From NCBI RefSeq assembly GCF_003992675.1, contig NZ_RZMZ01000007.1, positions 310,001 to 374,000 on the forward strand: a stretch of 64,000 nt of DNA, given 5' to 3'. Under the pieces are notes generated by a model that did no database searches, was not told the origin of the DNA, and saw nothing but the letters and a program-made list of their open reading frames with translations. Position 1 is the stretch's first letter; each line of letters opens with the position of its first letter. Of the stretch, positions 1 to 64,000 are shown one piece after another. The position numbers and the translations under genes are program-made. This DNA is from Flagellimonas marinaquae. GTDB taxonomy: Bacteria; Bacteroidota; Bacteroidia; Flavobacteriales; Flavobacteriaceae.

Positions 1-228
1 CAGGAGAAAGACGTGCTGAAGGAGAAGCTGGTAGAACTGAACGAGGAAAGGGCCAATAAATCGACAATTATTAATGTAATAAGCGATTTTCCAACTAGGG
101 GCGTGGAGCAAAAGGGAGTTTGGAACAGCTATAAATTTAAACTCCCAGCATTGTTGCTAATTTTGGTCCTTGGGGTTTTAGCTTTGCTTGAACTAAACAG
201 ATACCTTAAAACGTATAATCAAGAGTAA
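1..228 (+). CDS. Wzz/chain-length-determinant-like protein, C-terminal part
   Basis: The reading frame is open from base 1, so the gene begins upstream of the window and only its last 75 codons are present. A charged, probably coiled-coil stretch (LKEKLVELNEERANK) is followed by a proline-containing segment (ISDFPTRG) and one strong membrane segment (LPALLLILVLGVLALLEL) close to the C-terminus. This matches the end of Wzz/GumC-type polysaccharide co-polymerases, which set chain length from the inner membrane. Its place at the head of a polysaccharide locus agrees. The family call is inferred from the tail alone; an ATPase-less Wzz and a full tyrosine-kinase-less GumC cannot be separated here. 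Confidence 0.6.
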   Translation, partial: QEKDVLKEKLVELNEERANKSTIINVISDFPTRGVEQKGVWNSYKFKLPALLLILVLGVLALLELNRYLKTYNQE

Positions 229-229
229 G

Positions 230-251
230 GACCAAAAGTGTTTTTTTGGTC
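230..251 (+). terminator. Weak hairpin between wzz-like gene and rfbD
   Basis: Perfect 8-bp arms GACCAAAA and TTTTGGTC enclose a 6-base loop directly after the upstream stop codon. There is no long T-run after it, so it may only attenuate transcription or protect the mRNA end. Confidence 0.35.
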
Positions 252-270
252 ACCAATAAAATGAGAGATA

Positions 271-1050
271 ATGGTTAGCGTTTTAGTAACCGGCTCCAAA
301 GGGCAACTCGGACTCACTTTTCAAGACCTAACCCTCGATTTCCCAGAAGTTTCCTTTGATTTCAAAACTTCAGAAAAACTTGATATAACACAAAGAGGCC
401 AAATCGCTGAAGCTTTTAGAAAAGGAAACTACAACTTTTGTATCAACTGTGCTGCCTTCACCAATGTAGAAGTTGCGGAAAAGAATTCTGAGGAGGCCTT
501 CAAGGTTAATGCAGAAGGGGTAAAAAACCTTGCTCTAGTTTGCAAGGAACACGGGGTGGCACTGATCCAGATATCTACGGATTATGTGTTTGACGGAGAA
601 AAGGAGGGAGCTTACTCGGCACAAGATATACCCAACCCAATTAATGAGTATGGCAAATCAAAACTAAAAGGGGAAGAATATATCAAGGCCATTCTACCAA
701 ACAAGCATTATATTCTCAGAACCTCTTGGTTATACAGCAAAAAACATGGGCATAATTTTTACAAAACCATCCTTAAAAAAGCGCAGTCGGGTGAAGAACT
801 ACATATCACAGATGCCCAAAGGGGCCGCCCAACCAATTCGGAGGCATTGGCTCGATTTATTTTGAACGAAATTGTGTTTGGAGACAAGCCTTTTGGGACA
901 TATCACTTTGCAGATGGCAAACCGATGACTTGGTATGAATTTGCAAAGCAGATACTTGAAGAAAATGGTTTGATGAAAACGACCAAACTTGTTTTGGACA
1001 CGAATTATCGTACTTTAGCAAAGAGACCTAAAAATAGTGTTCTCCGTTAA
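271..1050 (+). CDS. rfbD: dTDP-4-dehydrorhamnose reductase
   Basis: Last step of dTDP-L-rhamnose synthesis: NAD(P)H reduction of dTDP-4-keto-rhamnose. It is an extended short-chain dehydrogenase fold of 259 aa, slightly shorter than the usual 280-300. Visible are the Rossmann motif TGSKGQLG (residues 7-14), the STDYVFDG stretch (102-109) and the catalytic Tyr127/Lys131 pair in YGKSK. It is first in the order rfbD-rfbB-rfbA-rfbC, which together make the rhamnose donor for the polysaccharide assembled by the rest of the locus. The ATG at 271 gives a normal N-terminus (MVSVLVTG). Confidence 0.93.
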   Translation: MVSVLVTGSKGQLGLTFQDLTLDFPEVSFDFKTSEKLDITQRGQIAEAFRKGNYNFCINCAAFTNVEVAEKNSEEAFKVNAEGVKNLALVCKEHGVALIQISTDYVFDGEKEGAYSAQDIPNPINEYGKSKLKGEEYIKAILPNKHYILRTSWLYSKKHGHNFYKTILKKAQSGEELHITDAQRGRPTNSEALARFILNEIVFGDKPFGTYHFADGKPMTWYEFAKQILEENGLMKTTKLVLDTNYRTLAKRPKNSVLR

Positions 1051-1086
1051 CCTAACCATTAACAAAAAGATAAGGGGACTACTGGT

Positions 1087-2157
1087 ATGGAAAAGCAGAC
1101 TCCCAAAAAAATTTTAATCACAGGAGGGGCGGGATTTATTGGTTCCCATGTGGTGAGAAGATTTGTTTCCCGATATAATAACTACACGATTTATAATCTG
1201 GACGCACTCACATATGCGGGAAATTTAGAAAACCTAATAGATGTAGAGGACGCTCCCAACTACCAATTTATCAAGGGAGACATCACAGATTCCGAGTTCA
1301 TCAACGAACTATTTTCCAAATATAAGTTTGATGGGGTGATTCATTTGGCTGCTGAATCCCATGTGGACCGATCCATTTCCGACCCCATGTCCTTTGTACG
1401 CACAAACGTTTTGGGAACCGTCAATTTATTGAATGCTTCCCTGTCGTTGGCACGTAACAACAAGGACTTTCTATTTTATCATATTAGCACCGATGAGGTT
1501 TTCGGGAGTTTGGGAGAACATGGCTTTTTTACGGAGGAAACGGCCTATGATCCAAATTCGCCCTATTCTGCCTCCAAGGCGAGTTCTGATCATTTTGTTA
1601 GGGCCTATGGCGAAACCTATGGGCTGCCTTTTGTTGTTTCCAATTGCTCCAACAATTACGGGCCCAATCAGTTTCCAGAAAAATTGATTCCCTTGTTCAT
1701 CCACAATATCATCCAGAATAAGGCGCTGCCCGTATATGGTGATGGAAATTATACCCGCGATTGGCTATTTGTAAAAGATCACGCTAGGGCCATCGACCTT
1801 ATTTTTCATGAAGGAGAAAAAGGGGAAACCTACAATGTTGGAGGTTTTAATGAATGGAAAAATATACATTTGACAAGATTGTTGTGCGGATTGATGGACG
1901 AAAAATTGCACAGGGAGGAAGGAACATCGGCCAAATTGATAACCTTTGTCAAAGACCGCCCAGGTCATGATGTAAGGTATGCCATAGATGCCTCTAAAAT
2001 CAATCGAAATTTAGGTTGGGAGCCCTCCGTCACCTTTGAGGAGGGGTTAAAAGAGACTATAGATTGGTATTTTGATAACCAACAATGGCTGGACCATGTG
2101 ACATCCGGGGATTATCGGGAATATTACCAAAAACAATATCAAGAACACAACTCATGA
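1087..2157 (+). CDS. rfbB: dTDP-glucose 4,6-dehydratase
   Basis: Converts dTDP-glucose to dTDP-4-keto-6-deoxyglucose, the second step of the rhamnose pathway. The 356-aa protein has the NAD-binding GGAGFIG (residues 13-19), the diagnostic STDEVFG (134-140) and the catalytic YSASK (Tyr160, Lys164). Length and motifs are standard for RmlB. Its stop codon overlaps the start of rfbA by four bases (ATGA), which indicates translational coupling. Confidence 0.96.
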
Positions 2158-3023
2158 AGGGAATCATCTTGGCAGGGGGAACGGGAAGTAGATTGCATCC
2201 ACTGACTTTGTCGGTGAGCAAGCAGTTGATGCCTATCTACGATAAGCCGATGATTTACTACCCATTGTCCACCTTAATGTATGCTGGCATTAGGGACATA
2301 TTGATTATTTCCACTCCCAAAGACCTACCTTTATTCAAAGATTTATTGGGCGACGGTACCCAATACGGGTGTTCGTTTGTTTATGAGGTTCAAGAAGCAC
2401 CTAATGGGTTGGCGGAAGCTTTTATCATTGGAGAAGACTTTATAGGAACGGATAAGGTAGCCCTTGTTTTGGGGGACAACATTTTTTATGGGTCTGGGCT
2501 ATCAGATCTGATGCAAAAAAACAATGACCCGGAGGGTGGCATCATCTATGCATACCGGGTAAATGATCCCGAGCGGTATGGAGTGGTTACTTTTGATGAA
2601 GAGGGCAAGGCCATCAGTATAGAGGAAAAACCCAAAGAACCCAAATCCAACTATGTGGTGCCAGGAATCTATTTTTACGATAATGATGTGGTTTCCATTG
2701 CCAAAAGTATACAACCCAGTGCCCGGGGAGAATTGGAGATTACCGATGTAAACCGTGTCTATTTGGAAAAGGGGAAGCTAAGAGTCAGTATTTTGGACAG
2801 GGGTACGGCCTGGTTGGATACAGGAACCTTCCAGGCACTCTTGCAAGCCTCCCAGTTTATCGAAGTAATCGAGGAGCGGCAAGGGCTGGTCGTAGGCTCT
2901 ATCGAAGCAGCGGCTTTTGAGATGGGATATATTGACAAAAATCAATTTAAAAAGTTGGTGAAACCCCTGATAAAAAGTGGATATGGAGAAAGGTTATTGG
3001 GAGTTTTGAACAGGAAAATATGA
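2154..3023 (+). CDS. rfbA: Glucose-1-phosphate thymidylyltransferase
   Basis: First step of the rhamnose pathway: glucose-1-phosphate plus dTTP gives dTDP-glucose. I start it at the ATG at 2154, which overlaps the rfbB stop and gives the canonical N-terminus [18 protein letters not shown]; the frame is open further upstream but that extension is inside rfbB. The resulting 289 aa is the usual RmlA length. The nucleotide-binding GGTGSRLHP signature and the EEKPKEPKS segment are typical. The stop overlaps the rfbC start by four bases. Confidence 0.96.
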
Positions 3024-3571
3024 TTAAGGCAACAGAAACAAAGCTAAAAGGATGTTTTGTGATAGAACCACAGGTTTTTGAAGATGAACGCGGCTATTTT
3101 TTTGAAAGCTATAACCATAAAGAATTTTGTAAGGCCATAGCCCAAGAGGTACATTTTGTGCAGGACAACCGATCTTTTTCGAAAAAGGGGGTTTTAAGAG
3201 GACTCCATTTTCAAAAAGGGGAACATGCCCAAGCCAAGTTGGTTACGGTGCTCTCGGGAAGAATTCAGGATGTGGTGGTGGATTTGCGTAAAGATTCTCC
3301 TACCTTTGCTCAGCATTTTTCCATAGAACTGGATGCTGCAAGTAAAAAACAGCTTTTTGTTCCAAGAGGTTTTGCTCATGGTTTTTTAACGTTGAGCGAG
3401 TCAGCAGAGGTTTTTTATAAATGTGATAATTATTATAACAAAGAGGCTGAAGGGGGCATTAAGTATGATGATTCTGTGCTAAGTGTCAAATGGATTTTAA
3501 AAGAAGATGTAATATCCACCTCACCTAAAGACAAGACATTAAATACCTTTAGTAACAATATTAATCGATAA
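3020..3571 (+). CDS. rfbC: dTDP-4-dehydrorhamnose 3,5-epimerase
   Basis: Epimerises dTDP-4-keto-6-deoxyglucose at C3 and C5, giving the substrate of RfbD. This 183-aa cupin-fold enzyme shows the family landmarks [13 protein letters not shown] near the N-terminus, [18 protein letters not shown] with the catalytic His, and [14 protein letters not shown]. Last gene of the rhamnose unit; a perfect palindromic terminator follows ten bases after its stop. Confidence 0.96.
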
Positions 3572-3580
3572 GCTCGGTAG

Positions 3581-3608
3581 CAATAAAACCTAGGTTTTAT
3601 TGTTTTTT
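3581..3608 (+). terminator. Perfect palindromic terminator after rfbC
   Basis: CAATAAAACCT is followed immediately by its exact complement AGGTTTTATTG, then GTTTTTT. This separates the rhamnose unit from the pseudaminic acid unit. Confidence 0.8.
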
Positions 3609-3680
3609 AAAATAAAAACTGTCTTTTAGACCGGAGTAAAACACTTATTTTTAATACGATTGTAAACAAATCACAATTTG

Positions 3681-4697
3681 ATGGATTTTGAAGGAAAATC
3701 AATTTTAATTACCGGAGGGACCGGTTCGCTGGGCAAAGCTTTAACCCAACATATTTTTGAAAAACATCCTGATGTTCGTAGAGTAATTATTTTCTCTAGA
3801 GACGAGCAAAAGCAATTTCAAATGGCCCAAGAGTACCCAAAGGAAAGGTATCCACAGATTCGATTCTTCATTGGAGATGTAAGAGATAAGGATAGACTGA
3901 TAAGAGCTTTTAAGGGTGTTGATTACGTCATACATGCGGCGGCCATGAAACATGTTCACTTGGCAGAATATAACCCAGAGGAGTGCATTAAAACAAATAT
4001 AGGAGGCGCACAAAATGTTGTGGATGCCTGTTTTGAAACCAATGTTGAGAGAGTTGTTGCCCTATCGACCGATAAGGCATGTGCGCCTATTAACCTATAT
4101 GGCGCGACAAAACTGACCTCTGACAAACTATTTATCGCAGCAAATAATATTAAGGGAAATAGCCCCATTCGATTCTCTGTGGTTAGATATGGAAACGTTA
4201 TGGGTTCTAACGGCTCAGTAATTCCATTTTTTATAAACAAGAGGGATACGGAAGGAGTCCTTCCTATTACAGACCCTAATATGACAAGATTTAACATATC
4301 ATTACAAGGTGGGGTTGATATGGTCATGCATGCTTTGGAACATGCTTGGGGAGGAGAGCTTTTCGTTCCCAAAATCCCTTCTTATAGAATAATGGATGTT
4401 GCGGAGGCCATTGGTCCAAACTGTAAAAAACCGGTAGTTGGAATAAGGCCTGGAGAAAAATTACATGAAGAAATGATTACAAGTTCAGATTCGTTTTACA
4501 CCTATGACCTTGGGAGATACTATGTTATTCTGCCGGCAACCCGGAGTTGGAATTTGAATGACTTTATTGAGAGCTTTAACGCAATTAAAGTACCAAGCGG
4601 ATTTAGATATAATTCTGGGGAAAACACTGAATGGGAAACGATAGAAAGTCTAAGGGATTTAATTATCGAGCATGTGGACGAAACTTTCAAGGTATGA
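3681..4697 (+). CDS. pseB: UDP-GlcNAc 4,6-dehydratase (inverting)
   Basis: Starts pseudaminic acid synthesis by turning UDP-GlcNAc into UDP-4-keto-6-deoxy-L-AltNAc with C5 inversion. The N-terminal NAD motif is ITGGTGSLG. The segment HAAAMKHVHLAEYNP and the block LSTDKACAPINLYGATK, which carries the catalytic Lys and the Tyr/Lys pair, are diagnostic for PseB/FlaA1. I use the ATG at 3681 (338 aa); an in-frame TTG sits one codon upstream. The product feeds PseC, whose start overlaps this stop by four bases. Confidence 0.95.
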   Translation: MDFEGKSILITGGTGSLGKALTQHIFEKHPDVRRVIIFSRDEQKQFQMAQEYPKERYPQIRFFIGDVRDKDRLIRAFKGVDYVIHAAAMKHVHLAEYNPEECIKTNIGGAQNVVDACFETNVERVVALSTDKACAPINLYGATKLTSDKLFIAANNIKGNSPIRFSVVRYGNVMGSNGSVIPFFINKRDTEGVLPITDPNMTRFNISLQGGVDMVMHALEHAWGGELFVPKIPSYRIMDVAEAIGPNCKKPVVGIRPGEKLHEEMITSSDSFYTYDLGRYYVILPATRSWNLNDFIESFNAIKVPSGFRYNSGENTEWETIESLRDLIIEHVDETFKV

Positions 4698-5845
4698 AGC
4701 AGAACACCGTAATTCCCTATGGTCGTCAATTAATAGATGAAACAGATATCCGGTCTGTTATTGAGACCTTAACCTCTGATTATTTAACGCAAGGCCCGAA
4801 AGTAGCAGAATTCGAAGAAAAATTTTCGAAATATGTAGGGTCAAAATATGCGGTTGCTGTAAGTAACGCAACAGCAGGATTGCATTTGGCTGTCATGGCG
4901 ATGAATCTTAAGCCAGGAGAACGCGTCATCACTACTCCAATTACTTTTGCCGCCACTGCGAACTGTGTGAGGTATGTCAAAGGAGAAGTCTGGTTCGCGG
5001 ATATCGACCCCGACACCTATTTAATTTCCTATGAAAAAACCAAGGATCTTATTGAAAGTAAACCCAAAGGATTTTTCAAGGGAATTATTCCTGTCGATTT
5101 TGCAGGATTGCCAGTAAATTTGGAGAAGTTCAAAGAACTGGCAAAGGAGCATGATTTATGGATAATTGAAGATGCTTGCCATGCGCCGGGGGCCCATTTT
5201 ACAGATTCAAATGGAGAAAAGCAACACTGTGGAAATGGTAATTACGCGGATATTAGCGTTTTTTCATTTCATCCAGTAAAACATATTGCATGTGGCGAGG
5301 GAGGTATGCTGACCACAAACAATGAGGAGTTGTATAAAAAAATGATGTTTTTAAGAACCCATGGAATTTCAAAGGAAAATATGCTTGAAAATCATGGGGG
5401 GTGGTATTACGAGATGCAAGAACTTGGGTATAACTATAGACTTACAGATATTCAATCAGCCCTTGGAATTACGCAACTAGAGAAGAATGATTTAGGAGTG
5501 TTAAAGAGAAATGAAATAGCCGAAAAATATAAAGCAGCGTTCAAGGGAAAAATCAAATATCAATCACTGTCGAAAGGAGATTTGAACGCCCATCACCTTT
5601 TTGTTATAGAAGTTGAGAATAGGAAAGGCTTATATGATTTCTTAAAAAAGAACAACATTTTTGCTCAAATCCATTATATCCCTGTGCATACCTTGCCCTA
5701 TTATAAGAGAATAGGTTATGAGAATGCAGATTTAAACAACGCACTTAAATATTATGGCAGCTGTATCAGTTTGCCAATGTATCCCTCTTTAAAGGATAGT
5801 GAACAGGATTTTGTGATAGAAAAAACGCTAGAGTTTAATGAATAA
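4694..5845 (+). CDS. pseC: UDP-4-amino-4,6-dideoxy-L-AltNAc transaminase
   Basis: PLP-dependent DegT/DnrJ/EryC1-family aminotransferase, second pseudaminic acid step. The start at 4694 overlaps the pseB stop (ATGA) and gives 383 aa, the usual length; the longer in-frame extension lies inside pseB. The phosphate-contacting Asp160 is in WIIEDACHAPGA and the Schiff-base lysine is Lys196 in SFHPVKHIACGEGG, the hallmark of PseC. The gene overlaps pseF by eight bases. Confidence 0.95.
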   Translation: MKQNTVIPYGRQLIDETDIRSVIETLTSDYLTQGPKVAEFEEKFSKYVGSKYAVAVSNATAGLHLAVMAMNLKPGERVITTPITFAATANCVRYVKGEVWFADIDPDTYLISYEKTKDLIESKPKGFFKGIIPVDFAGLPVNLEKFKELAKEHDLWIIEDACHAPGAHFTDSNGEKQHCGNGNYADISVFSFHPVKHIACGEGGMLTTNNEELYKKMMFLRTHGISKENMLENHGGWYYEMQELGYNYRLTDIQSALGITQLEKNDLGVLKRNEIAEKYKAAFKGKIKYQSLSKGDLNAHHLFVIEVENRKGLYDFLKKNNIFAQIHYIPVHTLPYYKRIGYENADLNNALKYYGSCISLPMYPSLKDSEQDFVIEKTLEFNE

Positions 5846-6515
5846 TTTGGCAATCATACCGGCAAGGGGAGGCAGTAAAAGGATTCCGAGAAAAAATTTA
5901 AAACATTTTTTGGGGAAGCCAATAATTGCCTATTCAATTGAATTGGCAATTAAGAGCAATCTCTTCACAGAAGTGATGGTTTCCACTGATGACGAGGAAA
6001 TAGCTTCGATTGCTGAAGAATTTGGTGCAAGTGTCCCATTTTTAAGGTCAGCAAAGAATTCAGATGATTTTTCGACCCTCTCTGAGGTAGTCGATGAAGT
6101 GTTATCAAAGTATACCACAGATTTCGATTTTATTTGCTGTATTTTACCGACAGCACCACTAGCAAGTTTGGATGTATTGAATAAAGGGTTAAATGTGCTA
6201 CAGAAAAATCAATATGATTCGGTTAGGCCTGTCGTAGAATATTCCTACCCTATACAAAGAGCAATAAAAATTGACGCTGACAATAGGATGCACTTTTTCT
6301 TCCCTGAATATTATAAATCAAGATCACAGGATTTAGAACGTTCATATCATGATGCAGGACAATTTTATTGGATGACCAACAACCAAAGGCTGCATGGAGC
6401 GAAAAAGGGTGTTGTAGTCATTAATGGCAATCAGGCTCAGGATATTGATACAAATGAAGATTGGGAACTAGCGGAATTGAAGTACAAATTCAATCAGCAA
6501 AAGCAAAACCAGTAA
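5838..6515 (+). CDS. pseF: CMP-pseudaminic acid cytidylyltransferase
   Basis: Activates pseudaminic acid with CTP for glycosyl transfer. The 225-aa protein opens with IIPARGGSKRIPRKNLK, the nucleotide-binding P-loop-like motif of CMP-nonulosonate synthetases, and contains STDDEEIASIAEEFGA and ILPTAPLAS. Assignment to PseF rather than NeuA rests on the surrounding pseB, pseC, pseG and pseI. It overlaps pseC by eight bases, so the operon is translationally coupled. Confidence 0.92.
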   Translation: MNNLAIIPARGGSKRIPRKNLKHFLGKPIIAYSIELAIKSNLFTEVMVSTDDEEIASIAEEFGASVPFLRSAKNSDDFSTLSEVVDEVLSKYTTDFDFICCILPTAPLASLDVLNKGLNVLQKNQYDSVRPVVEYSYPIQRAIKIDADNRMHFFFPEYYKSRSQDLERSYHDAGQFYWMTNNQRLHGAKKGVVVINGNQAQDIDTNEDWELAELKYKFNQQKQNQ

Positions 6516-6542
6516 TATAGATTACAAATAGAAGTTGGCCCC

Positions 6543-7361
6543 ATGCAAACGTTTTTCTTTATACCGGCAAATAGGATAGACAAGCTGCTCCGAATTAGAG
6601 AAAAAGGGGTTACTGAGATTATAATTGACTTAGAAGACGCTGTTAAAGATTCTGAAAAAGCGGGTTTATTGGAGCAGATTCTAAAATATCCCAAGGAGGA
6701 TATCCGAAAATGCTTTTTCAGAATCCCAATAATAGATTCGAAGGGGTGTTTTGATTTTGAAATATTTGATAGGTTACTTGAAAATGGCTTTACCCGTTTT
6801 GTGTTTCCAAAAATGGCAGGCTTTAAAGATTTTGAAGCTTGTTTAAAAAGAACAAAATTAAAACTGGAGGTTATTCTACTTGTTGAGACCCCCAGATTAT
6901 ATATTGAATGCTTTACACAGCTTTCTATTTATCATCAACAAATATATGGATTGGCCCTGGGAAGCCATGATTTTATAGCCGCCATACAAGCAAAGCATAC
7001 ACTACAAAATCTAGAGGTTTTGAGGCAACAAATTTTGTATTTTTCTAGAGCGTATGACATTATATCAATCGATATCGCATCAATGTACATTAAGGATGAA
7101 GAAAACTTTAGAGAAGAATTGATGGATGGATTTGACAAGGGCTATGATGGAAAGTTTATTATTCATCCAAATCAATTGGAAATCGTCAACAAAACAAAGT
7201 TTTACAGTGAAAATGATTATACGTGGGCATTGAACGTGCAAGAGAAATTAAATGAACGAGGAGGGGAGAATGAATTTGACCCTATCTTGATAGACAATCA
7301 GGTGGTGGAAAAACCCCATATAAAACTTGCAAAAAGAATAATTAATGAATTCAGACGATAA
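6543..7361 (+). CDS. CitE/HpcH-type CoA-ester lyase homologue (first copy)
   Basis: HpcH/HpaI aldolase-citrate lyase beta family (TIM barrel, Mg-dependent C-C lyase or thioesterase acting on 3-hydroxyacyl-CoA such as malyl- or citramalyl-CoA). Seen: FFIPANR at the N-terminus, IIDLEDAV (Asp29, Glu31, Asp32), Arg60 in FFRIP, metal ligand Glu115 in LLVETPR, and Asp143 in GSHDF. All expected acidic residues are in place, so it is probably active. At 272 aa it is near family length. It lies inside the pse operon with a MaoC hydratase and a second CitE homologue, which is unusual; I infer a role in making a hydroxyacyl group for the sugar. True substrate unknown. Confidence 0.8.
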   Translation: MQTFFFIPANRIDKLLRIREKGVTEIIIDLEDAVKDSEKAGLLEQILKYPKEDIRKCFFRIPIIDSKGCFDFEIFDRLLENGFTRFVFPKMAGFKDFEACLKRTKLKLEVILLVETPRLYIECFTQLSIYHQQIYGLALGSHDFIAAIQAKHTLQNLEVLRQQILYFSRAYDIISIDIASMYIKDEENFREELMDGFDKGYDGKFIIHPNQLEIVNKTKFYSENDYTWALNVQEKLNERGGENEFDPILIDNQVVEKPHIKLAKRIINEFRR

Positions 7362-7362
7362 C

Positions 7363-7821
7363 ATGTCTACGACACAATTTGGAAGATACTTTGAGGATTT
7401 CATTATAGGCGAAGAGATTTTGCACCAAGGATCCAAAACTATTTTTGAAAGCGACAATAATTTTTTCAGTCTGCTGACGATGAATCATCATCCAGTACAC
7501 ATTAACTTGGACTATGCCGAACAAAAGCAGCACAGGCAGCTACTTGTGGTAGGCACATTAGTTTTTAGCTTAGTTGTTGGAATAACCGTTCCTGACATAA
7601 GTGGAAAGGCTATTGCCAATTTAGAATATGAAGAAATTAAACACTTACACCCAGTTTTTATAAATGACACCCTCTATGCCAGAACTAAAATACTAGCCAA
7701 GAGAGAGTCTAAGTCTAAAATTGATAGAGGCATAGTTCATGTCGAAACAATTGCATACAATCAACATAAACAGAATGTTCTCAGTTTTAAAAGAAAAGTT
7801 TTAGTCCCTAAAAAAACCTAA
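7363..7821 (+). CDS. MaoC-like hydratase (mesaconyl-CoA hydratase type)
   Basis: Single hot-dog-fold MaoC domain, about 152 aa from the ATG at 7363, chosen because MSTTQFGRYFEDFIIGE matches the family N-terminus. An in-frame ATG at 7345 would overlap the previous gene by 17 bases. The motif LLTMNHHPVHINLDYA corresponds to the MaoC D-x-N-P-x-H box in the TMNxHPxH form that I associate with mesaconyl-CoA hydratases. Hydration of mesaconyl- or crotonyl-type CoA esters would give hydroxyacyl-CoA, the substrate class of the two flanking lyase homologues. The three genes look like a functional unit. Confidence 0.8.
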   Translation: MSTTQFGRYFEDFIIGEEILHQGSKTIFESDNNFFSLLTMNHHPVHINLDYAEQKQHRQLLVVGTLVFSLVVGITVPDISGKAIANLEYEEIKHLHPVFINDTLYARTKILAKRESKSKIDRGIVHVETIAYNQHKQNVLSFKRKVLVPKKT

Positions 7822-7831
7822 GTAGAACTTT

Positions 7832-8719
7832 ATGAAAGATGTTTTAATGAGGAGCTTAATGTTTGTTCCCGCCCATAGTGAAAAGCTCATGCAAAGCGCT
7901 ATCAAGGTAGACGCCGACATATTGCTTCTTGATATTGAAGACTCAGTTCAGCCAGTGGCAAATAAACAAGTCGCCAGAGATAAGATTATAGAGTACTTGA
8001 AAAACGGGAAGTTCAAAGGGCGGACAATTTTCCCTAGAATTAATGACAGAGAAAGTGGCCAATTACTAAAGGACGTTAGTCAATTGACAATACCGGGTAT
8101 TACAGGTTTTATGTATCCGAAAGCGAAAAGAGGAGAGGATATATATTTTTTTGACAAACTCTTGGAGACAATAGAATTCGAAAAGGGATATGAGATAGGA
8201 TCTTTTAAAATTATAGCGTTGATTGAAACGGCCTCGGCGGTAATGAATGTTCAGGAAATTTGTGCAGCTTCAGATAGAGTAGTAGCCATAGCTTTTGGTT
8301 CTGAAGACTTTATAACGGACTTGGAAGGAATACATGACCAAGAGCATCTTAGTCTTTTTAGCCCAAGGGCAATGATTGCGATGGGGGCCAGAGCGCAAAA
8401 TGTGATTCCAATAGACACTGTACATGTTAGGGTCAAAGACCTTGAAGATTTAGAAAAAAACCTTCAATTGTCTGTTAAATTAGGTTTTGAAGGAATGCTG
8501 GTTTTAAATCCCATCGAGATTCCTCTTGTGCATAAATATTATTCCCCATCAAAGGAGGAAGTAGAACATTCCAAAGAGATATTAATTTCAGATCAGCTAG
8601 CGAGAAAAGAAGGTATAGGGGTCGCAATAATCAACGGTAAGTTTATTGGCCCTCCATTTGTGGCCAAAGCAAATAAAATTCTTGAAAAGGATAAGTTGAT
8701 TCAAAGAAAAAAGCAATGA
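7832..8719 (+). CDS. CitE/HpcH-type CoA-ester lyase homologue (second copy)
   Basis: A second member of the citrate lyase beta/malyl-CoA lyase family (295 aa). It has the classic RSLMFVPA start (residues 7-14), LLLDIEDSV (Asp34, Glu36, Asp37), FPRIND with the substrate Arg, ALIETASAVMN with the metal Glu, and FGSEDFITDL. It is clearly diverged from the copy at 6543 and closer to textbook CitE, so the two are probably not redundant. Its stop overlaps the start of the acyltransferase gene by four bases (ATGA), tying the CoA cassette to sugar acylation. Confidence 0.82.
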   Translation: MKDVLMRSLMFVPAHSEKLMQSAIKVDADILLLDIEDSVQPVANKQVARDKIIEYLKNGKFKGRTIFPRINDRESGQLLKDVSQLTIPGITGFMYPKAKRGEDIYFFDKLLETIEFEKGYEIGSFKIIALIETASAVMNVQEICAASDRVVAIAFGSEDFITDLEGIHDQEHLSLFSPRAMIAMGARAQNVIPIDTVHVRVKDLEDLEKNLQLSVKLGFEGMLVLNPIEIPLVHKYYSPSKEEVEHSKEILISDQLARKEGIGVAIINGKFIGPPFVAKANKILEKDKLIQRKKQ

Positions 8720-9372
8720 AAAAGATTATAATTATTGGAGGATATGGTAATGGAACTGTGGCCTTGTCAACAATTGAAGATATCAATAAAAGGGACAAGA
8801 CATGGGAAGTCTTGGGGTTTTTAAACGATAATGAAACGGAACCTATTAACGGCTATCCAATTATTGGTAAAATAAACAAAACCGTTGTCCAAAAATATAT
8901 TGAACAACCGGACATATATTTTTTCTACTCGTTGATTTCCGTTAAACTTAATTTTAAGTTTCTTTCAAAACTTCATGAACTTGAAATTCCTAAAGAGAGA
9001 TTTGCCACACTGGTACACCCAACAGCGGTTATTTCCAAATTTAGCAAGATAGGATACGGCACCTGTATTCAACCTTTCGTATCAATTGGCCCAAATACTG
9101 AGATAGGTAATCATGTTCAAATTTTTGCCCAATCTCTAATTGGTCATGGAGCAAAACTGAATGATTACAGTTACGTTGCCAATAATGCTTGTATTGGTGC
9201 AGATGTGGTTTTAAAAGAGGGGGCCTATTTAGGCACTAATGCAACTACATTAGAGTTTGTATCATTAGGCAAATGGTCTGTGACAGGAATTGGGGCGGTA
9301 GTATTGAAAGATGTACCAGATTATGCTAAAATGGTAGGAAATCCGGCCAGACAAATTGGAACAGTGAATTAA
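8716..9372 (+). CDS. PglD/NeuD-type sugar O/N-acyltransferase
   Basis: The N-terminal half is the Rossmann-like PglD_N domain (IIIIGGYGNGT at the start); the C-terminal half is a left-handed beta helix of hexapeptide repeats, ending in the usual MVGNPARQIG. The likely catalytic base is His144 in LIGHGAKLND, at the position of the PglD active-site His. Members transfer acetyl or other acyl groups from acyl-CoA to amino-sugars. No GNAT-type PseH is present in the locus, so this enzyme may do the N4-acylation between PseC and PseG, perhaps with a donor made by the lyase/hydratase cassette just upstream. That donor is inference. Confidence 0.85.
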   Translation: MKKIIIIGGYGNGTVALSTIEDINKRDKTWEVLGFLNDNETEPINGYPIIGKINKTVVQKYIEQPDIYFFYSLISVKLNFKFLSKLHELEIPKERFATLVHPTAVISKFSKIGYGTCIQPFVSIGPNTEIGNHVQIFAQSLIGHGAKLNDYSYVANNACIGADVVLKEGAYLGTNATTLEFVSLGKWSVTGIGAVVLKDVPDYAKMVGNPARQIGTVN

Positions 9373-9378
9373 TTTAGA

Positions 9379-10389
9379 ATGATAGGAGGCAAGAGGTTAC
9401 TTTTTAGAGTAGATGCAGGAGAACAGATAGGCCTAGGACATTTTTTTAGAAGTTATCATTTAGCTAAGGCTTTAAGAAGTAAGGGTTTTTACGTAGCTTT
9501 TGTTCACACAGAATCCGTGTTCTGGGGTCAATTGCCAAGTTTTGAGTTTGAACATTACAATCTGAAAATAGGCAAAGAAGAGGATCAAACCGTTGAAATA
9601 TGTATTGGCGGCAACTTTGATCTTCTGTATGTAGACGCAATATGTTCCTTTAGTGAGGAAAAACTGAAAAAAGTTAAACCAAGGACGAAAGTTGTTTTCT
9701 ATCAAAATTTAACCGAATCGAGGTTTTTATCAGACATTTTCATTTTACCATCAATTCACCAAAACGACTCTTTTTTTGAAGGTTTTATTAAGAGTGGAAC
9801 AAAAGTATATCAGGGTCTTGAGTATTCGATTTTAAACGAAAGGGTGAACGGGGTCAAAAAATCAGGTAAGAATTATGGTCTAAAAGTCAATGAAGTTGGT
9901 ATAATTAGCGGCGGAAGTGACCCCAAAAATGTGTTGGAGGCAGTATATAATTTGCTGGATTTTGATAGATGGCAAGAAATAAATTTTGTTTTTTATTTCG
10001 GAAAGAATTATCTGCACCACGGGAGTATTCCATCTTATTTACCAAATAATGTTAGCCTTAAGGAGTTTGATTTTGATAAAGTAATTGAATCAGATGTGGT
10101 AATAGCTGCTTTTGGAGTAAGTACCTATGAGTTGATGAGTATAGGAATGCCAGTAATCAGCATTGGTCACCAGAAATCGAACACTATCGCCTCGGACTTT
10201 CTAGCCAATAGAACAGGTGCACTTTACCACCTTGGACTAATAGACAACATAAATGAAGGTCAGCTCAATCACGCAATAGATACACTCTTGGATGTGGACT
10301 TTAGAGAAAAACTAGGAAATAGGGCAAAAGAAATAGTTGACCATAAAGGAGTGAGCAGAGTAATAAAAATAATTGAAGAAACATTATGA
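9379..10389 (+). CDS. pseG: UDP-2,4-diacylamido-trideoxy-altrose hydrolase
   Basis: Removes UDP from the diacylated altrose nucleotide, giving the free sugar used by PseI. The GT-B-like fold starts with FRVDAGEQIGLGHFFRS; Asp12 and the GLGHxxR motif with catalytic His21 are the PseG signature. The C-terminal half has IISGGSDPKN and VVIAAFGVSTYELMSIGMPVI, typical of MurG-like hydrolases. The protein is 336 aa. It follows the acyltransferase by six bases and overlaps pseI by four (ATGA). Confidence 0.88.
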   Translation: MIGGKRLLFRVDAGEQIGLGHFFRSYHLAKALRSKGFYVAFVHTESVFWGQLPSFEFEHYNLKIGKEEDQTVEICIGGNFDLLYVDAICSFSEEKLKKVKPRTKVVFYQNLTESRFLSDIFILPSIHQNDSFFEGFIKSGTKVYQGLEYSILNERVNGVKKSGKNYGLKVNEVGIISGGSDPKNVLEAVYNLLDFDRWQEINFVFYFGKNYLHHGSIPSYLPNNVSLKEFDFDKVIESDVVIAAFGVSTYELMSIGMPVISIGHQKSNTIASDFLANRTGALYHLGLIDNINEGQLNHAIDTLLDVDFREKLGNRAKEIVDHKGVSRVIKIIEETL

Positions 10390-11402
10390 ATAAAGAGACT
10401 GAAAACGGCGTGTTCATAATCGCTGAACTTTCCGCAAACCACAATAATGATTTGGATCTCGCAGTCAGGACCATTGAAGCGGCCGCAAAATCAGGTGCAG
10501 ATGCTATAAAAGTTCAGACCTACACGGCAGATTCATTAACCCTAAATGTAAACAATGATATTTTTGGGCCCAGAAAGGATGGCTTATGGAAAGGAAGAAC
10601 GTTATATGAACTTTTTACTGAGGGTAGTTTGCCGTACGAGTGGCATCCCGTCCTGAAAGAAAAGACGGAAGAACTGGGGATGATATTTTTTTCTTCACCT
10701 TTTGATAAAGCAGGGGTTGATTTTTTGGAATCTTTGGACGTTCAGCTCTATAAAATTGCCTCCCCGGAAATTACCGACATTCCACTTATCGAATACGTTG
10801 CATCTAAGAACAAACCGGTTATCATTTCTACCGGAATGGCATCGTTGGCCGATATAGAACTTGCTGTTAACACTTGTCGCAAAATGGGGAACGAAGATAT
10901 TACCCTTTTAAAATGCACCTCAGAGTATCCTGCTGTTCCTGACATGGCTAACCTAAAGACCATTCCAAACCTAAAAACCACATTCAATGTTAAAGTAGGC
11001 CTCTCGGATCATACAATGGGAGCAACGGTTCCCATTGTTTCGGTTGCATTGGGAGCAAGGGTTATTGAGAAACATTTCATAATGGATAGAGGATTGGGAG
11101 GTGTTGACTCGGCGTTTTCAATGAATCCAGATGAGTTCAAGGAAATGGTTAGTGCCGTAAGGGATGCGGAAAAATGCCTGGGAGAGATAGACTATTCCTT
11201 GACCGAAAGAAATAAGTTAAGAAGAAGGTCCTTGTTCCTGTCCAAGGATGTAAAGGCCGGGGACCTAGTCACAGAGGAAAATCTTCGCTCTGTAAGACCA
11301 GGTTATGGACTTCACCCTAAGTACTTAAATGATGTATTAGGCAGGAAGCTAAACAATTCATACAATGCGGGTACTGCATTAACATGGGCAATGCTTTGTT
11401 AA
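10386..11402 (+). CDS. pseI: Pseudaminic acid synthase
   Basis: Condenses the trideoxy-altrose derivative with phosphoenolpyruvate to make pseudaminic acid. The NeuB TIM barrel shows IIAELSANHNNDLDLA, DAIKVQTYTADSLTL, KIASPEITDIPLI, LLKCTSEYPA and GLSDHTMG, with the acid-base His in VIEKHFIMD. A SAF (antifreeze-like) domain covers roughly residues 275-338. At 338 aa it is slightly shorter than usual. It overlaps the flippase gene by 19 bases. Confidence 0.95.
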   Translation: MNKETENGVFIIAELSANHNNDLDLAVRTIEAAAKSGADAIKVQTYTADSLTLNVNNDIFGPRKDGLWKGRTLYELFTEGSLPYEWHPVLKEKTEELGMIFFSSPFDKAGVDFLESLDVQLYKIASPEITDIPLIEYVASKNKPVIISTGMASLADIELAVNTCRKMGNEDITLLKCTSEYPAVPDMANLKTIPNLKTTFNVKVGLSDHTMGATVPIVSVALGARVIEKHFIMDRGLGGVDSAFSMNPDEFKEMVSAVRDAEKCLGEIDYSLTERNKLRRRSLFLSKDVKAGDLVTEENLRSVRPGYGLHPKYLNDVLGRKLNNSYNAGTALTWAMLC

Positions 11403-12640
11403 ATAAAGATTTATATAACAAGTTACTTACGGTTTCATGCAGATTGTTGGGCCTAGGCTCTCGATTTTTGCTGACATTTTTGTTGACCAAGGAGATATCT
11501 CTTGAATTTCAAGGGGAGTATACCCTGGTCAGTACTTCTGTGGCGTTGATGATAATTCTGTTTGGCTTCGATTTTTATGTATACGCAAATAGGTTGTTGA
11601 TAAAGCAAAAAAAAAGAGAGGTGTTCTTTTTTAAAAACTCCTTGGTTTTTTACTCTTTTTCGTACTTGCTGTTGTTTCCTTTTATTTGGTTTACAACTAA
11701 TAATTTTGATGTAATTGATATTGGGTCGTTTTGGACACTTTATTTTTTAATAATTTTTGAACACCTTGGTCAAGAATTGTTCAGGTCTTATATAGCGATG
11801 AGGAAGCCACTATTTGCCAATTTATTATTGCTTCTAAGAACGGGTAGTTGGTCAGGAATCATAGTTTTTGCTCTTTTTTTTATCCAAGGTTTCCAAATAA
11901 GCATACCTGAAATACTAAGATTATGGTTGTTTTTTGCTTTTGTAACGTGTGTTTTGGGTATTTCGTTTTATCCTAATATAAAGTCTTTTGCACGGGAGAA
12001 AATTGATTTTAAGTGGATTAGAAAAGGAATTGGGGTTGGCCTAACAATGTTCATGTCAACAATCTGTTTAAAAGTTATAGAGTATTCCGACCGGTATTTA
12101 ATTGCCTTTTTTCTTGATAAAACTGAATTGGGGATATACGCACTCTATTTTCAGTTGGCTAACCTCATTAATGTTATCATTTTTACAATGTATATTTCTT
12201 TCATTTATCCGGATATAATTCAGGGAGTACATGAAAAAAGCAGGGATATCACATTAAAGGCAATGAAAAATATTCAAAAAAAAACATTTTTTATCATAAT
12301 CTTGTATGCGATTTCGTCAATTGTTTTAATACCGCTTTTCTTAAAATATATAGGTCGGAGCGAATTGTATCCCAACATACCTATATTTTACATATTGCTT
12401 ACAGCTTTTCTATTTTTAAACCTTAACTTTTCATACCATTTTGTTATTGTGGGTTTTGAGAAGGAAGCCCTAATTTTCAAAGCGACTTTTTTAGCCTGTG
12501 TGTTTAATATTTTATTGAATACCCTTCTAATTCCTTTTTTTGGAATTTATGGTGCAGCTTTTGCACTATTGGCTGGAAATTTTGTTCTTTTTCTTGTTAA
12601 GAGAAAATATGGCAAAAACCTTATGGGTCAATGGAGGTAG
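11384..12640 (+). CDS. wzx: Wzx-like polysaccharide flippase
   Basis: A 418-aa protein made almost entirely of hydrophobic segments with short basic loops, in the pattern of the MATE-like MVF/PST flippases that move undecaprenyl-PP-linked repeat units across the inner membrane. The first helix region (LLTVSCRLLGLGSRFLLTFLL) and the late FGIYGAAFALLAGNFVLF segment fit this family. The coding sequence is visibly more AT-rich than the rhamnose and ps genes. It overlaps pseI upstream by 19 bases and the glycosyltransferase downstream by 10 bases. Confidence 0.82.
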   Translation: MGNALLNKDLYNKLLTVSCRLLGLGSRFLLTFLLTKEISLEFQGEYTLVSTSVALMIILFGFDFYVYANRLLIKQKKREVFFFKNSLVFYSFSYLLLFPFIWFTTNNFDVIDIGSFWTLYFLIIFEHLGQELFRSYIAMRKPLFANLLLLLRTGSWSGIIVFALFFIQGFQISIPEILRLWLFFAFVTCVLGISFYPNIKSFAREKIDFKWIRKGIGVGLTMFMSTICLKVIEYSDRYLIAFFLDKTELGIYALYFQLANLINVIIFTMYISFIYPDIIQGVHEKSRDITLKAMKNIQKKTFFIIILYAISSIVLIPLFLKYIGRSELYPNIPIFYILLTAFLFLNLNFSYHFVIVGFEKEALIFKATFLACVFNILLNTLLIPFFGIYGAAFALLAGNFVLFLVKRKYGKNLMGQWR

Positions 12641-13659
12641 AAAACATTGTAATAGTGCTTACACCCTTTCAAAAATACATGATAGGGTCTGTTGATAAGA
12701 ACCTCTTTGACTTAGAAACAACCTTGGTCTTTCATAGTAAACATGTTTCATTTGAAAATTGTAATTGCAAAACGGAGAGAATTAACGTTTTCGAGTTCTC
12801 CAAAAGAAGGTTGTTTAGATTGGACCTGAGCTATTTTAAAGAGGCAAAGCGTGCCATTCAAAGAATTCGAGGTGAGATAACAGAATATCAAACACAGTAC
12901 TCATTAACAAATGGGCTCAATGTTTTCATAGGAAGTGAAAAAGATGTTTTTTCCCAAATGTTGCTGGCCACACCCTCAGTGAGCGTTAAAATATCGAATC
13001 TGATTGCGGTGGAAGAGGGTATTGGATATTATAAAACAGGCAGGACATTTAATACACAACTGACAAAGCTTGCTTACAAATTGCTTACGCCGATTCTATT
13101 TGGCGAAAGGATAGATTACGTGTATACTTTGGGTCGGGACCCTAGAATAAACATTGTTTACGCAAGAATGCCGAAACTGTTGCCAAAGAAAAGAAAGGAT
13201 GTAGAGTATCTGCAGATTCTGGGCCCCTCGAGAAAAAGCAAAGGGGTTTATTCTGACTCCACGAAAAAAATTCTTATTTACTCGTTCCCGAGTGAGGATT
13301 ATGGTATGAAGGACGATGAAAAAAAGAATATATTTAAAATCTTAATCAACGCCTTCCCACAAAAGCAAATCGTTATAAAGCCACACCCTAGGGAGAATGT
13401 TGATTTGTTTAACAATGAAATCAGGAATAACAATGTTACCTTGCTGGATAAGAGATTCATTGGAGAGGGAATTGATTATTTTGAATTTGAGAAAATCATA
13501 AACTTCTCATCCTCAATAGTTATCGATATTTTAATGGCAGGGTATCCTAAAGAGGAGATATACACTATATTTTTTGATAAGAGCCCTAAAATTTCCTTTT
13601 TAAGGGAAACCAAGTGCTTAAAGTTGGCTAACTTAAATATGAAGAATTTTGAAGATTAA
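12631..13659 (+). CDS. Sialyltransferase-like glycosyltransferase, candidate pseudaminyltransferase
   Basis: I recognise three motifs in the order and spacing of bacterial poly/sialyltransferases (GT38/GT52-like GT-B enzymes): an acidic EEG (residues 128-130, in LIAVEEGIGYY), an HP motif (His252-Pro253, in IVIKPHPRE) and a serine-rich SSS motif (293-295). In those families His is the general acid and the motifs bind CMP-sugar. As the locus makes CMP-pseudaminic acid, the natural inference is a pseudaminyltransferase. Family identity is from motifs only. The 342-aa protein has no membrane segment and sits between the flippase and polymerase genes, overlapping both. Confidence 0.65.
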   Translation: MEVENIVIVLTPFQKYMIGSVDKNLFDLETTLVFHSKHVSFENCNCKTERINVFEFSKRRLFRLDLSYFKEAKRAIQRIRGEITEYQTQYSLTNGLNVFIGSEKDVFSQMLLATPSVSVKISNLIAVEEGIGYYKTGRTFNTQLTKLAYKLLTPILFGERIDYVYTLGRDPRINIVYARMPKLLPKKRKDVEYLQILGPSRKSKGVYSDSTKKILIYSFPSEDYGMKDDEKKNIFKILINAFPQKQIVIKPHPRENVDLFNNEIRNNNVTLLDKRFIGEGIDYFEFEKIINFSSSIVIDILMAGYPKEEIYTIFFDKSPKISFLRETKCLKLANLNMKNFED

Positions 13660-14782
13660 GTTTGGGAATAGACTTTTACTGTCATCAATTTTAGGTTATC
13701 CGGTTCTTTTAGGAGCAATCTTTTTTTTTGACCTTGAACCGTTCCGAGTTACTGCTCCATATTTCTTTATAATCCTGGTGTTTCTGTCTATTAAAGCTAT
13801 GAAGCAGAAGAAATTGATGGTTTCACAGCAAGATTTACCTAACCTTCTGCTCATCTTACTAGTGCTTTTGGTTTCAGCAGCGAATTTTAGCACGGTACGC
13901 TATAGTATTCCAATCTTATTTGCAACATATTCATTCTTTCTTTTTTTGTATTTAACTATCATAGAATCCGGGTTTATTCTCAAAAGCAAAATAGTAAGAA
14001 GGTATTTGGTTATTTACTTGGTAATGTCCGTAATGTTTCTTTTTGTTAACCATGCTTATATGGAAGTTGGGGAAAGATACATTGGTTTTACTGGATCCCC
14101 CACAACTTTTTCAGGCCTTTTAGTAGCCCTTTTTATATTATTTGACACGTTGTCCGACCAAAAGAGATGGATAAGGATATTAGTGTTTCTTTTTGTATTT
14201 CTTTTCGTAGCATTGTCAAAAACAAGGTTGGTAATGATTTTTTTGATCGGGTACCCTTTTTTGACCTATTTTATAAATAAGAAAGCCCTAAACAAGGGAG
14301 GTGTTTTTATGGTTTTCTTCTTAACGTTGTTTTTTGTTTATTATTTGTATGGCTTGGTTGTGGAGAAGTACCCTGAGATAATTACATTACGCTACAAAGA
14401 TGCAAGGGATGCCTCCTTTGGACTTAGATATAGGCTTTATGAAATTGTTGAAGAAAACTTTATTTCTGGAAATAAATGGGAGATATTATTTGGCAAAGGA
14501 AATGAATATTCTAGGAATTTAATTATCGAAGAAATTGGATTGGATATATTCCCTCACAATGATTTTATTCGATTAATCAATGATTGGGGTGTTGTTGGTG
14601 GGGGAGCTTTTTTTGTTTTGCTTTACAGGCTTTCACTTAAAAACATAACTTCGCTTTTAATTGCACTGCTCTATATTGTTTTGTGGTATTCAAATATGAT
14701 TTTCAATTTATACTTGTTCTCCATCTTGATTATATCATCTTTTCACCTTGAAAACAGGGGTAGCCCTAGGTTAAATAAATAA
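13649..14782 (+). CDS. O-antigen polymerase-like membrane protein (Wzy candidate)
   Basis: About ten hydrophobic segments and one larger extracytoplasmic loop near residues 240-300 (with SFGLRYRLYEIVEEN and PHNDFIRLINDWGVVGG) give the topology of Wzy polymerases. The loop's F/L-H-N-D motif is typical of the Wzy/WaaL superfamily. There is no ATG at the 5' end: the TTG at 13649 keeps the first membrane helix and overlaps the previous gene by 11 bases; the next ATG would remove that helix. Likely polymerises repeat units flipped by Wzx. Confidence 0.7.
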   Translation: MKIKFGNRLLLSSILGYPVLLGAIFFFDLEPFRVTAPYFFIILVFLSIKAMKQKKLMVSQQDLPNLLLILLVLLVSAANFSTVRYSIPILFATYSFFLFLYLTIIESGFILKSKIVRRYLVIYLVMSVMFLFVNHAYMEVGERYIGFTGSPTTFSGLLVALFILFDTLSDQKRWIRILVFLFVFLFVALSKTRLVMIFLIGYPFLTYFINKKALNKGGVFMVFFLTLFFVYYLYGLVVEKYPEIITLRYKDARDASFGLRYRLYEIVEENFISGNKWEILFGKGNEYSRNLIIEEIGLDIFPHNDFIRLINDWGVVGGGAFFVLLYRLSLKNITSLLIALLYIVLWYSNMIFNLYLFSILIISSFHLENRGSPRLNK

Positions 14783-14789
14783 GCTTTTG

Positions 14790-16034
14790 ATGTCTAATTC
14801 AACGCGTATATTTAAATTTAATTTAAAACCACATCTTGAAAAGAATGCGTTGGCTTTTTCAATTTATTTGTTTGCGTTTTCTTTTTGTTTAACACCATTT
14901 TTTTCTTCCATATCCTTGCTTCTATTTTCAGTAACTTCTCTGTTTTACCTTAAAATGAAATTGCCTAAAAGCAATGATCTATTATTTCTACTATCCTACG
15001 CCTTTATTTTTTTGATGTATTTGGCTGGAATTTTTTTCACAGATTTTCAAGATAGGGCATTAGAGTTGATTATAAGGACTTCACCAATCTTATTTGTTCC
15101 ATTTTTTCTTTTGTTTACAAAGGCTCCTACGAAAATCAATTATTATAAATTAAAGCTTTGCTTTATTTTAGGGGTGTTTGTTTCATGTCTTATCTCGATT
15201 ATTTATGCTGTATTTAGGGTTTTACGAGACGGTGACTTACAACATATTTTATATTTCGAGTTTGCAGGAGTTTTAGATTTACATCCTTTATATTATTCAA
15301 TTTATATCATTACAGCCCTTGTGTTTCTCAATAAAATTGTGGTAAAAACTTTCTACAAGGCTTTTGGATATCTTGTTTTTGGGATCTCCCTTCTTTTGTT
15401 ACAATCTAAACTGGGAATTTTAATATTAGTTTTTGTGTTGGGACACTTCGTTTATATAAGCGTCAAAAGAAAGCACTATACGTATCTATTTGTTGCTCTC
15501 ATATCCCTTTCTTTCATCTTTTTTTCTGCTTTTGCGTTTGATGGTAATCGACTGAATGAACTTTTTTCAAGCAGGGAAAGAAATGAGCTCGGTACAAGCA
15601 GGGAAGATGGAGTTACCCAAAGAATATGGCTTTGGGAAACAGCTATTAAACAATTACAGGAAAATCCCTTATTCGGCTTTGGTCTGGGTTCAAAAAAGGA
15701 TATGTTTAAGTGGAAGGTTGAGAAAGACATTTTGATGAATAATTACGATTGGCCAACCATTAGGGCCATGAAGTTGATTTCAACCTGGAACCTGCACAAC
15801 AACTATTTGCAGATATGTTATGAATTTGGAGTATTAGGGTTAATCTGCTTTTTAACATCCATTTTGGTATGCATTAGACTGGCTAGGTTGAGGTCAAAGC
15901 CGTTATTTTTATCGGTTTACACCTTGATATTGGCACTTCTTTTTGTTGAAGTTGCACTGAATAGACAAATGGGAATATATTTTTATGCTTTCATACCCCC
16001 ACTGCTATTTTGGGAACCTAATACAAGGCAATGA
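14790..16034 (+). CDS. O-antigen ligase/polymerase family membrane protein
   Basis: A 414-aa multi-pass protein with the Wzy_C/WaaL-type periplasmic loop: GVTQRIWLWETAIKQL, NPLFGFGLG and then STWNLHNNYLQICYEFGVLGL, where LHNNYL is the conserved histidine motif. The ATG at 14790 is preferred over an adjoining TTG. With the Wzy candidate immediately upstream, one of the two is probably the polymerase and this one the ligase (or a second polymerase). It overlaps the lipoprotein gene by four bases. Confidence 0.75.
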   Translation: MSNSTRIFKFNLKPHLEKNALAFSIYLFAFSFCLTPFFSSISLLLFSVTSLFYLKMKLPKSNDLLFLLSYAFIFLMYLAGIFFTDFQDRALELIIRTSPILFVPFFLLFTKAPTKINYYKLKLCFILGVFVSCLISIIYAVFRVLRDGDLQHILYFEFAGVLDLHPLYYSIYIITALVFLNKIVVKTFYKAFGYLVFGISLLLLQSKLGILILVFVLGHFVYISVKRKHYTYLFVALISLSFIFFSAFAFDGNRLNELFSSRERNELGTSREDGVTQRIWLWETAIKQLQENPLFGFGLGSKKDMFKWKVEKDILMNNYDWPTIRAMKLISTWNLHNNYLQICYEFGVLGLICFLTSILVCIRLARLRSKPLFLSVYTLILALLFVEVALNRQMGIYFYAFIPPLLFWEPNTRQ

Positions 16035-16930
16035 GCAAATATCATTTTTTAGTTGTTTTAGTATATCTATTTCTTTCTTGCCAAAGTTCTGAAAAGAAAG
16101 GTGGGGTAAACTATCAAGTTGCTCAGGCTAAACTTGACGAAGCCTTTGTCAATGGATATTTTGAAAAGGTCAGGGACGAAACTTATGTATTAATCAACAC
16201 AAACTCGATATATTATTTTTTTAAGGAAAGAAAGGAGTTTCTTCGTTACAAAGTAATGTTGCACTTGATTAAAAAGGACAATACGTTTGATAATGAAGAT
16301 TTCTTTCCAAAGCAGGAAAAAATATCCACGTTAACAAAAATAGGGCTCGGTGATTTTGATACAATTTCCATAAAGATTGAAAGTAAGGGCTTTGTTGGTG
16401 TAAGGACGGGCCAATTCAGAAGGACTGAAAGTGGTTCAGCCAAAAACCTATGGGCTAAACAAATTCGATATTCGGAAATTAACACTAAAAGCAATAATGC
16501 CGCCAAAGAAAAATTCTTGAAGACCACTGGATTGAACAGTCTTAAAAACTATTTTGCTAAAAGACTCTTTGAAGGAACATTTTATAAAAACTCATTTGGA
16601 TTTTATGTTTTATTGGCAGATAATGAATTGTTTCTAATAACAAAAAATCAAGTAGCTTCTAAGAATAAGATTATGGTTCATCTAGTTAAGGAAAATGGTG
16701 ATTTTGATAACCTCTCTGCACTTTTTGGCAGTAAAAGGTATTGTAAATGCGTTACCATGGAAAAAGAAGAACTCATCGTTTACAGGGTTGTACTCCCAGA
16801 ATTGGAATCTTTCGAAAAATTAAGATTAGGAGAGTTTAACAATAACGGAAATAAATGGGTACAAGAACTTTACCTTAATGAATTTCTTTCCAATAAGTTA
16901 CTTCGCTACAGTAATGAATTTAATCTATAA
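16031..16930 (+). CDS. Lipoprotein with internally duplicated domain
   Basis: A short hydrophobic leader ends in a lipobox (LFLSC, Cys17), so the mature protein is probably a lipoprotein. I recognise no family. Two segments resemble each other: one near residues 48-115 (YVLINTNSIYYFF, VMLHLIKKDNTFDNEDF, IGLGDFD) and one near 195-275 (YVLLADNELFLIT, IMVHLVKENGDFDNLSAL, LRLGEFN), suggesting tandem copies of one small beta-rich domain. It is translationally coupled to the ligase-like gene (ATGA overlap) and followed 2 bases later by the split WecG gene, so a role in polysaccharide attachment or export is plausible but unproven. Confidence 0.7.
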   Translation: MSKYHFLVVLVYLFLSCQSSEKKGGVNYQVAQAKLDEAFVNGYFEKVRDETYVLINTNSIYYFFKERKEFLRYKVMLHLIKKDNTFDNEDFFPKQEKISTLTKIGLGDFDTISIKIESKGFVGVRTGQFRRTESGSAKNLWAKQIRYSEINTKSNNAAKEKFLKTTGLNSLKNYFAKRLFEGTFYKNSFGFYVLLADNELFLITKNQVASKNKIMVHLVKENGDFDNLSALFGSKRYCKCVTMEKEELIVYRVVLPELESFEKLRLGEFNNNGNKWVQELYLNEFLSNKLLRYSNEFNL

Positions 16931-16932
16931 GA

Positions 16933-17532
16933 ATGATTAATCAGATTTTTCAAAAAATAACAGATAATATTCAATTTGAAAAGAGTTCTCAAATTGTTTC
17001 TTATGTTAATATTTATAACTATCAGGTTTTGCGAAAGACTCCGAAAATCGCTGAAAAAATTGATTTCTTCACCTTGGACGGTATTATGTTGTTGCTCTTT
17101 ATAAGAATATTTATGGGCAAAAAATATAAGCGTAAGGCCCCAGATTTTTCTTCCTATTTCAATGAATTTTTTGGTTATCTTGAAAAGGCGAACATAAAAG
17201 AGGTCTTTATAGGGGGCTCAGAAGACGATATGTCTTCTTTTATAAAGACCGTCAAGGAGAATTATCCTCAAATGAATATTGTTCATACCTATAATGGCTT
17301 TGACCTGATCGAAGAGCGAGTGATTAATGCACTTATTTCTAAAGAAGTTGATTGCACAATCGTTGGAATGGGAACCCCAAAACAAGAGTACTTTATTGTA
17401 AAGGCCACTGAAATTAAAGCATTTCCTATCGGACCTTGGACTGTTCTTGTGCGCCGATATTCTGGAGCATTCTGGTATTTGTACTGGTTTTTACCCTACA
17501 TTAGAGCGATTATTGGCTACAAAAATTTATAA
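16933..17532 (+). pseudogene. WecG/TagA-family glycosyltransferase, 5' part, split by insertion
   Basis: Residues 1-166 or so are a normal WecG/TagA/CpsF glycosyltransferase: an acidic DG motif in FFTLDGIMLL, FIGGSEDDMSSFIK and VGMGTPKQEYFIV. After about KATEIKAFPI (base 17430) the sequence stops resembling the family and reads into an unrelated hydrophobic tail ending at 17532. The missing C-terminal part of the same gene is found 1.08 kb downstream at 18512-18697. The ORF therefore encodes a truncated chimera that lacks the conserved C-terminal region and is probably inactive. Confidence 0.85.
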
Positions 17533-18511
17533 GTTTCCGCAACTTTTAGTGATGAATAATATTATACTCAGCATAAACTACTTTTCCACAACCATGAATC
17601 TAACTTTCTATAATTTTTTAGGGATTCGCACCCAAGCCCTAACTATTAATGAACTTAATCAACTCATTGATACAGCCGTTCAACAAAATCAAAAATGGAT
17701 TATTGCCAACCATAATCTACATAGTCTGTATTTATATCATCATCAACCAAAAATGCAGACTTTTTATACCCAAGCAGATTATACCCATATAGACGGTATG
17801 GCTTTGGTATTACTGGGGCAACGTTTAGGACTACCTCTGCAAAGAGAACATAGGGTTACTTATGCAGACTGGGTATGGCCGCTGATGGCTGAAGCAAAAG
17901 AGAAAAAATGGCGGATTTTTTACTTAGGTTCAAAACCAGGAGTAGCCGAAACAGGGGCAGAAATTCTCCGGGAGAAATTCCCCAATTTAGAAATAAAAAC
18001 CCATCATGGTTATATTGGTTCTAATACTGATAGTCTTGAAAATCAGTCAGTTTTGGCAGAAATTAAGGATTACCAACCACATATATTAATGGTGGGAATG
18101 GGTATGCCTAGACAAGAAAACTGGATTATTGACAACCTCGAACAAATTTCTACCAACGTAATTCTTCCTAGTGGTGCTTGTATAGATTATGTCGCTGGTG
18201 TAATACCTACACCTCCTCGCTGGATGGGGCGTTTAGGATTTGAATGGTTATACCGTTTATTGAGTGAACCTAAAAGACTTTGGAAACGTTATTTATTAGA
18301 ACCTTGGTTTATTCTTAGACTCTTTTTACCAGAATTTTTGACTAAGCAATTAAAAACTAATTAACTACATAAAAGTAGTTTGCAAAATTAGGAATATTCA
18401 GGAATAAAAAAATGCAAAAGCGGCTTGGTTTTTTAGCAGCAGCACCTCGAATTTCAACACATCCTGATGCAGAGATGTCTGTTCCTCGTTCTAGAATTTT
18501 AGGTATTATCT
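17431..18511 (+). other. Foreign DNA insert, probably of cyanobacterial origin
   Basis: Both flanks are halves of one flavobacterial-type WecG gene, so the boundaries are set to within roughly ten bases. The insert contains the last 33 codons of an unknown ORF in frame with the 5' half, a complete second WecG/TagA gene, and the first 33 or so codons of another glycosyltransferase-like gene (MQKRLGFLAAAPRIS). A tetramer TATC occurs at both edges (17427-17430 and 18507-18510). No transposase or long terminal repeats are visible, which suggests illegitimate recombination of a random genomic fragment. The cyanobacterial origin is my recollection of similar gene neighbours, not a search result. 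Confidence 0.7.
17594..18364 (+). CDS. WecG/TagA/CpsF-family glycosyltransferase, horizontally acquired
   Basis: Transfers a sugar from a UDP donor to an undecaprenyl-PP-linked acceptor in early repeat-unit assembly. I start it at the ATG at 17594 (256 aa, MNLTFYNFLGIRTQALT); the frame is open upstream but that stretch has no family similarity. Seen: IIANHNLHSLY, catalytic Asp67 in HIDGMALV, FYLGSKPGVAE, LMVGMGMPRQE, LPSGACIDYVAG, and an intact C-terminal appendage PPRWMGRLGFEWLYRL. Wording and codon choice differ from the native split homologue and resemble cyanobacterial TagA proteins. It may have replaced the function of the gene it disrupted. Confidence 0.88.
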   Translation: MNLTFYNFLGIRTQALTINELNQLIDTAVQQNQKWIIANHNLHSLYLYHHQPKMQTFYTQADYTHIDGMALVLLGQRLGLPLQREHRVTYADWVWPLMAEAKEKKWRIFYLGSKPGVAETGAEILREKFPNLEIKTHHGYIGSNTDSLENQSVLAEIKDYQPHILMVGMGMPRQENWIIDNLEQISTNVILPSGACIDYVAGVIPTPPRWMGRLGFEWLYRLLSEPKRLWKRYLLEPWFILRLFLPEFLTKQLKTN

Positions 18512-18534
18512 TTTTGTTGTGGAGCATTCATTAG
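18412..18534 (+). pseudogene. 5' fragment of a foreign glycosyltransferase-like gene
   Basis: A 40-codon ORF starting MQKRLGFLAAAPRISTHPDA. About the first 33 codons read like the N-terminus of a glycosyltransferase that I recall beside tagA in cyanobacteria. The last seven codons (FLLWSIH) come from the native WecG sequence read in the wrong frame, so the fragment ends at the insertion edge. Too short to work; it is a scar of the insertion. Confidence 0.6.
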
Positions 18535-18697
18535 TCAAACAGCAAACAAGGGGAAAGATTATTTTCCAGGGATTATTAACAGGCTCCACTTAAGGTGGGC
18601 TTATCGGATTTATAAAGAACCCAAACTGTTTAAAAGGTACTCAATAAATTATCCAATCGGGGTATTATTATTGCTTTTTGATAGGTGTTTTAGATAG
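18512..18697 (+). pseudogene. WecG/TagA-family glycosyltransferase, 3' part, split by insertion
   Basis: Read in the frame starting at 18512 this encodes FCCGAFISQTANKGKDYF, then NRLHLRWAYRIYKEPKLFKR, and a stop at 18695. That is the standard C-terminal region of Bacteroidota WecG/TagA enzymes (G-x-F-x-x-Q-T, L-R-W-x-Y-R-x-x-x-E-P). There is no start codon. It is the missing partner of the truncated gene at 16933. Confidence 0.85.
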
Positions 18698-18907
18698 GCA
18701 ACAGAGGGTTTGAATTATTTTTTGCCCCCGATTTCTTATCTAAACACTTTATGGCACACAGTCCTTACGTTTCTACAAAAGGAACTGGCCTAAGGGCTCA
18801 ATTGAATAAAAAGTGATAAAAGCGATTTAGAAGATTTCTTTACTTACTTTTGATTTTGCAATAAGAATGTGCCTTTTAAAAACAACGGCATTAAATAAAA
18901 ATCAGCA
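18698..18907 (+). other. Intergenic leader of the priming transferase
   Basis: I see no gene here. An exact Bacteroidota -7 box, TACTTTTG, lies at 18845-18852, but no TTG stands at the usual distance upstream. The stretch probably holds the promoter of the gene at 18908 now that the upstream gene is broken. Confidence 0.4.
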
Positions 18908-20257
18908 ATGTTTTTTAAGAAGAACGACTTTTCTAGTGTTATATATCTGATTTCTGTCTTTTTAGATCTGTTGGCGATTAATATTCTTGTATACTACTTT
19001 CCAATTTTGTTCAGGTTTCCATTGCTTTTTCATGGCTATATAACTTTCATGTGGTTTATTATTTCCTTTAAAAACAAATTTTATGTGATTTTTAGATTTA
19101 CGAAAGTCACTTACATATTGAAATTGTTATTCAGGCAATTCATTTTTTTCTTCTTGATATTGTATGCTTTTATCGGCTTTTTTAAACAACCTAATATAAG
19201 CAGGCTATATCTGGGAATCTTTTTTATATCTGTGTTTTTCTCAATTTTCGCGTTAAAATTATTGAATTACTACCTATTAATGCAATACAGGACAAAGGTA
19301 AAAGGAAGCATGAGGGATATTGTGGTAATTGGAAAGAATGGAATGACAGACCAATTAATTAATATGTTTGAAAAGCATGGAGAATATGGGTACAATGTGA
19401 TTAAACAATTCTCACCAAAATCAAAAACTTTTGACTTGAAAGAGTCGCTGAGGTTTATCAAAAAGGCGGAAATAGATGAAATTTATTGTTCTGTAAAAGA
19501 GTTGTCTAACTCAGACATAAGTAGATATGTTCAGTATGCTGACAACAACTTGATTAAGTTGAAATTTATACCGGATAACAGAGAAATTTTTACTAAAAAC
19601 TTAAAATTGGATTATTATGAATATTTTCCAATACTTTCTTTAAGGGAACTTCCATTGGATGACACCTTTAATAGATTTTCCAAAAGAGCTTTTGATTTAA
19701 TTTTTTCTTCTGTTATTATTATTTGCTTATTATCATGGTTAATGCCTATAATTGGAATCTTGATAAAACTTGACTCTAAAGGGCCGATTTATTTCAAACA
19801 GAATAGGCCAGGGTTTAAAGAAGAAGGGTTCGGTTGCTATAAATTCAGAACAATGGCAATTAACAATGAAACTGAGAAATCTGCAACAAGAAATGATCCC
19901 AGGGTAACAAGAGTTGGCAGCTTTTTAAGGAGGACAAGTATTGATGAATTGCCACAATTTGTAAATGTGTTGTTTGGACAAATGTCAGTAGTGGGACCGA
20001 GGCCTCATTTATGGAGACAGAACAAGGAGTATAATACCACAATTCAAAAATATATGCTCCGTCATTACGTCAAACCAGGAATAACGGGCTTGGCCCAAGC
20101 TAAAGGGTATAGAGGTGAAATTGAAAGGAACGAAGATATCGTTAACAGAACCAGATATGACTTTTTTTATATAGAGAACTGGTCTATGTTGCTGGATTTG
20201 AAAATTATATTTCAAACGGCAATAAACATCTTGAAAGGTGAAGAAAAAGCGTATTAA
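18908..20257 (+). CDS. WcaJ-type polyprenyl glycosylphosphotransferase
   Basis: Priming enzyme of polysaccharide assembly: transfers a sugar-1-phosphate onto undecaprenyl phosphate. The 449-aa protein has four N-terminal membrane segments, a cytoplasmic CoA-binding-like domain ([15 protein letters not shown]), then the bacterial sugar transferase domain from about residue 255 with its re-entrant helix. Hallmarks: [35 protein letters not shown] and [10 protein letters not shown]. It stands alone after the split WecG gene. Which sugar it loads cannot be told from the sequence. Confidence 0.93.
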
Positions 20258-20311
20258 AGCTGAAATATTGAATACTTGACGATAAAACTTTTATCCCGCG
20301 TTTGTAAAGAT

Positions 20312-20319
20312 TATGTTTG
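20312..20319 (+). promoter_or_regulatory. -7 promoter box upstream of UDP-xylose synthase gene
   Basis: TATGTTTG matches the Bacteroidota TAnnTTTG box 31 bases before the start codon. No clear -33 TTG is seen. Confidence 0.45.
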
Positions 20320-20350
20320 TAAAAGCAAGAACTTTATTCAATAAAGATAA

Positions 20351-21337
20351 ATGAAGAGAATTCTCATCACCGGTGCAGCAGGTTTTCTCGGCTCCCACCT
20401 TTGCGACCGATTTATTGCAGAGGGCTATGATGTTATCGCCATGGATAACCTAATTACTGGGGATCTCAAAAACATAGAACATCTGTTCCCTTTGGAACGA
20501 TTTACATTCTACAATCACGATGTCACCAACTTTGTCCATGTTCCCGGTAAACTGGATTATATTCTACATTTTGCTTCACCTGCAAGCCCTATCGATTATC
20601 TGAAGATACCCATTCAAACACTGAAAGTGGGAGCTTTGGGGACCCACAACTTATTGGGGCTTGCCAAAGAGAAGAATGCTCGTTTTATGATCGCTTCCAC
20701 CTCGGAAATATACGGAGATCCATTGGTACACCCACAAACGGAGGAATACTATGGCAATGTGAATACCATTGGCCCAAGGGGAGTGTACGATGAAGCCAAG
20801 CGCTTTCAGGAATCCATCACTATGGCATATCACCGTTTTCATGGGTTGGATACACGCATCGTACGTATCTTCAACACCTATGGCCCCAGAATGCGACTAA
20901 ACGATGGACGAGTGATTCCAGCTTTTATGGGACAGGCACTTCGCGGTGAAGACTTGACCGTTTTTGGTGATGGTTCACAGACACGCTCTTTCTGTTATGT
21001 AGATGATGAGATAGAGGGAATTTACCGTTTGCTCATGAGTGAATATACCCTACCCGTGAACATTGGGAACCCGAATGAGATTACCATTAAGGACTTCGCG
21101 GAAGAAATCATCAAACTAACCGGAACCGACCAAAAAATTGTATACAAACCTTTGCCCAAGGACGATCCCATGCAGCGCCAGCCCGATATTACCAAGGCCA
21201 AGGAGATTTTAGGATGGGAACCCAAAGTGGGACGCGAAGAAGGTATGCGAAAGACCTTCGAGTTCTTTAAAGGATTATCCAAAGAAGATTTGGAAAAAAC
21301 CGAGCACAGGGACTTTACCCATCACAACAAAAAGTAA
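20351..21337 (+). CDS. uxs: UDP-glucuronate decarboxylase (UDP-xylose synthase)
   Basis: NAD-dependent decarboxylation of UDP-glucuronate to UDP-xylose. An extended SDR protein of 328 aa with [36 protein letters not shown], the UXS-specific [10 protein letters not shown] (catalytic Tyr and Lys) and [15 protein letters not shown]. These residues set it apart from epimerases. It is the last sugar-nucleotide gene of the polysaccharide locus and has its own -7 box. Confidence 0.93.
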
Positions 21338-21340
21338 CTT

Positions 21341-21400
21341 TTATGTCATCTTGAAATAAGGAGCGGGGTGACGAAAGAGCAGTCTGTTGGGTTTTTTCTA
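21341..21400 (+). repeat. Degenerate dispersed repeat downstream of uxs
   Basis: The stretch TCATCTTGAAATAAGGAGCG and the following GGGTGACGAAAGAGCAGTCT resemble the TTTCGACATGAGGAACGAAG elements at 25.8 and 61.7 kb but are more decayed. The rest of the gap up to purD holds no gene that I can support. Confidence 0.4.
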
Positions 21401-21547
21401 AAATTTCCGGCATACCCTCTAAACGATGGCTACTCTCTAATAATGGCAAAGAGGTATACGTAACGTTCCCACCTGTGGCAGGCAGTCCTGTCAAGAAGCA
21501 GTCCAAGATCATCTGTAAATAACCCTTAAATTAAGTTTGAATTGCGT

Positions 21548-21555
21548 TATTTTTG
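21548..21555 (+). promoter_or_regulatory. -7 promoter box of purD
   Basis: TATTTTTG fits TAnnTTTG and lies 15 bases before the chosen purD start, implying a very short leader. Confidence 0.45.
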
Positions 21556-21570
21556 CCAAAACGTCGAACC

Positions 21571-22842
21571 ATGAACATTCTTGTCCTGGGGTCCGGTGGT
21601 CGCGAGCACGCCATATCCCTTAAAATTTCCCAAAGCCCCAAAACATCTAAACTTTTTGTAGCACCGGGCAATGCCGGCACTGCCCAGATAGCCACTAATG
21701 TTGAAGTAGGTGTCAACGATTTTGAAGCTATCAAGACGTTGGTGTTGAAGGAAAACATTGAACTGGTGGTAGTAGGCCCAGAAGACCCTTTGGTCAACGG
21801 AGTGCATGATTTTTTTCTGGAGGATGAAGAGCTGAAATCAGTTCCGGTGATCGGGCCGCAAAAAGCAGCCGCCGAACTGGAGGGAAGCAAGGAATTCGCC
21901 AAAGAGTTCATGATGCGCCATAATATTCCAACGGCAGCCTACGAAAGCTTCACCAAGGATACTTTGGAACAAGGCTACGCTTTTTTGGAAACGCTACAAC
22001 CTCCTTATGTGCTCAAGGCCGATGGATTGGCTGCTGGAAAGGGTGTTTTGATTTTGAAAGATTTACAAGAAGCCAAAAACGAGCTCAAATCGATGTTGCT
22101 TGAATCCAAATTTGGAAATGCCAGTGCCACCGTGGTCATTGAGGAGTTTTTGGACGGGATAGAATTGAGCTGTTTTGTGCTGACGGATGGCGCTAATTAC
22201 AAAATTCTTCCAACGGCAAAAGACTACAAAAGAATAGGTGAGGGCGATACAGGACTGAATACGGGCGGAATGGGGGCCATATCTCCGGTTCCTTTCGCCG
22301 ATTCCGATTTTATGGACAAGATTGAGCGTCAAATCGTAAAGCCTACCGTGGAGGGCCTTAAAAAGGACAATTTGCCCTATATTGGATTTATCTTTATCGG
22401 CTTGATCAAGGTGGGTGACAACCCCAAGGTAATCGAGTACAATGTGCGCATGGGCGACCCAGAAACCGAAGTGGTCATTCCGCGCCTCGAAAGTGACCTG
22501 GTGGAAGTGCTGCTGGCTATGGCCAATGGAACACTGGACCAAATCGATTTACAAATTGATGAAAGAGCTGCCACAACCGTAATGGCAGTTTCTGGCGGGT
22601 ATCCCGAAGCATATGAAAAAGGCAAGGAAATCACAGGAGCGGAAACCATTACAGATTCCCTAGTGTTTCACGCAGGAACCAAAGAGGCCGATGGAAAAGT
22701 TGTGACCAATGGTGGTCGTGTCATAGCCGTTACTTCCTTTGGAAAAGATTTTAGGGAAGCATTAAGAACGTCCTATCAAAATATGGAAAAGCTCCATTTT
22801 GATGGGATGTATTACCGAAAAGACCTAGGATTTGACCTATAG
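21571..22842 (+). CDS. purD: Phosphoribosylamine-glycine ligase
   Basis: ATP-dependent second step of purine synthesis (GARS). The ATG at 21571 gives MNILVLGSGGREHAISLKI, the canonical N-terminus, and 423 aa, the usual length; the frame is open six codons further upstream. The ATP-grasp domain shows PYVLKADGLAAGKGVLI, VIEEFLDGIELSCF, NTGGMGAISPVP and EYNVRMGDPETEVV. It ends with a six-base convergent overlap with the next gene. Confidence 0.96.
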   Translation: MNILVLGSGGREHAISLKISQSPKTSKLFVAPGNAGTAQIATNVEVGVNDFEAIKTLVLKENIELVVVGPEDPLVNGVHDFFLEDEELKSVPVIGPQKAAAELEGSKEFAKEFMMRHNIPTAAYESFTKDTLEQGYAFLETLQPPYVLKADGLAAGKGVLILKDLQEAKNELKSMLLESKFGNASATVVIEEFLDGIELSCFVLTDGANYKILPTAKDYKRIGEGDTGLNTGGMGAISPVPFADSDFMDKIERQIVKPTVEGLKKDNLPYIGFIFIGLIKVGDNPKVIEYNVRMGDPETEVVIPRLESDLVEVLLAMANGTLDQIDLQIDERAATTVMAVSGGYPEAYEKGKEITGAETITDSLVFHAGTKEADGKVVTNGGRVIAVTSFGKDFREALRTSYQNMEKLHFDGMYYRKDLGFDL

Positions 22843-23058
22843 ATAGGAGTGTGAGCTGATGCTCTTGTCCTCCTCACCGCTTTCGTTAAAAATTTTCAAC
22901 TGGCCCATCCAGTAGACCATGGCCACAAAACCGATGATCATAAAAATCCAGTTAATGGTGTTGGAGCCCCACCAGCTGTGCATAAAACGCAACGCATCCA
23001 ATGGTGCAAAAAGATAATTTACAAATAAGTCCTCTATACCGTAAAAAAACTTGCTCAT
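22837..23058 (-). CDS. DUF6341-type small membrane protein
   Basis: A 73-aa protein with one hydrophobic helix (WIFMIIGFVAMVYWMGQL) and the N-terminal FFYGIEDLFVNYLFAPLDALR. I recognise it as the flavobacterial DUF6341 family, often found between purD and the next gene. Function unknown. An exact -7 box (TACTTTTG on the minus strand, bases 23078-23085) precedes it. Confidence 0.8.
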   Translation of the reverse strand: MSKFFYGIEDLFVNYLFAPLDALRFMHSWWGSNTINWIFMIIGFVAMVYWMGQLKIFNESGEEDKSISSHSYL

Positions 23059-23097
23059 CTTGGCTATATTTACTTTACAAAAGTAGCAAAAGATAGG

Positions 23098-24027
23098 ATG
23101 ATTTCAAGCTTTTTCGGAAAAACTAAACCCATAAACTACATTGTTCTCGCTATCGTTCTGTTCCTTTTCTATTTTACCCATGTATTCTTTAGGCTGGGGG
23201 AGCAAAGGGTCAACCAGATAATTGGGCTCGAACTTCTGCTGTTTATAGGACTTTTGCTTGCCATTTTCATTGTCAACCTCATTGTGCGGACAGAAAAGGC
23301 AACGGAATCCAATTCCTACGCCATGTTGTTTTTTCTGCTGTTGATCATCAGCTTTTCGGATGAGCTGGTTTTGGACAAGGTCATTTTTGCCAACTTTTTT
23401 CTGTTGCTGGCTTTTTGGAGAATATTGTCCGTTAAATCAAGCAGGAACGTAAAGCACAAAATATTTGATGCCTCCCTGTTGATTTCCCTGGCCAGTTTGT
23501 TTTACGATTGGGCCCTTGCCTTTATGTTGCTCGTTTTTTTTGTGATCGGGGTCTACGATCGCAAAACGCTCAAAAACTGGATGGTCCCGTTTTTGGGAAT
23601 GTCGGCCATATTTATGTTGACATTTACTGTGCTCAAGCTTAAAGGAGCTTTGGGTTTTTTTGAGGAGCACTACCAATTCTCATTAGGACTGTTTACCACA
23701 AAGTCCTTTTTTCAGGTGCTGAATGTAAAAACATTGATCTACCTCATTTTGACCATCTTGGTTTCCGTTTTGGTGTTCATTAGGCTTCGGAATGTGAGTG
23801 GGGGAAAATTGCTGTTATTGCGGATTGTATTTCTCATTTTCATCTTGGCAACCGGCATCATTCTGTTTACACCAGCCGATGCATCTCCCGTGTTGATCGC
23901 CTTTTTTCCGGCAGCCGTGTTCTTTACCAATTATTTTGAAGGCATCAAAAAGGAAAAGCTTCAAGAGATCGTTCTCTTGGCAAGTATGGCCCTGGCCTGT
24001 ACTCTTTTTATTGTTCACCTGGATTAA
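23098..24027 (+). CDS. DUF6427-type integral membrane protein
   Basis: A 309-aa protein with about eight membrane segments, starting MISSFFGKTKPINYIVLA, the conserved opening of the flavobacterial DUF6427 family. No catalytic motif is apparent. It is divergent from DUF6341 with only 39 bases between, and precedes DUF4254 and a glycosyltransferase. In flavobacteria this block is usually kept together; its role is unknown. Confidence 0.8.
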   Translation: MISSFFGKTKPINYIVLAIVLFLFYFTHVFFRLGEQRVNQIIGLELLLFIGLLLAIFIVNLIVRTEKATESNSYAMLFFLLLIISFSDELVLDKVIFANFFLLLAFWRILSVKSSRNVKHKIFDASLLISLASLFYDWALAFMLLVFFVIGVYDRKTLKNWMVPFLGMSAIFMLTFTVLKLKGALGFFEEHYQFSLGLFTTKSFFQVLNVKTLIYLILTILVSVLVFIRLRNVSGGKLLLLRIVFLIFILATGIILFTPADASPVLIAFFPAAVFFTNYFEGIKKEKLQEIVLLASMALACTLFIVHLD

Positions 24028-24066
24028 ATACACCATAAAGCAATATCTTTGAACAAATTTTAAGTC

Positions 24067-24672
24067 ATGTTCAGCGATTTTGCCTTCAACATTTTTCAGA
24101 AAAGTATCGACACCTATCATATTAAGGACAATGTAAACCAAGAATTTACCAATCCGTATCCAAAGGATCAAGTAGAACATTTGCTCTATCGAAAAAACTG
24201 GATAGATACCGTGCAGTGGCATTACGAGGACATTATCCGTGACCCGGACATTGAACCAAAAGCCGCCTTGGAACTGAAGCGAAAAATTGATGCCAGTAAC
24301 CAGGACAGGACAGATTTAGTAGAGTATATTGACAGTTATTTTTTGAATAAATACCAATCGGTACAGGTAAAGGAAAATGCTACCATCAATACCGAAAGCC
24401 CTGCGTGGGCCATTGACCGATTGTCCATATTGGCATTGAAGATTTATCACATGCAAGAAGAGGTGAACCGCACCGATGCATCAAAGGAACACATCCAAAA
24501 GTGCAGTGAAAAGCTAGCGGTTTTGTTGGAACAGAAAAAAGATCTTTCCACCGCCATAGACCAATTGCTATCCGATATCGAGGCAGGGAACAAGTACATG
24601 AAGGTCTATAAACAGATGAAAATGTACAACGACGAAGAACTAAATCCGGTACTACGTGGACAAAAAGGGTAA
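24067..24672 (+). CDS. DUF4254 family protein
   Basis: A soluble, helical 201-aa protein with NPYPKDQVEHLLYRKNWIDTV near residue 30-50, the conserved start of DUF4254. No known enzymatic motif. The C-terminus overlaps the following family 9 glycosyltransferase by 17 bases, a pairing common in Bacteroidota that suggests a joint role in envelope glycans. An exact -7 box TATCTTTG lies at 24044-24051. Confidence 0.85.
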   Translation: MFSDFAFNIFQKSIDTYHIKDNVNQEFTNPYPKDQVEHLLYRKNWIDTVQWHYEDIIRDPDIEPKAALELKRKIDASNQDRTDLVEYIDSYFLNKYQSVQVKENATINTESPAWAIDRLSILALKIYHMQEEVNRTDASKEHIQKCSEKLAVLLEQKKDLSTAIDQLLSDIEAGNKYMKVYKQMKMYNDEELNPVLRGQKG

Positions 24673-25705
24673 GCAGACCCATATATTGATAATTCGGTTG
24701 TCCGCTATGGGCGATGTGGCCATGACGGTACCGGTAATCAAAAGCCTAGTGCAACAATACCCTCATCTTCGCCTTACCGTACTCACCAAAAAGGCGTTTG
24801 CCCCCATTTTTGATGGAATAGAAAACTTACAGGTTCATACGGCCGATGTTAACAAAAGACACAAAGGCCTCATGGGGCTTTGGCGTTTGTATAAAGAACT
24901 CAAGCCTTTGGAAATTGATGTTGTTGCCGACTTGCACAATGTGTTGCGAAGCAGGGTGCTAAAAAAGTATTTTAGCTTGGCACGTATTCCCTTTGCCCAA
25001 ATTGACAAAGGCAGCAAGGAAAAAAAAGCATTGACTAGATCCAAAAACAAAGTTTTTAAGCAACTTAAAACTACCCATGAACGCTATGCCCAAGTTTTTT
25101 CAGAACTCGGTTTTCCTGTCGATTTGAGCACCGTCAAACCACTTGAAAGACTTCCGCTAAGTCCGAAAGTATTGGATTTGGTACAGCAGGACACCAAGAA
25201 ATGGGTCGGAATAGCACCATTTGCGGCCCACGAAGGAAAAATGTATCCGCTGGAATACATGGAAATGGTAATCAAAGAACTCAACCATACCAATAAGTAT
25301 AAAATATTGCTTTTCGGAGGAGGGGACACGGAAATAAAGACTTTGGAACATATGGCCAGCGCTTACGAAAATACGTTTTGTATGGCAGGCAAACTCAAAT
25401 TGTCCGAAGAGTTGCAGCTGATTTCCAATTTGGATATAATGTTGTCCATGGATAGCGGAAATGCGCACATGGCCGCCAATTATGGTATTCCTGTGGTCAC
25501 CCTTTGGGGCGTTACCCATCCGTATGCCGGATTTTATCCCTTTGGCCAACCTATGGAAAATGCACTAATGGCCGACCGGGAAACCTATCCTTTGATACCC
25601 ACTTCGATTTATGGTAACAAAGTGCTCAAAGGCTATGAAAATGTCATGAAGACGATTGAACCAACCGATGTGTTGAAAAAGCTACTTCCGCTATTGGAAC
25701 CTTAA
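24656..25705 (+). CDS. Family 9 glycosyltransferase (heptosyltransferase-like)
   Basis: GT9, GT-B fold, 349 aa. Starts with a GTG and the family opening HILIIRLSAMGDVAMTVPVI. The C-terminal donor-binding half has WVGIAPFAAHEGKMYP, LLFGGGDTE, and the near-invariant MDSGNAHMAANYGIPVVTLWG. Such enzymes add heptose or other sugars to the lipid A core from the cytoplasm. Acceptor and donor cannot be assigned here. Confidence 0.9.
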   Translation: MDKKGKQTHILIIRLSAMGDVAMTVPVIKSLVQQYPHLRLTVLTKKAFAPIFDGIENLQVHTADVNKRHKGLMGLWRLYKELKPLEIDVVADLHNVLRSRVLKKYFSLARIPFAQIDKGSKEKKALTRSKNKVFKQLKTTHERYAQVFSELGFPVDLSTVKPLERLPLSPKVLDLVQQDTKKWVGIAPFAAHEGKMYPLEYMEMVIKELNHTNKYKILLFGGGDTEIKTLEHMASAYENTFCMAGKLKLSEELQLISNLDIMLSMDSGNAHMAANYGIPVVTLWGVTHPYAGFYPFGQPMENALMADRETYPLIPTSIYGNKVLKGYENVMKTIEPTDVLKKLLPLLEP

Positions 25706-26134
25706 TTACTTTTTCTTAATATAGTTCGACACCTTTTGAAATGTGTTATTCTGTGGGGTTGCTGAGCAGTCATTCCGAACGGTTGCTGAGCGATGGTCAT
25801 TTCGACATGAGGAACGAAGTGACGATGGAGAAATCTGTTCGAAAAGCTCAAATTCAAGTTCAAAGTTTAAGGTTTAAGGTTGAAAGGTGATTTTTTGGAG
25901 GTTTTCGGCAAGCCGAATCAGCTTAGACATTTTTGAATTGCTCAATTGCCCACTGCATACTGAACCACTGCCTACTACTAACTCTGAACTCGCAACCGCA
26001 ACTCTCAACTTCCGACTTCGGACTTCGGGCTTCCGACTCACAACTCGTAACACGCAACTCTCAACTTCGGACTCCCTAAAGATTTCTCAACTGCGTACCG
26101 AACTACTGTCCATTGCTTACTGGACCACTGAAAA
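25706..26134. repeat. Repeat-only intergenic region
   Basis: I see no gene in these 429 bases. From 25769 to 25835 there is an ELVSAS-type element (GTCATTCCGAACGGTTGCTG, then TTTCGACATGAGGAACGAAG) with a second copy near 61575-61704. From about 25977 to 26080 the sequence is low-complexity, built of short CAACTCGCAAC / CAACTTCCGACTTCGGACTT units. A 106-codon frame over this stretch is repeat-derived. Confidence 0.75.
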
Positions 26135-26644
26135 CTACTTCTTTCGTTTAAAAAGCGGCACCGAAGAACAGGCTTCGCCGTACATGACGCTTTTGGCCAC
26201 TTGTTGAATGCGGGCGATGGCCATGAGGTAGGCATTTTCGGGAACAGGTTTATGCGAACATCCTTTAATAATGACCGGCTTATCGGTGAACTCCGTCACG
26301 TCCAAGTTGTCCAAAATAGGTTGGTACAGTGCGGTTTCCAAGTCTTGTAGGCTGCCCTGGACCACTTTTTTGGCATAGGGCTGTAGTTTGGAAGCTATCA
26401 GCATAAAGGCCCAACCGGGCACTATGGCATCCGAAGAACATTGAAGCGCTACATAAGCGTCTTGGTAGGATGCCCAATCATGCGCCTCCACATGGGCACG
26501 AAACTCATTTTCGCGCAAAATAAAGCCTTCATAGAGCCAATCTGCAATGTCCAATACCTTGCGCTCCCCTTTGGGATAGTAATCCTCGAGGTTGAAGGTG
26601 ATCAACTTACTTTGGGCTACTCTGTTTATAATTTCATCTTCCAT
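26135..26644 (-). CDS. DUF2480 family protein
   Basis: Conserved Bacteroidota protein of unknown function, 169 aa from the start MEDEIINRVAQSKL. The frame is open 11 codons further, but those codons (MMDSCLRRNDS) are encoded by an intergenic palindromic repeat and are not part of the gene. Conserved-looking features: FNLEDYYPKGER, WLYEGFILRENEFR, DWASYQDAYVALQCSSDAIVP and PVIIKGCSHKPVPENAY. It is the last gene of the long minus-strand SUF cluster, which suggests a link with Fe-S or cysteine chemistry by context only. Confidence 0.88.
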   Translation of the reverse strand: MEDEIINRVAQSKLITFNLEDYYPKGERKVLDIADWLYEGFILRENEFRAHVEAHDWASYQDAYVALQCSSDAIVPGWAFMLIASKLQPYAKKVVQGSLQDLETALYQPILDNLDVTEFTDKPVIIKGCSHKPVPENAYLMAIARIQQVAKSVMYGEACSSVPLFKRKK

Positions 26645-26679
26645 ACTGTCATTCCTGCGCAGGCAGGAATCCATCATAA
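26645..26679. repeat. SCLRRND-type palindromic repeat
   Basis: Perfect inverted repeat ATTCCTGC-gcag-GCAGGAAT at 26651-26670 inside the common intergenic element whose translation reads MDSCLRRND. It sits between two minus-strand genes and could form a stable hairpin in the mRNA. Confidence 0.8.
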
Positions 26680-26919
26680 TTTTTGGTTCTGTGATCGGAA
26701 TCTATCGGCCGGAGATGTTTTTTGGTGCTTCGTTTTTCTACCTTTTACCCGTTTGCGCCATAGCTCAAAGGAAGATCGTTTTAAGTGGGTCCGCATCACT
26801 TCGCGCACATCGTTCTCCTTTAAGCCAAACTGATATTCGATGGCTTCAAAAGGGGTTCTGTCTTCCCAGGCCATTTCAATAATTCTATCAATTTCCCTAA
26901 CGGTCAACTCTTCTGACAT
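26674..26919 (-). CDS. TIGR03643 family protein
   Basis: An 81-aa helical protein with EIDRIIEMAWEDRTPFEAI, FGLKENDVREVMR, SFELWRKRVKGRKTKH: the signature of family TIGR03643, a possible helix-turn-helix protein of unknown role. The last residues (SPADRFRSQNQKL) run towards the downstream repeat, so the C-terminus may be slightly altered by it. Confidence 0.85.
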   Translation of the reverse strand: MSEELTVREIDRIIEMAWEDRTPFEAIEYQFGLKENDVREVMRTHLKRSSFELWRKRVKGRKTKHQKTSPADRFRSQNQKL

Positions 26920-26955
26920 TTTCGGTGTATGGTTTTGGAATGGTTTCTTGGTAAT

Positions 26956-27285
26956 TTATAACATTCCCAGTTCCAGTTTGGCCTCTTCGCTCATCAACTC
27001 CTGTGCCCAAGGTGGGTCAAAGGTAATCTCCACTTCCACGTCCTTCAACATATCGATGGACTTCACTTTCTCCTCTACCTCCACGGGCAAGGTTTCGGCC
27101 ACGGGACAGTTGGGCGAGGTAAGGGTCATCAAAATCTTTACTTCGTAATCTTCGTTTACGAACACGTCGTAAATCAGCCCTAGCTCGTAAATGTCTACTG
27201 GAATCTCTGGGTCGTAAATGGTCTTGAGCACCTTTACGATTTTTTCGCCCAGTTCTTGTGTATCTATGGTAGTTTCTTCGCTCAT
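26956..27285 (-). CDS. MIP18/DUF59 Fe-S assembly protein (SufT-like)
   Basis: 109 aa, single DUF59 domain. Seen: IYDPEIPVDIYELGLIYDV near the N-terminus and the conserved cysteine in MTLTSPNCPVAETLP, then ITFDPPWAQELMSEEAK. In SUF operons such proteins help mature Fe-S enzymes. It lies six bases after sufE in the same direction. Confidence 0.92.
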   Translation of the reverse strand: MSEETTIDTQELGEKIVKVLKTIYDPEIPVDIYELGLIYDVFVNEDYEVKILMTLTSPNCPVAETLPVEVEEKVKSIDMLKDVEVEITFDPPWAQELMSEEAKLELGML

Positions 27286-27291
27286 GCTACG

Positions 27292-27714
27292 TTATTTTAA
27301 CTGTGTTTGATAAGCCACTGCATACAATTTGAGTTGCTTGATCATACTCACCAATCCATTGGCTCGTGTAGGGGACAAATGTTCCTTTAGTCCGATTTCA
27401 TCAATAAAATCCACATTGGCATCGATAATGTCCTGTGGTTTTTGATGACTGAAAGCTCGAATCAATATGGCAATAATGCCCTTGGTGATGATGGCATCAC
27501 TATCTGCTGTAAAAACCAATTTATCGCCCTGCAGTTCGGCGTGTACCCACACCTTGCTCTGACAACCTTTAATGATGTTGTCATCGGTCTTATATTTTTC
27601 CTCTATCAAAGGAAGGGACTTTCCAAGCTCTATCATGTACTCGTACCGTTGCATCCAGTCGTCGAACATGGAAAACTCGTCTACTATCTCTTCCTGTATC
27701 TCTTTTATGGTCAT
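27292..27714 (-). CDS. sufE: Cysteine desulfuration protein SufE
   Basis: Accepts persulfide sulfur from SufS and passes it to the SufBCD scaffold. The 140-aa protein has the active-site Cys51 in IIKGCQSKVWV, plus ADSDAIITKGIIAIL and LSPTRANGLVSMI, all standard. Lies downstream of sufS in the minus-strand operon. Confidence 0.95.
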   Translation of the reverse strand: MTIKEIQEEIVDEFSMFDDWMQRYEYMIELGKSLPLIEEKYKTDDNIIKGCQSKVWVHAELQGDKLVFTADSDAIITKGIIAILIRAFSHQKPQDIIDANVDFIDEIGLKEHLSPTRANGLVSMIKQLKLYAVAYQTQLK

Positions 27715-27780
27715 GCGATTGTTTTGTTCAAAAGTACAACCCAGTGTACTTCAATTCAAGTGTTTGTGCCTTCTCTTTGG

Positions 27781-29007
27781 CTATAACAACATATTTTTGG
27801 CGCGTTTTACCCCTTCCACCAATCGGTCCACTTCTTCCTTGGTATTGTAAAAACTAAAACTGGCCCTTACCGTACCGGGAATTTTATAAAAGTCCATGAT
27901 GGGCTGCGCACAATGGTGTCCGGTGCGGACGGCGATGCCCAGTTTGTCCACAATGGTACCGATATCATACGGGTGTATCCCTTTGATATTAAAAGAGATG
28001 ACCGAAGTTTTGTTGGTCGCGGTACCATAAATCTTCAGACCGTCAATAGTGAGCAATTGCTCGGTAGCATACTGCAACAATTCATTTTCATATTGGGCAA
28101 TGGCATCAAAACCGATATGGTTCATATAGTCCAAAGCAGCCCCAAAAGCGATTCCGCCGCAAATATTTGGTGTTCCGGCTTCAAATTTATGGGGCAGATC
28201 GGCATAGGTGGTCTTTTCAAAGGTTACCTCGGCAATCATTTCGCCTCCTCCTTGATAGGGTGGCAATTTATTGAGCCATTCCTCTTTTCCGTACAGGATT
28301 CCTACACCCGTTGGCCCGCACATTTTGTGTGCAGAAACGGTATAAAAATCCACATCCAAGGCTTGGAGATCTGCTTTAATGTGTGGTGCGGCTTGTGCCC
28401 CGTCAATTAAAACCGCAGCTCCTGCTTGGTGGGCGGCGTCTATAATCTCCTTTATGGGGTTGATCGTGCCCAATGCATTGGATACGTGGTTGCAGAACAC
28501 CAACTTCGTCTTTTCTGACAGTAGCTTATGGTATTCCTCCATGATAAGCTCCCCATTCAAGTTCATGGGGATTACCTTCAGGGTCGCTCCTGTGCGTTCA
28601 CATAGCATTTGCCACGGCACAATATTGGAATGGTGCTCCATGGCAGAGACCAATACCTCATCCCCTTTTTTCAAGAACGATGTAAAACCATTGGCCACTA
28701 AGTTAATGGCATCCGTGGTTCCTGAAGTAAAAATTACCTCGTGTGCCTTCGCAATATTGAAATGCGTCTGGATTTTTTGACGGGCAGCTTCGTAGGCATC
28801 CGTGGCTTCTTGTGACAGCGTGTGCACCCCACGGTGAATGTTGGCGTTATAGCCCTGATAATAGTCCACAATCACATCGATTACCTGCTGTGGTGTTTGC
28901 GAGGTAGCCGCATTGTCCAAATATACCAAGGGCTGCCCATTCACTTTTCTGTGAAGGATGGGAAAGTCCTTTCTAATGGTCTGTATGTCCAAAGTGGTCT
29001 CTATCAT
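27781..29007 (-). CDS. sufS: Cysteine desulfurase SufS
   Basis: PLP enzyme that takes sulfur from cysteine for Fe-S cluster synthesis. 408 aa. The start TIRKDF-like segment, YLDNAATSQTP, the cofactor lysine Lys228 in YTVSAHKMCGPTG, and the catalytic Cys366 in VRTGHHCAQP in a short loop mark it as a group II (SufS) desulfurase. It lies between sufD and sufE. Confidence 0.96.
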   Translation of the reverse strand: MIETTLDIQTIRKDFPILHRKVNGQPLVYLDNAATSQTPQQVIDVIVDYYQGYNANIHRGVHTLSQEATDAYEAARQKIQTHFNIAKAHEVIFTSGTTDAINLVANGFTSFLKKGDEVLVSAMEHHSNIVPWQMLCERTGATLKVIPMNLNGELIMEEYHKLLSEKTKLVFCNHVSNALGTINPIKEIIDAAHQAGAAVLIDGAQAAPHIKADLQALDVDFYTVSAHKMCGPTGVGILYGKEEWLNKLPPYQGGGEMIAEVTFEKTTYADLPHKFEAGTPNICGGIAFGAALDYMNHIGFDAIAQYENELLQYATEQLLTIDGLKIYGTATNKTSVISFNIKGIHPYDIGTIVDKLGIAVRTGHHCAQPIMDFYKIPGTVRASFSFYNTKEEVDRLVEGVKRAKNMLL

Positions 29008-29033
29008 AGCAAGCTTATGGCAAAAAAATCAGG

Positions 29034-30350
29034 TTATAAGTCAAAACCCATACGCACTCCCAATTTGTTGGCGATAATCTTATTGATTCGCGCCTTTAAC
29101 TCGGGGATTCGTACACTTTCCAATACGTTGTTGGCAAAAGCATACATCAATAGGGCCTTGGCTTCCTTTTTAGGGATTCCCCTTGACCGCAGATAAAACA
29201 ATGCTTCTTCATCCAACTGGCCAATGGTACATCCGTGCGAGCATTTTACATCGTCCGCAAAAATCTCCAATTGGGGTTTTGAGTTGATGGTGGACCTATC
29301 GCTCAACAAAATATTGTTGTTCTGCTGAAAGGCATCCGTTTTTTGGGCAATCTTGTCCACAATGATTTTTCCATTGAACACACCGGTGGAGCTATCGCCA
29401 AAAATCCCTTTGTAATCTTGGTGGCTCTCACAATTAGGCTGTGCGTGGTGCACCAAGGTGTGATGGTCCACATGTTGTTTGTCGCCCAAAATGGTCACCC
29501 CTTTCAAGGTGGAATCGATGCGCTCACCATTCTGATAAAAGTTCAGGTTGTTGCGAATCAATTTACCGCCCAAAGAAAAGGTGTGAACCCGTACCACACT
29601 ATTATCTTTTTGGGAGATATAGGTGTTGTCGACCAAAGACGCGGTGGATTCATCGTTTTGTACCTTGTAATAATTGATGATGGCATCTTTCCCGGCAAAA
29701 ATTTCGGTTACGGAGTTGGTGAACACTTCGTTGCCTGTTAAGCTTTGGTGCCGTTCTATGATCTGGACCTCTGCATTGTCCTCGGCTACGATCAAATTAC
29801 GTGGCTGTAACATTAAAGCTGCCTCGTTGCCCGTGGCCAAATGGAGAATTTGGATGGGCTTCTTGGGCATTTTGTTCTTTGGGATATAGATGTAGGCGCC
29901 TTCTTTGCAAAATGCCGTGTTCAACGATGTCAACGACTCATCCTTGGAAGCCGCTTTGTTGAAATACACTTCAATTATAGGCTGATACATTGGTTTGCTG
30001 AACGCAGAGCTCATCAAACAGACATCCACCCCGTCATGTGTTGTTTCTGATAGGTAGGAACTATACACCCCATCTACGAATACGATTTTATACGTATCGA
30101 TTTCGTGTAGGAAGTATTTTTTGACGTCCTTGTATTCCAAAGAAGTCTCATGTTTTGGAAAGATGCTGAAATCCACTTTCTGCAATCCTTTCAATGAGGT
30201 ATATTTCCAAGCTTCTTCTTTTTTGGTGGGAAAACCCTTGGCCTCAAAATTTTTGATGGCATGGGAACGCTCTTCGTGAACTGGGTGGTCCAGATCCATT
30301 CCGTCCTCAAAAGCAAAAAAAGAGGAGACTAATTTTTCCTTTAAATCCAT
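29034..30350 (-). CDS. sufD: Fe-S scaffold subunit SufD
   Basis: Partner of SufB and SufC in the SufBC2D scaffold. 438 aa, beta-helix fold; the SufD landmarks KKEEAWKYTSL near the N-terminus, HHTLVHHAQPNCESHQDYKG and FADDVKCSHGCTIGQLDEEA near the C-terminus are present. Separated from sufC by an inserted S23-like gene, which is unusual for this operon. Confidence 0.95.
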   Translation of the reverse strand: MDLKEKLVSSFFAFEDGMDLDHPVHEERSHAIKNFEAKGFPTKKEEAWKYTSLKGLQKVDFSIFPKHETSLEYKDVKKYFLHEIDTYKIVFVDGVYSSYLSETTHDGVDVCLMSSAFSKPMYQPIIEVYFNKAASKDESLTSLNTAFCKEGAYIYIPKNKMPKKPIQILHLATGNEAALMLQPRNLIVAEDNAEVQIIERHQSLTGNEVFTNSVTEIFAGKDAIINYYKVQNDESTASLVDNTYISQKDNSVVRVHTFSLGGKLIRNNLNFYQNGERIDSTLKGVTILGDKQHVDHHTLVHHAQPNCESHQDYKGIFGDSSTGVFNGKIIVDKIAQKTDAFQQNNNILLSDRSTINSKPQLEIFADDVKCSHGCTIGQLDEEALFYLRSRGIPKKEAKALLMYAFANNVLESVRIPELKARINKIIANKLGVRMGFDL

Positions 30351-30360
30351 TTTTTTAATG

Positions 30361-30402
30361 TTTCAGGTTAAGGATTTCAGGTTTCAGGTTTCAGGTTTCA
30401 AG
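30361..30402. repeat. Tandem heptamer repeat TTTCAGG between S23-like gene and sufD
   Basis: Consecutive TTTCAGG units from 30375 to 30400 (3.7 copies), with one more isolated unit at 30361. It marks one edge of the gene inserted in the suf operon. Confidence 0.8.
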
Positions 30403-30798
30403 CTGATTCTCCTTAAACTTTACTCCTTTAAAATCCTTTTTATTCAAATAGTTGATGAAGTTTGCAATTTTCCGGCTTAGGATTTCGTATTCCGAAGTCA
30501 GTTTTTGCAGTTCATCAACGGTGATATAATTATTATCAAAAACTCGGTACAATTGTGATCTTGCTTCACCGGCAGAACCTTTTGCAATAGAAAGAAATTG
30601 TCTGAATTCCAAGTTGCCATCCCTCTCAAAGCCCTCAGCGATATTGTCCATTACAGAACCTGATGACGCCTTTATCTGATCCCTCAGTCTAAAATGATTC
30701 TTTAATTCTGTATCATTTGCGATACGGATGATATCTTGGCATAGCTTTCTGGCTTCCTGCCAGATTCCTAAATCTTCAAATCTCTTTATGGTAGCCAT
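30391..30798 (-). CDS. Four-helix-bundle (S23-like) protein inserted in the suf operon
   Basis: 135 aa, entirely helical: IKRFEDLGIWQEARKL, LRDQIKASSGSVMDNIAEGF, FRQFLSIAKGSAGEARSQL, ITVDELQKLTSEYEILSRKI. This is the four-helix-bundle family first seen as an ORF within 23S rRNA intervening sequences and now known scattered singly in many genomes. Function unknown; no link to Fe-S assembly is established. It lies in the same direction as its neighbours and is flanked on one side by heptamer repeats. Confidence 0.9.
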   Translation of the reverse strand: MATIKRFEDLGIWQEARKLCQDIIRIANDTELKNHFRLRDQIKASSGSVMDNIAEGFERDGNLEFRQFLSIAKGSAGEARSQLYRVFDNNYITVDELQKLTSEYEILSRKIANFINYLNKKDFKGVKFKENQLET

Positions 30799-30828
30799 TG
30801 ATTAGGAACAACATTAAACGTGAAACTC

Positions 30829-31581
30829 CTAAACTACAGCATCCTCTTTCAACCAATCGTATCCTTTCTCTTCCAACTCCAAGGCCAATTCCTTAGTTCC
30901 GGATTTTACAATTTTTCCATTGTGCAGTACGTGTACAAAATCGGGAACGATATATTCCAACAAACGTTGATAGTGCGTAATGACAATGATGGCGTTATCC
31001 TTACCGCGCAATTTGTTCACGCCATTGGCCACGATACGAAGGGCATCGATGTCCAAACCGGAATCGGTCTCGTCCAAAATGGCCAATTTGGGTTCCATCA
31101 TCGCCATTTGGAAAATCTCGTTACGCTTCTTTTCACCACCGGAGAAGCCTTCATTCAAGGAACGTGAAAGGAACTTCCTATCAATTTCCAACATTTCGGA
31201 CTTCTCACGTATCTTTTTAAGCATTTCGTTGGCTGGCATATCTTCCAAGCCTTTTGCTTTTCTGGATTCGTTGATGGCGGTCTTCATAAAGTTGGTCACC
31301 GACACCCCTGGGATTTCCACTGGGTATTGGAATGAAAGAAAAACTCCTTTATGGGCTCTTTCCTCAGGTGAAAGCTCCCCCAAATCTTCTCCTTCCAAGA
31401 GAATACTTCCTTCTCCAACCTCGAACTCTTCTTGACCTGCAATAACTTCGGCCAATGTACTTTTCCCGGAACCATTGGGGCCCATAATGGCATGGACTTC
31501 CCCTGCATTCACCTTTAAGTTGATTCCTTTTAGGATTTCCTTATCTTCTACGCTTGCGTGTAAGTTTTTTATTTCTAGCAT
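30829..31581 (-). CDS. sufC: Fe-S assembly ATPase SufC
   Basis: ABC-type ATPase powering the SufBCD scaffold; soluble, not a transporter. 250 aa with Walker A GPNGSGKST, signature EGFSGGEKKRNEI and Walker B LAILDETDSGLD, then the H-loop VITHYQRLL. Standard length. The order sufB-sufC is kept, with 87 bases between them. Confidence 0.97.
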   Translation of the reverse strand: MLEIKNLHASVEDKEILKGINLKVNAGEVHAIMGPNGSGKSTLAEVIAGQEEFEVGEGSILLEGEDLGELSPEERAHKGVFLSFQYPVEIPGVSVTNFMKTAINESRKAKGLEDMPANEMLKKIREKSEMLEIDRKFLSRSLNEGFSGGEKKRNEIFQMAMMEPKLAILDETDSGLDIDALRIVANGVNKLRGKDNAIIVITHYQRLLEYIVPDFVHVLHNGKIVKSGTKELALELEEKGYDWLKEDAVV

Positions 31582-31668
31582 CTTGTAAAATTGTATTCTT
31601 ACTTAATAATTGTGATTTCGACTTTGCTCAATCTTCTGTCTAAATGTGGTAACTGAGCGCAGTCCAAG

Positions 31669-33114
31669 CTATCCAACCGAGCCTTCCAAACTGATTTCCA
31701 ACAGTTTTTGAGCCTCTACGGCAAATTCCATAGGGAGTTTGTTCAACACTTCCTTGCTAAATCCGTTTACAATCAACGCAATGGCTTTTTCGGTATCGAT
31801 TCCCCTTTGGTTACAATAAAAAATCTGGTCTTCACCAATCTTGCTAGTGGTGGCCTCGTGTTCTATCTGTGCCGTTTTATTCTTGACCTCGATGTAAGGG
31901 AAGGTGTGCGCTCCGCAACGGTTGCCCATCAACAAGGAGTCACATTGCGAGAAGTTCCTTGCGTTTTCGGCACGGCTGTTTACCTGTACCAGTCCCCGGT
32001 AGCTGTTTTGTGACTGACCAGCAGAAATTCCTTTGGAAATAATGGTACTCTTGGTGTTTTTGCCCAAGTGAACCATTTTGGTCCCTGTATCGGCCTGTTG
32101 AAAATTATTGGTCACGGCGATGGAATAGAACTCACCGATGGAGTTATCTCCTTTTAAGATACAGGATGGATATTTCCAAGTAACGGCAGAACCAGTTTCT
32201 ACCTGTGTCCAAGAAATCTTGGCATTCTTTTCACAAAGACCTCGTTTGGTTACAAAGTTGAACACGCCTCCTTTACCTTCGCTGTTTCCAGGGTACCAGT
32301 TTTGTACAGTGGAATATTTGATTTCTGCATTGTCCAAAGCAATCAGCTCTACCACTGCAGCATGCAATTGGTTTTCGTCACGCATGGGTGCAGTACAACC
32401 TTCGAGGTAACTCACATAACTGCCTTCTTCGGCAACCACTAGGGTTCGCTCGAACTGTCCCGTTCCCGCTTGATTGATACGGAAATAGGTGGAAAGTTCC
32501 ATCGGACACCTCACCCCTTTAGGGATATAGCAGAAAGAGCCATCGGAGAATACTGCGGAATTTAATGCCGCATAAAAGTTGTCCTTTTGTGGCACCACAC
32601 TTCCCAAGTATTTCTTCACCAATTCGGGATGCTCTTGGATGGCCTCGGAAATGGAACAGAAAATAATTCCTTTCTCTGCCAAGGTCTTTTTAAACGTAGT
32701 GGCCACGGAAACGGAATCCATTACGATATCCACGGCAACCCCTGCCAATTTCTTTTGTTCGTCCACCGAAATTCCCAACTTCTTGAAGGTCTCCAACAAT
32801 TCTGGATCGACTTCGTCCAAGCTATTGTATTTGGGCTTCTTGTTGGGAGCAGAGTAATAGGAAATATCCTGAAAATCAGGCTTCTTATATTTCACATTGG
32901 CCCATTCGGGTTCTTCCATTTCCTGCCAGGCACGAAACGCTTCCAATCGCCACTCGGTCATCCAATAAGGTTCCTCCTTCTTTTTTGAAATGGCAATCAC
33001 AATGTCCTCGTTCAACCCTTTGGGAAGGGTATCCGATTCAATATCTGTGTAGAAACCATACTCGTATTCTTTGGTTTCCAGTTCTTTCTTTAATTCTTCC
33101 TCTGTATAAGCCAT
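31669..33114 (-). CDS. sufB: Fe-S scaffold subunit SufB
   Basis: Core scaffold protein where clusters are built. 481 aa with [17 protein letters not shown], the long beta-helix block including [20 protein letters not shown], the cluster-region [19 protein letters not shown] and [16 protein letters not shown]. All hallmarks are intact. It follows the A-type carrier by 40 bases in the same operon. Confidence 0.97.
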
Positions 33115-33154
33115 ATATCTTTAAGTTAGCCAATTACAGGCTTTTAGTCAATGT

Positions 33155-33484
33155 TTATAGTGAAAAACTTTCTCCACATCCGCAGGTTCTTTGGGCATTG
33201 GGATTGTTGAACACAAAACCTTTACCGTTCAAACCTCCAGAATATTCCAGTGTGGTGCCTATCAGGTACAGAAAACTTTTTTTATCGACAATGATTCTCA
33301 CCTCATTATCTTCAAAAACTTTATCTGTATCCGCTGCGGATTTGTCAAACTTCAATTCATAAGACAATCCACTGCACCCTCCGCTCTTTACGCCAACACG
33401 CACAAAATCGGTGGTCGCATCAAAACCTTCCTCGGTCATGAGAGACACTACTTTATGCTTGGCCGATTCCGAAACCTTAATCAT
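33155..33484 (-). CDS. sufA: A-type Fe-S carrier (SufA/IscA-like)
   Basis: 109-aa HesB-fold protein with the three cluster-binding cysteines in GGCSGLSYE and RTCGCGESF. First gene of the suf operon. An exact -7 box (TATATTTG, minus strand) lies 29 bases upstream of the start codon. Confidence 0.94.
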   Translation of the reverse strand: MIKVSESAKHKVVSLMTEEGFDATTDFVRVGVKSGGCSGLSYELKFDKSAADTDKVFEDNEVRIIVDKKSFLYLIGTTLEYSGGLNGKGFVFNNPNAQRTCGCGESFSL

Positions 33485-33512
33485 CTTACTTGTATTTAAT
33501 CTAAATAGCCCA

Positions 33513-33520
33513 CAAATATA
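33513..33520 (-). promoter_or_regulatory. -7 promoter box of the suf operon
   Basis: On the minus strand TATATTTG, an exact TAnnTTTG match, giving an expected leader of about 22 bases before sufA. The -33 element is not obvious. Confidence 0.55.
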
Positions 33521-33731
33521 CTTTATAAGAAGGGTTTTACCATAGTAACTAACATTATTATAACGTATGATTCAATAGGTGTTTCCTATGGAAAACGGCA
33601 TTGGTTTGCCTATAGTGCCTGCATATGGGGATTCCACAAGCTTTTTTTATGACCACGCCATAATTCCTTCAAAAAAAATTTATGTTTCGCCCGAAACCTA
33701 AATTTACGATAATCCTCATTATTTTTGCAAA

Positions 33732-34778
33732 ATGCTAGAAGACAAGAATCAAGAGCGAACTTCATTGGAAGAATTGGGCGAATTTGGCCTAATAGAACAT
33801 CTTACCAAAAACTTTGAACTCCATCAACCCTCCTCCATTATCGGGGTGGGTGACGACGCTGCCGTTATGGACTATAACGGCAAAAAAACCATTCTTACCA
33901 CCGATATGTTGGTGGAAGGTGTTCATTTTGACTTGAGCTATATGCCCCTTAAGCATTTGGGCTATAAGTCGGTTATGGTCAACCTTTCGGACGTCTATGC
34001 CATGAATGCCGTGGCAACCCAAGTAACGGTTTCGTTGGCTATTTCCAATAGGTTTCCGTTGGAGGCACTTGAAGAATTTTATGCTGGCGTTGCCTTGGCG
34101 TGCAAATTGTACAATGTTGATTTGGTAGGGGGAGATACTACCTCCTCCACACGGGGAATGATCATTAGCGTAACGGCCATCGGCGCGGCAGATGAAAGCG
34201 ACATCGTTTACCGTAAAGGAGCCAAACCGAACGATTTGCTGGTAGTAACCGGAGATATTGGAGGCGCATATTTAGGCCTTCAGGTTTTGGAGCGGGAGAA
34301 GGAGGTCTTCAAGGTCAACCCCAACAGTCAGCCCGATCTTGAGCCGTATTCCTACATCGTGGAACGGCAATTAAAGCCCGAAGCTAGAAAGGACATTGTG
34401 GATCTGCTCAAGAAACTGGAGGTGAAACCAACCTCCATGATCGATATCAGTGATGGGCTTTCCTCAGAAGTCATCCATTTGTGCAAGCAGAGCGATACAG
34501 GGTGCAATGTTTTTGAGGATAAGATCCCATTGGACCCTACGGTGATCTCGGCGTCCGAGGAATTTAAAATGGACAGCACCATGATTGCCTTGAGCGGGGG
34601 GGAGGATTATGAGTTATTGTTTACGATTGACCAGGCGGATTTTCCAAAAATCAAGGGGAATCCCAATTTAACGGTTATCGGCCACATGACCGAAAAGAGC
34701 GAAGGTATCCATTTAGTGAGCAGGGCCAATACCAAGATTCCGATTACCGCACAGGGTTGGAATTCGTTCAACACATAA
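33732..34778 (+). CDS. thiL: Thiamine-monophosphate kinase
   Basis: ATP-dependent last step to thiamine diphosphate. 348 aa with GVGDDAAVMDYNGK, TTDMLVEGVHFDL, VNLSDVYAMNAVATQ, LVGGDTTSS and MIDISDGLSSEVIHL, the metal- and nucleotide-binding segments of ThiL. A TATTTTTG -7-like box at 33720-33727 ends five bases before the start, implying an almost leaderless mRNA. Confidence 0.95.
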   Translation: MLEDKNQERTSLEELGEFGLIEHLTKNFELHQPSSIIGVGDDAAVMDYNGKKTILTTDMLVEGVHFDLSYMPLKHLGYKSVMVNLSDVYAMNAVATQVTVSLAISNRFPLEALEEFYAGVALACKLYNVDLVGGDTTSSTRGMIISVTAIGAADESDIVYRKGAKPNDLLVVTGDIGGAYLGLQVLEREKEVFKVNPNSQPDLEPYSYIVERQLKPEARKDIVDLLKKLEVKPTSMIDISDGLSSEVIHLCKQSDTGCNVFEDKIPLDPTVISASEEFKMDSTMIALSGGEDYELLFTIDQADFPKIKGNPNLTVIGHMTEKSEGIHLVSRANTKIPITAQGWNSFNT

Positions 34779-34865
34779 AAAAATCCCGAAAATCAAGACT
34801 TCCCTACATCATGGCATTGGGGCACGCAACCATTAGCAGCAGGTAATAACTTAAGTTTCCGGGAT
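34776..34865 (-). ncRNA. Long structured hairpin with U-run (3'UTR terminator or small RNA)
   Basis: On the minus strand an 83-base rod-like hairpin: outer stem ATCCCGGAAA against TTTTCGGGAT, then TTAAG/CTTGA, then TTACCT/AGGGAA, and an ATGG/CCAT apical stem, followed by seven Ts. It is far longer than a simple terminator. It could end the transcript of the small gene at 34900 or be an independent RNA. I could not match it to a known riboswitch. Confidence 0.4.
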
Positions 34866-34899
34866 AAGATTTGGGCCTTTTCCTAAAACAAAAAATGGG

Positions 34900-35154
34900 C
34901 TATGCCACTTGGTGCACTACCCTGTTTTTGCGTTTTCTGTACATATCTTCCAACGTACTGTTGATTTCTTGCATTTGAGGCGTCAACGCGGAGAGTTTTC
35001 CGCTCACGTCCGTTGTGACCTGTTTTTGGCAATGGATGCATTTGTACTCCTTAATGTGCTGGGTTACCTTTTTGGAAACCACGTAATGATGGCCGAACAA
35101 ACTGCAGAAGAAGGAAGAAAATTTGTTGCCATGTTGCGTAGTAGTTGTTTTCAT
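34900..35154 (-). CDS. Small CxxC protein of unknown function
   Basis: 84 aa. The segment SLFGHHYVVSKKVTQHIKEYKCIHCQKQVTTD contains a CxxC and conserved histidines, so it may hold a metal. It resembles short phage-type GHxxxxxxxC/CxxC proteins. The C-terminus is helical and basic. No family that I can name with confidence; it stands alone between thiL and brnQ and is followed by a long hairpin. Confidence 0.6.
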   Translation of the reverse strand: MKTTTTQHGNKFSSFFCSLFGHHYVVSKKVTQHIKEYKCIHCQKQVTTDVSGKLSALTPQMQEINSTLEDMYRKRKNRVVHQVA

Positions 35155-35395
35155 AAGCTGGTGTTGTTTTGGAGAAAAGCACTGGATTACGAAATGGGGC
35201 TTCGAAAAATGCTTAATTTGGTTCGTAGTTTTATGTTATAGAAATATGAGTTTAATACGTTTATTTTATAGGAACGGATGTTGATAACTTTTTATTTCAC
35301 CTTTATCTCGATAAAACTTTTTTTTCGATGAAATACCATAAAATCGTTGAAAAGCCGTCTTTTTCCGCTCAAAAACACTTTTGTAAGATACCATA

Positions 35396-36703
35396 TTGAA
35401 AACAAATTATCAACAACCCATCAATAAAAAATCGTTAACGATTACGGCTTTTGCCCTTTTTTCCCTCTTTTTTGGCGCGGGCAACCTTGTTTTACCTCCA
35501 CTCCTAGGTTTCAAGTCGGGCAATCTATGGTGGCTCGTTACCTTGGGGTTCTGCATTTCGGGGGTGCTTATTCCTATTTTGGGCATTGTGGCGCACGCGA
35601 AATTGCAAGGCACCTTATTTGATTTTGGCAAAAAGGTATCGCCCCGTTTCAGTATCATCTACTGCTATATTATCTATGCTATTGCCATTGCATTGCCTTC
35701 GCCAAGAACGGCTTCGGTTACCCACGAAATGGCCATACAGCCTTTTTGGGACTCTCCCTCTTGGCTCACAAGCCTTGTCTATTTTTTGTTGGTGTTCCTG
35801 TTTGCCATCAATCGCAGTAAGGTGCTGGATGCTTTGGGCAAATTGTTGACCCCGGGCATTCTTATCATTTTAATAGTAATGATATGCACGGCTGTCTTTG
35901 GTTTTGATTTTGCAATGGTCCCATCGGCCATGGACCGTCCATTTAGTTCAGGCATATTGGAAGGGTATCAAACCTTTGATGCCATTGGTGCCGTGGTCGT
36001 AGGTGCGGTAATCATAATATCCATCAATCTAAAGGAAAAAACCGCTTCGTTTGAAGAAAAGCGCAGGCTGATTGGTCGAGCTGGATTGTGGGCGGGAATC
36101 GGATTGTTTTTGGTTTACGGCGGACTTATTCTTACGGGATCCGTTTTTGGAAATACGTTTGATGCCGATATCTCTAGAACCACGCTTTTGAGGGGCATCA
36201 GTACCACAACCTTGGGAAGCACTGCCAATCTTTTCCTTAGTGTTTTGGTGAGTTTGGCTTGCTTCACGACTGCTGTCGGCATTGTTACGGGCACCTCCGA
36301 TTTTATAAAAGGTCGTTTTAACGATTCCATTTGGGCGTATCGCATCACCGCATTCTTGGGTTGTGTGCTCGGGGTGCTCATTGGGCAATTCAATGTGGGC
36401 TACATTATTTTGGTAGCGGTCCCTGCCCTCATGTTCATCTATCCTATCACCATCGTTTTGATTTTGTTGAACGCCGCTCCCGGCATATGGACTTCACATA
36501 AAGTATTTAAGAGTGTTGTTTTGGTCACCGCAATTTTCAGCATCCCCGATTTTATGGGGAGCATGGGATGGGGAGAGGTAATTGCTCCTTCTGCGAACTG
36601 GATTCCGTTAAGCGAGCATCAATTAGGTTGGGTATTGCCAGCAGCGGTCACTTTTGTTGTGGCAAATCTGATTTTTAAAAATGGGGCAGCCTTCAAAAAA
36701 TGA
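35396..36703 (+). CDS. brnQ: Branched-chain amino acid transport carrier
   Basis: Sodium-coupled importer of Leu/Ile/Val (LIVCS family), inner membrane, about 12 helices in 435 aa. The TTG at 35396 gives MKTNYQQPINKKSLTITAFA; the conserved ALFSLFFGAGNLVLPPLLG follows at once, so no later start is possible. Ends on the base before the convergent methyltransferase gene. Confidence 0.93.
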   Translation: MKTNYQQPINKKSLTITAFALFSLFFGAGNLVLPPLLGFKSGNLWWLVTLGFCISGVLIPILGIVAHAKLQGTLFDFGKKVSPRFSIIYCYIIYAIAIALPSPRTASVTHEMAIQPFWDSPSWLTSLVYFLLVFLFAINRSKVLDALGKLLTPGILIILIVMICTAVFGFDFAMVPSAMDRPFSSGILEGYQTFDAIGAVVVGAVIIISINLKEKTASFEEKRRLIGRAGLWAGIGLFLVYGGLILTGSVFGNTFDADISRTTLLRGISTTTLGSTANLFLSVLVSLACFTTAVGIVTGTSDFIKGRFNDSIWAYRITAFLGCVLGVLIGQFNVGYIILVAVPALMFIYPITIVLILLNAAPGIWTSHKVFKSVVLVTAIFSIPDFMGSMGWGEVIAPSANWIPLSEHQLGWVLPAAVTFVVANLIFKNGAAFKK

Positions 36704-37309
36704 TTACCTTCTTCTTTTAAAACTACAAAAGAGAAAATGTTGTGTTGTCCCGAATGGTGTTTGGTGATGTTCGGTTTGGCATTCCATCTTTTCAAATTCT
36801 TGGAAAGTAGCTTCCATTAGACCCACATTATATTGTTTGATAGGAAGACCACTACATTTTTCCGGTCCCTTTTCAGAAAAAGTGCCGATAATCAAATGTC
36901 CATGAACTGAATTGTTCACCAAATCCACATAAGATTGAATCTGCTTAGGCTCCGTTAAAAAATGAAAAGCGGCACGGTCATGCAATAATTCGTAGTTTTC
37001 TTTTGGTTCAAATGAGATGATATCAGCCTGTATCCATGTTACCTTTTTAGCGTGTTCGCCCAATCGTTCTTTGGCGCGCTCCAATGCCTTTCCAGAAATG
37101 TCCAACACGGTAATATCCTCAAAACCTTCATCCAGCAAAAAATCGACCAACTTGCTGTCGCCTCCGCCCACGTCAATGATTTTTGACTTCTTTTTCAGGG
37201 ACAGGGAATGGATAAGATCCAAGGAAATTTGCGGCACCTCTTGTGTCCAACTAACTTCCTCAGGCGTTTTGGTGCCATAAACTATTTCCCAATGTTCTTT
37301 ACTATCCAT
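36704..37309 (-). CDS. Class I SAM-dependent methyltransferase
   Basis: 201 aa. Motif I is IIDVGGGDSKLVDFL, followed by VLDISGKALERAKE and a WIQADIISFEP segment that places the adenosine. The N-terminus HWEIVYGTKTPEEVSWTQ resembles small-molecule (thiol or chalcogen) methyltransferases of this group. Substrate unknown. It follows the CDF-like gene by 29 bases in the same direction. Confidence 0.85.
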   Translation of the reverse strand: MDSKEHWEIVYGTKTPEEVSWTQEVPQISLDLIHSLSLKKKSKIIDVGGGDSKLVDFLLDEGFEDITVLDISGKALERAKERLGEHAKKVTWIQADIISFEPKENYELLHDRAAFHFLTEPKQIQSYVDLVNNSVHGHLIIGTFSEKGPEKCSGLPIKQYNVGLMEATFQEFEKMECQTEHHQTPFGTTQHFLFCSFKRRR

Positions 37310-37338
37310 GAATTGATTTCTTATTTAATACGCTGCCT

Positions 37339-37968
37339 TTAATCACAGGCACAGTGTTTATTGCTACGTGCCTTTTCAAAGCATTCCCTTCCTTCGGAAA
37401 AAGCAAAATAGGCCAACCCCAAGGTGCCTATGCTGTCTATATAAGGAATTTTAAAAAGTTCGTAGATGCCACTGCTGACCAATAGGATAACCGACATATA
37501 CACACAAACCAAGGTGCAATTGGCATCTGCCAATATGGGAGCGGAATTGAGCTCATGCCCGACCTTCCGTTTCCACCAGACCAAAATCCACATCACCAGT
37601 ATGGAAATACTTGAAATGACAACGCCCCAAAAGGTGGTCAATGGTTTGTGTCCCGTCCAAATATTGTAAATACTGGTAACCACCAACCCTACGACCAACA
37701 GGTAAAATGCCATTCCTGTAATCCGAAGGGCAGTTCGCTCAAAATTGTCGCGGTTGCTATCGGGGTTTCGTTGAATGCGCAGGATCATATGAGCAATGCC
37801 CAAACCAGAGATAACCTCGATAAAACTGTCAGTTCCAAAACCAAAAAGCGCAAGACTCTCATCCTCAAATCCAAGATAGGTAGAGATAACCCCTTCGGCC
37901 ACATTGTAAAAAATGGTGAACAGGGCAAGGGCAAAAGCCGTTCGATACAGTCTTTTCTGATCTGACAT
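37339..37968 (-). CDS. Cation-efflux-like membrane protein (short CDF type)
   Basis: 209 aa with five or six membrane segments and no cytoplasmic C-terminal domain, so shorter than a typical CDF transporter (about 300 aa). The conserved acidic positions are FGTDSFIEVISG in an early helix and ILADANCTL in a later one, which match the metal-binding DxxxD-type sites of the family. The tail ends HCACD, a possible metal site. Substrate metal unknown. Confidence 0.8.
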   Translation of the reverse strand: MSDQKRLYRTAFALALFTIFYNVAEGVISTYLGFEDESLALFGFGTDSFIEVISGLGIAHMILRIQRNPDSNRDNFERTALRITGMAFYLLVVGLVVTSIYNIWTGHKPLTTFWGVVISSISILVMWILVWWKRKVGHELNSAPILADANCTLVCVYMSVILLVSSGIYELFKIPYIDSIGTLGLAYFAFSEGRECFEKARSNKHCACD

Positions 37969-38036
37969 ACTACGCTAACATTGTGTTTTTTGATGGAATG
38001 CTCCCGACAGGTCGCTGAATGCGATCAACGTCTGGC

Positions 38037-38216
38037 CTATTCCTGTTCTCTCCTCTTTTTATTGTAGTGATAAATGGCATACGCAATGCCTGCCAACACT
38101 ACGAAGGGGAGGTAACTCCCGATAACCACCCCAATTTCGTAAGCGCTATCAGGAGCTTCCTCCATCTTTTTTTCGATGGTCGATTGTTGCATCAACCAAA
38201 TTAGGCTCGTTCGCAT
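38037..38216 (-). CDS. Small single-pass membrane protein downstream of pepP
   Basis: A 59-aa ORF: MRTSLIWLMQQSTIEKKM, an acidic patch, then one clear membrane helix (SYLPFVVLAGIAYAIYHY) and a basic tail KKRREQE. The positive-inside charge pattern and clean helix make it look real. It starts 40 bases after the pepP stop in the same direction, so probably co-transcribed. No recognised family. Confidence 0.6.
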   Translation of the reverse strand: MRTSLIWLMQQSTIEKKMEEAPDSAYEIGVVIGSYLPFVVLAGIAYAIYHYNKKRREQE

Positions 38217-38255
38217 CCTTCTTTATTTATCCCAAATCCTAAAATTAGAATCTGG

Positions 38256-39548
38256 TTAATTGTTCATCAATTCTTCGATTTCCTCGATTTCGATAGGGAT
38301 GTTGCGCATCAAATTAAAGGGCTCTCCCTTTTCTTGGATGACCACATCATCTTCCAAACGGATACCCATTCCCTCGGCGGGAATGTAAATACCGGGCTCC
38401 ACGGTGAACACCATATTGGCTTTCATCGGTTTTTTCAACTCCCCGTAATCGTGGGTGTTCAATCCGATGTGGTGGCTGGTACCGTGCATGAAGTACTTTT
38501 TGTAGGCAGGCCAGTCTGGATTTTCATTTTGCACATCGGCCTTGTCCAACAATCCAAGTCCTATCAATTCGGAGGTCATGAGTTTTCCCACCTCTTTATG
38601 ATATTCGGCCCACAGGGTTCCGGGCACCAACATTTTGGTTGCCTCCTCCTTTACACGAAGTACTGCGCTATACACTTCCTTTTGTCTGGCCGTGAATCTT
38701 CCGTTCACTGGAATGGTACGGGTCATGTCGCTGGAGTAGTTGGCATATTCTGCGGCAAGGTCCATCAAGATCATATCGCCGTCCTTCACCTGCTTGTTGT
38801 TTTCCAAATAGTGGAGCACATTGGCATTGTTGCCCGAAGCAATGATGGGACTATAGGCAAATCCCTTGGAGCGGTTCCGAATAAATTCGTGCAGATATTC
38901 GGCCTCGATTTCGTGCTCCCATACGCCCGGTTTCACAAATTTCAGCACCCTTTTAAATCCTTTTTCGGTAATATCGCAGGCCTTTTGCATCAGTTCGATT
39001 TCTTCCGGTTCCTTGACGCCGCGAATATTTTGCAAAATGGGATTGCTCTTGGCCCATTGGTGCGCAGGGTACTCTTTCTTTACCTTTTCAATAAAGCGGG
39101 CTTCCCGGGTTTGCGTTTCTACCGCCTGGCGGTAATGTTCGTTGGTGTTGAAGTAGATGGTATCCGCCTCGGTCATCAGATCAAAAAATATCTTGTCAAA
39201 CTCGGTAAGCCAATACACAGTTTCGATGCCCGAAACCTCCGTTGCTTTTTCCTTAGTGAGTTTGGCGCCTTCCCAAACTGCGATATGGTCGTTGGTTTCC
39301 CGCACAAAAAGAATTTCCCTGTGCTTTTGGTCCATGGCATCCGGAAAGAGCAGCAAAATGGTTTCCTCTTGGTCGGCTCCGCTGAGGTAAAAAAGATCAC
39401 GATCCTGCTCAAAAGGCAAGGTACTATCGGCACCAATGGGGTAAATATCGTTGGAGTTGAACACCGCAATACTTTTAGGTCGCATTTGGGCCACAAATTT
39501 TTTGCGGTTCTTTATAAAAAGGTTGCTGTCTATCTGCGTGTATTTCAT
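38256..39548 (-). CDS. pepP: Xaa-Pro aminopeptidase (aminopeptidase P)
   Basis: Releases N-terminal residues before proline; dinuclear metal pita-bread fold, 430 aa. The N-terminal AMP_N domain includes RDLFYLSGADQEETILLL. Metal ligands are visible in LMDLAAEYANYSSDMTRT (two Asp), MHGTSHHIGLNTHD (His), FTVEPGIYIP (Glu) and GIRLEDDVVI (Glu). A strong divergent promoter lies just upstream. Confidence 0.95.
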   Translation of the reverse strand: MKYTQIDSNLFIKNRKKFVAQMRPKSIAVFNSNDIYPIGADSTLPFEQDRDLFYLSGADQEETILLLFPDAMDQKHREILFVRETNDHIAVWEGAKLTKEKATEVSGIETVYWLTEFDKIFFDLMTEADTIYFNTNEHYRQAVETQTREARFIEKVKKEYPAHQWAKSNPILQNIRGVKEPEEIELMQKACDITEKGFKRVLKFVKPGVWEHEIEAEYLHEFIRNRSKGFAYSPIIASGNNANVLHYLENNKQVKDGDMILMDLAAEYANYSSDMTRTIPVNGRFTARQKEVYSAVLRVKEEATKMLVPGTLWAEYHKEVGKLMTSELIGLGLLDKADVQNENPDWPAYKKYFMHGTSHHIGLNTHDYGELKKPMKANMVFTVEPGIYIPAEGMGIRLEDDVVIQEKGEPFNLMRNIPIEIEEIEELMNN

Positions 39549-39567
39549 AGTTGTGATTTGATTAGCT

Positions 39568-39598
39568 CAAATGTAGGTAATTGCGTTACCGAAGACAA
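39568..39598 (-). promoter_or_regulatory. Promoter of pepP
   Basis: Minus strand: TTG (39598-39596), 20-base spacer, TACATTTG (39575-39568), a full match to the Bacteroidota consensus. About 13 bases separate the expected transcription start from the start codon. Confidence 0.65.
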
Positions 39599-39611
39599 AT
39601 CCTTACCTTTC
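39581..39611 (+). promoter_or_regulatory. Promoter of the DUF2721 gene
   Basis: Plus strand: TTG (39581), 20-base spacer, TACCTTTC (39604-39611), one mismatch from TAnnTTTG. It overlaps the oppositely oriented pepP promoter, so the two genes may compete for polymerase. Confidence 0.5.
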
Positions 39612-39627
39612 CTTTCAAACTGATAAA

Positions 39628-40017
39628 ATGGAGCTCAACCTAAGTATTCCCGCCCTACTTTTTCCTGCTATTTCGCTCACAATGCTCGCCTACAACGCTC
39701 GTTACTTGGCCATAGCAGCACTGATACGTCAGTTGCACAAACAGTTCGAGGAAACCTCGGCACCACCGTTAAAACAACAGATCAATCAATTACGGACCCG
39801 ATTGGGCATCATCAAGAACATGCAGGCCACCGCCATCGTCAGTTTTTTGTTGGCCGCTATCACCATGTTCTTGACTTATGTGGAAATGCGGGTCTGGGCC
39901 AACGTAATTTTCGGCATCAGTTTGGTTTTTTTGATGATTTCTTTGATTCTTTCCCTCTTGGAGGTGCAACTATCCACAAAAGCACTCGGCATTCAGCTAA
40001 AAAACATGGAGAATTAA
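39628..40017 (+). CDS. DUF2721 family membrane protein
   Basis: 129 aa: an N-terminal membrane segment with IPALLFPAISLTMLAYNARYL, a hydrophilic helical middle, then two more membrane segments (IVSFLLAAITMFLTYV and VIFGISLVFLMISLIL). This is the DUF2721 pattern. No known function. Divergent from pepP. Confidence 0.85.
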   Translation: MELNLSIPALLFPAISLTMLAYNARYLAIAALIRQLHKQFEETSAPPLKQQINQLRTRLGIIKNMQATAIVSFLLAAITMFLTYVEMRVWANVIFGISLVFLMISLILSLLEVQLSTKALGIQLKNMEN

Positions 40018-40073
40018 TCAGCTATTCCAACAGAATATGTAAGAATTTTTCGTGTTTTGTTTCTGCCGAAACA

Positions 40074-40135
40074 GCATCCGTCAATTGAAAAGCAGCATAC
40101 GTCAATTCGGAAGGGGCATCGGTCAATCGGTGCCC
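40074..40135. repeat. 21-bp-period triple repeat, copy 1
   Basis: Three units starting at 40074, 40095 and 40116 with the core GCATCCGTCAATTNGGAAGG, each 21 bases apart. The minus-strand translation reads LTDAPSELTYAAFQLTDA. A second copy of the same three-unit element is at 61962-62024. Both precede a plus-strand hypothetical gene. Confidence 0.8.
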
Positions 40136-40156
40136 AAAAATACCTTTCTGCGCATG

Positions 40157-40164
40157 TACCTTTG
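40157..40164 (+). promoter_or_regulatory. -7 promoter box of the gene at 40201
   Basis: TACCTTTG, exact TAnnTTTG match, about 37 bases before the start codon. It lies 21 bases after the end of the triple repeat, so the repeat covers the -33 region. Confidence 0.45.
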
Positions 40165-40200
40165 ATCCCGTAATTAAGGATTTATCACATTTAAATTGAT

Positions 40201-40629
40201 ATGCAACGGGTAAGGGATTTGGCATTTTTTAAAAAAATCAAGGAGGTACGGGAGTACGAATTCGGTGTTTTTTACTTTTTTGACGGATTGGTCATCTCTG
40301 AAATGAGCGAAGGAACCACCTTTGATTGGGACAAGGCCGAAAAAATAATCCGTGTGGCTTACGAAATTTTGGGAAAGGACAAACCTGTTGCGTACATCAG
40401 CAACCGAATCAACGATTATTCCGTGGTGCCCACCGATTGGCTCAAATTCTACAAAAACCGACATCATTTGGAATTTTATTCCATTGTGGCTTATAACAAC
40501 GGTGGCCTAGCCAGTGTCATATTGGAAAAAATGTTCTTCCGGAACAAAATAAGGCAGTTTTCCAATTTGGAGGACGCCATTCAATGGAGTTTGGCCAAGG
40601 TGAGTGAAAAAATTGATCTTTCGGCTTAA
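40201..40629 (+). CDS. SpoIIAA/STAS-like hypothetical protein
   Basis: 142 aa, soluble, alternating beta and helix. Conserved-looking parts: EFGVFYFFDGLVISEMSEG, DWDKAEKIIRVAYEILG, KPVAYISNRINDYSVVPTDW. The layout resembles the SpoIIAA-like STAS families common in flavobacteria. Function unknown. Confidence 0.65.
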   Translation: MQRVRDLAFFKKIKEVREYEFGVFYFFDGLVISEMSEGTTFDWDKAEKIIRVAYEILGKDKPVAYISNRINDYSVVPTDWLKFYKNRHHLEFYSIVAYNNGGLASVILEKMFFRNKIRQFSNLEDAIQWSLAKVSEKIDLSA

Positions 40630-40637
40630 CCCCAAAA

Positions 40638-41528
40638 TTACTTGCTGTTTTTTCTTCCCATTTTTTCTACGTAATGCACAATGTGTTTGGCCACATTGAT
40701 TCCGGTAGCAGCTTCGATGCCCTTTAGACCAGGAGATGCATTCACCTCAATCAACAATGGACCATTTTTGGATCGTATCAAATCCACTCCTGCGACACCT
40801 AGTCCCAAATGTTTGGTGGCATTAATGGCCATGAACTTTTCACGTGGCGTTAGTTGTACCGCTTCCACGTTGGCGCCTCGGTGCACATTGGACCTAAAAT
40901 CGTCCAATCCACTGGTACGCTTCATACTAGCCACAATTTTGTTGCCCACCACTATTATCCTAAGATCTTCTCCATTGGCCTCTGCAATATATTCCTGTAG
41001 CAAAATACTGGTATTCATGTTGTAAAGGGTATCAATCACGGATTTTGCCGACTTTTTGCTTTCGGCCAAAATGACCCCTTTGCCCTGTGTTCCTTCCTGT
41101 AGTTTTATAATGACGGGAGCTCCGCCCAAAAGCTCAATTTGGTCCTCAACATTGTTAGGATTGATGGAAAACACAGTTCTCGGCACAGGTATCCCCTTTT
41201 GGGACATCATCTGTAAAGTAGCGACCTTGTTTCGAGCACGAGTGATGCCCAACGATTTGGCGGTAGTAAAAACATGGTTCAGTTCAAATTGTTTTACAAT
41301 GGCCGCTCCATGACGGGTCACCGTTGTCCCGATCCTTGGAACAATGGCATCAAACTCATCGGTGATGTTCTCCGCTCCCACAAAAATTTCCGGCCGGTTA
41401 CCGCCCAGTTGCACCGAACATTTGGTGTGGTCCACATGCTCCACATAATGCCCTGCATTTTCAAATTCCTCGGCAATCCTGGCTGTGGAATACACAGTAA
41501 GGCTTACCGATAAAATGGCAACATCCAT
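40638..41528 (-). CDS. rimK: RimK-family ATP-grasp ligase
   Basis: Adds glutamate to protein C-termini (ribosomal S6 in E. coli) or makes related peptide bonds. The start at MDVAILSVSLT (296 aa) matches the family; the frame is open nine codons further. The ATP-grasp core shows KLQEGTQGKGVILAES, LLQEYIAEANGEDLRIIVVG, KRTSGLDDFRSNVHRGA, GVDLIRSKNGPLLIEVNASPG. Standard residues are intact. Confidence 0.92.
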   Translation of the reverse strand: MDVAILSVSLTVYSTARIAEEFENAGHYVEHVDHTKCSVQLGGNRPEIFVGAENITDEFDAIVPRIGTTVTRHGAAIVKQFELNHVFTTAKSLGITRARNKVATLQMMSQKGIPVPRTVFSINPNNVEDQIELLGGAPVIIKLQEGTQGKGVILAESKKSAKSVIDTLYNMNTSILLQEYIAEANGEDLRIIVVGNKIVASMKRTSGLDDFRSNVHRGANVEAVQLTPREKFMAINATKHLGLGVAGVDLIRSKNGPLLIEVNASPGLKGIEAATGINVAKHIVHYVEKMGRKNSK

Positions 41529-41654
41529 GTTTCTTTGGATTGATTTTGGATTCAATGGGTAATATCGGTCAAATTTCCGGGATGGCGATTGGGAGCGTTT
41601 AAATCCCTTTAGCTTAAAATGAATCTAAATAATAAGCTTTACGATGTTGAAAGC

Positions 41655-41685
41655 TTGTTAAAAACTCATTCGTGCCGTAAATTTG
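41655..41685 (+). promoter_or_regulatory. Promoter of the sdh operon
   Basis: TTG at 41655, 20-base spacer, TAAATTTG at 41678-41685: full Bacteroidota consensus, 18 bases before the sdhC start codon. Confidence 0.65.
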
Positions 41686-41703
41686 TGTAAAAACTGACTT
41701 CTA

Positions 41704-42369
41704 ATGAGTTTGATAAAATCTTCGTTGGCCCGAAAATATGTAATGGCCCTATCGGGTCTTTTTTTGGTCATCTTTTTGATTCTTCACGTGACCATCAATT
41801 TGGCCTCCGTGTTTTCTCCAGAATTTTTTAATGAAGCGTCCCATTTTATGGGCTACAATCCACTGGTCCAATTCCTAATGCAACCTATTTTGATTGCTGG
41901 GGTAATCGTCCATTTTGTGATGGGCTTTGTTTTGGAAATCCAGAACAGAAAAGCAAGGGACGTGGGCTATGTAAAGTATAATGGCGCTGCCAATGCTCCA
42001 TGGGCTTCCCGAAACATGATTTACTCAGGTTTGGTGGTTTTGGCTTTTTTGGCATTGCATTTCTACGATTTCTGGGTGCACGAGATGACCTACAAGTACA
42101 TCGAGGCCAATCCGCAAGACCCAACGCGCTACTACGCCGAAACCGTAGAAAAGTTCGCTCCTGTTTGGAGAACCGTTCTTTACGCGGTATCGTTTGTGCT
42201 ATTGGGCCTTCATTTATGGCATGGCTTTGCCTCTTCTTTCCAATCCATGGGTGTAAACAACAAATACACCGCTGGATTCAAAAAATTTGCTAAAATATTC
42301 GCGGTCGTGGTACCCTTGGCCTTTGCATTCATCGCCGTTTACCACCACCTTAACCCAATAACACATTAA
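41704..42369 (+). CDS. sdhC: Succinate dehydrogenase cytochrome b subunit
   Basis: Membrane anchor with five helices in 221 aa, the single-subunit di-haem type B anchor of Bacteroidota complex II/fumarate reductase. Starts [19 protein letters not shown]; histidines in [27 protein letters not shown] and [12 protein letters not shown] are placed to ligate haem. Two bases upstream of sdhA. Confidence 0.95.
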
Positions 42370-42371
42370 GT

Positions 42372-44375
42372 ATGGGCATATTGAATTCCAAAGTTCCATC
42401 TGGACCCTTAGCGGACAAATGGACCAAGCATAAAAATGAAATTGACCTAGTTAACCCCGCCAACAAGCGAAACATCGACATTATCGTGGTGGGTACCGGA
42501 CTGGCTGGTGGTTCCGCCGCTGCCACTTTGGCCGAGCTGGGTTACAACGTAAAAACATTCTGTTATCAAGATTCTCCAAGAAGGGCCCACTCCATTGCGG
42601 CCCAAGGAGGGGTAAACGCAGCCAAGAACTATCAAGGGGATGGCGACAGTGTTTACCGTCTTTTCTATGATACCATCAAAGGGGGTGACTACCGTTCCAG
42701 GGAAGCCAACGTGTACCGTTTAGCGGAAGTATCCACCAACATTATCGATCAATGTGTGGCACAGGGAGTGCCTTTTGCAAGAGAGTACGGGGGATTATTG
42801 GACAACCGCTCTTTTGGTGGTGTTTTGGTTTCCAGGACGTTCTACGCCAAAGGGCAAACCGGACAGCAGCTTCTGTTGGGTGCCTATGCCGCCATGAACC
42901 GTCAAATCCAACGAGGTAAAATCAAATCGTATACCCGCCATGAAATGTTGGATCTGGTATTGGTCGATGGAAAAGCTCGAGGTATCATTGCCAGAAACTT
43001 GGTGACCGGTGAAATCGAAAGACATTCCGCGCATGCCGTTGTTATTGCCTCAGGAGGATATGGAAACTTGTTTTATCTGTCCACCTACTGCATGGGCGCC
43101 AACGTAATGGCTGCGTGGAGAACGCATAAAAAAGGTGCTTTCTTCGCCAACCCATGTTACACACAAATCCACCCCACCTGTATTCCTGTTTCTGGAGATC
43201 ATCAATCCAAATTGACCTTGATGTCCGAATCGCTACGAAACGACGGACGTATTTGGGTGCCCAAAAAACTGGAAGATGCCCAAGCAATCCGAGAAGGCAG
43301 ACTAAAGCCAACCGAGTTGGCAGAAGAGGATAGGGATTACTATTTGGAACGACGTTATCCAGCTTTCGGGAACTTGGTGCCTAGGGACGTTGCTTCCAGA
43401 GCAGCCAAGGAACGATGTGATGCCGGATTTGGCGTAAACAAAACAGGGGAGGCCGTTTATCTTGATTTTGATTCGGCCATTATGCGTTATGGAAGAGAGA
43501 AAGCGATGACCTCTGGAATGAAAGACCCAGACGATAAAACCATTCGCGAGCTCGGTGAAAAAATAGTTGAGGCCAAATATGGTAACCTCTTCCAGATGTA
43601 CGAAAAGATTGTGGACGAGAATCCTTATAAAACGCCAATGAAGATTTATCCAGCGGTGCACTACACCATGGGAGGTCTTTGGGTAGATTATAACTTGCAA
43701 ACCACCATCCCAGGCTGTTATGCCGCGGGAGAGGCCAACTTTAGTGACCACGGTGCCAACCGTTTGGGTGCATCTGCCTTGATGCAAGGTTTGGCGGATG
43801 GATATTTCGTGCTCCCCTATACCATCGGAGATTATTTATCCGACGATATTAGGACCGGACCAATCCCTACCGACTCCCCAGAATTTGATGCTGCAGAAAA
43901 CGATGTTCGTGAGCGTATCAAAAAATTGATGTCAGGTAGCGGTATCCACACGGTTGATTATTACCACAAAAAATTGGGTAAAATCATGTGGAACAAATGT
44001 GGCATGTCCCGTAACGCGAAAGAACTCGAAGAGGCCATGGAAGAGATTGCCGCGCTTCGAAAGGATTTCTGGGAAAATGTAAAAGTTCCCGGAACACCGG
44101 ATTCCAAGAACCAAGAATTGGAGAAAGCAGGCCGAGTGGCCGATTTCTTGGAATTGGGTGAATTGTTCGCAAAGGATGCCTTGCACAGAAACGAGTCCTG
44201 TGGAGGACATTTCCGCGAAGAATATCAGACCGAGGAAGGTGAGGCCCTTCGTGATGACGAAAACTTTAAATACGTGGCCGCTTGGGAGTATGCAGGCGAG
44301 CCCAAAGATGCCAAATTGCACAAAGAAGATTTGGAGTATGAGAATATCAAAGTAAAGACACGTTCATATAAATAA
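42372..44375 (+). CDS. sdhA: Succinate dehydrogenase flavoprotein subunit
   Basis: Oxidises succinate to fumarate in the citric acid cycle. 667 aa. FAD fold [20 protein letters not shown]; His73 in [17 protein letters not shown] is the covalent flavin site; later [15 protein letters not shown] and [20 protein letters not shown] are the active-site blocks. Its length and the sdhC-A-B order are those of the Bacteroidota type. Confidence 0.97.
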
Positions 44376-44382
44376 TATTGCT

Positions 44383-45129
44383 ATGAAATTATATTTGAAA
44401 ATATGGCGTCAAAAAGATGCAAAATCCAAAGGAGCAATGGTCGACTACACCCTTGACGGGGTGGAAGAAGACATGTCCTTTTTGGAAATGTTGGATATTT
44501 TAAACGAGGATTTGATCGCCAAGGGTGAAGAGCCCGTGGAATTCGACCACGATTGCCGCGAAGGTATCTGTGGTACCTGTTCGTTGATGATCAACGGGCG
44601 TCCACACGGTCCAGATTCTTTGATTACGGCCTGTCAGCTGCACATGCGTAGTTTTAATGACGGGGACGAAATCGTAATTGAGCCTTGGAGAGCCAAAGCA
44701 TTTCCCGTTATCAAGGATTTGATTACGGATCGCAGTGCTTTCGACCGTATCCAACAGGCTGGTGGTTACATTTCCGTAAACACTTCGGGACGACCAGTGG
44801 ATGCCAACGCCATTCCTATTGAAAAGGAGCATGCGGATGATTCCTTTAATGCAGCAACCTGCATTGGGTGCGGAGCCTGTGTGGCCGCTTGTAAAAATGC
44901 GAGCGCCATGCTGTTTACCTCAGCTAAAGTATCCCAGTTTGCCCTATTGCCACAAGGACAGGTGGAAGCCGCAGAGCGCGTTCAGAACATGGTGCGTCAA
45001 ATGGATTTGGAAGGATTCGGAAACTGTACCAATACCGGTGCTTGTGAAGTGGAGTGCCCCAAGGGTATCTCTTTGGAGAATATTGCACGCATGAACCGGG
45101 AATACTTATCCGCTACGTTGAAAGGATAA
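44383..45129 (+). CDS. sdhB: Succinate dehydrogenase iron-sulfur subunit
   Basis: 248 aa carrying three clusters: the [2Fe-2S] motif in [20 protein letters not shown], then [15 protein letters not shown] and [16 protein letters not shown] for the [4Fe-4S] and [3Fe-4S] centres. Passes electrons from SdhA to the membrane anchor. Last gene of the operon; a clean terminator follows. Confidence 0.97.
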
Positions 45130-45153
45130 ACCCTAACATTCGTTATTACAGAG

Positions 45154-45185
45154 AACCCAAATTCCAATAGGAGTTTGGGTTTTTT
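45154..45185 (+). terminator. Terminator of the sdh operon
   Basis: AACCCAAA and TTTGGGTT around a 12-base loop, followed by Ts. Confidence 0.85.
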
Positions 45186-45198
45186 GTTATCTTACGGT

Positions 45199-45687
45199 AT
45201 GCCCAAAGAGTATCCAAAAGAACGTATCAAAGTACCCCGATTTAATGAGGAATCGGGTTTTTATACTACACCTCAGCGTTCCAAGATTATGGGGAAGATT
45301 CGCGGAAAAAACACGAAGCCAGAACTTGCCTTTAGGAAAGCGTTGTGGCAATCAGGCTACCGATACCGCATCGACTACAAAAAACTCATCGGAAAACCCG
45401 ATATCGCACTAAAAAAGTATAAAACCGTCATCTTTATTGATGGGGAATACTGGCACGGCCATAATTGGGAGGAACGCAAGGAGAAGATCAAAACTAATCG
45501 GGAGTTCTGGATTCCAAAAATCGAACGGAACATGCAACGAGATCAAGAGGTAAATCAAGCTTTGAAAGAAAAGGGATATACCGTGTTTCGGTTTTGGGAA
45601 ACGGAGGTAAAGAAAAACTTGGACGATTGCCTAGAAGAGGTGCTCACCCATCTCAATAAAGTCAAAGCTGCTTTTTCACAACCCTGA
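45199..45687 (+). CDS. Vsr-like very-short-patch-repair endonuclease, no partner methylase
   Basis: 162 aa from the ATG at 45199 (MPKEYPKERIKVPRF); earlier codons overlap the sdh terminator. Family marks: RSKIMGKIRGKNTKPELAFRKAL, YRYRIDYKKLIGKPDIAL with the catalytic Asp, then IFIDGEYWHGHNW and EFWIPKIERNMQRDQ. In E. coli Vsr the GCFWHxHxC part holds a zinc; here the cysteines are replaced (GEYWHGHNW), so the zinc site is probably lost. No cytosine methylase is in the window. Its 3' end overlaps the convergent repressor gene by 26 bases. Confidence 0.85.
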   Translation: MPKEYPKERIKVPRFNEESGFYTTPQRSKIMGKIRGKNTKPELAFRKALWQSGYRYRIDYKKLIGKPDIALKKYKTVIFIDGEYWHGHNWEERKEKIKTNREFWIPKIERNMQRDQEVNQALKEKGYTVFRFWETEVKKNLDDCLEEVLTHLNKVKAAFSQP

Positions 45688-46366
45688 ATACTTGCAATAC
45701 ATCGTCCAATGGCAACTCAAAATCCTGAAATTCCGGCGAAGTGTTCAGGTTGTGGCAAAGCAATGTCTTTTTGTCTTTGTTATAGCCTGTAAGTCGCTTA
45801 CAGATAATTCGGTCCGTACAAACAAGCACATAGGATTCGTTCCAGAAGCTTTCCTTGTTACGGGCCAAGGACTCCTTTTTTATTTCCAATCCAAGCACAT
45901 AGGATTTATTGGGAATGGAGGCCGCACTGGAATCGTTCATGGAATCTCCTGATACCTCAAAAATACGATGAGGCTCCTCTGTTAAAAAATCGATGATGAA
46001 TCCACCTTGAAAAGGATTGGTAAGTTTATCTTTTTGCAGTGCCTTAATATACTTTTGATGCCATTCCACCAGCACCAAAGGGGCCATTACCAAATACTTT
46101 CCATGCTCTAATGGGTAGAAAACGCTGCCATGTTTGGTGAATGGTTGGCGTCGGGTATAGGCTTCGCCCATATCATTCACCTCATGCATGTAGAGCTCGG
46201 CAATGGTAAGACCAAAAAATTCGGCAATCTTGGTCAAATTTTTTATGGGAATGTTGGCATCCTTTCGTTCATAGAGCTGAATCGTGCGCAGACTTACGCC
46301 AATTTCCTTACCCAATTGCGATTGACTAATATTATTTTTTCGTCTTAATTGCTTAATTATATACAT
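45662..46366 (-). CDS. XRE-family repressor with S24 peptidase-like domain
   Basis: 234 aa. N-terminal helix-turn-helix (residues 5-60: NNISQSQLGKEIGVSLRTIQLYE), C-terminal S24/LexA-like domain with the serine motif FEVSGDSMNDSS and a candidate lysine in RIICKRLTGY. Such proteins repress genes until triggered, often by DNA damage. Two matching operator palindromes lie directly upstream, so autoregulation is likely. Whether it cleaves itself is unknown: no clear Ala-Gly cleavage site is visible. Confidence 0.85.
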   Translation of the reverse strand: MYIIKQLRRKNNISQSQLGKEIGVSLRTIQLYERKDANIPIKNLTKIAEFFGLTIAELYMHEVNDMGEAYTRRQPFTKHGSVFYPLEHGKYLVMAPLVLVEWHQKYIKALQKDKLTNPFQGGFIIDFLTEEPHRIFEVSGDSMNDSSAASIPNKSYVLGLEIKKESLARNKESFWNESYVLVCTDRIICKRLTGYNKDKKTLLCHNLNTSPEFQDFELPLDDVLQVFRVVKKQL

Positions 46367-46377
46367 TTATTTCTATA

Positions 46378-46398
46378 TTGTGTAATATTGTTACGCAA
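46378..46398. promoter_or_regulatory. Operator palindrome 1 of the XRE/S24 repressor
   Basis: TTGTGTAA, 5-base spacer TATTG, TTACGCAA: an inverted repeat with one mismatch, 12 bases upstream of the repressor start codon. Confidence 0.6.
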
Positions 46399-46430
46399 TA
46401 AGCGCTCAACGCAGCAATTTCTCTAGTTTT

Positions 46431-46447
46431 CTGTAATTGGGTTACAG
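46431..46447. promoter_or_regulatory. Operator palindrome 2 of the XRE/S24 repressor
   Basis: CTGTAATTGGGTTACAG, a perfect palindrome with the same GTAA-N5-TTAC core as operator 1. Centre-to-centre distance is 51 bases, close to five helical turns, so both sites face the same side of the DNA. Confidence 0.6.
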
Positions 46448-46506
46448 GCCAAATATAGAAAATAGGATTTGACCCCAACATATAATTATTTAAACTCGAG
46501 TTATAT

Positions 46507-46827
46507 ATGGGTTCCATTAAAGGCCTAGGGCCATTCATTGAAAAAGATTCCATTTTTACGGAAGAGGATTACGGCAAACCGATTAGCGAGCGACTGTCCC
46601 AAGTGCTCCGCCGTAACGCCACCAAAAACGATTTTGCCAATATTGCCATTAAGAGCAATGTGAGTTTTTCAACCATTCGGGATGTGGTGTACCGAACGAA
46701 CAGCCTTACCAAGGTGAACGCCATGGCGATTTCTTTGCTCATCCATGCGGCTTTTGAAAATTCCTTTGCCTACAAATTGCAGGCTGAAGGGGATATTATG
46801 TATTTGAGCAATTTACTTAAGGTCTAA
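46507..46827 (+). CDS. Small helical, possibly DNA-binding protein divergent from the repressor
   Basis: 106 aa. The middle KNDFANIAIKSNVSFSTIRDVV has the layout of a helix-turn-helix, followed by a helical stretch. No named family. It is divergent from the XRE/S24 repressor across a 140-base gap that holds two operators, so it is a likely regulatory target of it. The stop overlaps the convergent GNAT gene by 15 bases. Confidence 0.6.
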   Translation: MGSIKGLGPFIEKDSIFTEEDYGKPISERLSQVLRRNATKNDFANIAIKSNVSFSTIRDVVYRTNSLTKVNAMAISLLIHAAFENSFAYKLQAEGDIMYLSNLLKV

Positions 46828-47331
46828 GCGGAGGAGCCAATCGGTCTGTTTGTCGTTTCCAATGTAATACGGATGCTCTCCAAACTTTACAAAACCGTGT
46901 CGTTGGTAAAAAGAAATGGCTTTGGGGTTGTGCTCCCAGACACCAAGCCAAACAAATTCCTTGTGAAACTTTCTGGCAATGGACTTGATTTCACCGAGCA
47001 TCCAAGCACCAATTTGTTTTCCTTGATGTTCTTGGGCTACATATATACGTTCTATTTCCATGGCACGCGGATGATGCACGTCCGTTTGTGCCGATGCCAC
47101 GTTGAGTTTCATATAGGCCACCCGCTGCTTTCCGTTGGATACAAAATAAAAATGGGTGTAGATATTGGACAACTCCCCAGCAAGCTTCCGGGGATGGAAA
47201 GCTTCTTGCAGATATACTTTAAAATCCTCTGGTTTGTTATCTTTTTCAAAAGCCTCGCGAAAAGTGGCTTTGGACATTTCCACTAAATCGTCCAAATCGG
47301 TCAAGGTACATTTTCGAAGCGATAGTTGCAT
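46813..47331 (-). CDS. GNAT-family N-acetyltransferase
   Basis: 172 aa with the GNAT acetyl-CoA motif A at IERIYVAQEHQGKQIGAWML (V/I-x-x-x-x-Q-x-x-G-x-A type) and the C-terminal WLGVWEHNPKAISFYQRHGF. Substrate unknown; similar proteins acetylate ribosomal proteins or small amines. Confidence 0.9.
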   Translation of the reverse strand: MQLSLRKCTLTDLDDLVEMSKATFREAFEKDNKPEDFKVYLQEAFHPRKLAGELSNIYTHFYFVSNGKQRVAYMKLNVASAQTDVHHPRAMEIERIYVAQEHQGKQIGAWMLGEIKSIARKFHKEFVWLGVWEHNPKAISFYQRHGFVKFGEHPYYIGNDKQTDWLLRLDLK

Positions 47332-47358
47332 TGGGTTGGTTTTGCCTAAAATTATCGC

Positions 47359-47389
47359 AAAAAAAAGAGCCGAACAATACGTTGGCTCT
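47359..47389 (-). terminator. Terminator after the 34-codon gene
   Basis: Minus strand: AGAGCC and GGCTCT arms with an inner AAC/GTT pairing, followed by eight Ts. Confidence 0.75.
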
Positions 47390-47419
47390 ATATTTTTCAG
47401 GGGGATTAGACTGGTTGAC

Positions 47420-47524
47420 CTAAAGCATGAACAACTTTTTGATCAAAAGCATAAAACCTGTGAAAAAGTCGTTTCGGTAAACTTGAACATTCTCGTTCAT
47501 CGTAGTGTTAGATTTTAGTGCCAT
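47420..47524 (-). CDS. 34-aa small hydrophobic protein
   Basis: Starts MALKSNTTMNENVQVYRND, then an amphipathic hydrophobic tail (FFTGFMLLIKKLFML). Too short for routine gene calls, but it has a complete transcription unit: -7 box TATATTTG at 47555-47562, about 24 bases of leader, the ORF, and a strong terminator 31 bases after the stop. May be a membrane-associated peptide. No family recognised. Confidence 0.5.
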   Translation of the reverse strand: MALKSNTTMNENVQVYRNDFFTGFMLLIKKLFML

Positions 47525-47554
47525 GGTGAATTCGGGTAAAAATTTCGATATAAC

Positions 47555-47562
47555 CAAATATA
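47555..47562 (-). promoter_or_regulatory. -7 promoter box of the 34-codon gene
   Basis: TATATTTG on the minus strand, exact consensus; -33 not clear. Confidence 0.45.
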
Positions 47563-47637
47563 TTATCGTTGAACGGTAATTTAAAACTAATGTTGTAAAA
47601 TGACTTTATTATGTTGTAAAAATTAGGTCGCTTATAA

Positions 47638-48291
47638 TCAAATTTGCATTTCGGGAATTTCACCTTCAACAACCAGTTTACCCTTGGTCGCTGCTTGAAT
47701 TTCGTCCACCGATACTCCAGGAGCCCGCTCCAATAGTTTGAAACCCTCAGAAGTGACCTCCAAAACGGCCAGATTGGTCACTATTTTGGTGACACAACCA
47801 ACCCCTGTCAAGGGTAAGGTACATCGCTTCAGTAATTTGGATTCGCCCGCCCTATTGGTGTGCATCATGGCCACGATGATATTCTCAGCTGAGGCCACCA
47901 AGTCCATGGCGCCTCCCATGCCCTTGACCATTTTACCGGGAATCTTCCAGTTGGCAATATCGCCGTTTTCCGCCACCTCCATGGCGCCTAAAATGGTAAG
48001 GTGGACATGTTGCCCGCGAATCATTCCAAAACTCAAGGCGGAGTCAAAAAAGGACGCACCGGGCAAGGTGGTTATGGTCTGCTTACCCGCATTGATGACA
48101 TCGGCGTCCTCCTCACCTTCAAACGGAAATGGTCCCATGCCCAAAACACCGTTCTCACTTTGGAATTCCACACTGATGTCGTCCCTAACAAAATTCGCCA
48201 CCAAGGTGGGTATACCAATACCAAGGTTAACGTAATACCCGTCCTTGACCTCTTTTGCAATTCGTTTTGCAATTCCGTTTTTATCTAACAT
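47638..48291 (-). CDS. scoB: 3-oxoacid CoA-transferase subunit B
   Basis: Moves CoA between succinyl-CoA and acetoacetate (ketone-body or amino acid breakdown). 217 aa from MLDKNGIAKRIAKEV; the frame is open 11 codons further, into a short AT repeat. Seen: YYVNLGIGIPTLVANFV, the catalytic glutamate in FQSENGVLGMGPFP, and GGAMDLVASAENIIVAM. Works with subunit A, encoded just upstream. Confidence 0.93.
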   Translation of the reverse strand: MLDKNGIAKRIAKEVKDGYYVNLGIGIPTLVANFVRDDISVEFQSENGVLGMGPFPFEGEEDADVINAGKQTITTLPGASFFDSALSFGMIRGQHVHLTILGAMEVAENGDIANWKIPGKMVKGMGGAMDLVASAENIIVAMMHTNRAGESKLLKRCTLPLTGVGCVTKIVTNLAVLEVTSEGFKLLERAPGVSVDEIQAATKGKLVVEGEIPEMQI

Positions 48292-48298
48292 GTATGTC

Positions 48299-48345
48299 AA
48301 TGTGTTAATTTGGCAATTGGTCAATGTGTCAATTGCCTATTGTTG
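48299..48345. repeat. Short direct repeat between the CoA-transferase genes
   Basis: CAATGTGTTAATTTGGCAATT is repeated imperfectly as CAATGTGTCAATT within 47 bases. It separates scoA and scoB, which are usually adjacent. Confidence 0.55.
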
Positions 48346-48390
48346 TACTTTTCTTTAGGAAGCCCAGATTATTTGGTTCACGTTTTGGGC

Positions 48391-49092
48391 TCATTGCCTC
48401 ATTCTCACGGTTCGTTGCTCTATTCGTTTCTCATAGTTTTTCCCCTGAAAGATGCGCTGCACAAATATTCCGGGAATGTGAATCTGGTTGGGGTCCAAAC
48501 TTCCGGCAGGTAGCAATTCTTCCACTTCGGCCACGGTAATGGTAGCTGCGCCACACATGCATGGATTGAAGTTCCGTGCAGTTCCCTTAAAGATCAAGTT
48601 TCCGGCCTCATCGCCCTTCCACGCTTTCACAAAGGCAAAATCCGCTTTGAAGGCAGGTTCCAGTACATACATTTTTCCATCGAACTCCCTTGTCTCTTTA
48701 CCCTCGGCCACTTGAGTACCGTACCCTGCAGGTGTGTAAAACGCAGGGAAACCGGCTTGGGCAGCCCTACATTTTTCGGCCAAGGTTCCTTGAGGGGTCA
48801 GTTCAACTTCCAGTTCGCCGCTCAACATTTGTCGCTCAAATTCATCGTTTTCCCCAACATAGGACGATATCATTTTTTTGATTTGCCGCTTTTGTAACAA
48901 CAGCCCCAGACCAAAATCATCGACTCCCGCATTGTTGGAGATACAGGTGATGTCCTTGATACCCAAACGGACCAATTCGTCAATGGCATTTTCTGGTATT
49001 CCGCATAGGCCAAACCCACCCAGCATGAATGTCATTCCATCTTCTACCCCCTTCAATGCATCGGAAACATTGGCAACAGTTTTATTGATCAT
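48391..49092 (-). CDS. scoA: 3-oxoacid CoA-transferase subunit A
   Basis: 233 aa, partner of ScoB. Hallmarks: [20 protein letters not shown] near the N-terminus, [16 protein letters not shown], and [20 protein letters not shown]. Translated first in the minus-strand pair. A terminator of the neighbouring PBP1A gene lies just upstream. Confidence 0.94.
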
Positions 49093-49132
49093 AGAATTCG
49101 TATTTATTTGCCCTGAAATTACGATTTAAATA

Positions 49133-49173
49133 AAAAAGCCCCAAGCAAATTCAGATATGCTTGAGGCTTTGTT
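49133..49173 (-). terminator. Terminator after the PBP1A gene
   Basis: Minus strand: AAAGCCTCAAGCA and TGCTTGGGGCTTT arms with one mismatch, followed by Ts. Confidence 0.8.
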
Positions 49174-49190
49174 AAGAAATAAGTTCTTGT

Positions 49191-51530
49191 TTAAAAATCC
49201 AAGTCGTCCAAGTCGTCCAAGTCGTCCTCTGTATCGATTAAATCCTCTTCTTCCTGCTGTTGTTGGGAGCAATCAATATTGATGGACATTTCCTCTGGAG
49301 CTTCGAACTCTTCTTTGGACACGTTCAACTCTTCATTGGCGTAGTTCTTCTTCATGTACAATGCCCAAATAGGTAATGCCATAGCAGCTCCCTGTCCGTA
49401 CAAAAGACGGTTGAAGTGGATGGACCTGTCTTCTCCACCTACCCAAACGCCAGTGACCAAATTCGGTACCATACCCATAAACCAGCCATCACTTTGGTTC
49501 TGTGTAGTTCCTGTTTTTCCGGCTATCGGATTGGTGAGTTCATACGGATATCCAGTGATGATTTCTTTGTAAACGGTTTGATTTTTTCCATAGGTGTGTC
49601 GTAATCTACCGCCTGAACCATACTCGGTAACTCCTTCCAATAGGTTCACCATGGCATAGGCAACATCTTTACTCAACACATCCCTGGTCTCCGGTGTGTA
49701 CTCAAAGAGTACGGTTCCGTTTTTATCCTCAATACGGGTTACCATCACGGGCTTCACATATACCCCTTGATTGGCATAGGTTCCAAAAGCGCCGACCATT
49801 TCGTACACGCTCACATCGGGGGTACCCAATGCAATGGAGGGCACTTCTGGGATTTCTTTGGTAATCCCCATACTTTTGGCAATGGCAGCTACCGAACCAG
49901 GACCAACTCGATCAATAAGTTGTGCAGTAATGGTGTTCACAGAATTGGCCAGTGCGCTTTTCAGGTTCATATCCTCACCAGAATACTTTCCGTCCGAGTT
50001 TTTAGGGCACCACGCAGCCATATTTCCATGTTTCCCAGGTTCAATACAATATTGGTTGTCGGGTAGGGTATAGCATGGCGAATAGCGTAACTGGTCAATA
50101 GCTGCAGCGTAGACGAAAGGCTTAAATAATGACCCTGCCTGTCTTGATCCTTGAATTACGTTGTCGTACTGAAAGTGCTTATAATCGATTCCCCCTACCC
50201 AAGCTTTTACGTGGCCGGTCTGGGGCTCCATAGACATCATGGCGGTACGCAGGAAGGTTTTGTAGTACCTGATGGAATCCATCGGGGTCATGATGGTGTC
50301 CTTTTCAAAAGAATCACTGTTCCAATCAAATACGGTCATTTCTGTTTTTTCACGGAAAGTGGCTTCGATATCTTTTTCGGATAGTCCTTCGCGTTTAAGG
50401 TGGCGCCATCTTGCTGAGCGTCGCATGGCACTACGCATAATCGTATCGATACCTCCTTTGCTCAAATCCAAAAAGGGAGCCGTAGGATTACGGTCGGGTG
50501 TATTTTGATGAAAAAACTCGGCCTGTAAATTCTTCATGTGTTCCTGAACCGCTTCTTCCGCATTTCGCTGCATTCTGGAATCTATGGTGGTATAGACTTT
50601 TAGACCATCCAAGTAAATATTATACTTTTCCCCGTCTGGTTTTGGGTTCTCCTCTACCCATTTATTAAGAAAGCGTTGCATATACATCCTGAAATAGGTG
50701 GCAAGACCTTCTCGATGCGACTCTGGATTGAAATTAATTTTCATCTCCAAACTTTGGAGCGAATCCTTTTCTTTTTCTGAGATATAGCCGTATTTGGCCA
50801 TCTGTCCCAATACCGTATTCCTACGGTTCAATACAAGTTCTTCTCTACGGATGGGATTGTAAAGGGATGAGTTTTTGAGCATGCCCACCAAAACCGCAGA
50901 TTCTTCGGTTCTTAGGTCGGCGGGTTCCTTTCCAAAATAAATTCTAGCGGCGGATCGGATACCATCCGCATTGTAATTGAAATCATAGATATTGAGGTAA
51001 ATGGCTATGATTTCCTCCTTGGTGTAATTCCGTTCCAAGCGGGTGGCTATGACCCATTCCTTGATTTTTTGGGTCACCGCCTCAAATAAATTTCTTGATC
51101 GGACCCCAACAAAAAGCTGTCTCGCCAGCTGCTGTGAAATGGTGCTGGCGCCTCCTTTGGTCCCCAAATACACTAAAGCTCTGGCAAAACCTCTGGCATC
51201 GATACCGGAATGGTCATAATAACGGGCATCTTCGGTGGCCACCAAGGCATCTACAATATTTTGGGGCAGGGTCTCATAATCTACCCACGTTCGGTTGTCG
51301 TCCAAATACAGTTTTCCCAAGGTTTCGCCATCGGAAGAAATAAATTCGGTGGCCAAATTGGTCTCTGGGTTTTCCAATCGTTCAAAGGTGGGCATTTCTC
51401 CGAAGACCCCCCATGAGGCCAGCAAAAAAATGAGGACCACGGCCAATACGCCCGATCCAAATAAAATCCAAAACCATTTAATAAAGGGAAGAAAGTTTTG
51501 CTGCTGTTTTTTTTGACGCTTCTTTGCCAT
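49191..51530 (-). CDS. mrcA: Bifunctional penicillin-binding protein 1A
   Basis: Peptidoglycan glycosyltransferase plus DD-transpeptidase, 779 aa. One N-terminal membrane helix (about 20-45), GT51 domain with VATEDARYYDHSGID and GASTISQQLARQLF, then the transpeptidase motifs SLFK (SxxK), SVN (SxN) and KTGTT (KTG). The last 40 residues are acidic and end in the repeated DLDDLDDLDF, encoded by near-identical 9-base units at 49202-49228. Its start overlaps the gldH stop by one base (TAATG), so it is coupled to it. Confidence 0.95.
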   Translation of the reverse strand: MAKKRQKKQQQNFLPFIKWFWILFGSGVLAVVLIFLLASWGVFGEMPTFERLENPETNLATEFISSDGETLGKLYLDDNRTWVDYETLPQNIVDALVATEDARYYDHSGIDARGFARALVYLGTKGGASTISQQLARQLFVGVRSRNLFEAVTQKIKEWVIATRLERNYTKEEIIAIYLNIYDFNYNADGIRSAARIYFGKEPADLRTEESAVLVGMLKNSSLYNPIRREELVLNRRNTVLGQMAKYGYISEKEKDSLQSLEMKINFNPESHREGLATYFRMYMQRFLNKWVEENPKPDGEKYNIYLDGLKVYTTIDSRMQRNAEEAVQEHMKNLQAEFFHQNTPDRNPTAPFLDLSKGGIDTIMRSAMRRSARWRHLKREGLSEKDIEATFREKTEMTVFDWNSDSFEKDTIMTPMDSIRYYKTFLRTAMMSMEPQTGHVKAWVGGIDYKHFQYDNVIQGSRQAGSLFKPFVYAAAIDQLRYSPCYTLPDNQYCIEPGKHGNMAAWCPKNSDGKYSGEDMNLKSALANSVNTITAQLIDRVGPGSVAAIAKSMGITKEIPEVPSIALGTPDVSVYEMVGAFGTYANQGVYVKPVMVTRIEDKNGTVLFEYTPETRDVLSKDVAYAMVNLLEGVTEYGSGGRLRHTYGKNQTVYKEIITGYPYELTNPIAGKTGTTQNQSDGWFMGMVPNLVTGVWVGGEDRSIHFNRLLYGQGAAMALPIWALYMKKNYANEELNVSKEEFEAPEEMSINIDCSQQQQEEEDLIDTEDDLDDLDDLDF

Positions 51531-52021
51531 TATAATTTGGGTGCTTTTTCTATTTCCAAACCAACATCCGTAATACCTTCCAAAATGTGAAGGCCTTCCA
51601 CATCGCCATTTTTGCGCATGGCATGGGAAATGTTCACCTTATATACGCCAGAATCGGGAAAATCGATCTTTTCCTTGTACCAAAGTTTGTTTTCCTTGAT
51701 GCTTCCCATTCCTTTTCCCAACCATTCCCCGCTCGGTTCTGCCATACGGTACTCCAATGTATCCTTAACGGTGTTTCCGCTCGGATATTCCAGCTCGGTG
51801 ATTAAAAATAGGTTGCTAAAAGCAAAATTGTCATCATTTCTAATGTTGATGAACAGGTTGTAGGTCTGGGTAGAGTCCAATTCGGAAAATTGAAAATCAA
51901 CTCCTTGGTCCATCTGCCATTTTCCCTCTTTGATGGGTTGGTAATCCGAGTAGACCAATAGTTCATTGCAGGATGATAGGGCAAGAACCAGCACCAGTGG
52001 CAACAGCAATTTATTTCGCAT
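51530..52021 (-). CDS. gldH: Gliding motility lipoprotein GldH
   Basis: 163 aa from MRNKLLLPLVLVLALSSC; the cysteine ends a lipobox. The frame is open 23 codons further, but that would lose the signal peptide. The conserved part includes ELLVYSDYQPIKEGKW and YNLFINIRNDDNFAFSNLFL. In Flavobacterium GldH is needed for gliding and for type IX secretion-linked motility. It lies between ricT and PBP1A in one operon. Confidence 0.9.
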   Translation of the reverse strand: MRNKLLLPLVLVLALSSCNELLVYSDYQPIKEGKWQMDQGVDFQFSELDSTQTYNLFINIRNDDNFAFSNLFLITELEYPSGNTVKDTLEYRMAEPSGEWLGKGMGSIKENKLWYKEKIDFPDSGVYKVNISHAMRKNGDVEGLHILEGITDVGLEIEKAPKL

Positions 52022-53171
52022 TTGGAGATGCTTTAGATTTTGGTTTTCTACGCTTCTTTTTTCTACGTTTTTTTCTGTTTGGCCTATCAAAACGGGTAAG
52101 GCTGTCTTGCCCCACCACGTTTTCGAAGGTAGTTTTATCCTCGGTCACGTTGTCCGCGGCATATTCTTCAAGACTGGCCACTTTTTGATTCTTTTTATTG
52201 AGCTCCAAAATCTCCAGTACTTGATCTTTGGAAAGTGTATGCCATGTAGCCGGTTCATCTTTGTAAGAAAACCATAGGGTTTCTTTGAAAATATCCGCTT
52301 TTTGGCAAAAAGCGATTCCCTTTTGTGTTTTCAGTTTGCAATCGGATGGCGGGAAATCCTTCAGGGCTTCCAGGTACATGTCCAGCTCGTAGTTGAGACA
52401 GCATTTCAGTTTACCACATTGGCCTGCCAACTTTTGAGGGTTGAGGGCCAATTGTTGGTATCGGGCGGAGGCGGTGCTTACCGACCTAAAGTCCGTCAAC
52501 CAAGTGGAGCAGCAAAGTTCACGTCCACACGAGCCAATGCCTCCCAAACGTTGGGCCTCTTGCCGATAGCCAATCTGACGCATTTCGATACGGATACCGA
52601 AGGCTTTCGCCATATCCTTGATCAATTGCCTAAAGTCAACGCGGTCTTCCGCAGTGTAGTAAAAGGTGGCCTTGGATCCATCACCTTGAAATTCGACATC
52701 ACTCAGTTTCATTTCAAGTTTTAGGGAAATAGCAATCTCTCGGGAACGCTTTTTGATTTCTTCTTCACGGTCCCTACATTTTTGCCATATATCGATGTCG
52801 CGCTGGGTAGCTTTTCGGTACACCTTGGGAAGGGCCTTGTCATCTGGTGAAACTTTTTTCCGTTTCATCTGGATTCGGACCAGCTCCCCGGTAAGGGTCA
52901 CCACGCCCACGTCGTGCCCAGATTTGGCCTGGGTGGCCACAACATCGCCTATGGACAATGTGAGGTTCTCCGTGTTCCTAAAAAATTCTTTTCTACTGTT
53001 TTTAAAACGTACCTCAACGCAATCAAAAGGTTTTTGACCGTTGGGCAACGACATATTGGAAAGCCAGTCAAAGACTGTGAGCTTGTTACAACCATCAGTG
53101 CCGCAAGTTCCATTGTTCTTGCATCCACGCGGTTGTCCATCCTTGCCGGTTGAACAACTGCTACACGCCAT
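52011..53171 (-). CDS. PSP1-domain protein, RicT-like
   Basis: 386 aa. The PSP1 domain spans about residues 90-290, with the conserved GGIGSCGRELCCSTWL and AGQCGKLKCCLNYELD, whose cysteines bind an Fe-S cluster in Bacillus RicT. The N-terminus is cysteine-rich (ACSSCSTGKDG, then CKNNGTCGTDGC) and the C-terminus very basic (KKRRKKKRRKPKSK), so nucleic acid binding is likely. In Bacillus RicT helps mRNA processing; the role here is inferred. A -7 box TATGTTTG lies at 53238-53245 on the minus strand. It overlaps gldH by 11 bases. Confidence 0.85.
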   Translation of the reverse strand: MACSSCSTGKDGQPRGCKNNGTCGTDGCNKLTVFDWLSNMSLPNGQKPFDCVEVRFKNSRKEFFRNTENLTLSIGDVVATQAKSGHDVGVVTLTGELVRIQMKRKKVSPDDKALPKVYRKATQRDIDIWQKCRDREEEIKKRSREIAISLKLEMKLSDVEFQGDGSKATFYYTAEDRVDFRQLIKDMAKAFGIRIEMRQIGYRQEAQRLGGIGSCGRELCCSTWLTDFRSVSTASARYQQLALNPQKLAGQCGKLKCCLNYELDMYLEALKDFPPSDCKLKTQKGIAFCQKADIFKETLWFSYKDEPATWHTLSKDQVLEILELNKKNQKVASLEEYAADNVTEDKTTFENVVGQDSLTRFDRPNRKKRRKKKRRKPKSKASPNAK

Positions 53172-53377
53172 ATTTAATATCTTGATTGGGGAGCCAAAAA
53201 AGCAAAATGTCTATTCAAGCAAGGATAGGAATTCCTTCAAACATAGGGAAACCTTAATCATACCATCACCAAACCCGACAAAGAACCATTTTTACTCAGC
53301 TGTTTGGGCAGCCCCAATAGGGTTCATAAAAAATTACTTGATGTAAATATAGTACAATTTGTCGCAGTAGTGAAATG

Positions 53378-54409
53378 CTACTTCTTGTATTTCAACACGG
53401 GAGAGCGTCCTTTTTTGAATATTTTATTGCTTGCTCCCTTGCCCTTGCGCAAACGCTTTTGTTCCTCGTAAGGCAATGCATGAACCTCCATGCAGTCCAC
53501 CGAACAACAATTGTTCATTTCTTTGGCGCATTCATCACATTGAATAAACAACAAATGGCACGCTTCGTTGGCGCAGTTGACGTGGGTATCGCATGGCTTT
53601 CCACATTGATGGCAATGTGCGATCACATCTTCGGAGATACGTTCGCCTCGCCTATGGTCAAAGACAAAGTTTTTGCCCAAGAATTTGTTTTCCAATTGCT
53701 TTTCGCACACTTGTCGGGTATATTCGATAATGCCGCCTTCCAGCTGAAAAACGTTTTTGAAGCCTTTGTGCTTGTAATAGGCGCTGGCTTTTTCACAACG
53801 GATACCCCCGGTGCAGTACATCACAAGGTTTTTGTCCTCTTTGTGGGCAGCCAAATCTTTTTCGATGATGTCCAATGAGTCACGGAAGGTATCCACATCT
53901 GGGGTTATGGCATTTTTAAAGTGTCCTATCTCGCTTTCGTAGTGGTTGCGCATATCCACTAGCACGGTGTTTTCATCTTCGATGAGCTGGTTAAATTGTT
54001 CGGCGCCTACGTGTATGCCTTTGTTGGTGACATCAAAGGTGTCATCGTTCAATCCATCGGCCACGATTTTATCGCGCACTTTTACCTTCAATTTTAAAAA
54101 GGATTTGTTGTCCTGCTCAATGGCAATGTTAAGCCTTACATTTTCCAAAAAGGTAATATTGTCCAAATGCGCTTTGAAGCTATTGAAGTTTTCCGCGGGC
54201 ACCGAAAGCTGGGCATTGATTCCTTCGTGGGCCACATAAATGCGCCCTAGAACTTCCATTTGGTCCCAAGCCAAAAAAAGATGGTTTCTAAAAATCTGTG
54301 GATTACCTATTCGTGCGTATTTATAGAAAGAGATGGTAAGCCGTTCTTTCCCGGCTTCCTCAATAAGCGCTTCCCTTTCCTTTGCACTTAATGTGTTGTA
54401 CAGTTGCAT
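53378..54409 (-). CDS. trhO: tRNA uridine-34 hydroxylase (rhodanese family)
   Basis: Makes 5-hydroxyuridine at tRNA position 34 using oxygen. 343 aa: N-terminal acylphosphatase-like domain with RIYVAHEGINAQLSVP, central rhodanese domain with the active-site Cys in VMYCTGGIRCEKAS, and a C-terminal cysteine-rich region (CHQCGKPCDTHVNCANEACH) that may bind zinc. All family marks are present. Confidence 0.9.
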   Translation of the reverse strand: MQLYNTLSAKEREALIEEAGKERLTISFYKYARIGNPQIFRNHLFLAWDQMEVLGRIYVAHEGINAQLSVPAENFNSFKAHLDNITFLENVRLNIAIEQDNKSFLKLKVKVRDKIVADGLNDDTFDVTNKGIHVGAEQFNQLIEDENTVLVDMRNHYESEIGHFKNAITPDVDTFRDSLDIIEKDLAAHKEDKNLVMYCTGGIRCEKASAYYKHKGFKNVFQLEGGIIEYTRQVCEKQLENKFLGKNFVFDHRRGERISEDVIAHCHQCGKPCDTHVNCANEACHLLFIQCDECAKEMNNCCSVDCMEVHALPYEEQKRLRKGKGASNKIFKKGRSPVLKYKK

Positions 54410-54485
54410 GCTATACCGGATTAAGTTTTAAGAATGGTTCTTTTAAATGTGCGGCAAAGATAGAAAATTAAGGGAGAGCAAACTA

Positions 54486-54507
54486 AAAGGGCCGCGAAGG
54501 CCCCTTT
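54486..54507. terminator. GC-rich hairpin in the trhO-recA gap
   Basis: AAAGGGCC and GGCCCcTTT around GCGAA. It lies upstream of both divergent genes, so it cannot terminate either of them; on the minus strand it follows a 15-codon ORF by nine bases. Confidence 0.65.
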
Positions 54508-54683
54508 AATCCATTACTACTTTCTCATAGCAGCGTTCTCTTTCTCATAGCAATTGCGAGCCATAATTGACTCTATGGAGATGAGTTAGTACACTAAAGA
54601 TGTAATGTTATTAAAAAGGTTGCGTGCTCTTTTTTTCATGTGGAAAGAAATGGTATTTTAGCCTTCCTAATAATTTTTTTACA

Positions 54684-55691
54684 ATGAGCAACGAGAAAGA
54701 AGCAAAATTAAAGGCCCTTAAACTTACCTTGGACAAGTTGGACAAAACTTACGGCAAAGGTGCTGTCATGAAAATGGGCGACAGTGTTGTTGAAGATGTT
54801 GAAGTGATTCCTTCTGGCTCGTTGGGGTTGGATATTGCCCTTGGGGTGGGCGGTTATCCGAAAGGTAGGGTCGTGGAGATTTATGGCCCGGAATCTTCGG
54901 GTAAGACCACACTTACTTTGCATGCTATTGCCGAAGCACAAAAAGCAGGTGGGATTGCCGCTTTTATTGATGCAGAACACGCTTTCGACCGTTTTTATGC
55001 CAAAAAGCTCGGTGTAGATATCGATAACCTCATTATTTCGCAGCCCGATCACGGGGAACAAGCCTTAGAGATTGCCGACAACCTGATTCGTTCTGGGGCC
55101 ATCGACATTGTTATTGTGGATTCCGTGGCTGCCTTGACCCCAAAAAGTGAAATCGAAGGGGAAATGGGCGATTCCAAAATGGGATTGCACGCCAGATTGA
55201 TGTCACAGGCCCTACGAAAGCTCACCTCCACCATCAGCAAAACAAAGTGTACCGTAATCTTCATCAACCAGTTGCGGGAAAAAATTGGGGTCATGTTTGG
55301 TAACCCAGAAACGACTACCGGTGGTAACGCTCTAAAGTTTTATGCTTCCGTTCGCTTGGACATCAGAAGATCTACCCAAATTAAGGACACCCACGGCGAG
55401 GTACAAGGAAACAAGACAAGGGTAAAAGTTGTCAAGAACAAGGTTGCACCTCCTTTCAAAACTGCCGAATTTGATATTATGTACGGAGAAGGCATTTCCA
55501 AGATCGGTGAAATCCTCGACTTGGGGGTGGCCTACGAAATCGTGAAAAAGAGTGGCTCTTGGTTTAGTTACGGTGACACCAAGTTGGGACAGGGACGGGA
55601 TGCCGTTAAATCCCTTTTGTTGGATAATCCCGAACTAGCCGAAGAGTTGGAAGCCAAGATCAAAGAGGCTATTGCCGCAGTAAACCAATAA
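54684..55691 (+). CDS. recA: Recombinase A
   Basis: Strand exchange and SOS co-protease. 335 aa from the ATG at 54684 ([14 protein letters not shown]); the longer frame upstream is not conserved. Walker [10 protein letters not shown] (68-76), [19 protein letters not shown], and [22 protein letters not shown] in loop 2 are all standard. Confidence 0.97.
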
Positions 55692-55786
55692 GTCTTTTAT
55701 CGATTTTCCCGGCAGGTTGACATTGGCCTTCAAAATCCTACGCAACCCTTAGGTGTGCAGCACATCTTAGGGACAAAGGATTTATT

Positions 55787-56230
55787 ATGAAAAAAGTGCT
55801 GATGCCATTCCTGTTGATTATGGCATGCTCATGGTTCATCTCTTGTGAGGTGGATGATGATTCCCCCAATTTTTACTTTACCGCACTAAACACGGTAGAG
55901 GCCCAAATGCCCGAATCGTTCGAGTTTGGAAAAACCTATGACATTGAAGTAACCTACCAAAGGCCCAATGGCTGTACCTTTTTTGAAGGTTTTAATGTAT
56001 CACAAACGGCAGAAACTGGTCGGGAAGTGGTCGTAGTGGGCTCCGTGCTTACCGATGAGGACAAGGTTTGTACGCAAGCTTTAGAAGAAGTGGTAGCCAC
56101 CTTAAAATTTAATGTAATTTACACCAAGGACTATGTCTTCCGTTTTTATGCGGGCGAAGATGAGGATGGTAACCCAACCTTTTTGGAGTACACCGTACCG
56201 ATTGCCGAAACGGAGACCACAAATCAATAA
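55787..56230 (+). CDS. Hypothetical lipoprotein
   Basis: 147 aa. Signal peptide MKKVLMPFLLIMACSWFISC ends with the lipobox cysteine (Cys20), followed by an acidic EVDDDSPN stretch, common for surface-exported lipoproteins of Bacteroidota. The body has the look of a small beta-sandwich (YDIEVTYQRPNGCTFFEGF, LKFNVIYTKDYVFRFYAGED). No family named. It precedes an ECF sigma factor and could be part of its signalling unit, by position only. Confidence 0.7.
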   Translation: MKKVLMPFLLIMACSWFISCEVDDDSPNFYFTALNTVEAQMPESFEFGKTYDIEVTYQRPNGCTFFEGFNVSQTAETGREVVVVGSVLTDEDKVCTQALEEVVATLKFNVIYTKDYVFRFYAGEDEDGNPTFLEYTVPIAETETTNQ

Positions 56231-56258
56231 CAACTAAAAATCCAACATTGACCAACAT

Positions 56259-56789
56259 TTGGATCTTGAAGAACTGATATATCATTGTCAAAAGGGAAAC
56301 CGACAGGCACAAGCCGAATTATACCAGCGTTATTCTGGTATCCTTTTCGGGATGTGCCTCAAATATTCTCGGAATAAAACGGAGGCGGAAGACAATCTGC
56401 ACGATAGTTTTATCACCATTTTTGACAAGATCGACCAATATGGGTTCAAAGGGTCTTTTGAAGGATGGGCCAAACGGATTACCGTAAATACGGTACTCCA
56501 AAAATATAGAAAGGACCAACACCTGAATGTGGTTTCAGAAAACACGGAGGATGAAATAGAGGTGGACACCGACGGTACCGACATCAGCCTTTCCACCTTG
56601 TTGGGGTACATTCAAGAACTGCCCCACAAATATCGACTAACGTTCAACCTATACGTACTCGACGGTTACAGCCACAAGGAAATCAGTGAGATGTTGGGGA
56701 CATCCACCGGAACCTCAAAATCAAATTTGGCTCGGGCCAAGGCCATTTTGAGGGAAAAAATAGAAAAAACCAAAATAAACATTGCTTAA
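56259..56789 (+). CDS. ECF-type RNA polymerase sigma factor
   Basis: 176 aa. Sigma2 region: YQRYSGILFGMCLKYSRNKTEAEDNLHDSF and GFKGSFEGWAKRITVNTVLQKYR; sigma4 region: LPHKYRLTFNLYVLDGYSHKEIS with the helix-turn-helix. It has a TTG start at 56259 and no in-frame ATG that keeps the whole sigma2 region. The next gene, five bases downstream, encodes a membrane protein that is probably its anti-sigma factor. Confidence 0.9.
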   Translation: MDLEELIYHCQKGNRQAQAELYQRYSGILFGMCLKYSRNKTEAEDNLHDSFITIFDKIDQYGFKGSFEGWAKRITVNTVLQKYRKDQHLNVVSENTEDEIEVDTDGTDISLSTLLGYIQELPHKYRLTFNLYVLDGYSHKEISEMLGTSTGTSKSNLARAKAILREKIEKTKINIA

Positions 56790-56794
56790 ACGGA

Positions 56795-58255
56795 ATGACA
56801 ATGGGGAAAAAGAATTTAGAGCAATTGTTCAAGGAACGCTTTAGCGACTTCCAAGAAGCACCGGACCCAAAAGTCTGGGCTTCCATCGAAGCTTCCTTGG
56901 ACCAGAAAAAACAGAAGAAACGCGCCTTTCCGCTTTGGTGGAGCCTGGGCGGCGTTGCAGCAGCCTTGGTCTTGCTGGTAGTACTGACCAATCCTTTTGC
57001 TGAAGACACCATGGAGCAACAGGTAATTTCTGAAAAAGAGAACGTTGTTTCGCCCGATAGTGGAGATAAGTTAGGGGCTGATCAGATAGAGAACGGGACG
57101 AAGGATAATATGGTTCCGGAAAATGAAGAGGGTCTAGTGAGCAGCACTGATGATGAAAGTACCACCAAGCAACAAAAGATGGAACCCAACAACAGCTTGA
57201 TGGGAAATCAGGTTTCGGTAGTACAAAAGACAGAACAAAACAGGACCGAAAAACGTTCGTTGACCAAAAATAAAAACAATCGGTATGATTTGGGGGATGC
57301 TAAAACCCAACCCTTACAAAGAACTGATAGGGAGGGTGCCGAAGGCATTGTTTCTATTGAAGATAGAGATTCGGCGTCCAAAAACCAGTCCAATAAAGAG
57401 ACGATTGTCGCTGAAACCGAAGTGGCCGATAATACCAAGGAACAAAAAGAAGCCAAGAAGCAGTCTATTTTTGATGCCATAGCCGAGCAAAACGAAATCG
57501 AAGAAGCTGTTGCTAAAAACAAATCCGGCAAATGGTCCGTAGGACCTTCCGTGGCACCTGTTTATTTTGATGCCTCTGGCAGTGGATCCCCAATTGACCC
57601 CAGTTTTGCTTCCAACTCCAAATCGGGAAACGTTAATCTGAGTTATGGTCTTAATGTGGCCTACGAAGTGGGAAAAAAACTAAAAATACGCTCTGGAGTG
57701 CATCGCGTCAACTTTGGCTATAACACCGATGACGTGGTATTTTCCTCGGCCCTAAGGTCCGCCTCCAATGACAGAATCCAAAACATCAATTACGACAGGA
57801 ACGCTGAATCCATCATTGTTGAAAGTAAAAACAATGCAAAAAATTCACCCGTCGCCAATTCCAAGGAAATTGCCCTGAACGAAGCTCCCACCTTTAATGG
57901 TGCCATGGTGCAGCAATTTGGCTACATTGAAGTTCCCTTAGAATTGAATTACGCGGTTGTGGACAAGAGGTTCGGAGTCGATCTCATAGGAGGGGTAAGC
58001 TCGCTGTTTTTGGTGGACAATGCCGTATTGCTGGAATCAAACGATTTGGTAACCGAAGTGGGCGAGGCCAATAACATCAATTCGATGAATTTTAGTGCAA
58101 ACGTAGGGATGGGGCTTAATTACAAATTTTCCCAGAAAATACAAATCAATGTTGAACCCGTATTCAAATACCAACTGAACACTTTTTCCAACGTATCGGG
58201 CAGCTTTCGCCCATATTCCATTGGGGTGTACAGTGGTTTCAGTTTTAGGTTCTAG
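56795..58255 (+). CDS. Anti-sigma-like membrane protein fused to outer-membrane beta-barrel domain
   Basis: 486 aa. N-terminal cytoplasmic segment (LFKERFSDFQEAPDPKVWAS) of the sort next to ECF sigma genes in Bacteroidota, one membrane helix at about 46-66, then a hydrophilic, low-complexity linker of about 170 residues rich in Lys, Glu, Asn and Gln, and a C-terminal beta-strand-rich part from about 240 (WSVGPSVAPVYFDAS to YSIGVYSGFSFRF) ending in phenylalanine like a PorT-type barrel. If both ends are real it would span from cytoplasm to outer membrane. The fusion reading is inference from layout. Confidence 0.75.
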   Translation: MTMGKKNLEQLFKERFSDFQEAPDPKVWASIEASLDQKKQKKRAFPLWWSLGGVAAALVLLVVLTNPFAEDTMEQQVISEKENVVSPDSGDKLGADQIENGTKDNMVPENEEGLVSSTDDESTTKQQKMEPNNSLMGNQVSVVQKTEQNRTEKRSLTKNKNNRYDLGDAKTQPLQRTDREGAEGIVSIEDRDSASKNQSNKETIVAETEVADNTKEQKEAKKQSIFDAIAEQNEIEEAVAKNKSGKWSVGPSVAPVYFDASGSGSPIDPSFASNSKSGNVNLSYGLNVAYEVGKKLKIRSGVHRVNFGYNTDDVVFSSALRSASNDRIQNINYDRNAESIIVESKNNAKNSPVANSKEIALNEAPTFNGAMVQQFGYIEVPLELNYAVVDKRFGVDLIGGVSSLFLVDNAVLLESNDLVTEVGEANNINSMNFSANVGMGLNYKFSQKIQINVEPVFKYQLNTFSNVSGSFRPYSIGVYSGFSFRF

Positions 58256-58302
58256 CATCCAAAAAGTTGGTTAGGAAGATTGCTCCTTTATGCAATCATT
58301 CG

Positions 58303-58331
58303 AGCGCTCTATTCTTAGGGCGCTTTTTTTT
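58303..58331 (+). terminator. Terminator after the anti-sigma-like gene
   Basis: AGCGCTCT and AGGGCGCT arms (one G-T pair), six-base loop, then seven or more Ts. Confidence 0.8.
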
Positions 58332-58393
58332 ATAAAACATTCGCATATTTTTCTTACTTTTTCAACTTCAACACTAACCAAAGGATTGATACT

Positions 58394-59557
58394 GTGACCG
58401 CTGAGAGTTTTGAAGACATCCTTGTGTACTTTTCCAAATCGTTAATGGGAAAGGAAAACGAAGAGGATATTCTTTGGGATGTCGCCAAAAATTGTATCGC
58501 CAAACTGGGCTTTGTGGACTGTGTGGTCTACTTGGTCAACCACAACAATGTCCTTATCCAAAAGGCCGCTTATGGGCCAAAGAACCCAAAGGAACGTACC
58601 TTGTACAACCCGGTAGAAATACCCGTAGGGCAAGGCATAACAGGGGCAGTGGCCAAAACCCGCCAAGCGGAATTGGTCGTGGACACTTCGCAAGACCCCC
58701 GCTATATTGAGGATGATGACAACCGCCTTTCAGAAATTTGTGTGCCCATCACCTACGAAGATCATCTATATGGCGTAATCGATTGTGAACATCCCAAAAA
58801 AGGATTTTTTACCGAGCGCCATCTAAAAATGCTATCGGCCATTGCGTCCATTTGTGCCATAAAAATAAAGAGCGTCCGTGCCAATATGGAACTCTTGGAA
58901 AAACAGGAAAAGCTCTTCCAAATACGGGAAGAAATGATGGAATTAAAATTGAAAGCCCTTAATTCCCAGTTAAACCCCCACTTTATCTTTAACTCCCTTA
59001 ATGCCATCCAGTATTTCATCACCGCACAAAAGACCAAACTGGCCTTGGATTATTTTTCCACCTTTAGCCGATTGGTCCGGTATTACCTCAAGCAATTGGG
59101 CGAGGACACCACTCCTTTGTATCACGAAATTGACATGTTACATTGGTACCTAAAACTTCAAAAGTTGAGGTATGATGACTCGTTTGCCTACACCATTTCC
59201 ATAGAAAAGGACAATCACAACATTGAGGAGGCCGTCATTCCATCTTTTATCGTCTTGATGCTCTTTGAGAACATTGTGGAACAATCATCCATCAACCAAG
59301 AAATCGACCAACATTTCCATATTGACATTAAATCATCCCAAAAATCTGTGACCCTAAAGGTGCAGTATCATTGCAAAAATTTAGATCCGCACATCTCTAA
59401 AAATCTGGATTACCGCGAAGATATCCTTAAGTGGAAAGACCAAGTGCGCCTTCTCAATACGGTAAAAGGTTACAATATTGCCCACGAGACCTCCAGCGTT
59501 AGGGCGAAGGGCATGTACAAGAAAAGCATTTTATTGCAGCTCCCGAATTTGATCTAA
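58394..59557 (+). CDS. GAF-domain LytS-type histidine kinase homologue, decayed ATPase domain
   Basis: 387 aa, GTG start. GAF domain about residues 10-165 (VEIPVGQGITGAVAKTRQAE, SEICVPITYEDHLYGVI), coiled linker, then a His_kinase domain with the phospho-acceptor His196 in LNSQLNPHFIFNSLNAIQYF. The ATP-binding half is weak: the N-box reads MLFENIVEQSS, and the usual GxGL/GNG glycine boxes are missing near the C-terminus. No membrane helix and no LytTR response regulator nearby. It may sense a ligand and act without kinase activity. Confidence 0.82.
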   Translation: MTAESFEDILVYFSKSLMGKENEEDILWDVAKNCIAKLGFVDCVVYLVNHNNVLIQKAAYGPKNPKERTLYNPVEIPVGQGITGAVAKTRQAELVVDTSQDPRYIEDDDNRLSEICVPITYEDHLYGVIDCEHPKKGFFTERHLKMLSAIASICAIKIKSVRANMELLEKQEKLFQIREEMMELKLKALNSQLNPHFIFNSLNAIQYFITAQKTKLALDYFSTFSRLVRYYLKQLGEDTTPLYHEIDMLHWYLKLQKLRYDDSFAYTISIEKDNHNIEEAVIPSFIVLMLFENIVEQSSINQEIDQHFHIDIKSSQKSVTLKVQYHCKNLDPHISKNLDYREDILKWKDQVRLLNTVKGYNIAHETSSVRAKGMYKKSILLQLPNLI

Positions 59558-60285
59558 ATCAAATCCCTTAATATGACTTCCCTTACTTCCTCACGCAAAG
59601 TGGAAGTATCCTCCGCACTCAAAATACCTGTTTCAAAGAAGGAATGCACTTTTGCCCTGATACTTCCGGGTCCACCACTGAAAAAAGTAAAGGAAAATCG
59701 CTTCTTATTGTCCAAAAAGGTCATGGGCACCACAGGAATTTTATGGGCGATCGCCATTTTAAAAGCACCATCCTTAAAGTGGTCCAAAACAATTTCTTCA
59801 TCCGGCACCCCACCTTCTGGAAAAATGCAGATGCTCAACCCTTGATTCAATCGTTTTTGGGCCCTTCGGTACACCCCGGTCCTGCTCTTTACGCTGTCCC
59901 TATCCACCAAAATACAGACCCTTTTATAGAAAAATCCGAAGATGGGAATGCTTACCAACTCTTTTTTGCCAACAAACACAAAGGGATTACGGCTGACAAT
60001 GAGCATCAGCATAATATCGAGCATACTGGTGTGGTTGGCCACCAACATATAACTCTTCCCCTTTTTCATGCGCTGTTCACGCTCAATTTTAGGAAAACAG
60101 CCCATGCCGTACAAAATGGGTTTGGCCCAAAGGTTACGCGCCAACCAAAAGAACTGATGATAAGTCTTCTCGGAAATCGTGAAAAGCAGTAATAATGGAA
60201 AAAACAACAGTATAGGTAAGGTGACCAAGATATAAAACCATACCCTATACAAAACATGCCCCACATTTCTAACCACACCTAACAT
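59554..60285 (-). CDS. plsC: 1-acyl-sn-glycerol-3-phosphate acyltransferase
   Basis: Makes phosphatidic acid at the inner membrane. 243 aa from MLGVVRNVGHVLY; the frame is open 16 codons further, but that stretch is not typical. N-terminal membrane segment (YILVTLPILLFFPLLLLF), the catalytic NHTSMLD (HX4D: His85, Asp90) and CIFPEGGVPDE. Overlaps the end of the kinase gene by four bases, convergent. Confidence 0.9.
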   Translation of the reverse strand: MLGVVRNVGHVLYRVWFYILVTLPILLFFPLLLLFTISEKTYHQFFWLARNLWAKPILYGMGCFPKIEREQRMKKGKSYMLVANHTSMLDIMLMLIVSRNPFVFVGKKELVSIPIFGFFYKRVCILVDRDSVKSRTGVYRRAQKRLNQGLSICIFPEGGVPDEEIVLDHFKDGAFKMAIAHKIPVVPMTFLDNKKRFSFTFFSGGPGSIRAKVHSFFETGILSAEDTSTLREEVREVILRDLI

Positions 60286-60400
60286 AGACCAAATGTAAAG
60301 TATTTCAGAATTTTCATTCAACACACCACTCATCTTTTAGACGAAGTACTTCTTTTTTAATACGCAGGGGATGCTTACTTTTATGCGCAAAAAACGAAGC

Positions 60401-61369
60401 ATGGCGCGAATTCTGACCGGGATACAAAGTACAGGAACACCACATTTGGGCAATATTTTGGGTGCCATTGCGCCTGCCATTGAAATGGCCCAAGACCCTA
60501 AGAACGATTCCTTTCTCTTTATTGCCGATATGCACTCCCTTACCCAAATCAAGGACGGGGAACTGTTGCGCAACAACACCTACGCCATTGCCGCCGCATG
60601 GCTCGCTTTTGGCCTTGATATTGAAAAAACCGTTTTTTACCGACAGAGCGATATTCCACAGACCGCAGAACTGGCGTGGTACCTCAGCTGTTTTTTTCCA
60701 TATCAAAGATTGACGCTGGCACACTCCTTTAAAGATAAGGCCGATCGATTGGAAGACGTAAACGCAGGCCTGTTTACCTATCCGATGTTGATGGCAGCCG
60801 ATATCTTACTGTACGATGCCGACATAGTTCCCGTAGGGAAAGACCAATTGCAGCATCTGGAAATGACGCGCGATGTAGCCTCCCGCTTCCATAACCAAAT
60901 GGGGGAAACTTTTGTAATGCCTGAAGCCAAGGTGCACGAACAGACCATGTACGTTCCCGGAACCGATGGCGAAAAAATGAGCAAAAGTAGAGGCAATCTC
61001 ATCAATCTGTTCCAACCGGACAAAAAACTGCGCAAACAGATTATGGGCATTGTTACGGATAGCACGCCCATGGAAGACCCCAAAGACCCAAGCACGGACA
61101 ATGTTTTTGCCCTATACAAGCTTTTGGCAACTCCTGAGCAGATAGAAGAAATGAGCGCCAATTATTTGGCCGGAAACTACGGTTATGGTCATGCCAAGCA
61201 AGCACTGTATGAACTTCTGATTACCAAGTTCGAAGAGCCTAGGGAAAAGTTCGAGTACTACATGAACCACCAAAACGAAGTGGACGAAGCACTCGCCTTT
61301 GGCGCCGAAAAAGCTCGAAAAGTGGCCGATGGGGTATTGGCCAGGGTCAGGGAAAAACTAGGATACTAG
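60401..61369 (+). CDS. trpS: Tryptophanyl-tRNA synthetase
   Basis: Class I aminoacyl-tRNA synthetase, 322 aa. The ATG at 60401 gives MARILTGIQSTGTPHLGN, the canonical start; two in-frame ATGs lie further upstream. HIGH-type motif TGTPHLGN and KMSKS-type motif GEKMSKSRGN are both intact, as is VGKDQLQHLEMTRD. Confidence 0.96.
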   Translation: MARILTGIQSTGTPHLGNILGAIAPAIEMAQDPKNDSFLFIADMHSLTQIKDGELLRNNTYAIAAAWLAFGLDIEKTVFYRQSDIPQTAELAWYLSCFFPYQRLTLAHSFKDKADRLEDVNAGLFTYPMLMAADILLYDADIVPVGKDQLQHLEMTRDVASRFHNQMGETFVMPEAKVHEQTMYVPGTDGEKMSKSRGNLINLFQPDKKLRKQIMGIVTDSTPMEDPKDPSTDNVFALYKLLATPEQIEEMSANYLAGNYGYGHAKQALYELLITKFEEPREKFEYYMNHQNEVDEALAFGAEKARKVADGVLARVREKLGY

Positions 61370-62190
61370 CCATTCATCGAACATTTGGCCAATAGACTGG
61401 GAACCTACGGATTCCAAAAATCCACCGGAAACCCTGATTTTGCCCCTAAAACCCTATAAAGTTCGATTTCTGCCGGCAAACGTTCGGTGAATTGCGTTAA
61501 AAATCAGGACGACTGTTCTGTTTTGGCGATTATAGGCGAACTGCCCTTGATACGGTCCAAAAACTTCTCTATTTGTCATTCCGCACGGTTGCTGAGCGGA
61601 GTCGAAGCATGATGCGGAATCCATTTTATGAGATGCTGAAACCAGTTCAGCATGACGGTAAGAGGTCTTTTCGACATGAGGAACAACGTGACGATGGAGA
61701 AATCCGATGGAAAAACTCAGGTTCAAGTATCAAGTTCAAAAACTGCACTCTTGGCTCTTGATTCCTGCCTCTTGGCTCCTATCCAGATTTCTCGACTGCC
61801 CCCTCGACTCATTTCGACTCCGCTCAATGACCATCGCTCGGGGTGACAGCTCGAAATGACATCTTAACTCCGAACTCATAACTCCCGACTTCCGACTTCC
61901 GACTTCCGACTTCCAAAATCTCAAATCTCAAATCTCACGTCTAAAATCTAATGTCCAAAAAAAATCCGTCAGATCAAAAGCACCATCCGTCAGATCGGAA
62001 GGGGCATCCGTCAGATCGCACCAAATTATTCTTCCAATTTGTTTCAACTTCTCCAGAATTACTGAAAAAAGGATGAATTTCAGATGCAAGAATTTCAACA
62101 TATTATCATTACACGGTCCCACCAAAAATTGAAGGATACTATTATTTTCCCCAAACAAAACCTTTGCGTTAAATCTTAAAATCCCAGTCT
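61370..62190. repeat. Repeat-rich intergenic region
   Basis: I see no gene in these 821 bases. Bases 61370-61560 are unique but uncoding as far as I can tell. From 61575 to 61704 there is an ELVSAS-type element (minus-strand translation RHAELVSASHKMDSASC) that includes a second copy of the 36-base TTTCGACATGAGGAACAACG element. Bases 61870-61945 are low-complexity, with tandem ACTTCCG units, and 61962-62024 is copy 2 of the triple repeat. Confidence 0.75.
61962..62024. repeat. 21-bp-period triple repeat, copy 2
   Basis: Three units starting at 61962, 61983 and 62004, 21 bases apart, core ATCCGTCAGATCGGAAGG. Minus-strand translation LTDAPSDLTDGAFDLTD. Same unit length, copy number and orientation as copy 1 at 40074-40135. 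Confidence 0.8.
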
Positions 62191-62862
62191 ATGACCAACA
62201 CCAACCGCCAACGAATAACTACAATTGGGAATATGCTCTTGGAAGGACCATCGTCCGTTATCCACAAAGCGAGTGGCGACTGGCTCAAAAAAGATTTCCG
62301 AATAATCCTGCATCAGCCTAAATCTGGTATATTGACATCCTATTCGATTTGGAGCGATGATACTTGGAACAAGGAAACGGATTTTTTAGCTCCCATGATA
62401 CGGGTAGTGGCTTGGGACAGAAAAAAGGACATGGAGTACCTAAAGCAATCCAAAGAGATAAAATTTCCAGAGATTGACGCAGTTTTAGGAACCATCAAAA
62501 GCGAAAAATTTAAAGGGTTAGACGAAGCTTTTATCCAACTTCAGCATAAGATTGTAAGACACTCTGGCTACATACCTTTCCATATATCTACCGAGCGAGA
62601 TGCTCCCCTGTTGAATGTTGAGGCTGATAAGGAGTTTTTACACTACGCCTTGTACTTTAATAATGGCGGGCAAACTTTTGAACTAAAATCCAGTGGAAAT
62701 TTTGACCAGCCTTTGGTGGTCGATTTGATGGACATAACAACTCAGCTAAGCGAATCCATCCAATTGATTGACCCTTCTCCCTGGAAAGAGCGATACACTG
62801 GAATTACAAAAGCATCCTTGGATGATGATGGATTGGATTGGGATTATCAACATCGATTTTGA
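62191..62862 (+). CDS. Hypothetical protein
   Basis: 223 aa, soluble, no signal peptide. I recognise no family. It has mixed alpha/beta features (DFRIILHQPKSGILTSYSIW, EKFKGLDEAFIQLQHKIVRH, FLHYALYFNNGGQTFELKSS) and an acidic C-terminus (DDDGLDWDYQ). It stands alone after the repeat region; a degenerate -7-like AACCTTTG is about 30 bases upstream. Confidence 0.65.
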   Translation: MTNTNRQRITTIGNMLLEGPSSVIHKASGDWLKKDFRIILHQPKSGILTSYSIWSDDTWNKETDFLAPMIRVVAWDRKKDMEYLKQSKEIKFPEIDAVLGTIKSEKFKGLDEAFIQLQHKIVRHSGYIPFHISTERDAPLLNVEADKEFLHYALYFNNGGQTFELKSSGNFDQPLVVDLMDITTQLSESIQLIDPSPWKERYTGITKASLDDDGLDWDYQHRF

Positions 62863-62880
62863 GGGTAACACCCAAAGCGG

Positions 62881-63969
62881 CTAGGCAACCGTTCCTTGGC
62901 AACTACTCCCCGCACCGGCCGTGCAACCATAACAGTGTTGCGAGATAACAATCTCACGATTGTTCAGCACATCGTCGTTGTAATCTTTGATATGTTTTAC
63001 TTTGCTCGCCACTTTCAGGTCCAGCATCTGGTTAAAATCGCAATCGTATAGCCAGCCATCCCAGCTTACGGAAATAGTGTTGGTACACATCACATTTTCC
63101 ACGGCGGTAGGATTGTACGCCTCCACCAAAGAGTACATGTAGTCCTCGTAATTGTCAGAAGCGATGAGGTAATCCAAAAACCGTGAAATGGGCAAATTGG
63201 TTATGGCAAATAAGTTGTGAAAATCAATATCAAAGTCTTCTTTCAGAGCCTTTTTAAAATCGCGTTCCATTGCAGTTTGGTCGGCGGGCAAAAATGCCCC
63301 GGAAGGATTGTATACCAAATCCAAACGCAAATCACTATCAGGTTTGCCATAGCCCACCTCGTTGAGCATTTGAAGGGCCTTGATGGACTTATCAAAAACC
63401 CCGTCGCCACGTTGCTTGTCGGTTTTTCCACGGGTGTAATGCGGCATGGAAGATACCACGTGTACATTGTGTTTTTTGAAGAACTCTGGTAAATCATGGT
63501 ATTTTTTGTTGGCCAAAATGATGGTGAGATTGGACCGAACGATAAAATCTTTAATGCCAGCCTTGGATGCTTCTTCCACGAACCACCTAAAATCTGGATT
63601 CATTTCTGGTGCGCCACCGGTAAGGTCCAAAGTGTGTGCCCCGGTATTTCGAATCACCTCAAGGCACTGTTCCATGGTTTCACGGGTCATGATTTCCTTT
63701 CGGTCGGGCCCGGCATCCACATGGCAGTGCGCACAAACCTGATTGCACATATAACCGACATTGATCTGGAGCACTTCCAACGTTTTGGGCTTTAGGGGAA
63801 ATTGGCCCGATTTGGCAATCTTATCTTTAAAATAGGGCAGTTCACCACTCGAAAACAACTCTCCATTCAGCACTTCCAATTGCTTTTGGGTGTTCGCGAG
63901 CTCGTCTTCCCTTGCTTTTAGGGACTTTTTGGCTGCTTTTTTTATATCTCTGAGTATGCTTTGCGTCAT
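62881..63969 (-). CDS. arsS: Arsenosugar biosynthesis radical SAM protein
   Basis: 362 aa. Radical SAM cluster motif CNQVCAHC (Cys75, Cys79, Cys82) followed by GAHTLDLTGGAPEMNP. The C-terminal DUF3641 part has MCTNTISVSWDGWLYDCDFN and CYGCTAGAGSSCQG, which bind further clusters. In the known pathway ArsS builds the adenosyl-arsenosugar precursor after ArsM methylation. No arsM is in the window; it may lie beyond the right edge. Confidence 0.93.
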   Translation of the reverse strand: MTQSILRDIKKAAKKSLKAREDELANTQKQLEVLNGELFSSGELPYFKDKIAKSGQFPLKPKTLEVLQINVGYMCNQVCAHCHVDAGPDRKEIMTRETMEQCLEVIRNTGAHTLDLTGGAPEMNPDFRWFVEEASKAGIKDFIVRSNLTIILANKKYHDLPEFFKKHNVHVVSSMPHYTRGKTDKQRGDGVFDKSIKALQMLNEVGYGKPDSDLRLDLVYNPSGAFLPADQTAMERDFKKALKEDFDIDFHNLFAITNLPISRFLDYLIASDNYEDYMYSLVEAYNPTAVENVMCTNTISVSWDGWLYDCDFNQMLDLKVASKVKHIKDYNDDVLNNREIVISQHCYGCTAGAGSSCQGTVA

Positions 63970-64000
63970 GCTATACGTTATCTAATCATTTTAGGAAAAG

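Follow-up and report, generated by a model that had tools for sequence, protein, structure and literature searches.

In the 64,000-nucleotide stretch of Flagellimonas marinaquae DNA analysed here (the window), a complete gene of the WecG/TagA/CpsF glycosyltransferase family lies between two pieces of another gene of that family. The question raised by this locus is whether foreign DNA broke a native surface-glycan gene and put a working substitute in its place.

The split gene and its uninterrupted allele

Pfam profile search showed three ORF segments matching PF03808 (168 positions) within 16933-18697. The central ORF matched positions 1-168 of 168 (E 4e-54), which is the complete domain, the native piece upstream matched positions 2-118 (E 3e-18), and the native piece downstream (18509-18694) matched positions 126-168 (E 3e-6). 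The features of the locus are listed in Table 1.

Table 1. Features of the interrupted locus, in window positions
Feature	Position	Strand	Remarks
Native WecG/TagA 5' piece	16933..17405	+	157 complete codons, in frame, end ...VGMGTPKQEYFIVKA
Cyanobacterial GT2-type gene tail	17406..17532	+	homology to G406, G281, Scytonema
Foreign WecG/TagA/CpsF-family glycosyltransferase, 256 aa, intact	17594..18364	+	PF03808, PDB 7mpk, cyanobacterial identity
Cyanobacterial GT4-type gene, first 96 bp (MQKRLGFLAAAPRISTHPDAEMS...), cut at right junction	18412..18507	+	
Native WecG/TagA 3' piece with stop	18505..18697	+	open frame 18509-18697
Phosphoglycosyltransferase (Bac_transf + CoA_binding_3)	18908..20257	+	PF02397 E 9e-65

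A genome of the same genus, G001, contained one uninterrupted WecG gene of 228 aa at the same place (L003 1501-2187). The window matched this relative at 82% nucleotide identity up to 17405 and at 79% from 18505, and 21 bp of G001 (L003 1974-1994) remained unmatched opposite an insert of 1,099-1,102 bp. The eight neighbour genes tested (11384 to 21553) stood in the same order in G001 with 74-96% amino acid identity, and the phosphoglycosyltransferase kept its place with 93%. At the DNA level the locus region was matched in 2 of the 71 genomes of the genus (this genome and G001), while the insert was found in 1 of the 71, this genome being counted among them.

An earlier sequence-only reading had placed two native WecG/TagA pieces around an intact, distant homologue and had proposed that related strains be searched for an uninterrupted allele. 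The arrangement was borne out by the three PF03808 matches and the G001 alignment, the allele was present at the syntenic place in G001, and the inserted gene was indeed distant, its product sharing 23% amino acid identity with the G001 native protein. The boundaries had to be moved. The native 5' piece runs only to 17405 (...FIVKA), not to about 17430, and the residues TEIKAFPI, which had been taken as native, belong together with what follows up to the stop at 17532 to the tail of a cyanobacterial gene. The 3' piece does continue the native gene, with the restart at 18505-18507 in place of 18512, and the insert, correctly called foreign, is longer than the 1.08 kb first given and also holds parts of two more cyanobacterial genes that had gone unmentioned. 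These are provisionally labelled GT2 type and GT4 type, the GT4 label not coming from a profile search. The GT2 tail continues the native frame and produces a hybrid ORF of 199 aa (16933-17532); it stops nine codons short of the conserved end seen in L005 and L054, perhaps through decay since the transfer, perhaps because the donor already had this stop.

The cluster upstream of the locus encodes NeuB, a cytidylyltransferase, a PolyST-like transferase, a flippase-like protein and two Wzy-like proteins (Pfam), and it likely makes a surface glycan of the nonulosonic-acid type. The probable nonulosonic-acid glycan genes occupy 4631-13656 (DegT aminotransferase, CTP_transf_3, NeuB, PolyST-like and flippase-like genes). 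Among them are two HpcH/HpaI-type aldolase genes and a MaoC-type dehydratase gene (6543-8719), which are unusual for a glycan locus, and a gene for a 336-aa protein (9379-10389) with no Pfam match at E 0.001. Two adjoining genes at 13649-16034 both match the Wzy_C / O-antigen ligase family, and one may be the polymerase and the other the ligase. The gene preceding WecG both here and in G001 (16031-16930) encodes a protein of 299 aa that matched nothing convincingly in Pfam and is 74% identical to its G001 counterpart.

Cyanobacterial origin of the insert

By nucleotide identity, the insert is Nostocales cyanobacterial DNA. The cyanobacterium G406 matched 17407-18364 at 82%, G281 matched up to 18371 at 77%, Anabaena sp. 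UHCC 0187 matched 17452-18369 at 77%, and Scytonema hyalinum (L006) matched 18372-18507 at 87%, with the GT4 part reaching 91% in G400. At the left edge, homology started from 17407 in G406 and G281 and from 17411 in Scytonema. No single genome covered the whole insert, the G406 and G281 matches ending at 18364 and 18371 and the right-hand Scytonema match starting from 18372. In the order of Anabaena UHCC 0187 (388 genomes), 89 genomes matched the insert anywhere and 8 matched its last 146 bp. The GC content was not distinctive, with 36% in the insert vs 32% and 34% in the flanking native pieces.

GT2 ORFs were seen in L005, L006 and L054. The GT4 gene stands before WecG in L006 and in the six genomes that matched GT4 strongly. 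In L005, G406 and G281, WecG comes after GT2 but is then followed by another gene. None of the seven strong cyanobacterial GT4 matches (L006 plus these six genomes; the comparison left out the two weakest matches, G191 and G339) showed the order GT2-WecG-GT4. Since this order was not found, the insert may combine two cyanobacterial pieces as a mosaic; otherwise its donor would be an unsampled cyanobacterium. The order of GT2, GT4 and WecG varied between lineages (L006, L057, L058, G400, G459, G479 and G487), so the cluster appears to be shuffled often. A perfect inverted repeat with 6-bp arms and a 6-bp loop (18363-18380) lies between the foreign WecG and the start of GT4, where homology switches between cyanobacterial groups.

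The foreign WecG protein demonstrated 85% amino acid identity to that of G406, the nearest cyanobacterium found, 84% to G281 and 80% to Anabaena sp. UHCC 0187. In a tree of 41 proteins (18 relatives' WecG loci taken; the below-cut-off matches in G005 and G063 and the two native pieces left out; the G001 native protein present twice; L030 and L031 partial; several relatives long-branched; group labels of the non-cyanobacterial rows assigned by us), the foreign WecG paired with G406 (97/86) inside the cyanobacterial set and apart from the relatives' 18 loci, with the G001 native protein on a separate long branch. The foreign gene contained no inner stop or frameshift. Its pN/pS was 0.17 to G406, 0.16 to G281 and 0.19 to Anabaena, similar to the values among those cyanobacterial relatives (0.15-0.19), and no relaxation was seen.

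The foreign enzyme and the native step

The foreign WecG aligned full-length with TagA of Thermoanaerobacter italicus (PDB 7mpk, E 1.3e-23). Counted by hand on this alignment, the equivalents of TagA Asn39, Asp65, Arg83, Gln167, Glu168, Arg214, Arg221 and Arg224 are identical in the foreign protein, and Thr37 corresponds to Asn. According to the passages of PMC6493773 from which the residue roles were taken, Asp65 is the catalytic base, Asn39, Arg83, Gln167 and Glu168 are pocket residues, TagA is inactive once its C-terminal appendage is missing, and the arginines of the appendage take part in catalysis. This appendage is present in the foreign protein and absent from the 199-aa native hybrid, the native 3' end lying apart at 18505-18697. 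Because the hybrid is without the appendage that TagA needs, it is probably dead.

The phosphoglycosyltransferase encoded downstream probably makes the lipid-linked first sugar. Of 7 cyanobacterial loci examined, 2 (L006 and L056) likewise have a gene for a related phosphoglycosyltransferase (32-33% identity) after WecG, and both WecG enzymes, the native and the foreign, would be expected to act right after the phosphoglycosyltransferase as the second sugar transferase. With only 23% identity between the two, the donor sugar and the acceptor may differ.

Functional replacement, as suggested in the sequence-only reading, is plausible. The features on which it leans stand: the foreign gene is intact, has the orientation of the operon, precedes the phosphoglycosyltransferase gene and keeps most of the catalytic residues; the replacement itself is putative. 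Most likely the foreign gene would be read from the host operon and its enzyme would stand in for the lost one by attaching the second sugar to the lipid-linked first; the glycan would then be kept or slightly changed. That the gene is expressed and also takes over the native step is, overall, possible but falls somewhat short of probable.

A possibility to be taken seriously is that the insertion is real and the insert a mere passenger, in which case the event inactivated the native gene, cost the cell its glycan or altered it, and left an insert that will degenerate. The WecG family is patchy, with a match in 20 of 98 relatives (18 above the cut-off) and none in the other 78, and its genes are dispensable in the group, which suits such a loss. 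The low identity of the foreign enzyme to the native one is also in keeping with it, as are the fragments of two other genes that came along, one with an early stop, much like a random piece of DNA. However, the foreign WecG is complete, without stop or frameshift, with its catalytic residues kept and in operon orientation, and it would be rare for a random fragment to bring an entire gene of the same family as the one it interrupts.

Joins, route of entry and comparison with known systems

At the left join, about 5 bp (AAAGG) are common to the native sequence and to the cyanobacterial G361, G453 and Scytonema, and at the right join about 3 bp are assignable to either side. Repeat searches produced no target-site duplication or terminal repeat at the joins, and the longest exact repeat between the two 45-bp join neighbourhoods was 6 bp, away from the edges. 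Rfam produced nothing in the window. An imperfect 14-nt inverted repeat with arms in the insert and in the native 3' piece (18337-18350 and 18526-18539) was taken as chance. Homology-driven integration was rejected, the native-insert DNA score of 27 comparing with a shuffle mean of 23.4 and being reached by 18 of 200 shuffles; the longest run common to the native gene and the insert was 10 bp, not at a join. No homologous anchor was visible at the insert ends, and an anchor in a longer, lost donor molecule would leave no trace. The genome contained no Ku gene, so classical end-joining is not available, and it contained DprA, which was also present in 11 of 14 control genomes and so carries little weight. 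The few shared bases at each join are compatible with a linear fragment having been joined in illegitimately, which would be a rare outcome of natural transformation or of break repair.

The two native pieces contained no inner stop or frameshift, and their dN/dS against G001 was 0.14 (5') and 0.10 (3'), with 0.01-0.21 in the eight neighbour genes. Since the pieces are undecayed, the break is either young relative to the split from G001 or an artefact of assembly. Such an artefact would be a co-sequenced cyanobacterial sequence of about 1.1 kb misplaced in the contig; cyanobacteria and bacteria of this kind often live together, and the undecayed halves, the confinement of the insert to one genome of 71 and an insert gene order matching no cyanobacterium found would all agree with it. 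Yet two false joins would be needed within 1.1 kb, deep inside a contig of 548,282 bp, in a genome of 3.42 Mb in 18 contigs that was estimated to be 99.94% complete and 0.33% contaminated. The contamination checks showed no phycobilisome gene in the genome and no match to the 13-kb G406 cluster region except the insert itself, and the window contained no Ns. The few bp of overlap at the joins and the 10-bp longest common run are too short for the usual assembler overlaps, and there is no reason to expect a false join to pair two genes of one family. A chimera is considered improbable, and it is very probable that the join is real in the cell.

A pattern-based scan of viral contigs gave 7 pattern matches, none of them a relative, and the best of 273 plasmid records matching the WecG family was a Nostoc sp. 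UHCC 0302 plasmid with a WecG 66.5% identical, so neither a phage vector nor a close plasmid vector was found. Arrival as cargo of a transposon or phage is hardly credible: the Nostoc plasmid shows that the gene travels on cyanobacterial replicons, but a mobile-element insertion was rejected for the lack of any transposase among the listed ORFs of the region and of terminal repeats or target duplication at the joins, the viral scan gave no relative, and the insert ends fall inside two genes.

In the preferred account, about 1.1 kb of Nostocales-type cyanobacterial DNA would recently have entered a surface-glycan operon at its native wecG/tagA-type gene. The route would have been illegitimate end-joining at short stretches common to both DNAs, and it would have cost the host gene about 21 bp. 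The native gene would thereby have been disrupted, and its position taken by a full-length cyanobacterial member of the family that reads in the same direction and lies just upstream of the phosphoglycosyltransferase gene. Together with the takeover of the second sugar transfer, the account as a whole is given an even chance of being right. The native gene makes up about 0.02% of the genome (687 bp in 3.42 Mb), and a complete WecG gene is seldom expected in 1.1 kb of cyanobacterial DNA taken at random. By a rough estimate of our own it is very unlikely, even with glycan loci favoured, that the broken and the inserted gene are of one family by chance, an estimate to be read with the caveat that the locus was picked for being striking. 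DNA similarity does not explain the coincidence, but it would follow if selection retained inserts that provide the missing step. It is tentatively proposed that one cross-phylum illegitimate insertion destroyed a glycan enzyme, supplied a working substitute and survived for that reason. Such a selective filter, if true, explains why a random captured fragment holds a gene of the family that was broken, and the locus would then show cross-phylum gene displacement at an early stage, with the debris still in place.

When a distant homologue displaces a gene in place, this is usually deduced from phylogenies, long afterwards. At this locus the interrupted native gene, both junctions, the scraps of donor neighbours and the intact substitute can still be seen, and a relative has the empty site. 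If the event is real, it becomes testable whether a glycosyltransferase from a foreign phylum can step into a surface-glycan pathway, and so does the anchor-free entry of such pieces of DNA. A literature search found no paper on horizontal gene transfer of WecG/TagA with cyanobacteria and none on WecG capsule gene replacement in the Bacteroid group.

Compared with T. italicus TagA, of the WecG/TagA/CpsF family (PF03808, GT26), the foreign protein has the same full-length domain, catalytic Asp and C-terminal arginines, and differs in the residue at Thr37 and in having a Bac_transf-type phosphoglycosyltransferase as its neighbour enzyme. Illegitimate integration in natural transformation, by homology-facilitated or double illegitimate recombination, shows the same short shared joins, small host loss and absence of a mobile-element signature, though 1.1 kb exceeds the short patches usually described for it. 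No homologous anchor, such as the homology-facilitated form has at one end, was found on either side here. The locus resembles xenologous gene displacement in situ, in that a distant, horizontally acquired homologue of foreign phylogeny stands at the gene's own place in the operon and the native homologue, intact in G001, is lost at the locus, here by being split. Unlike the usual cases of such displacement, both native pieces and the scraps of donor neighbours remain, which marks an early stage with a putative takeover.
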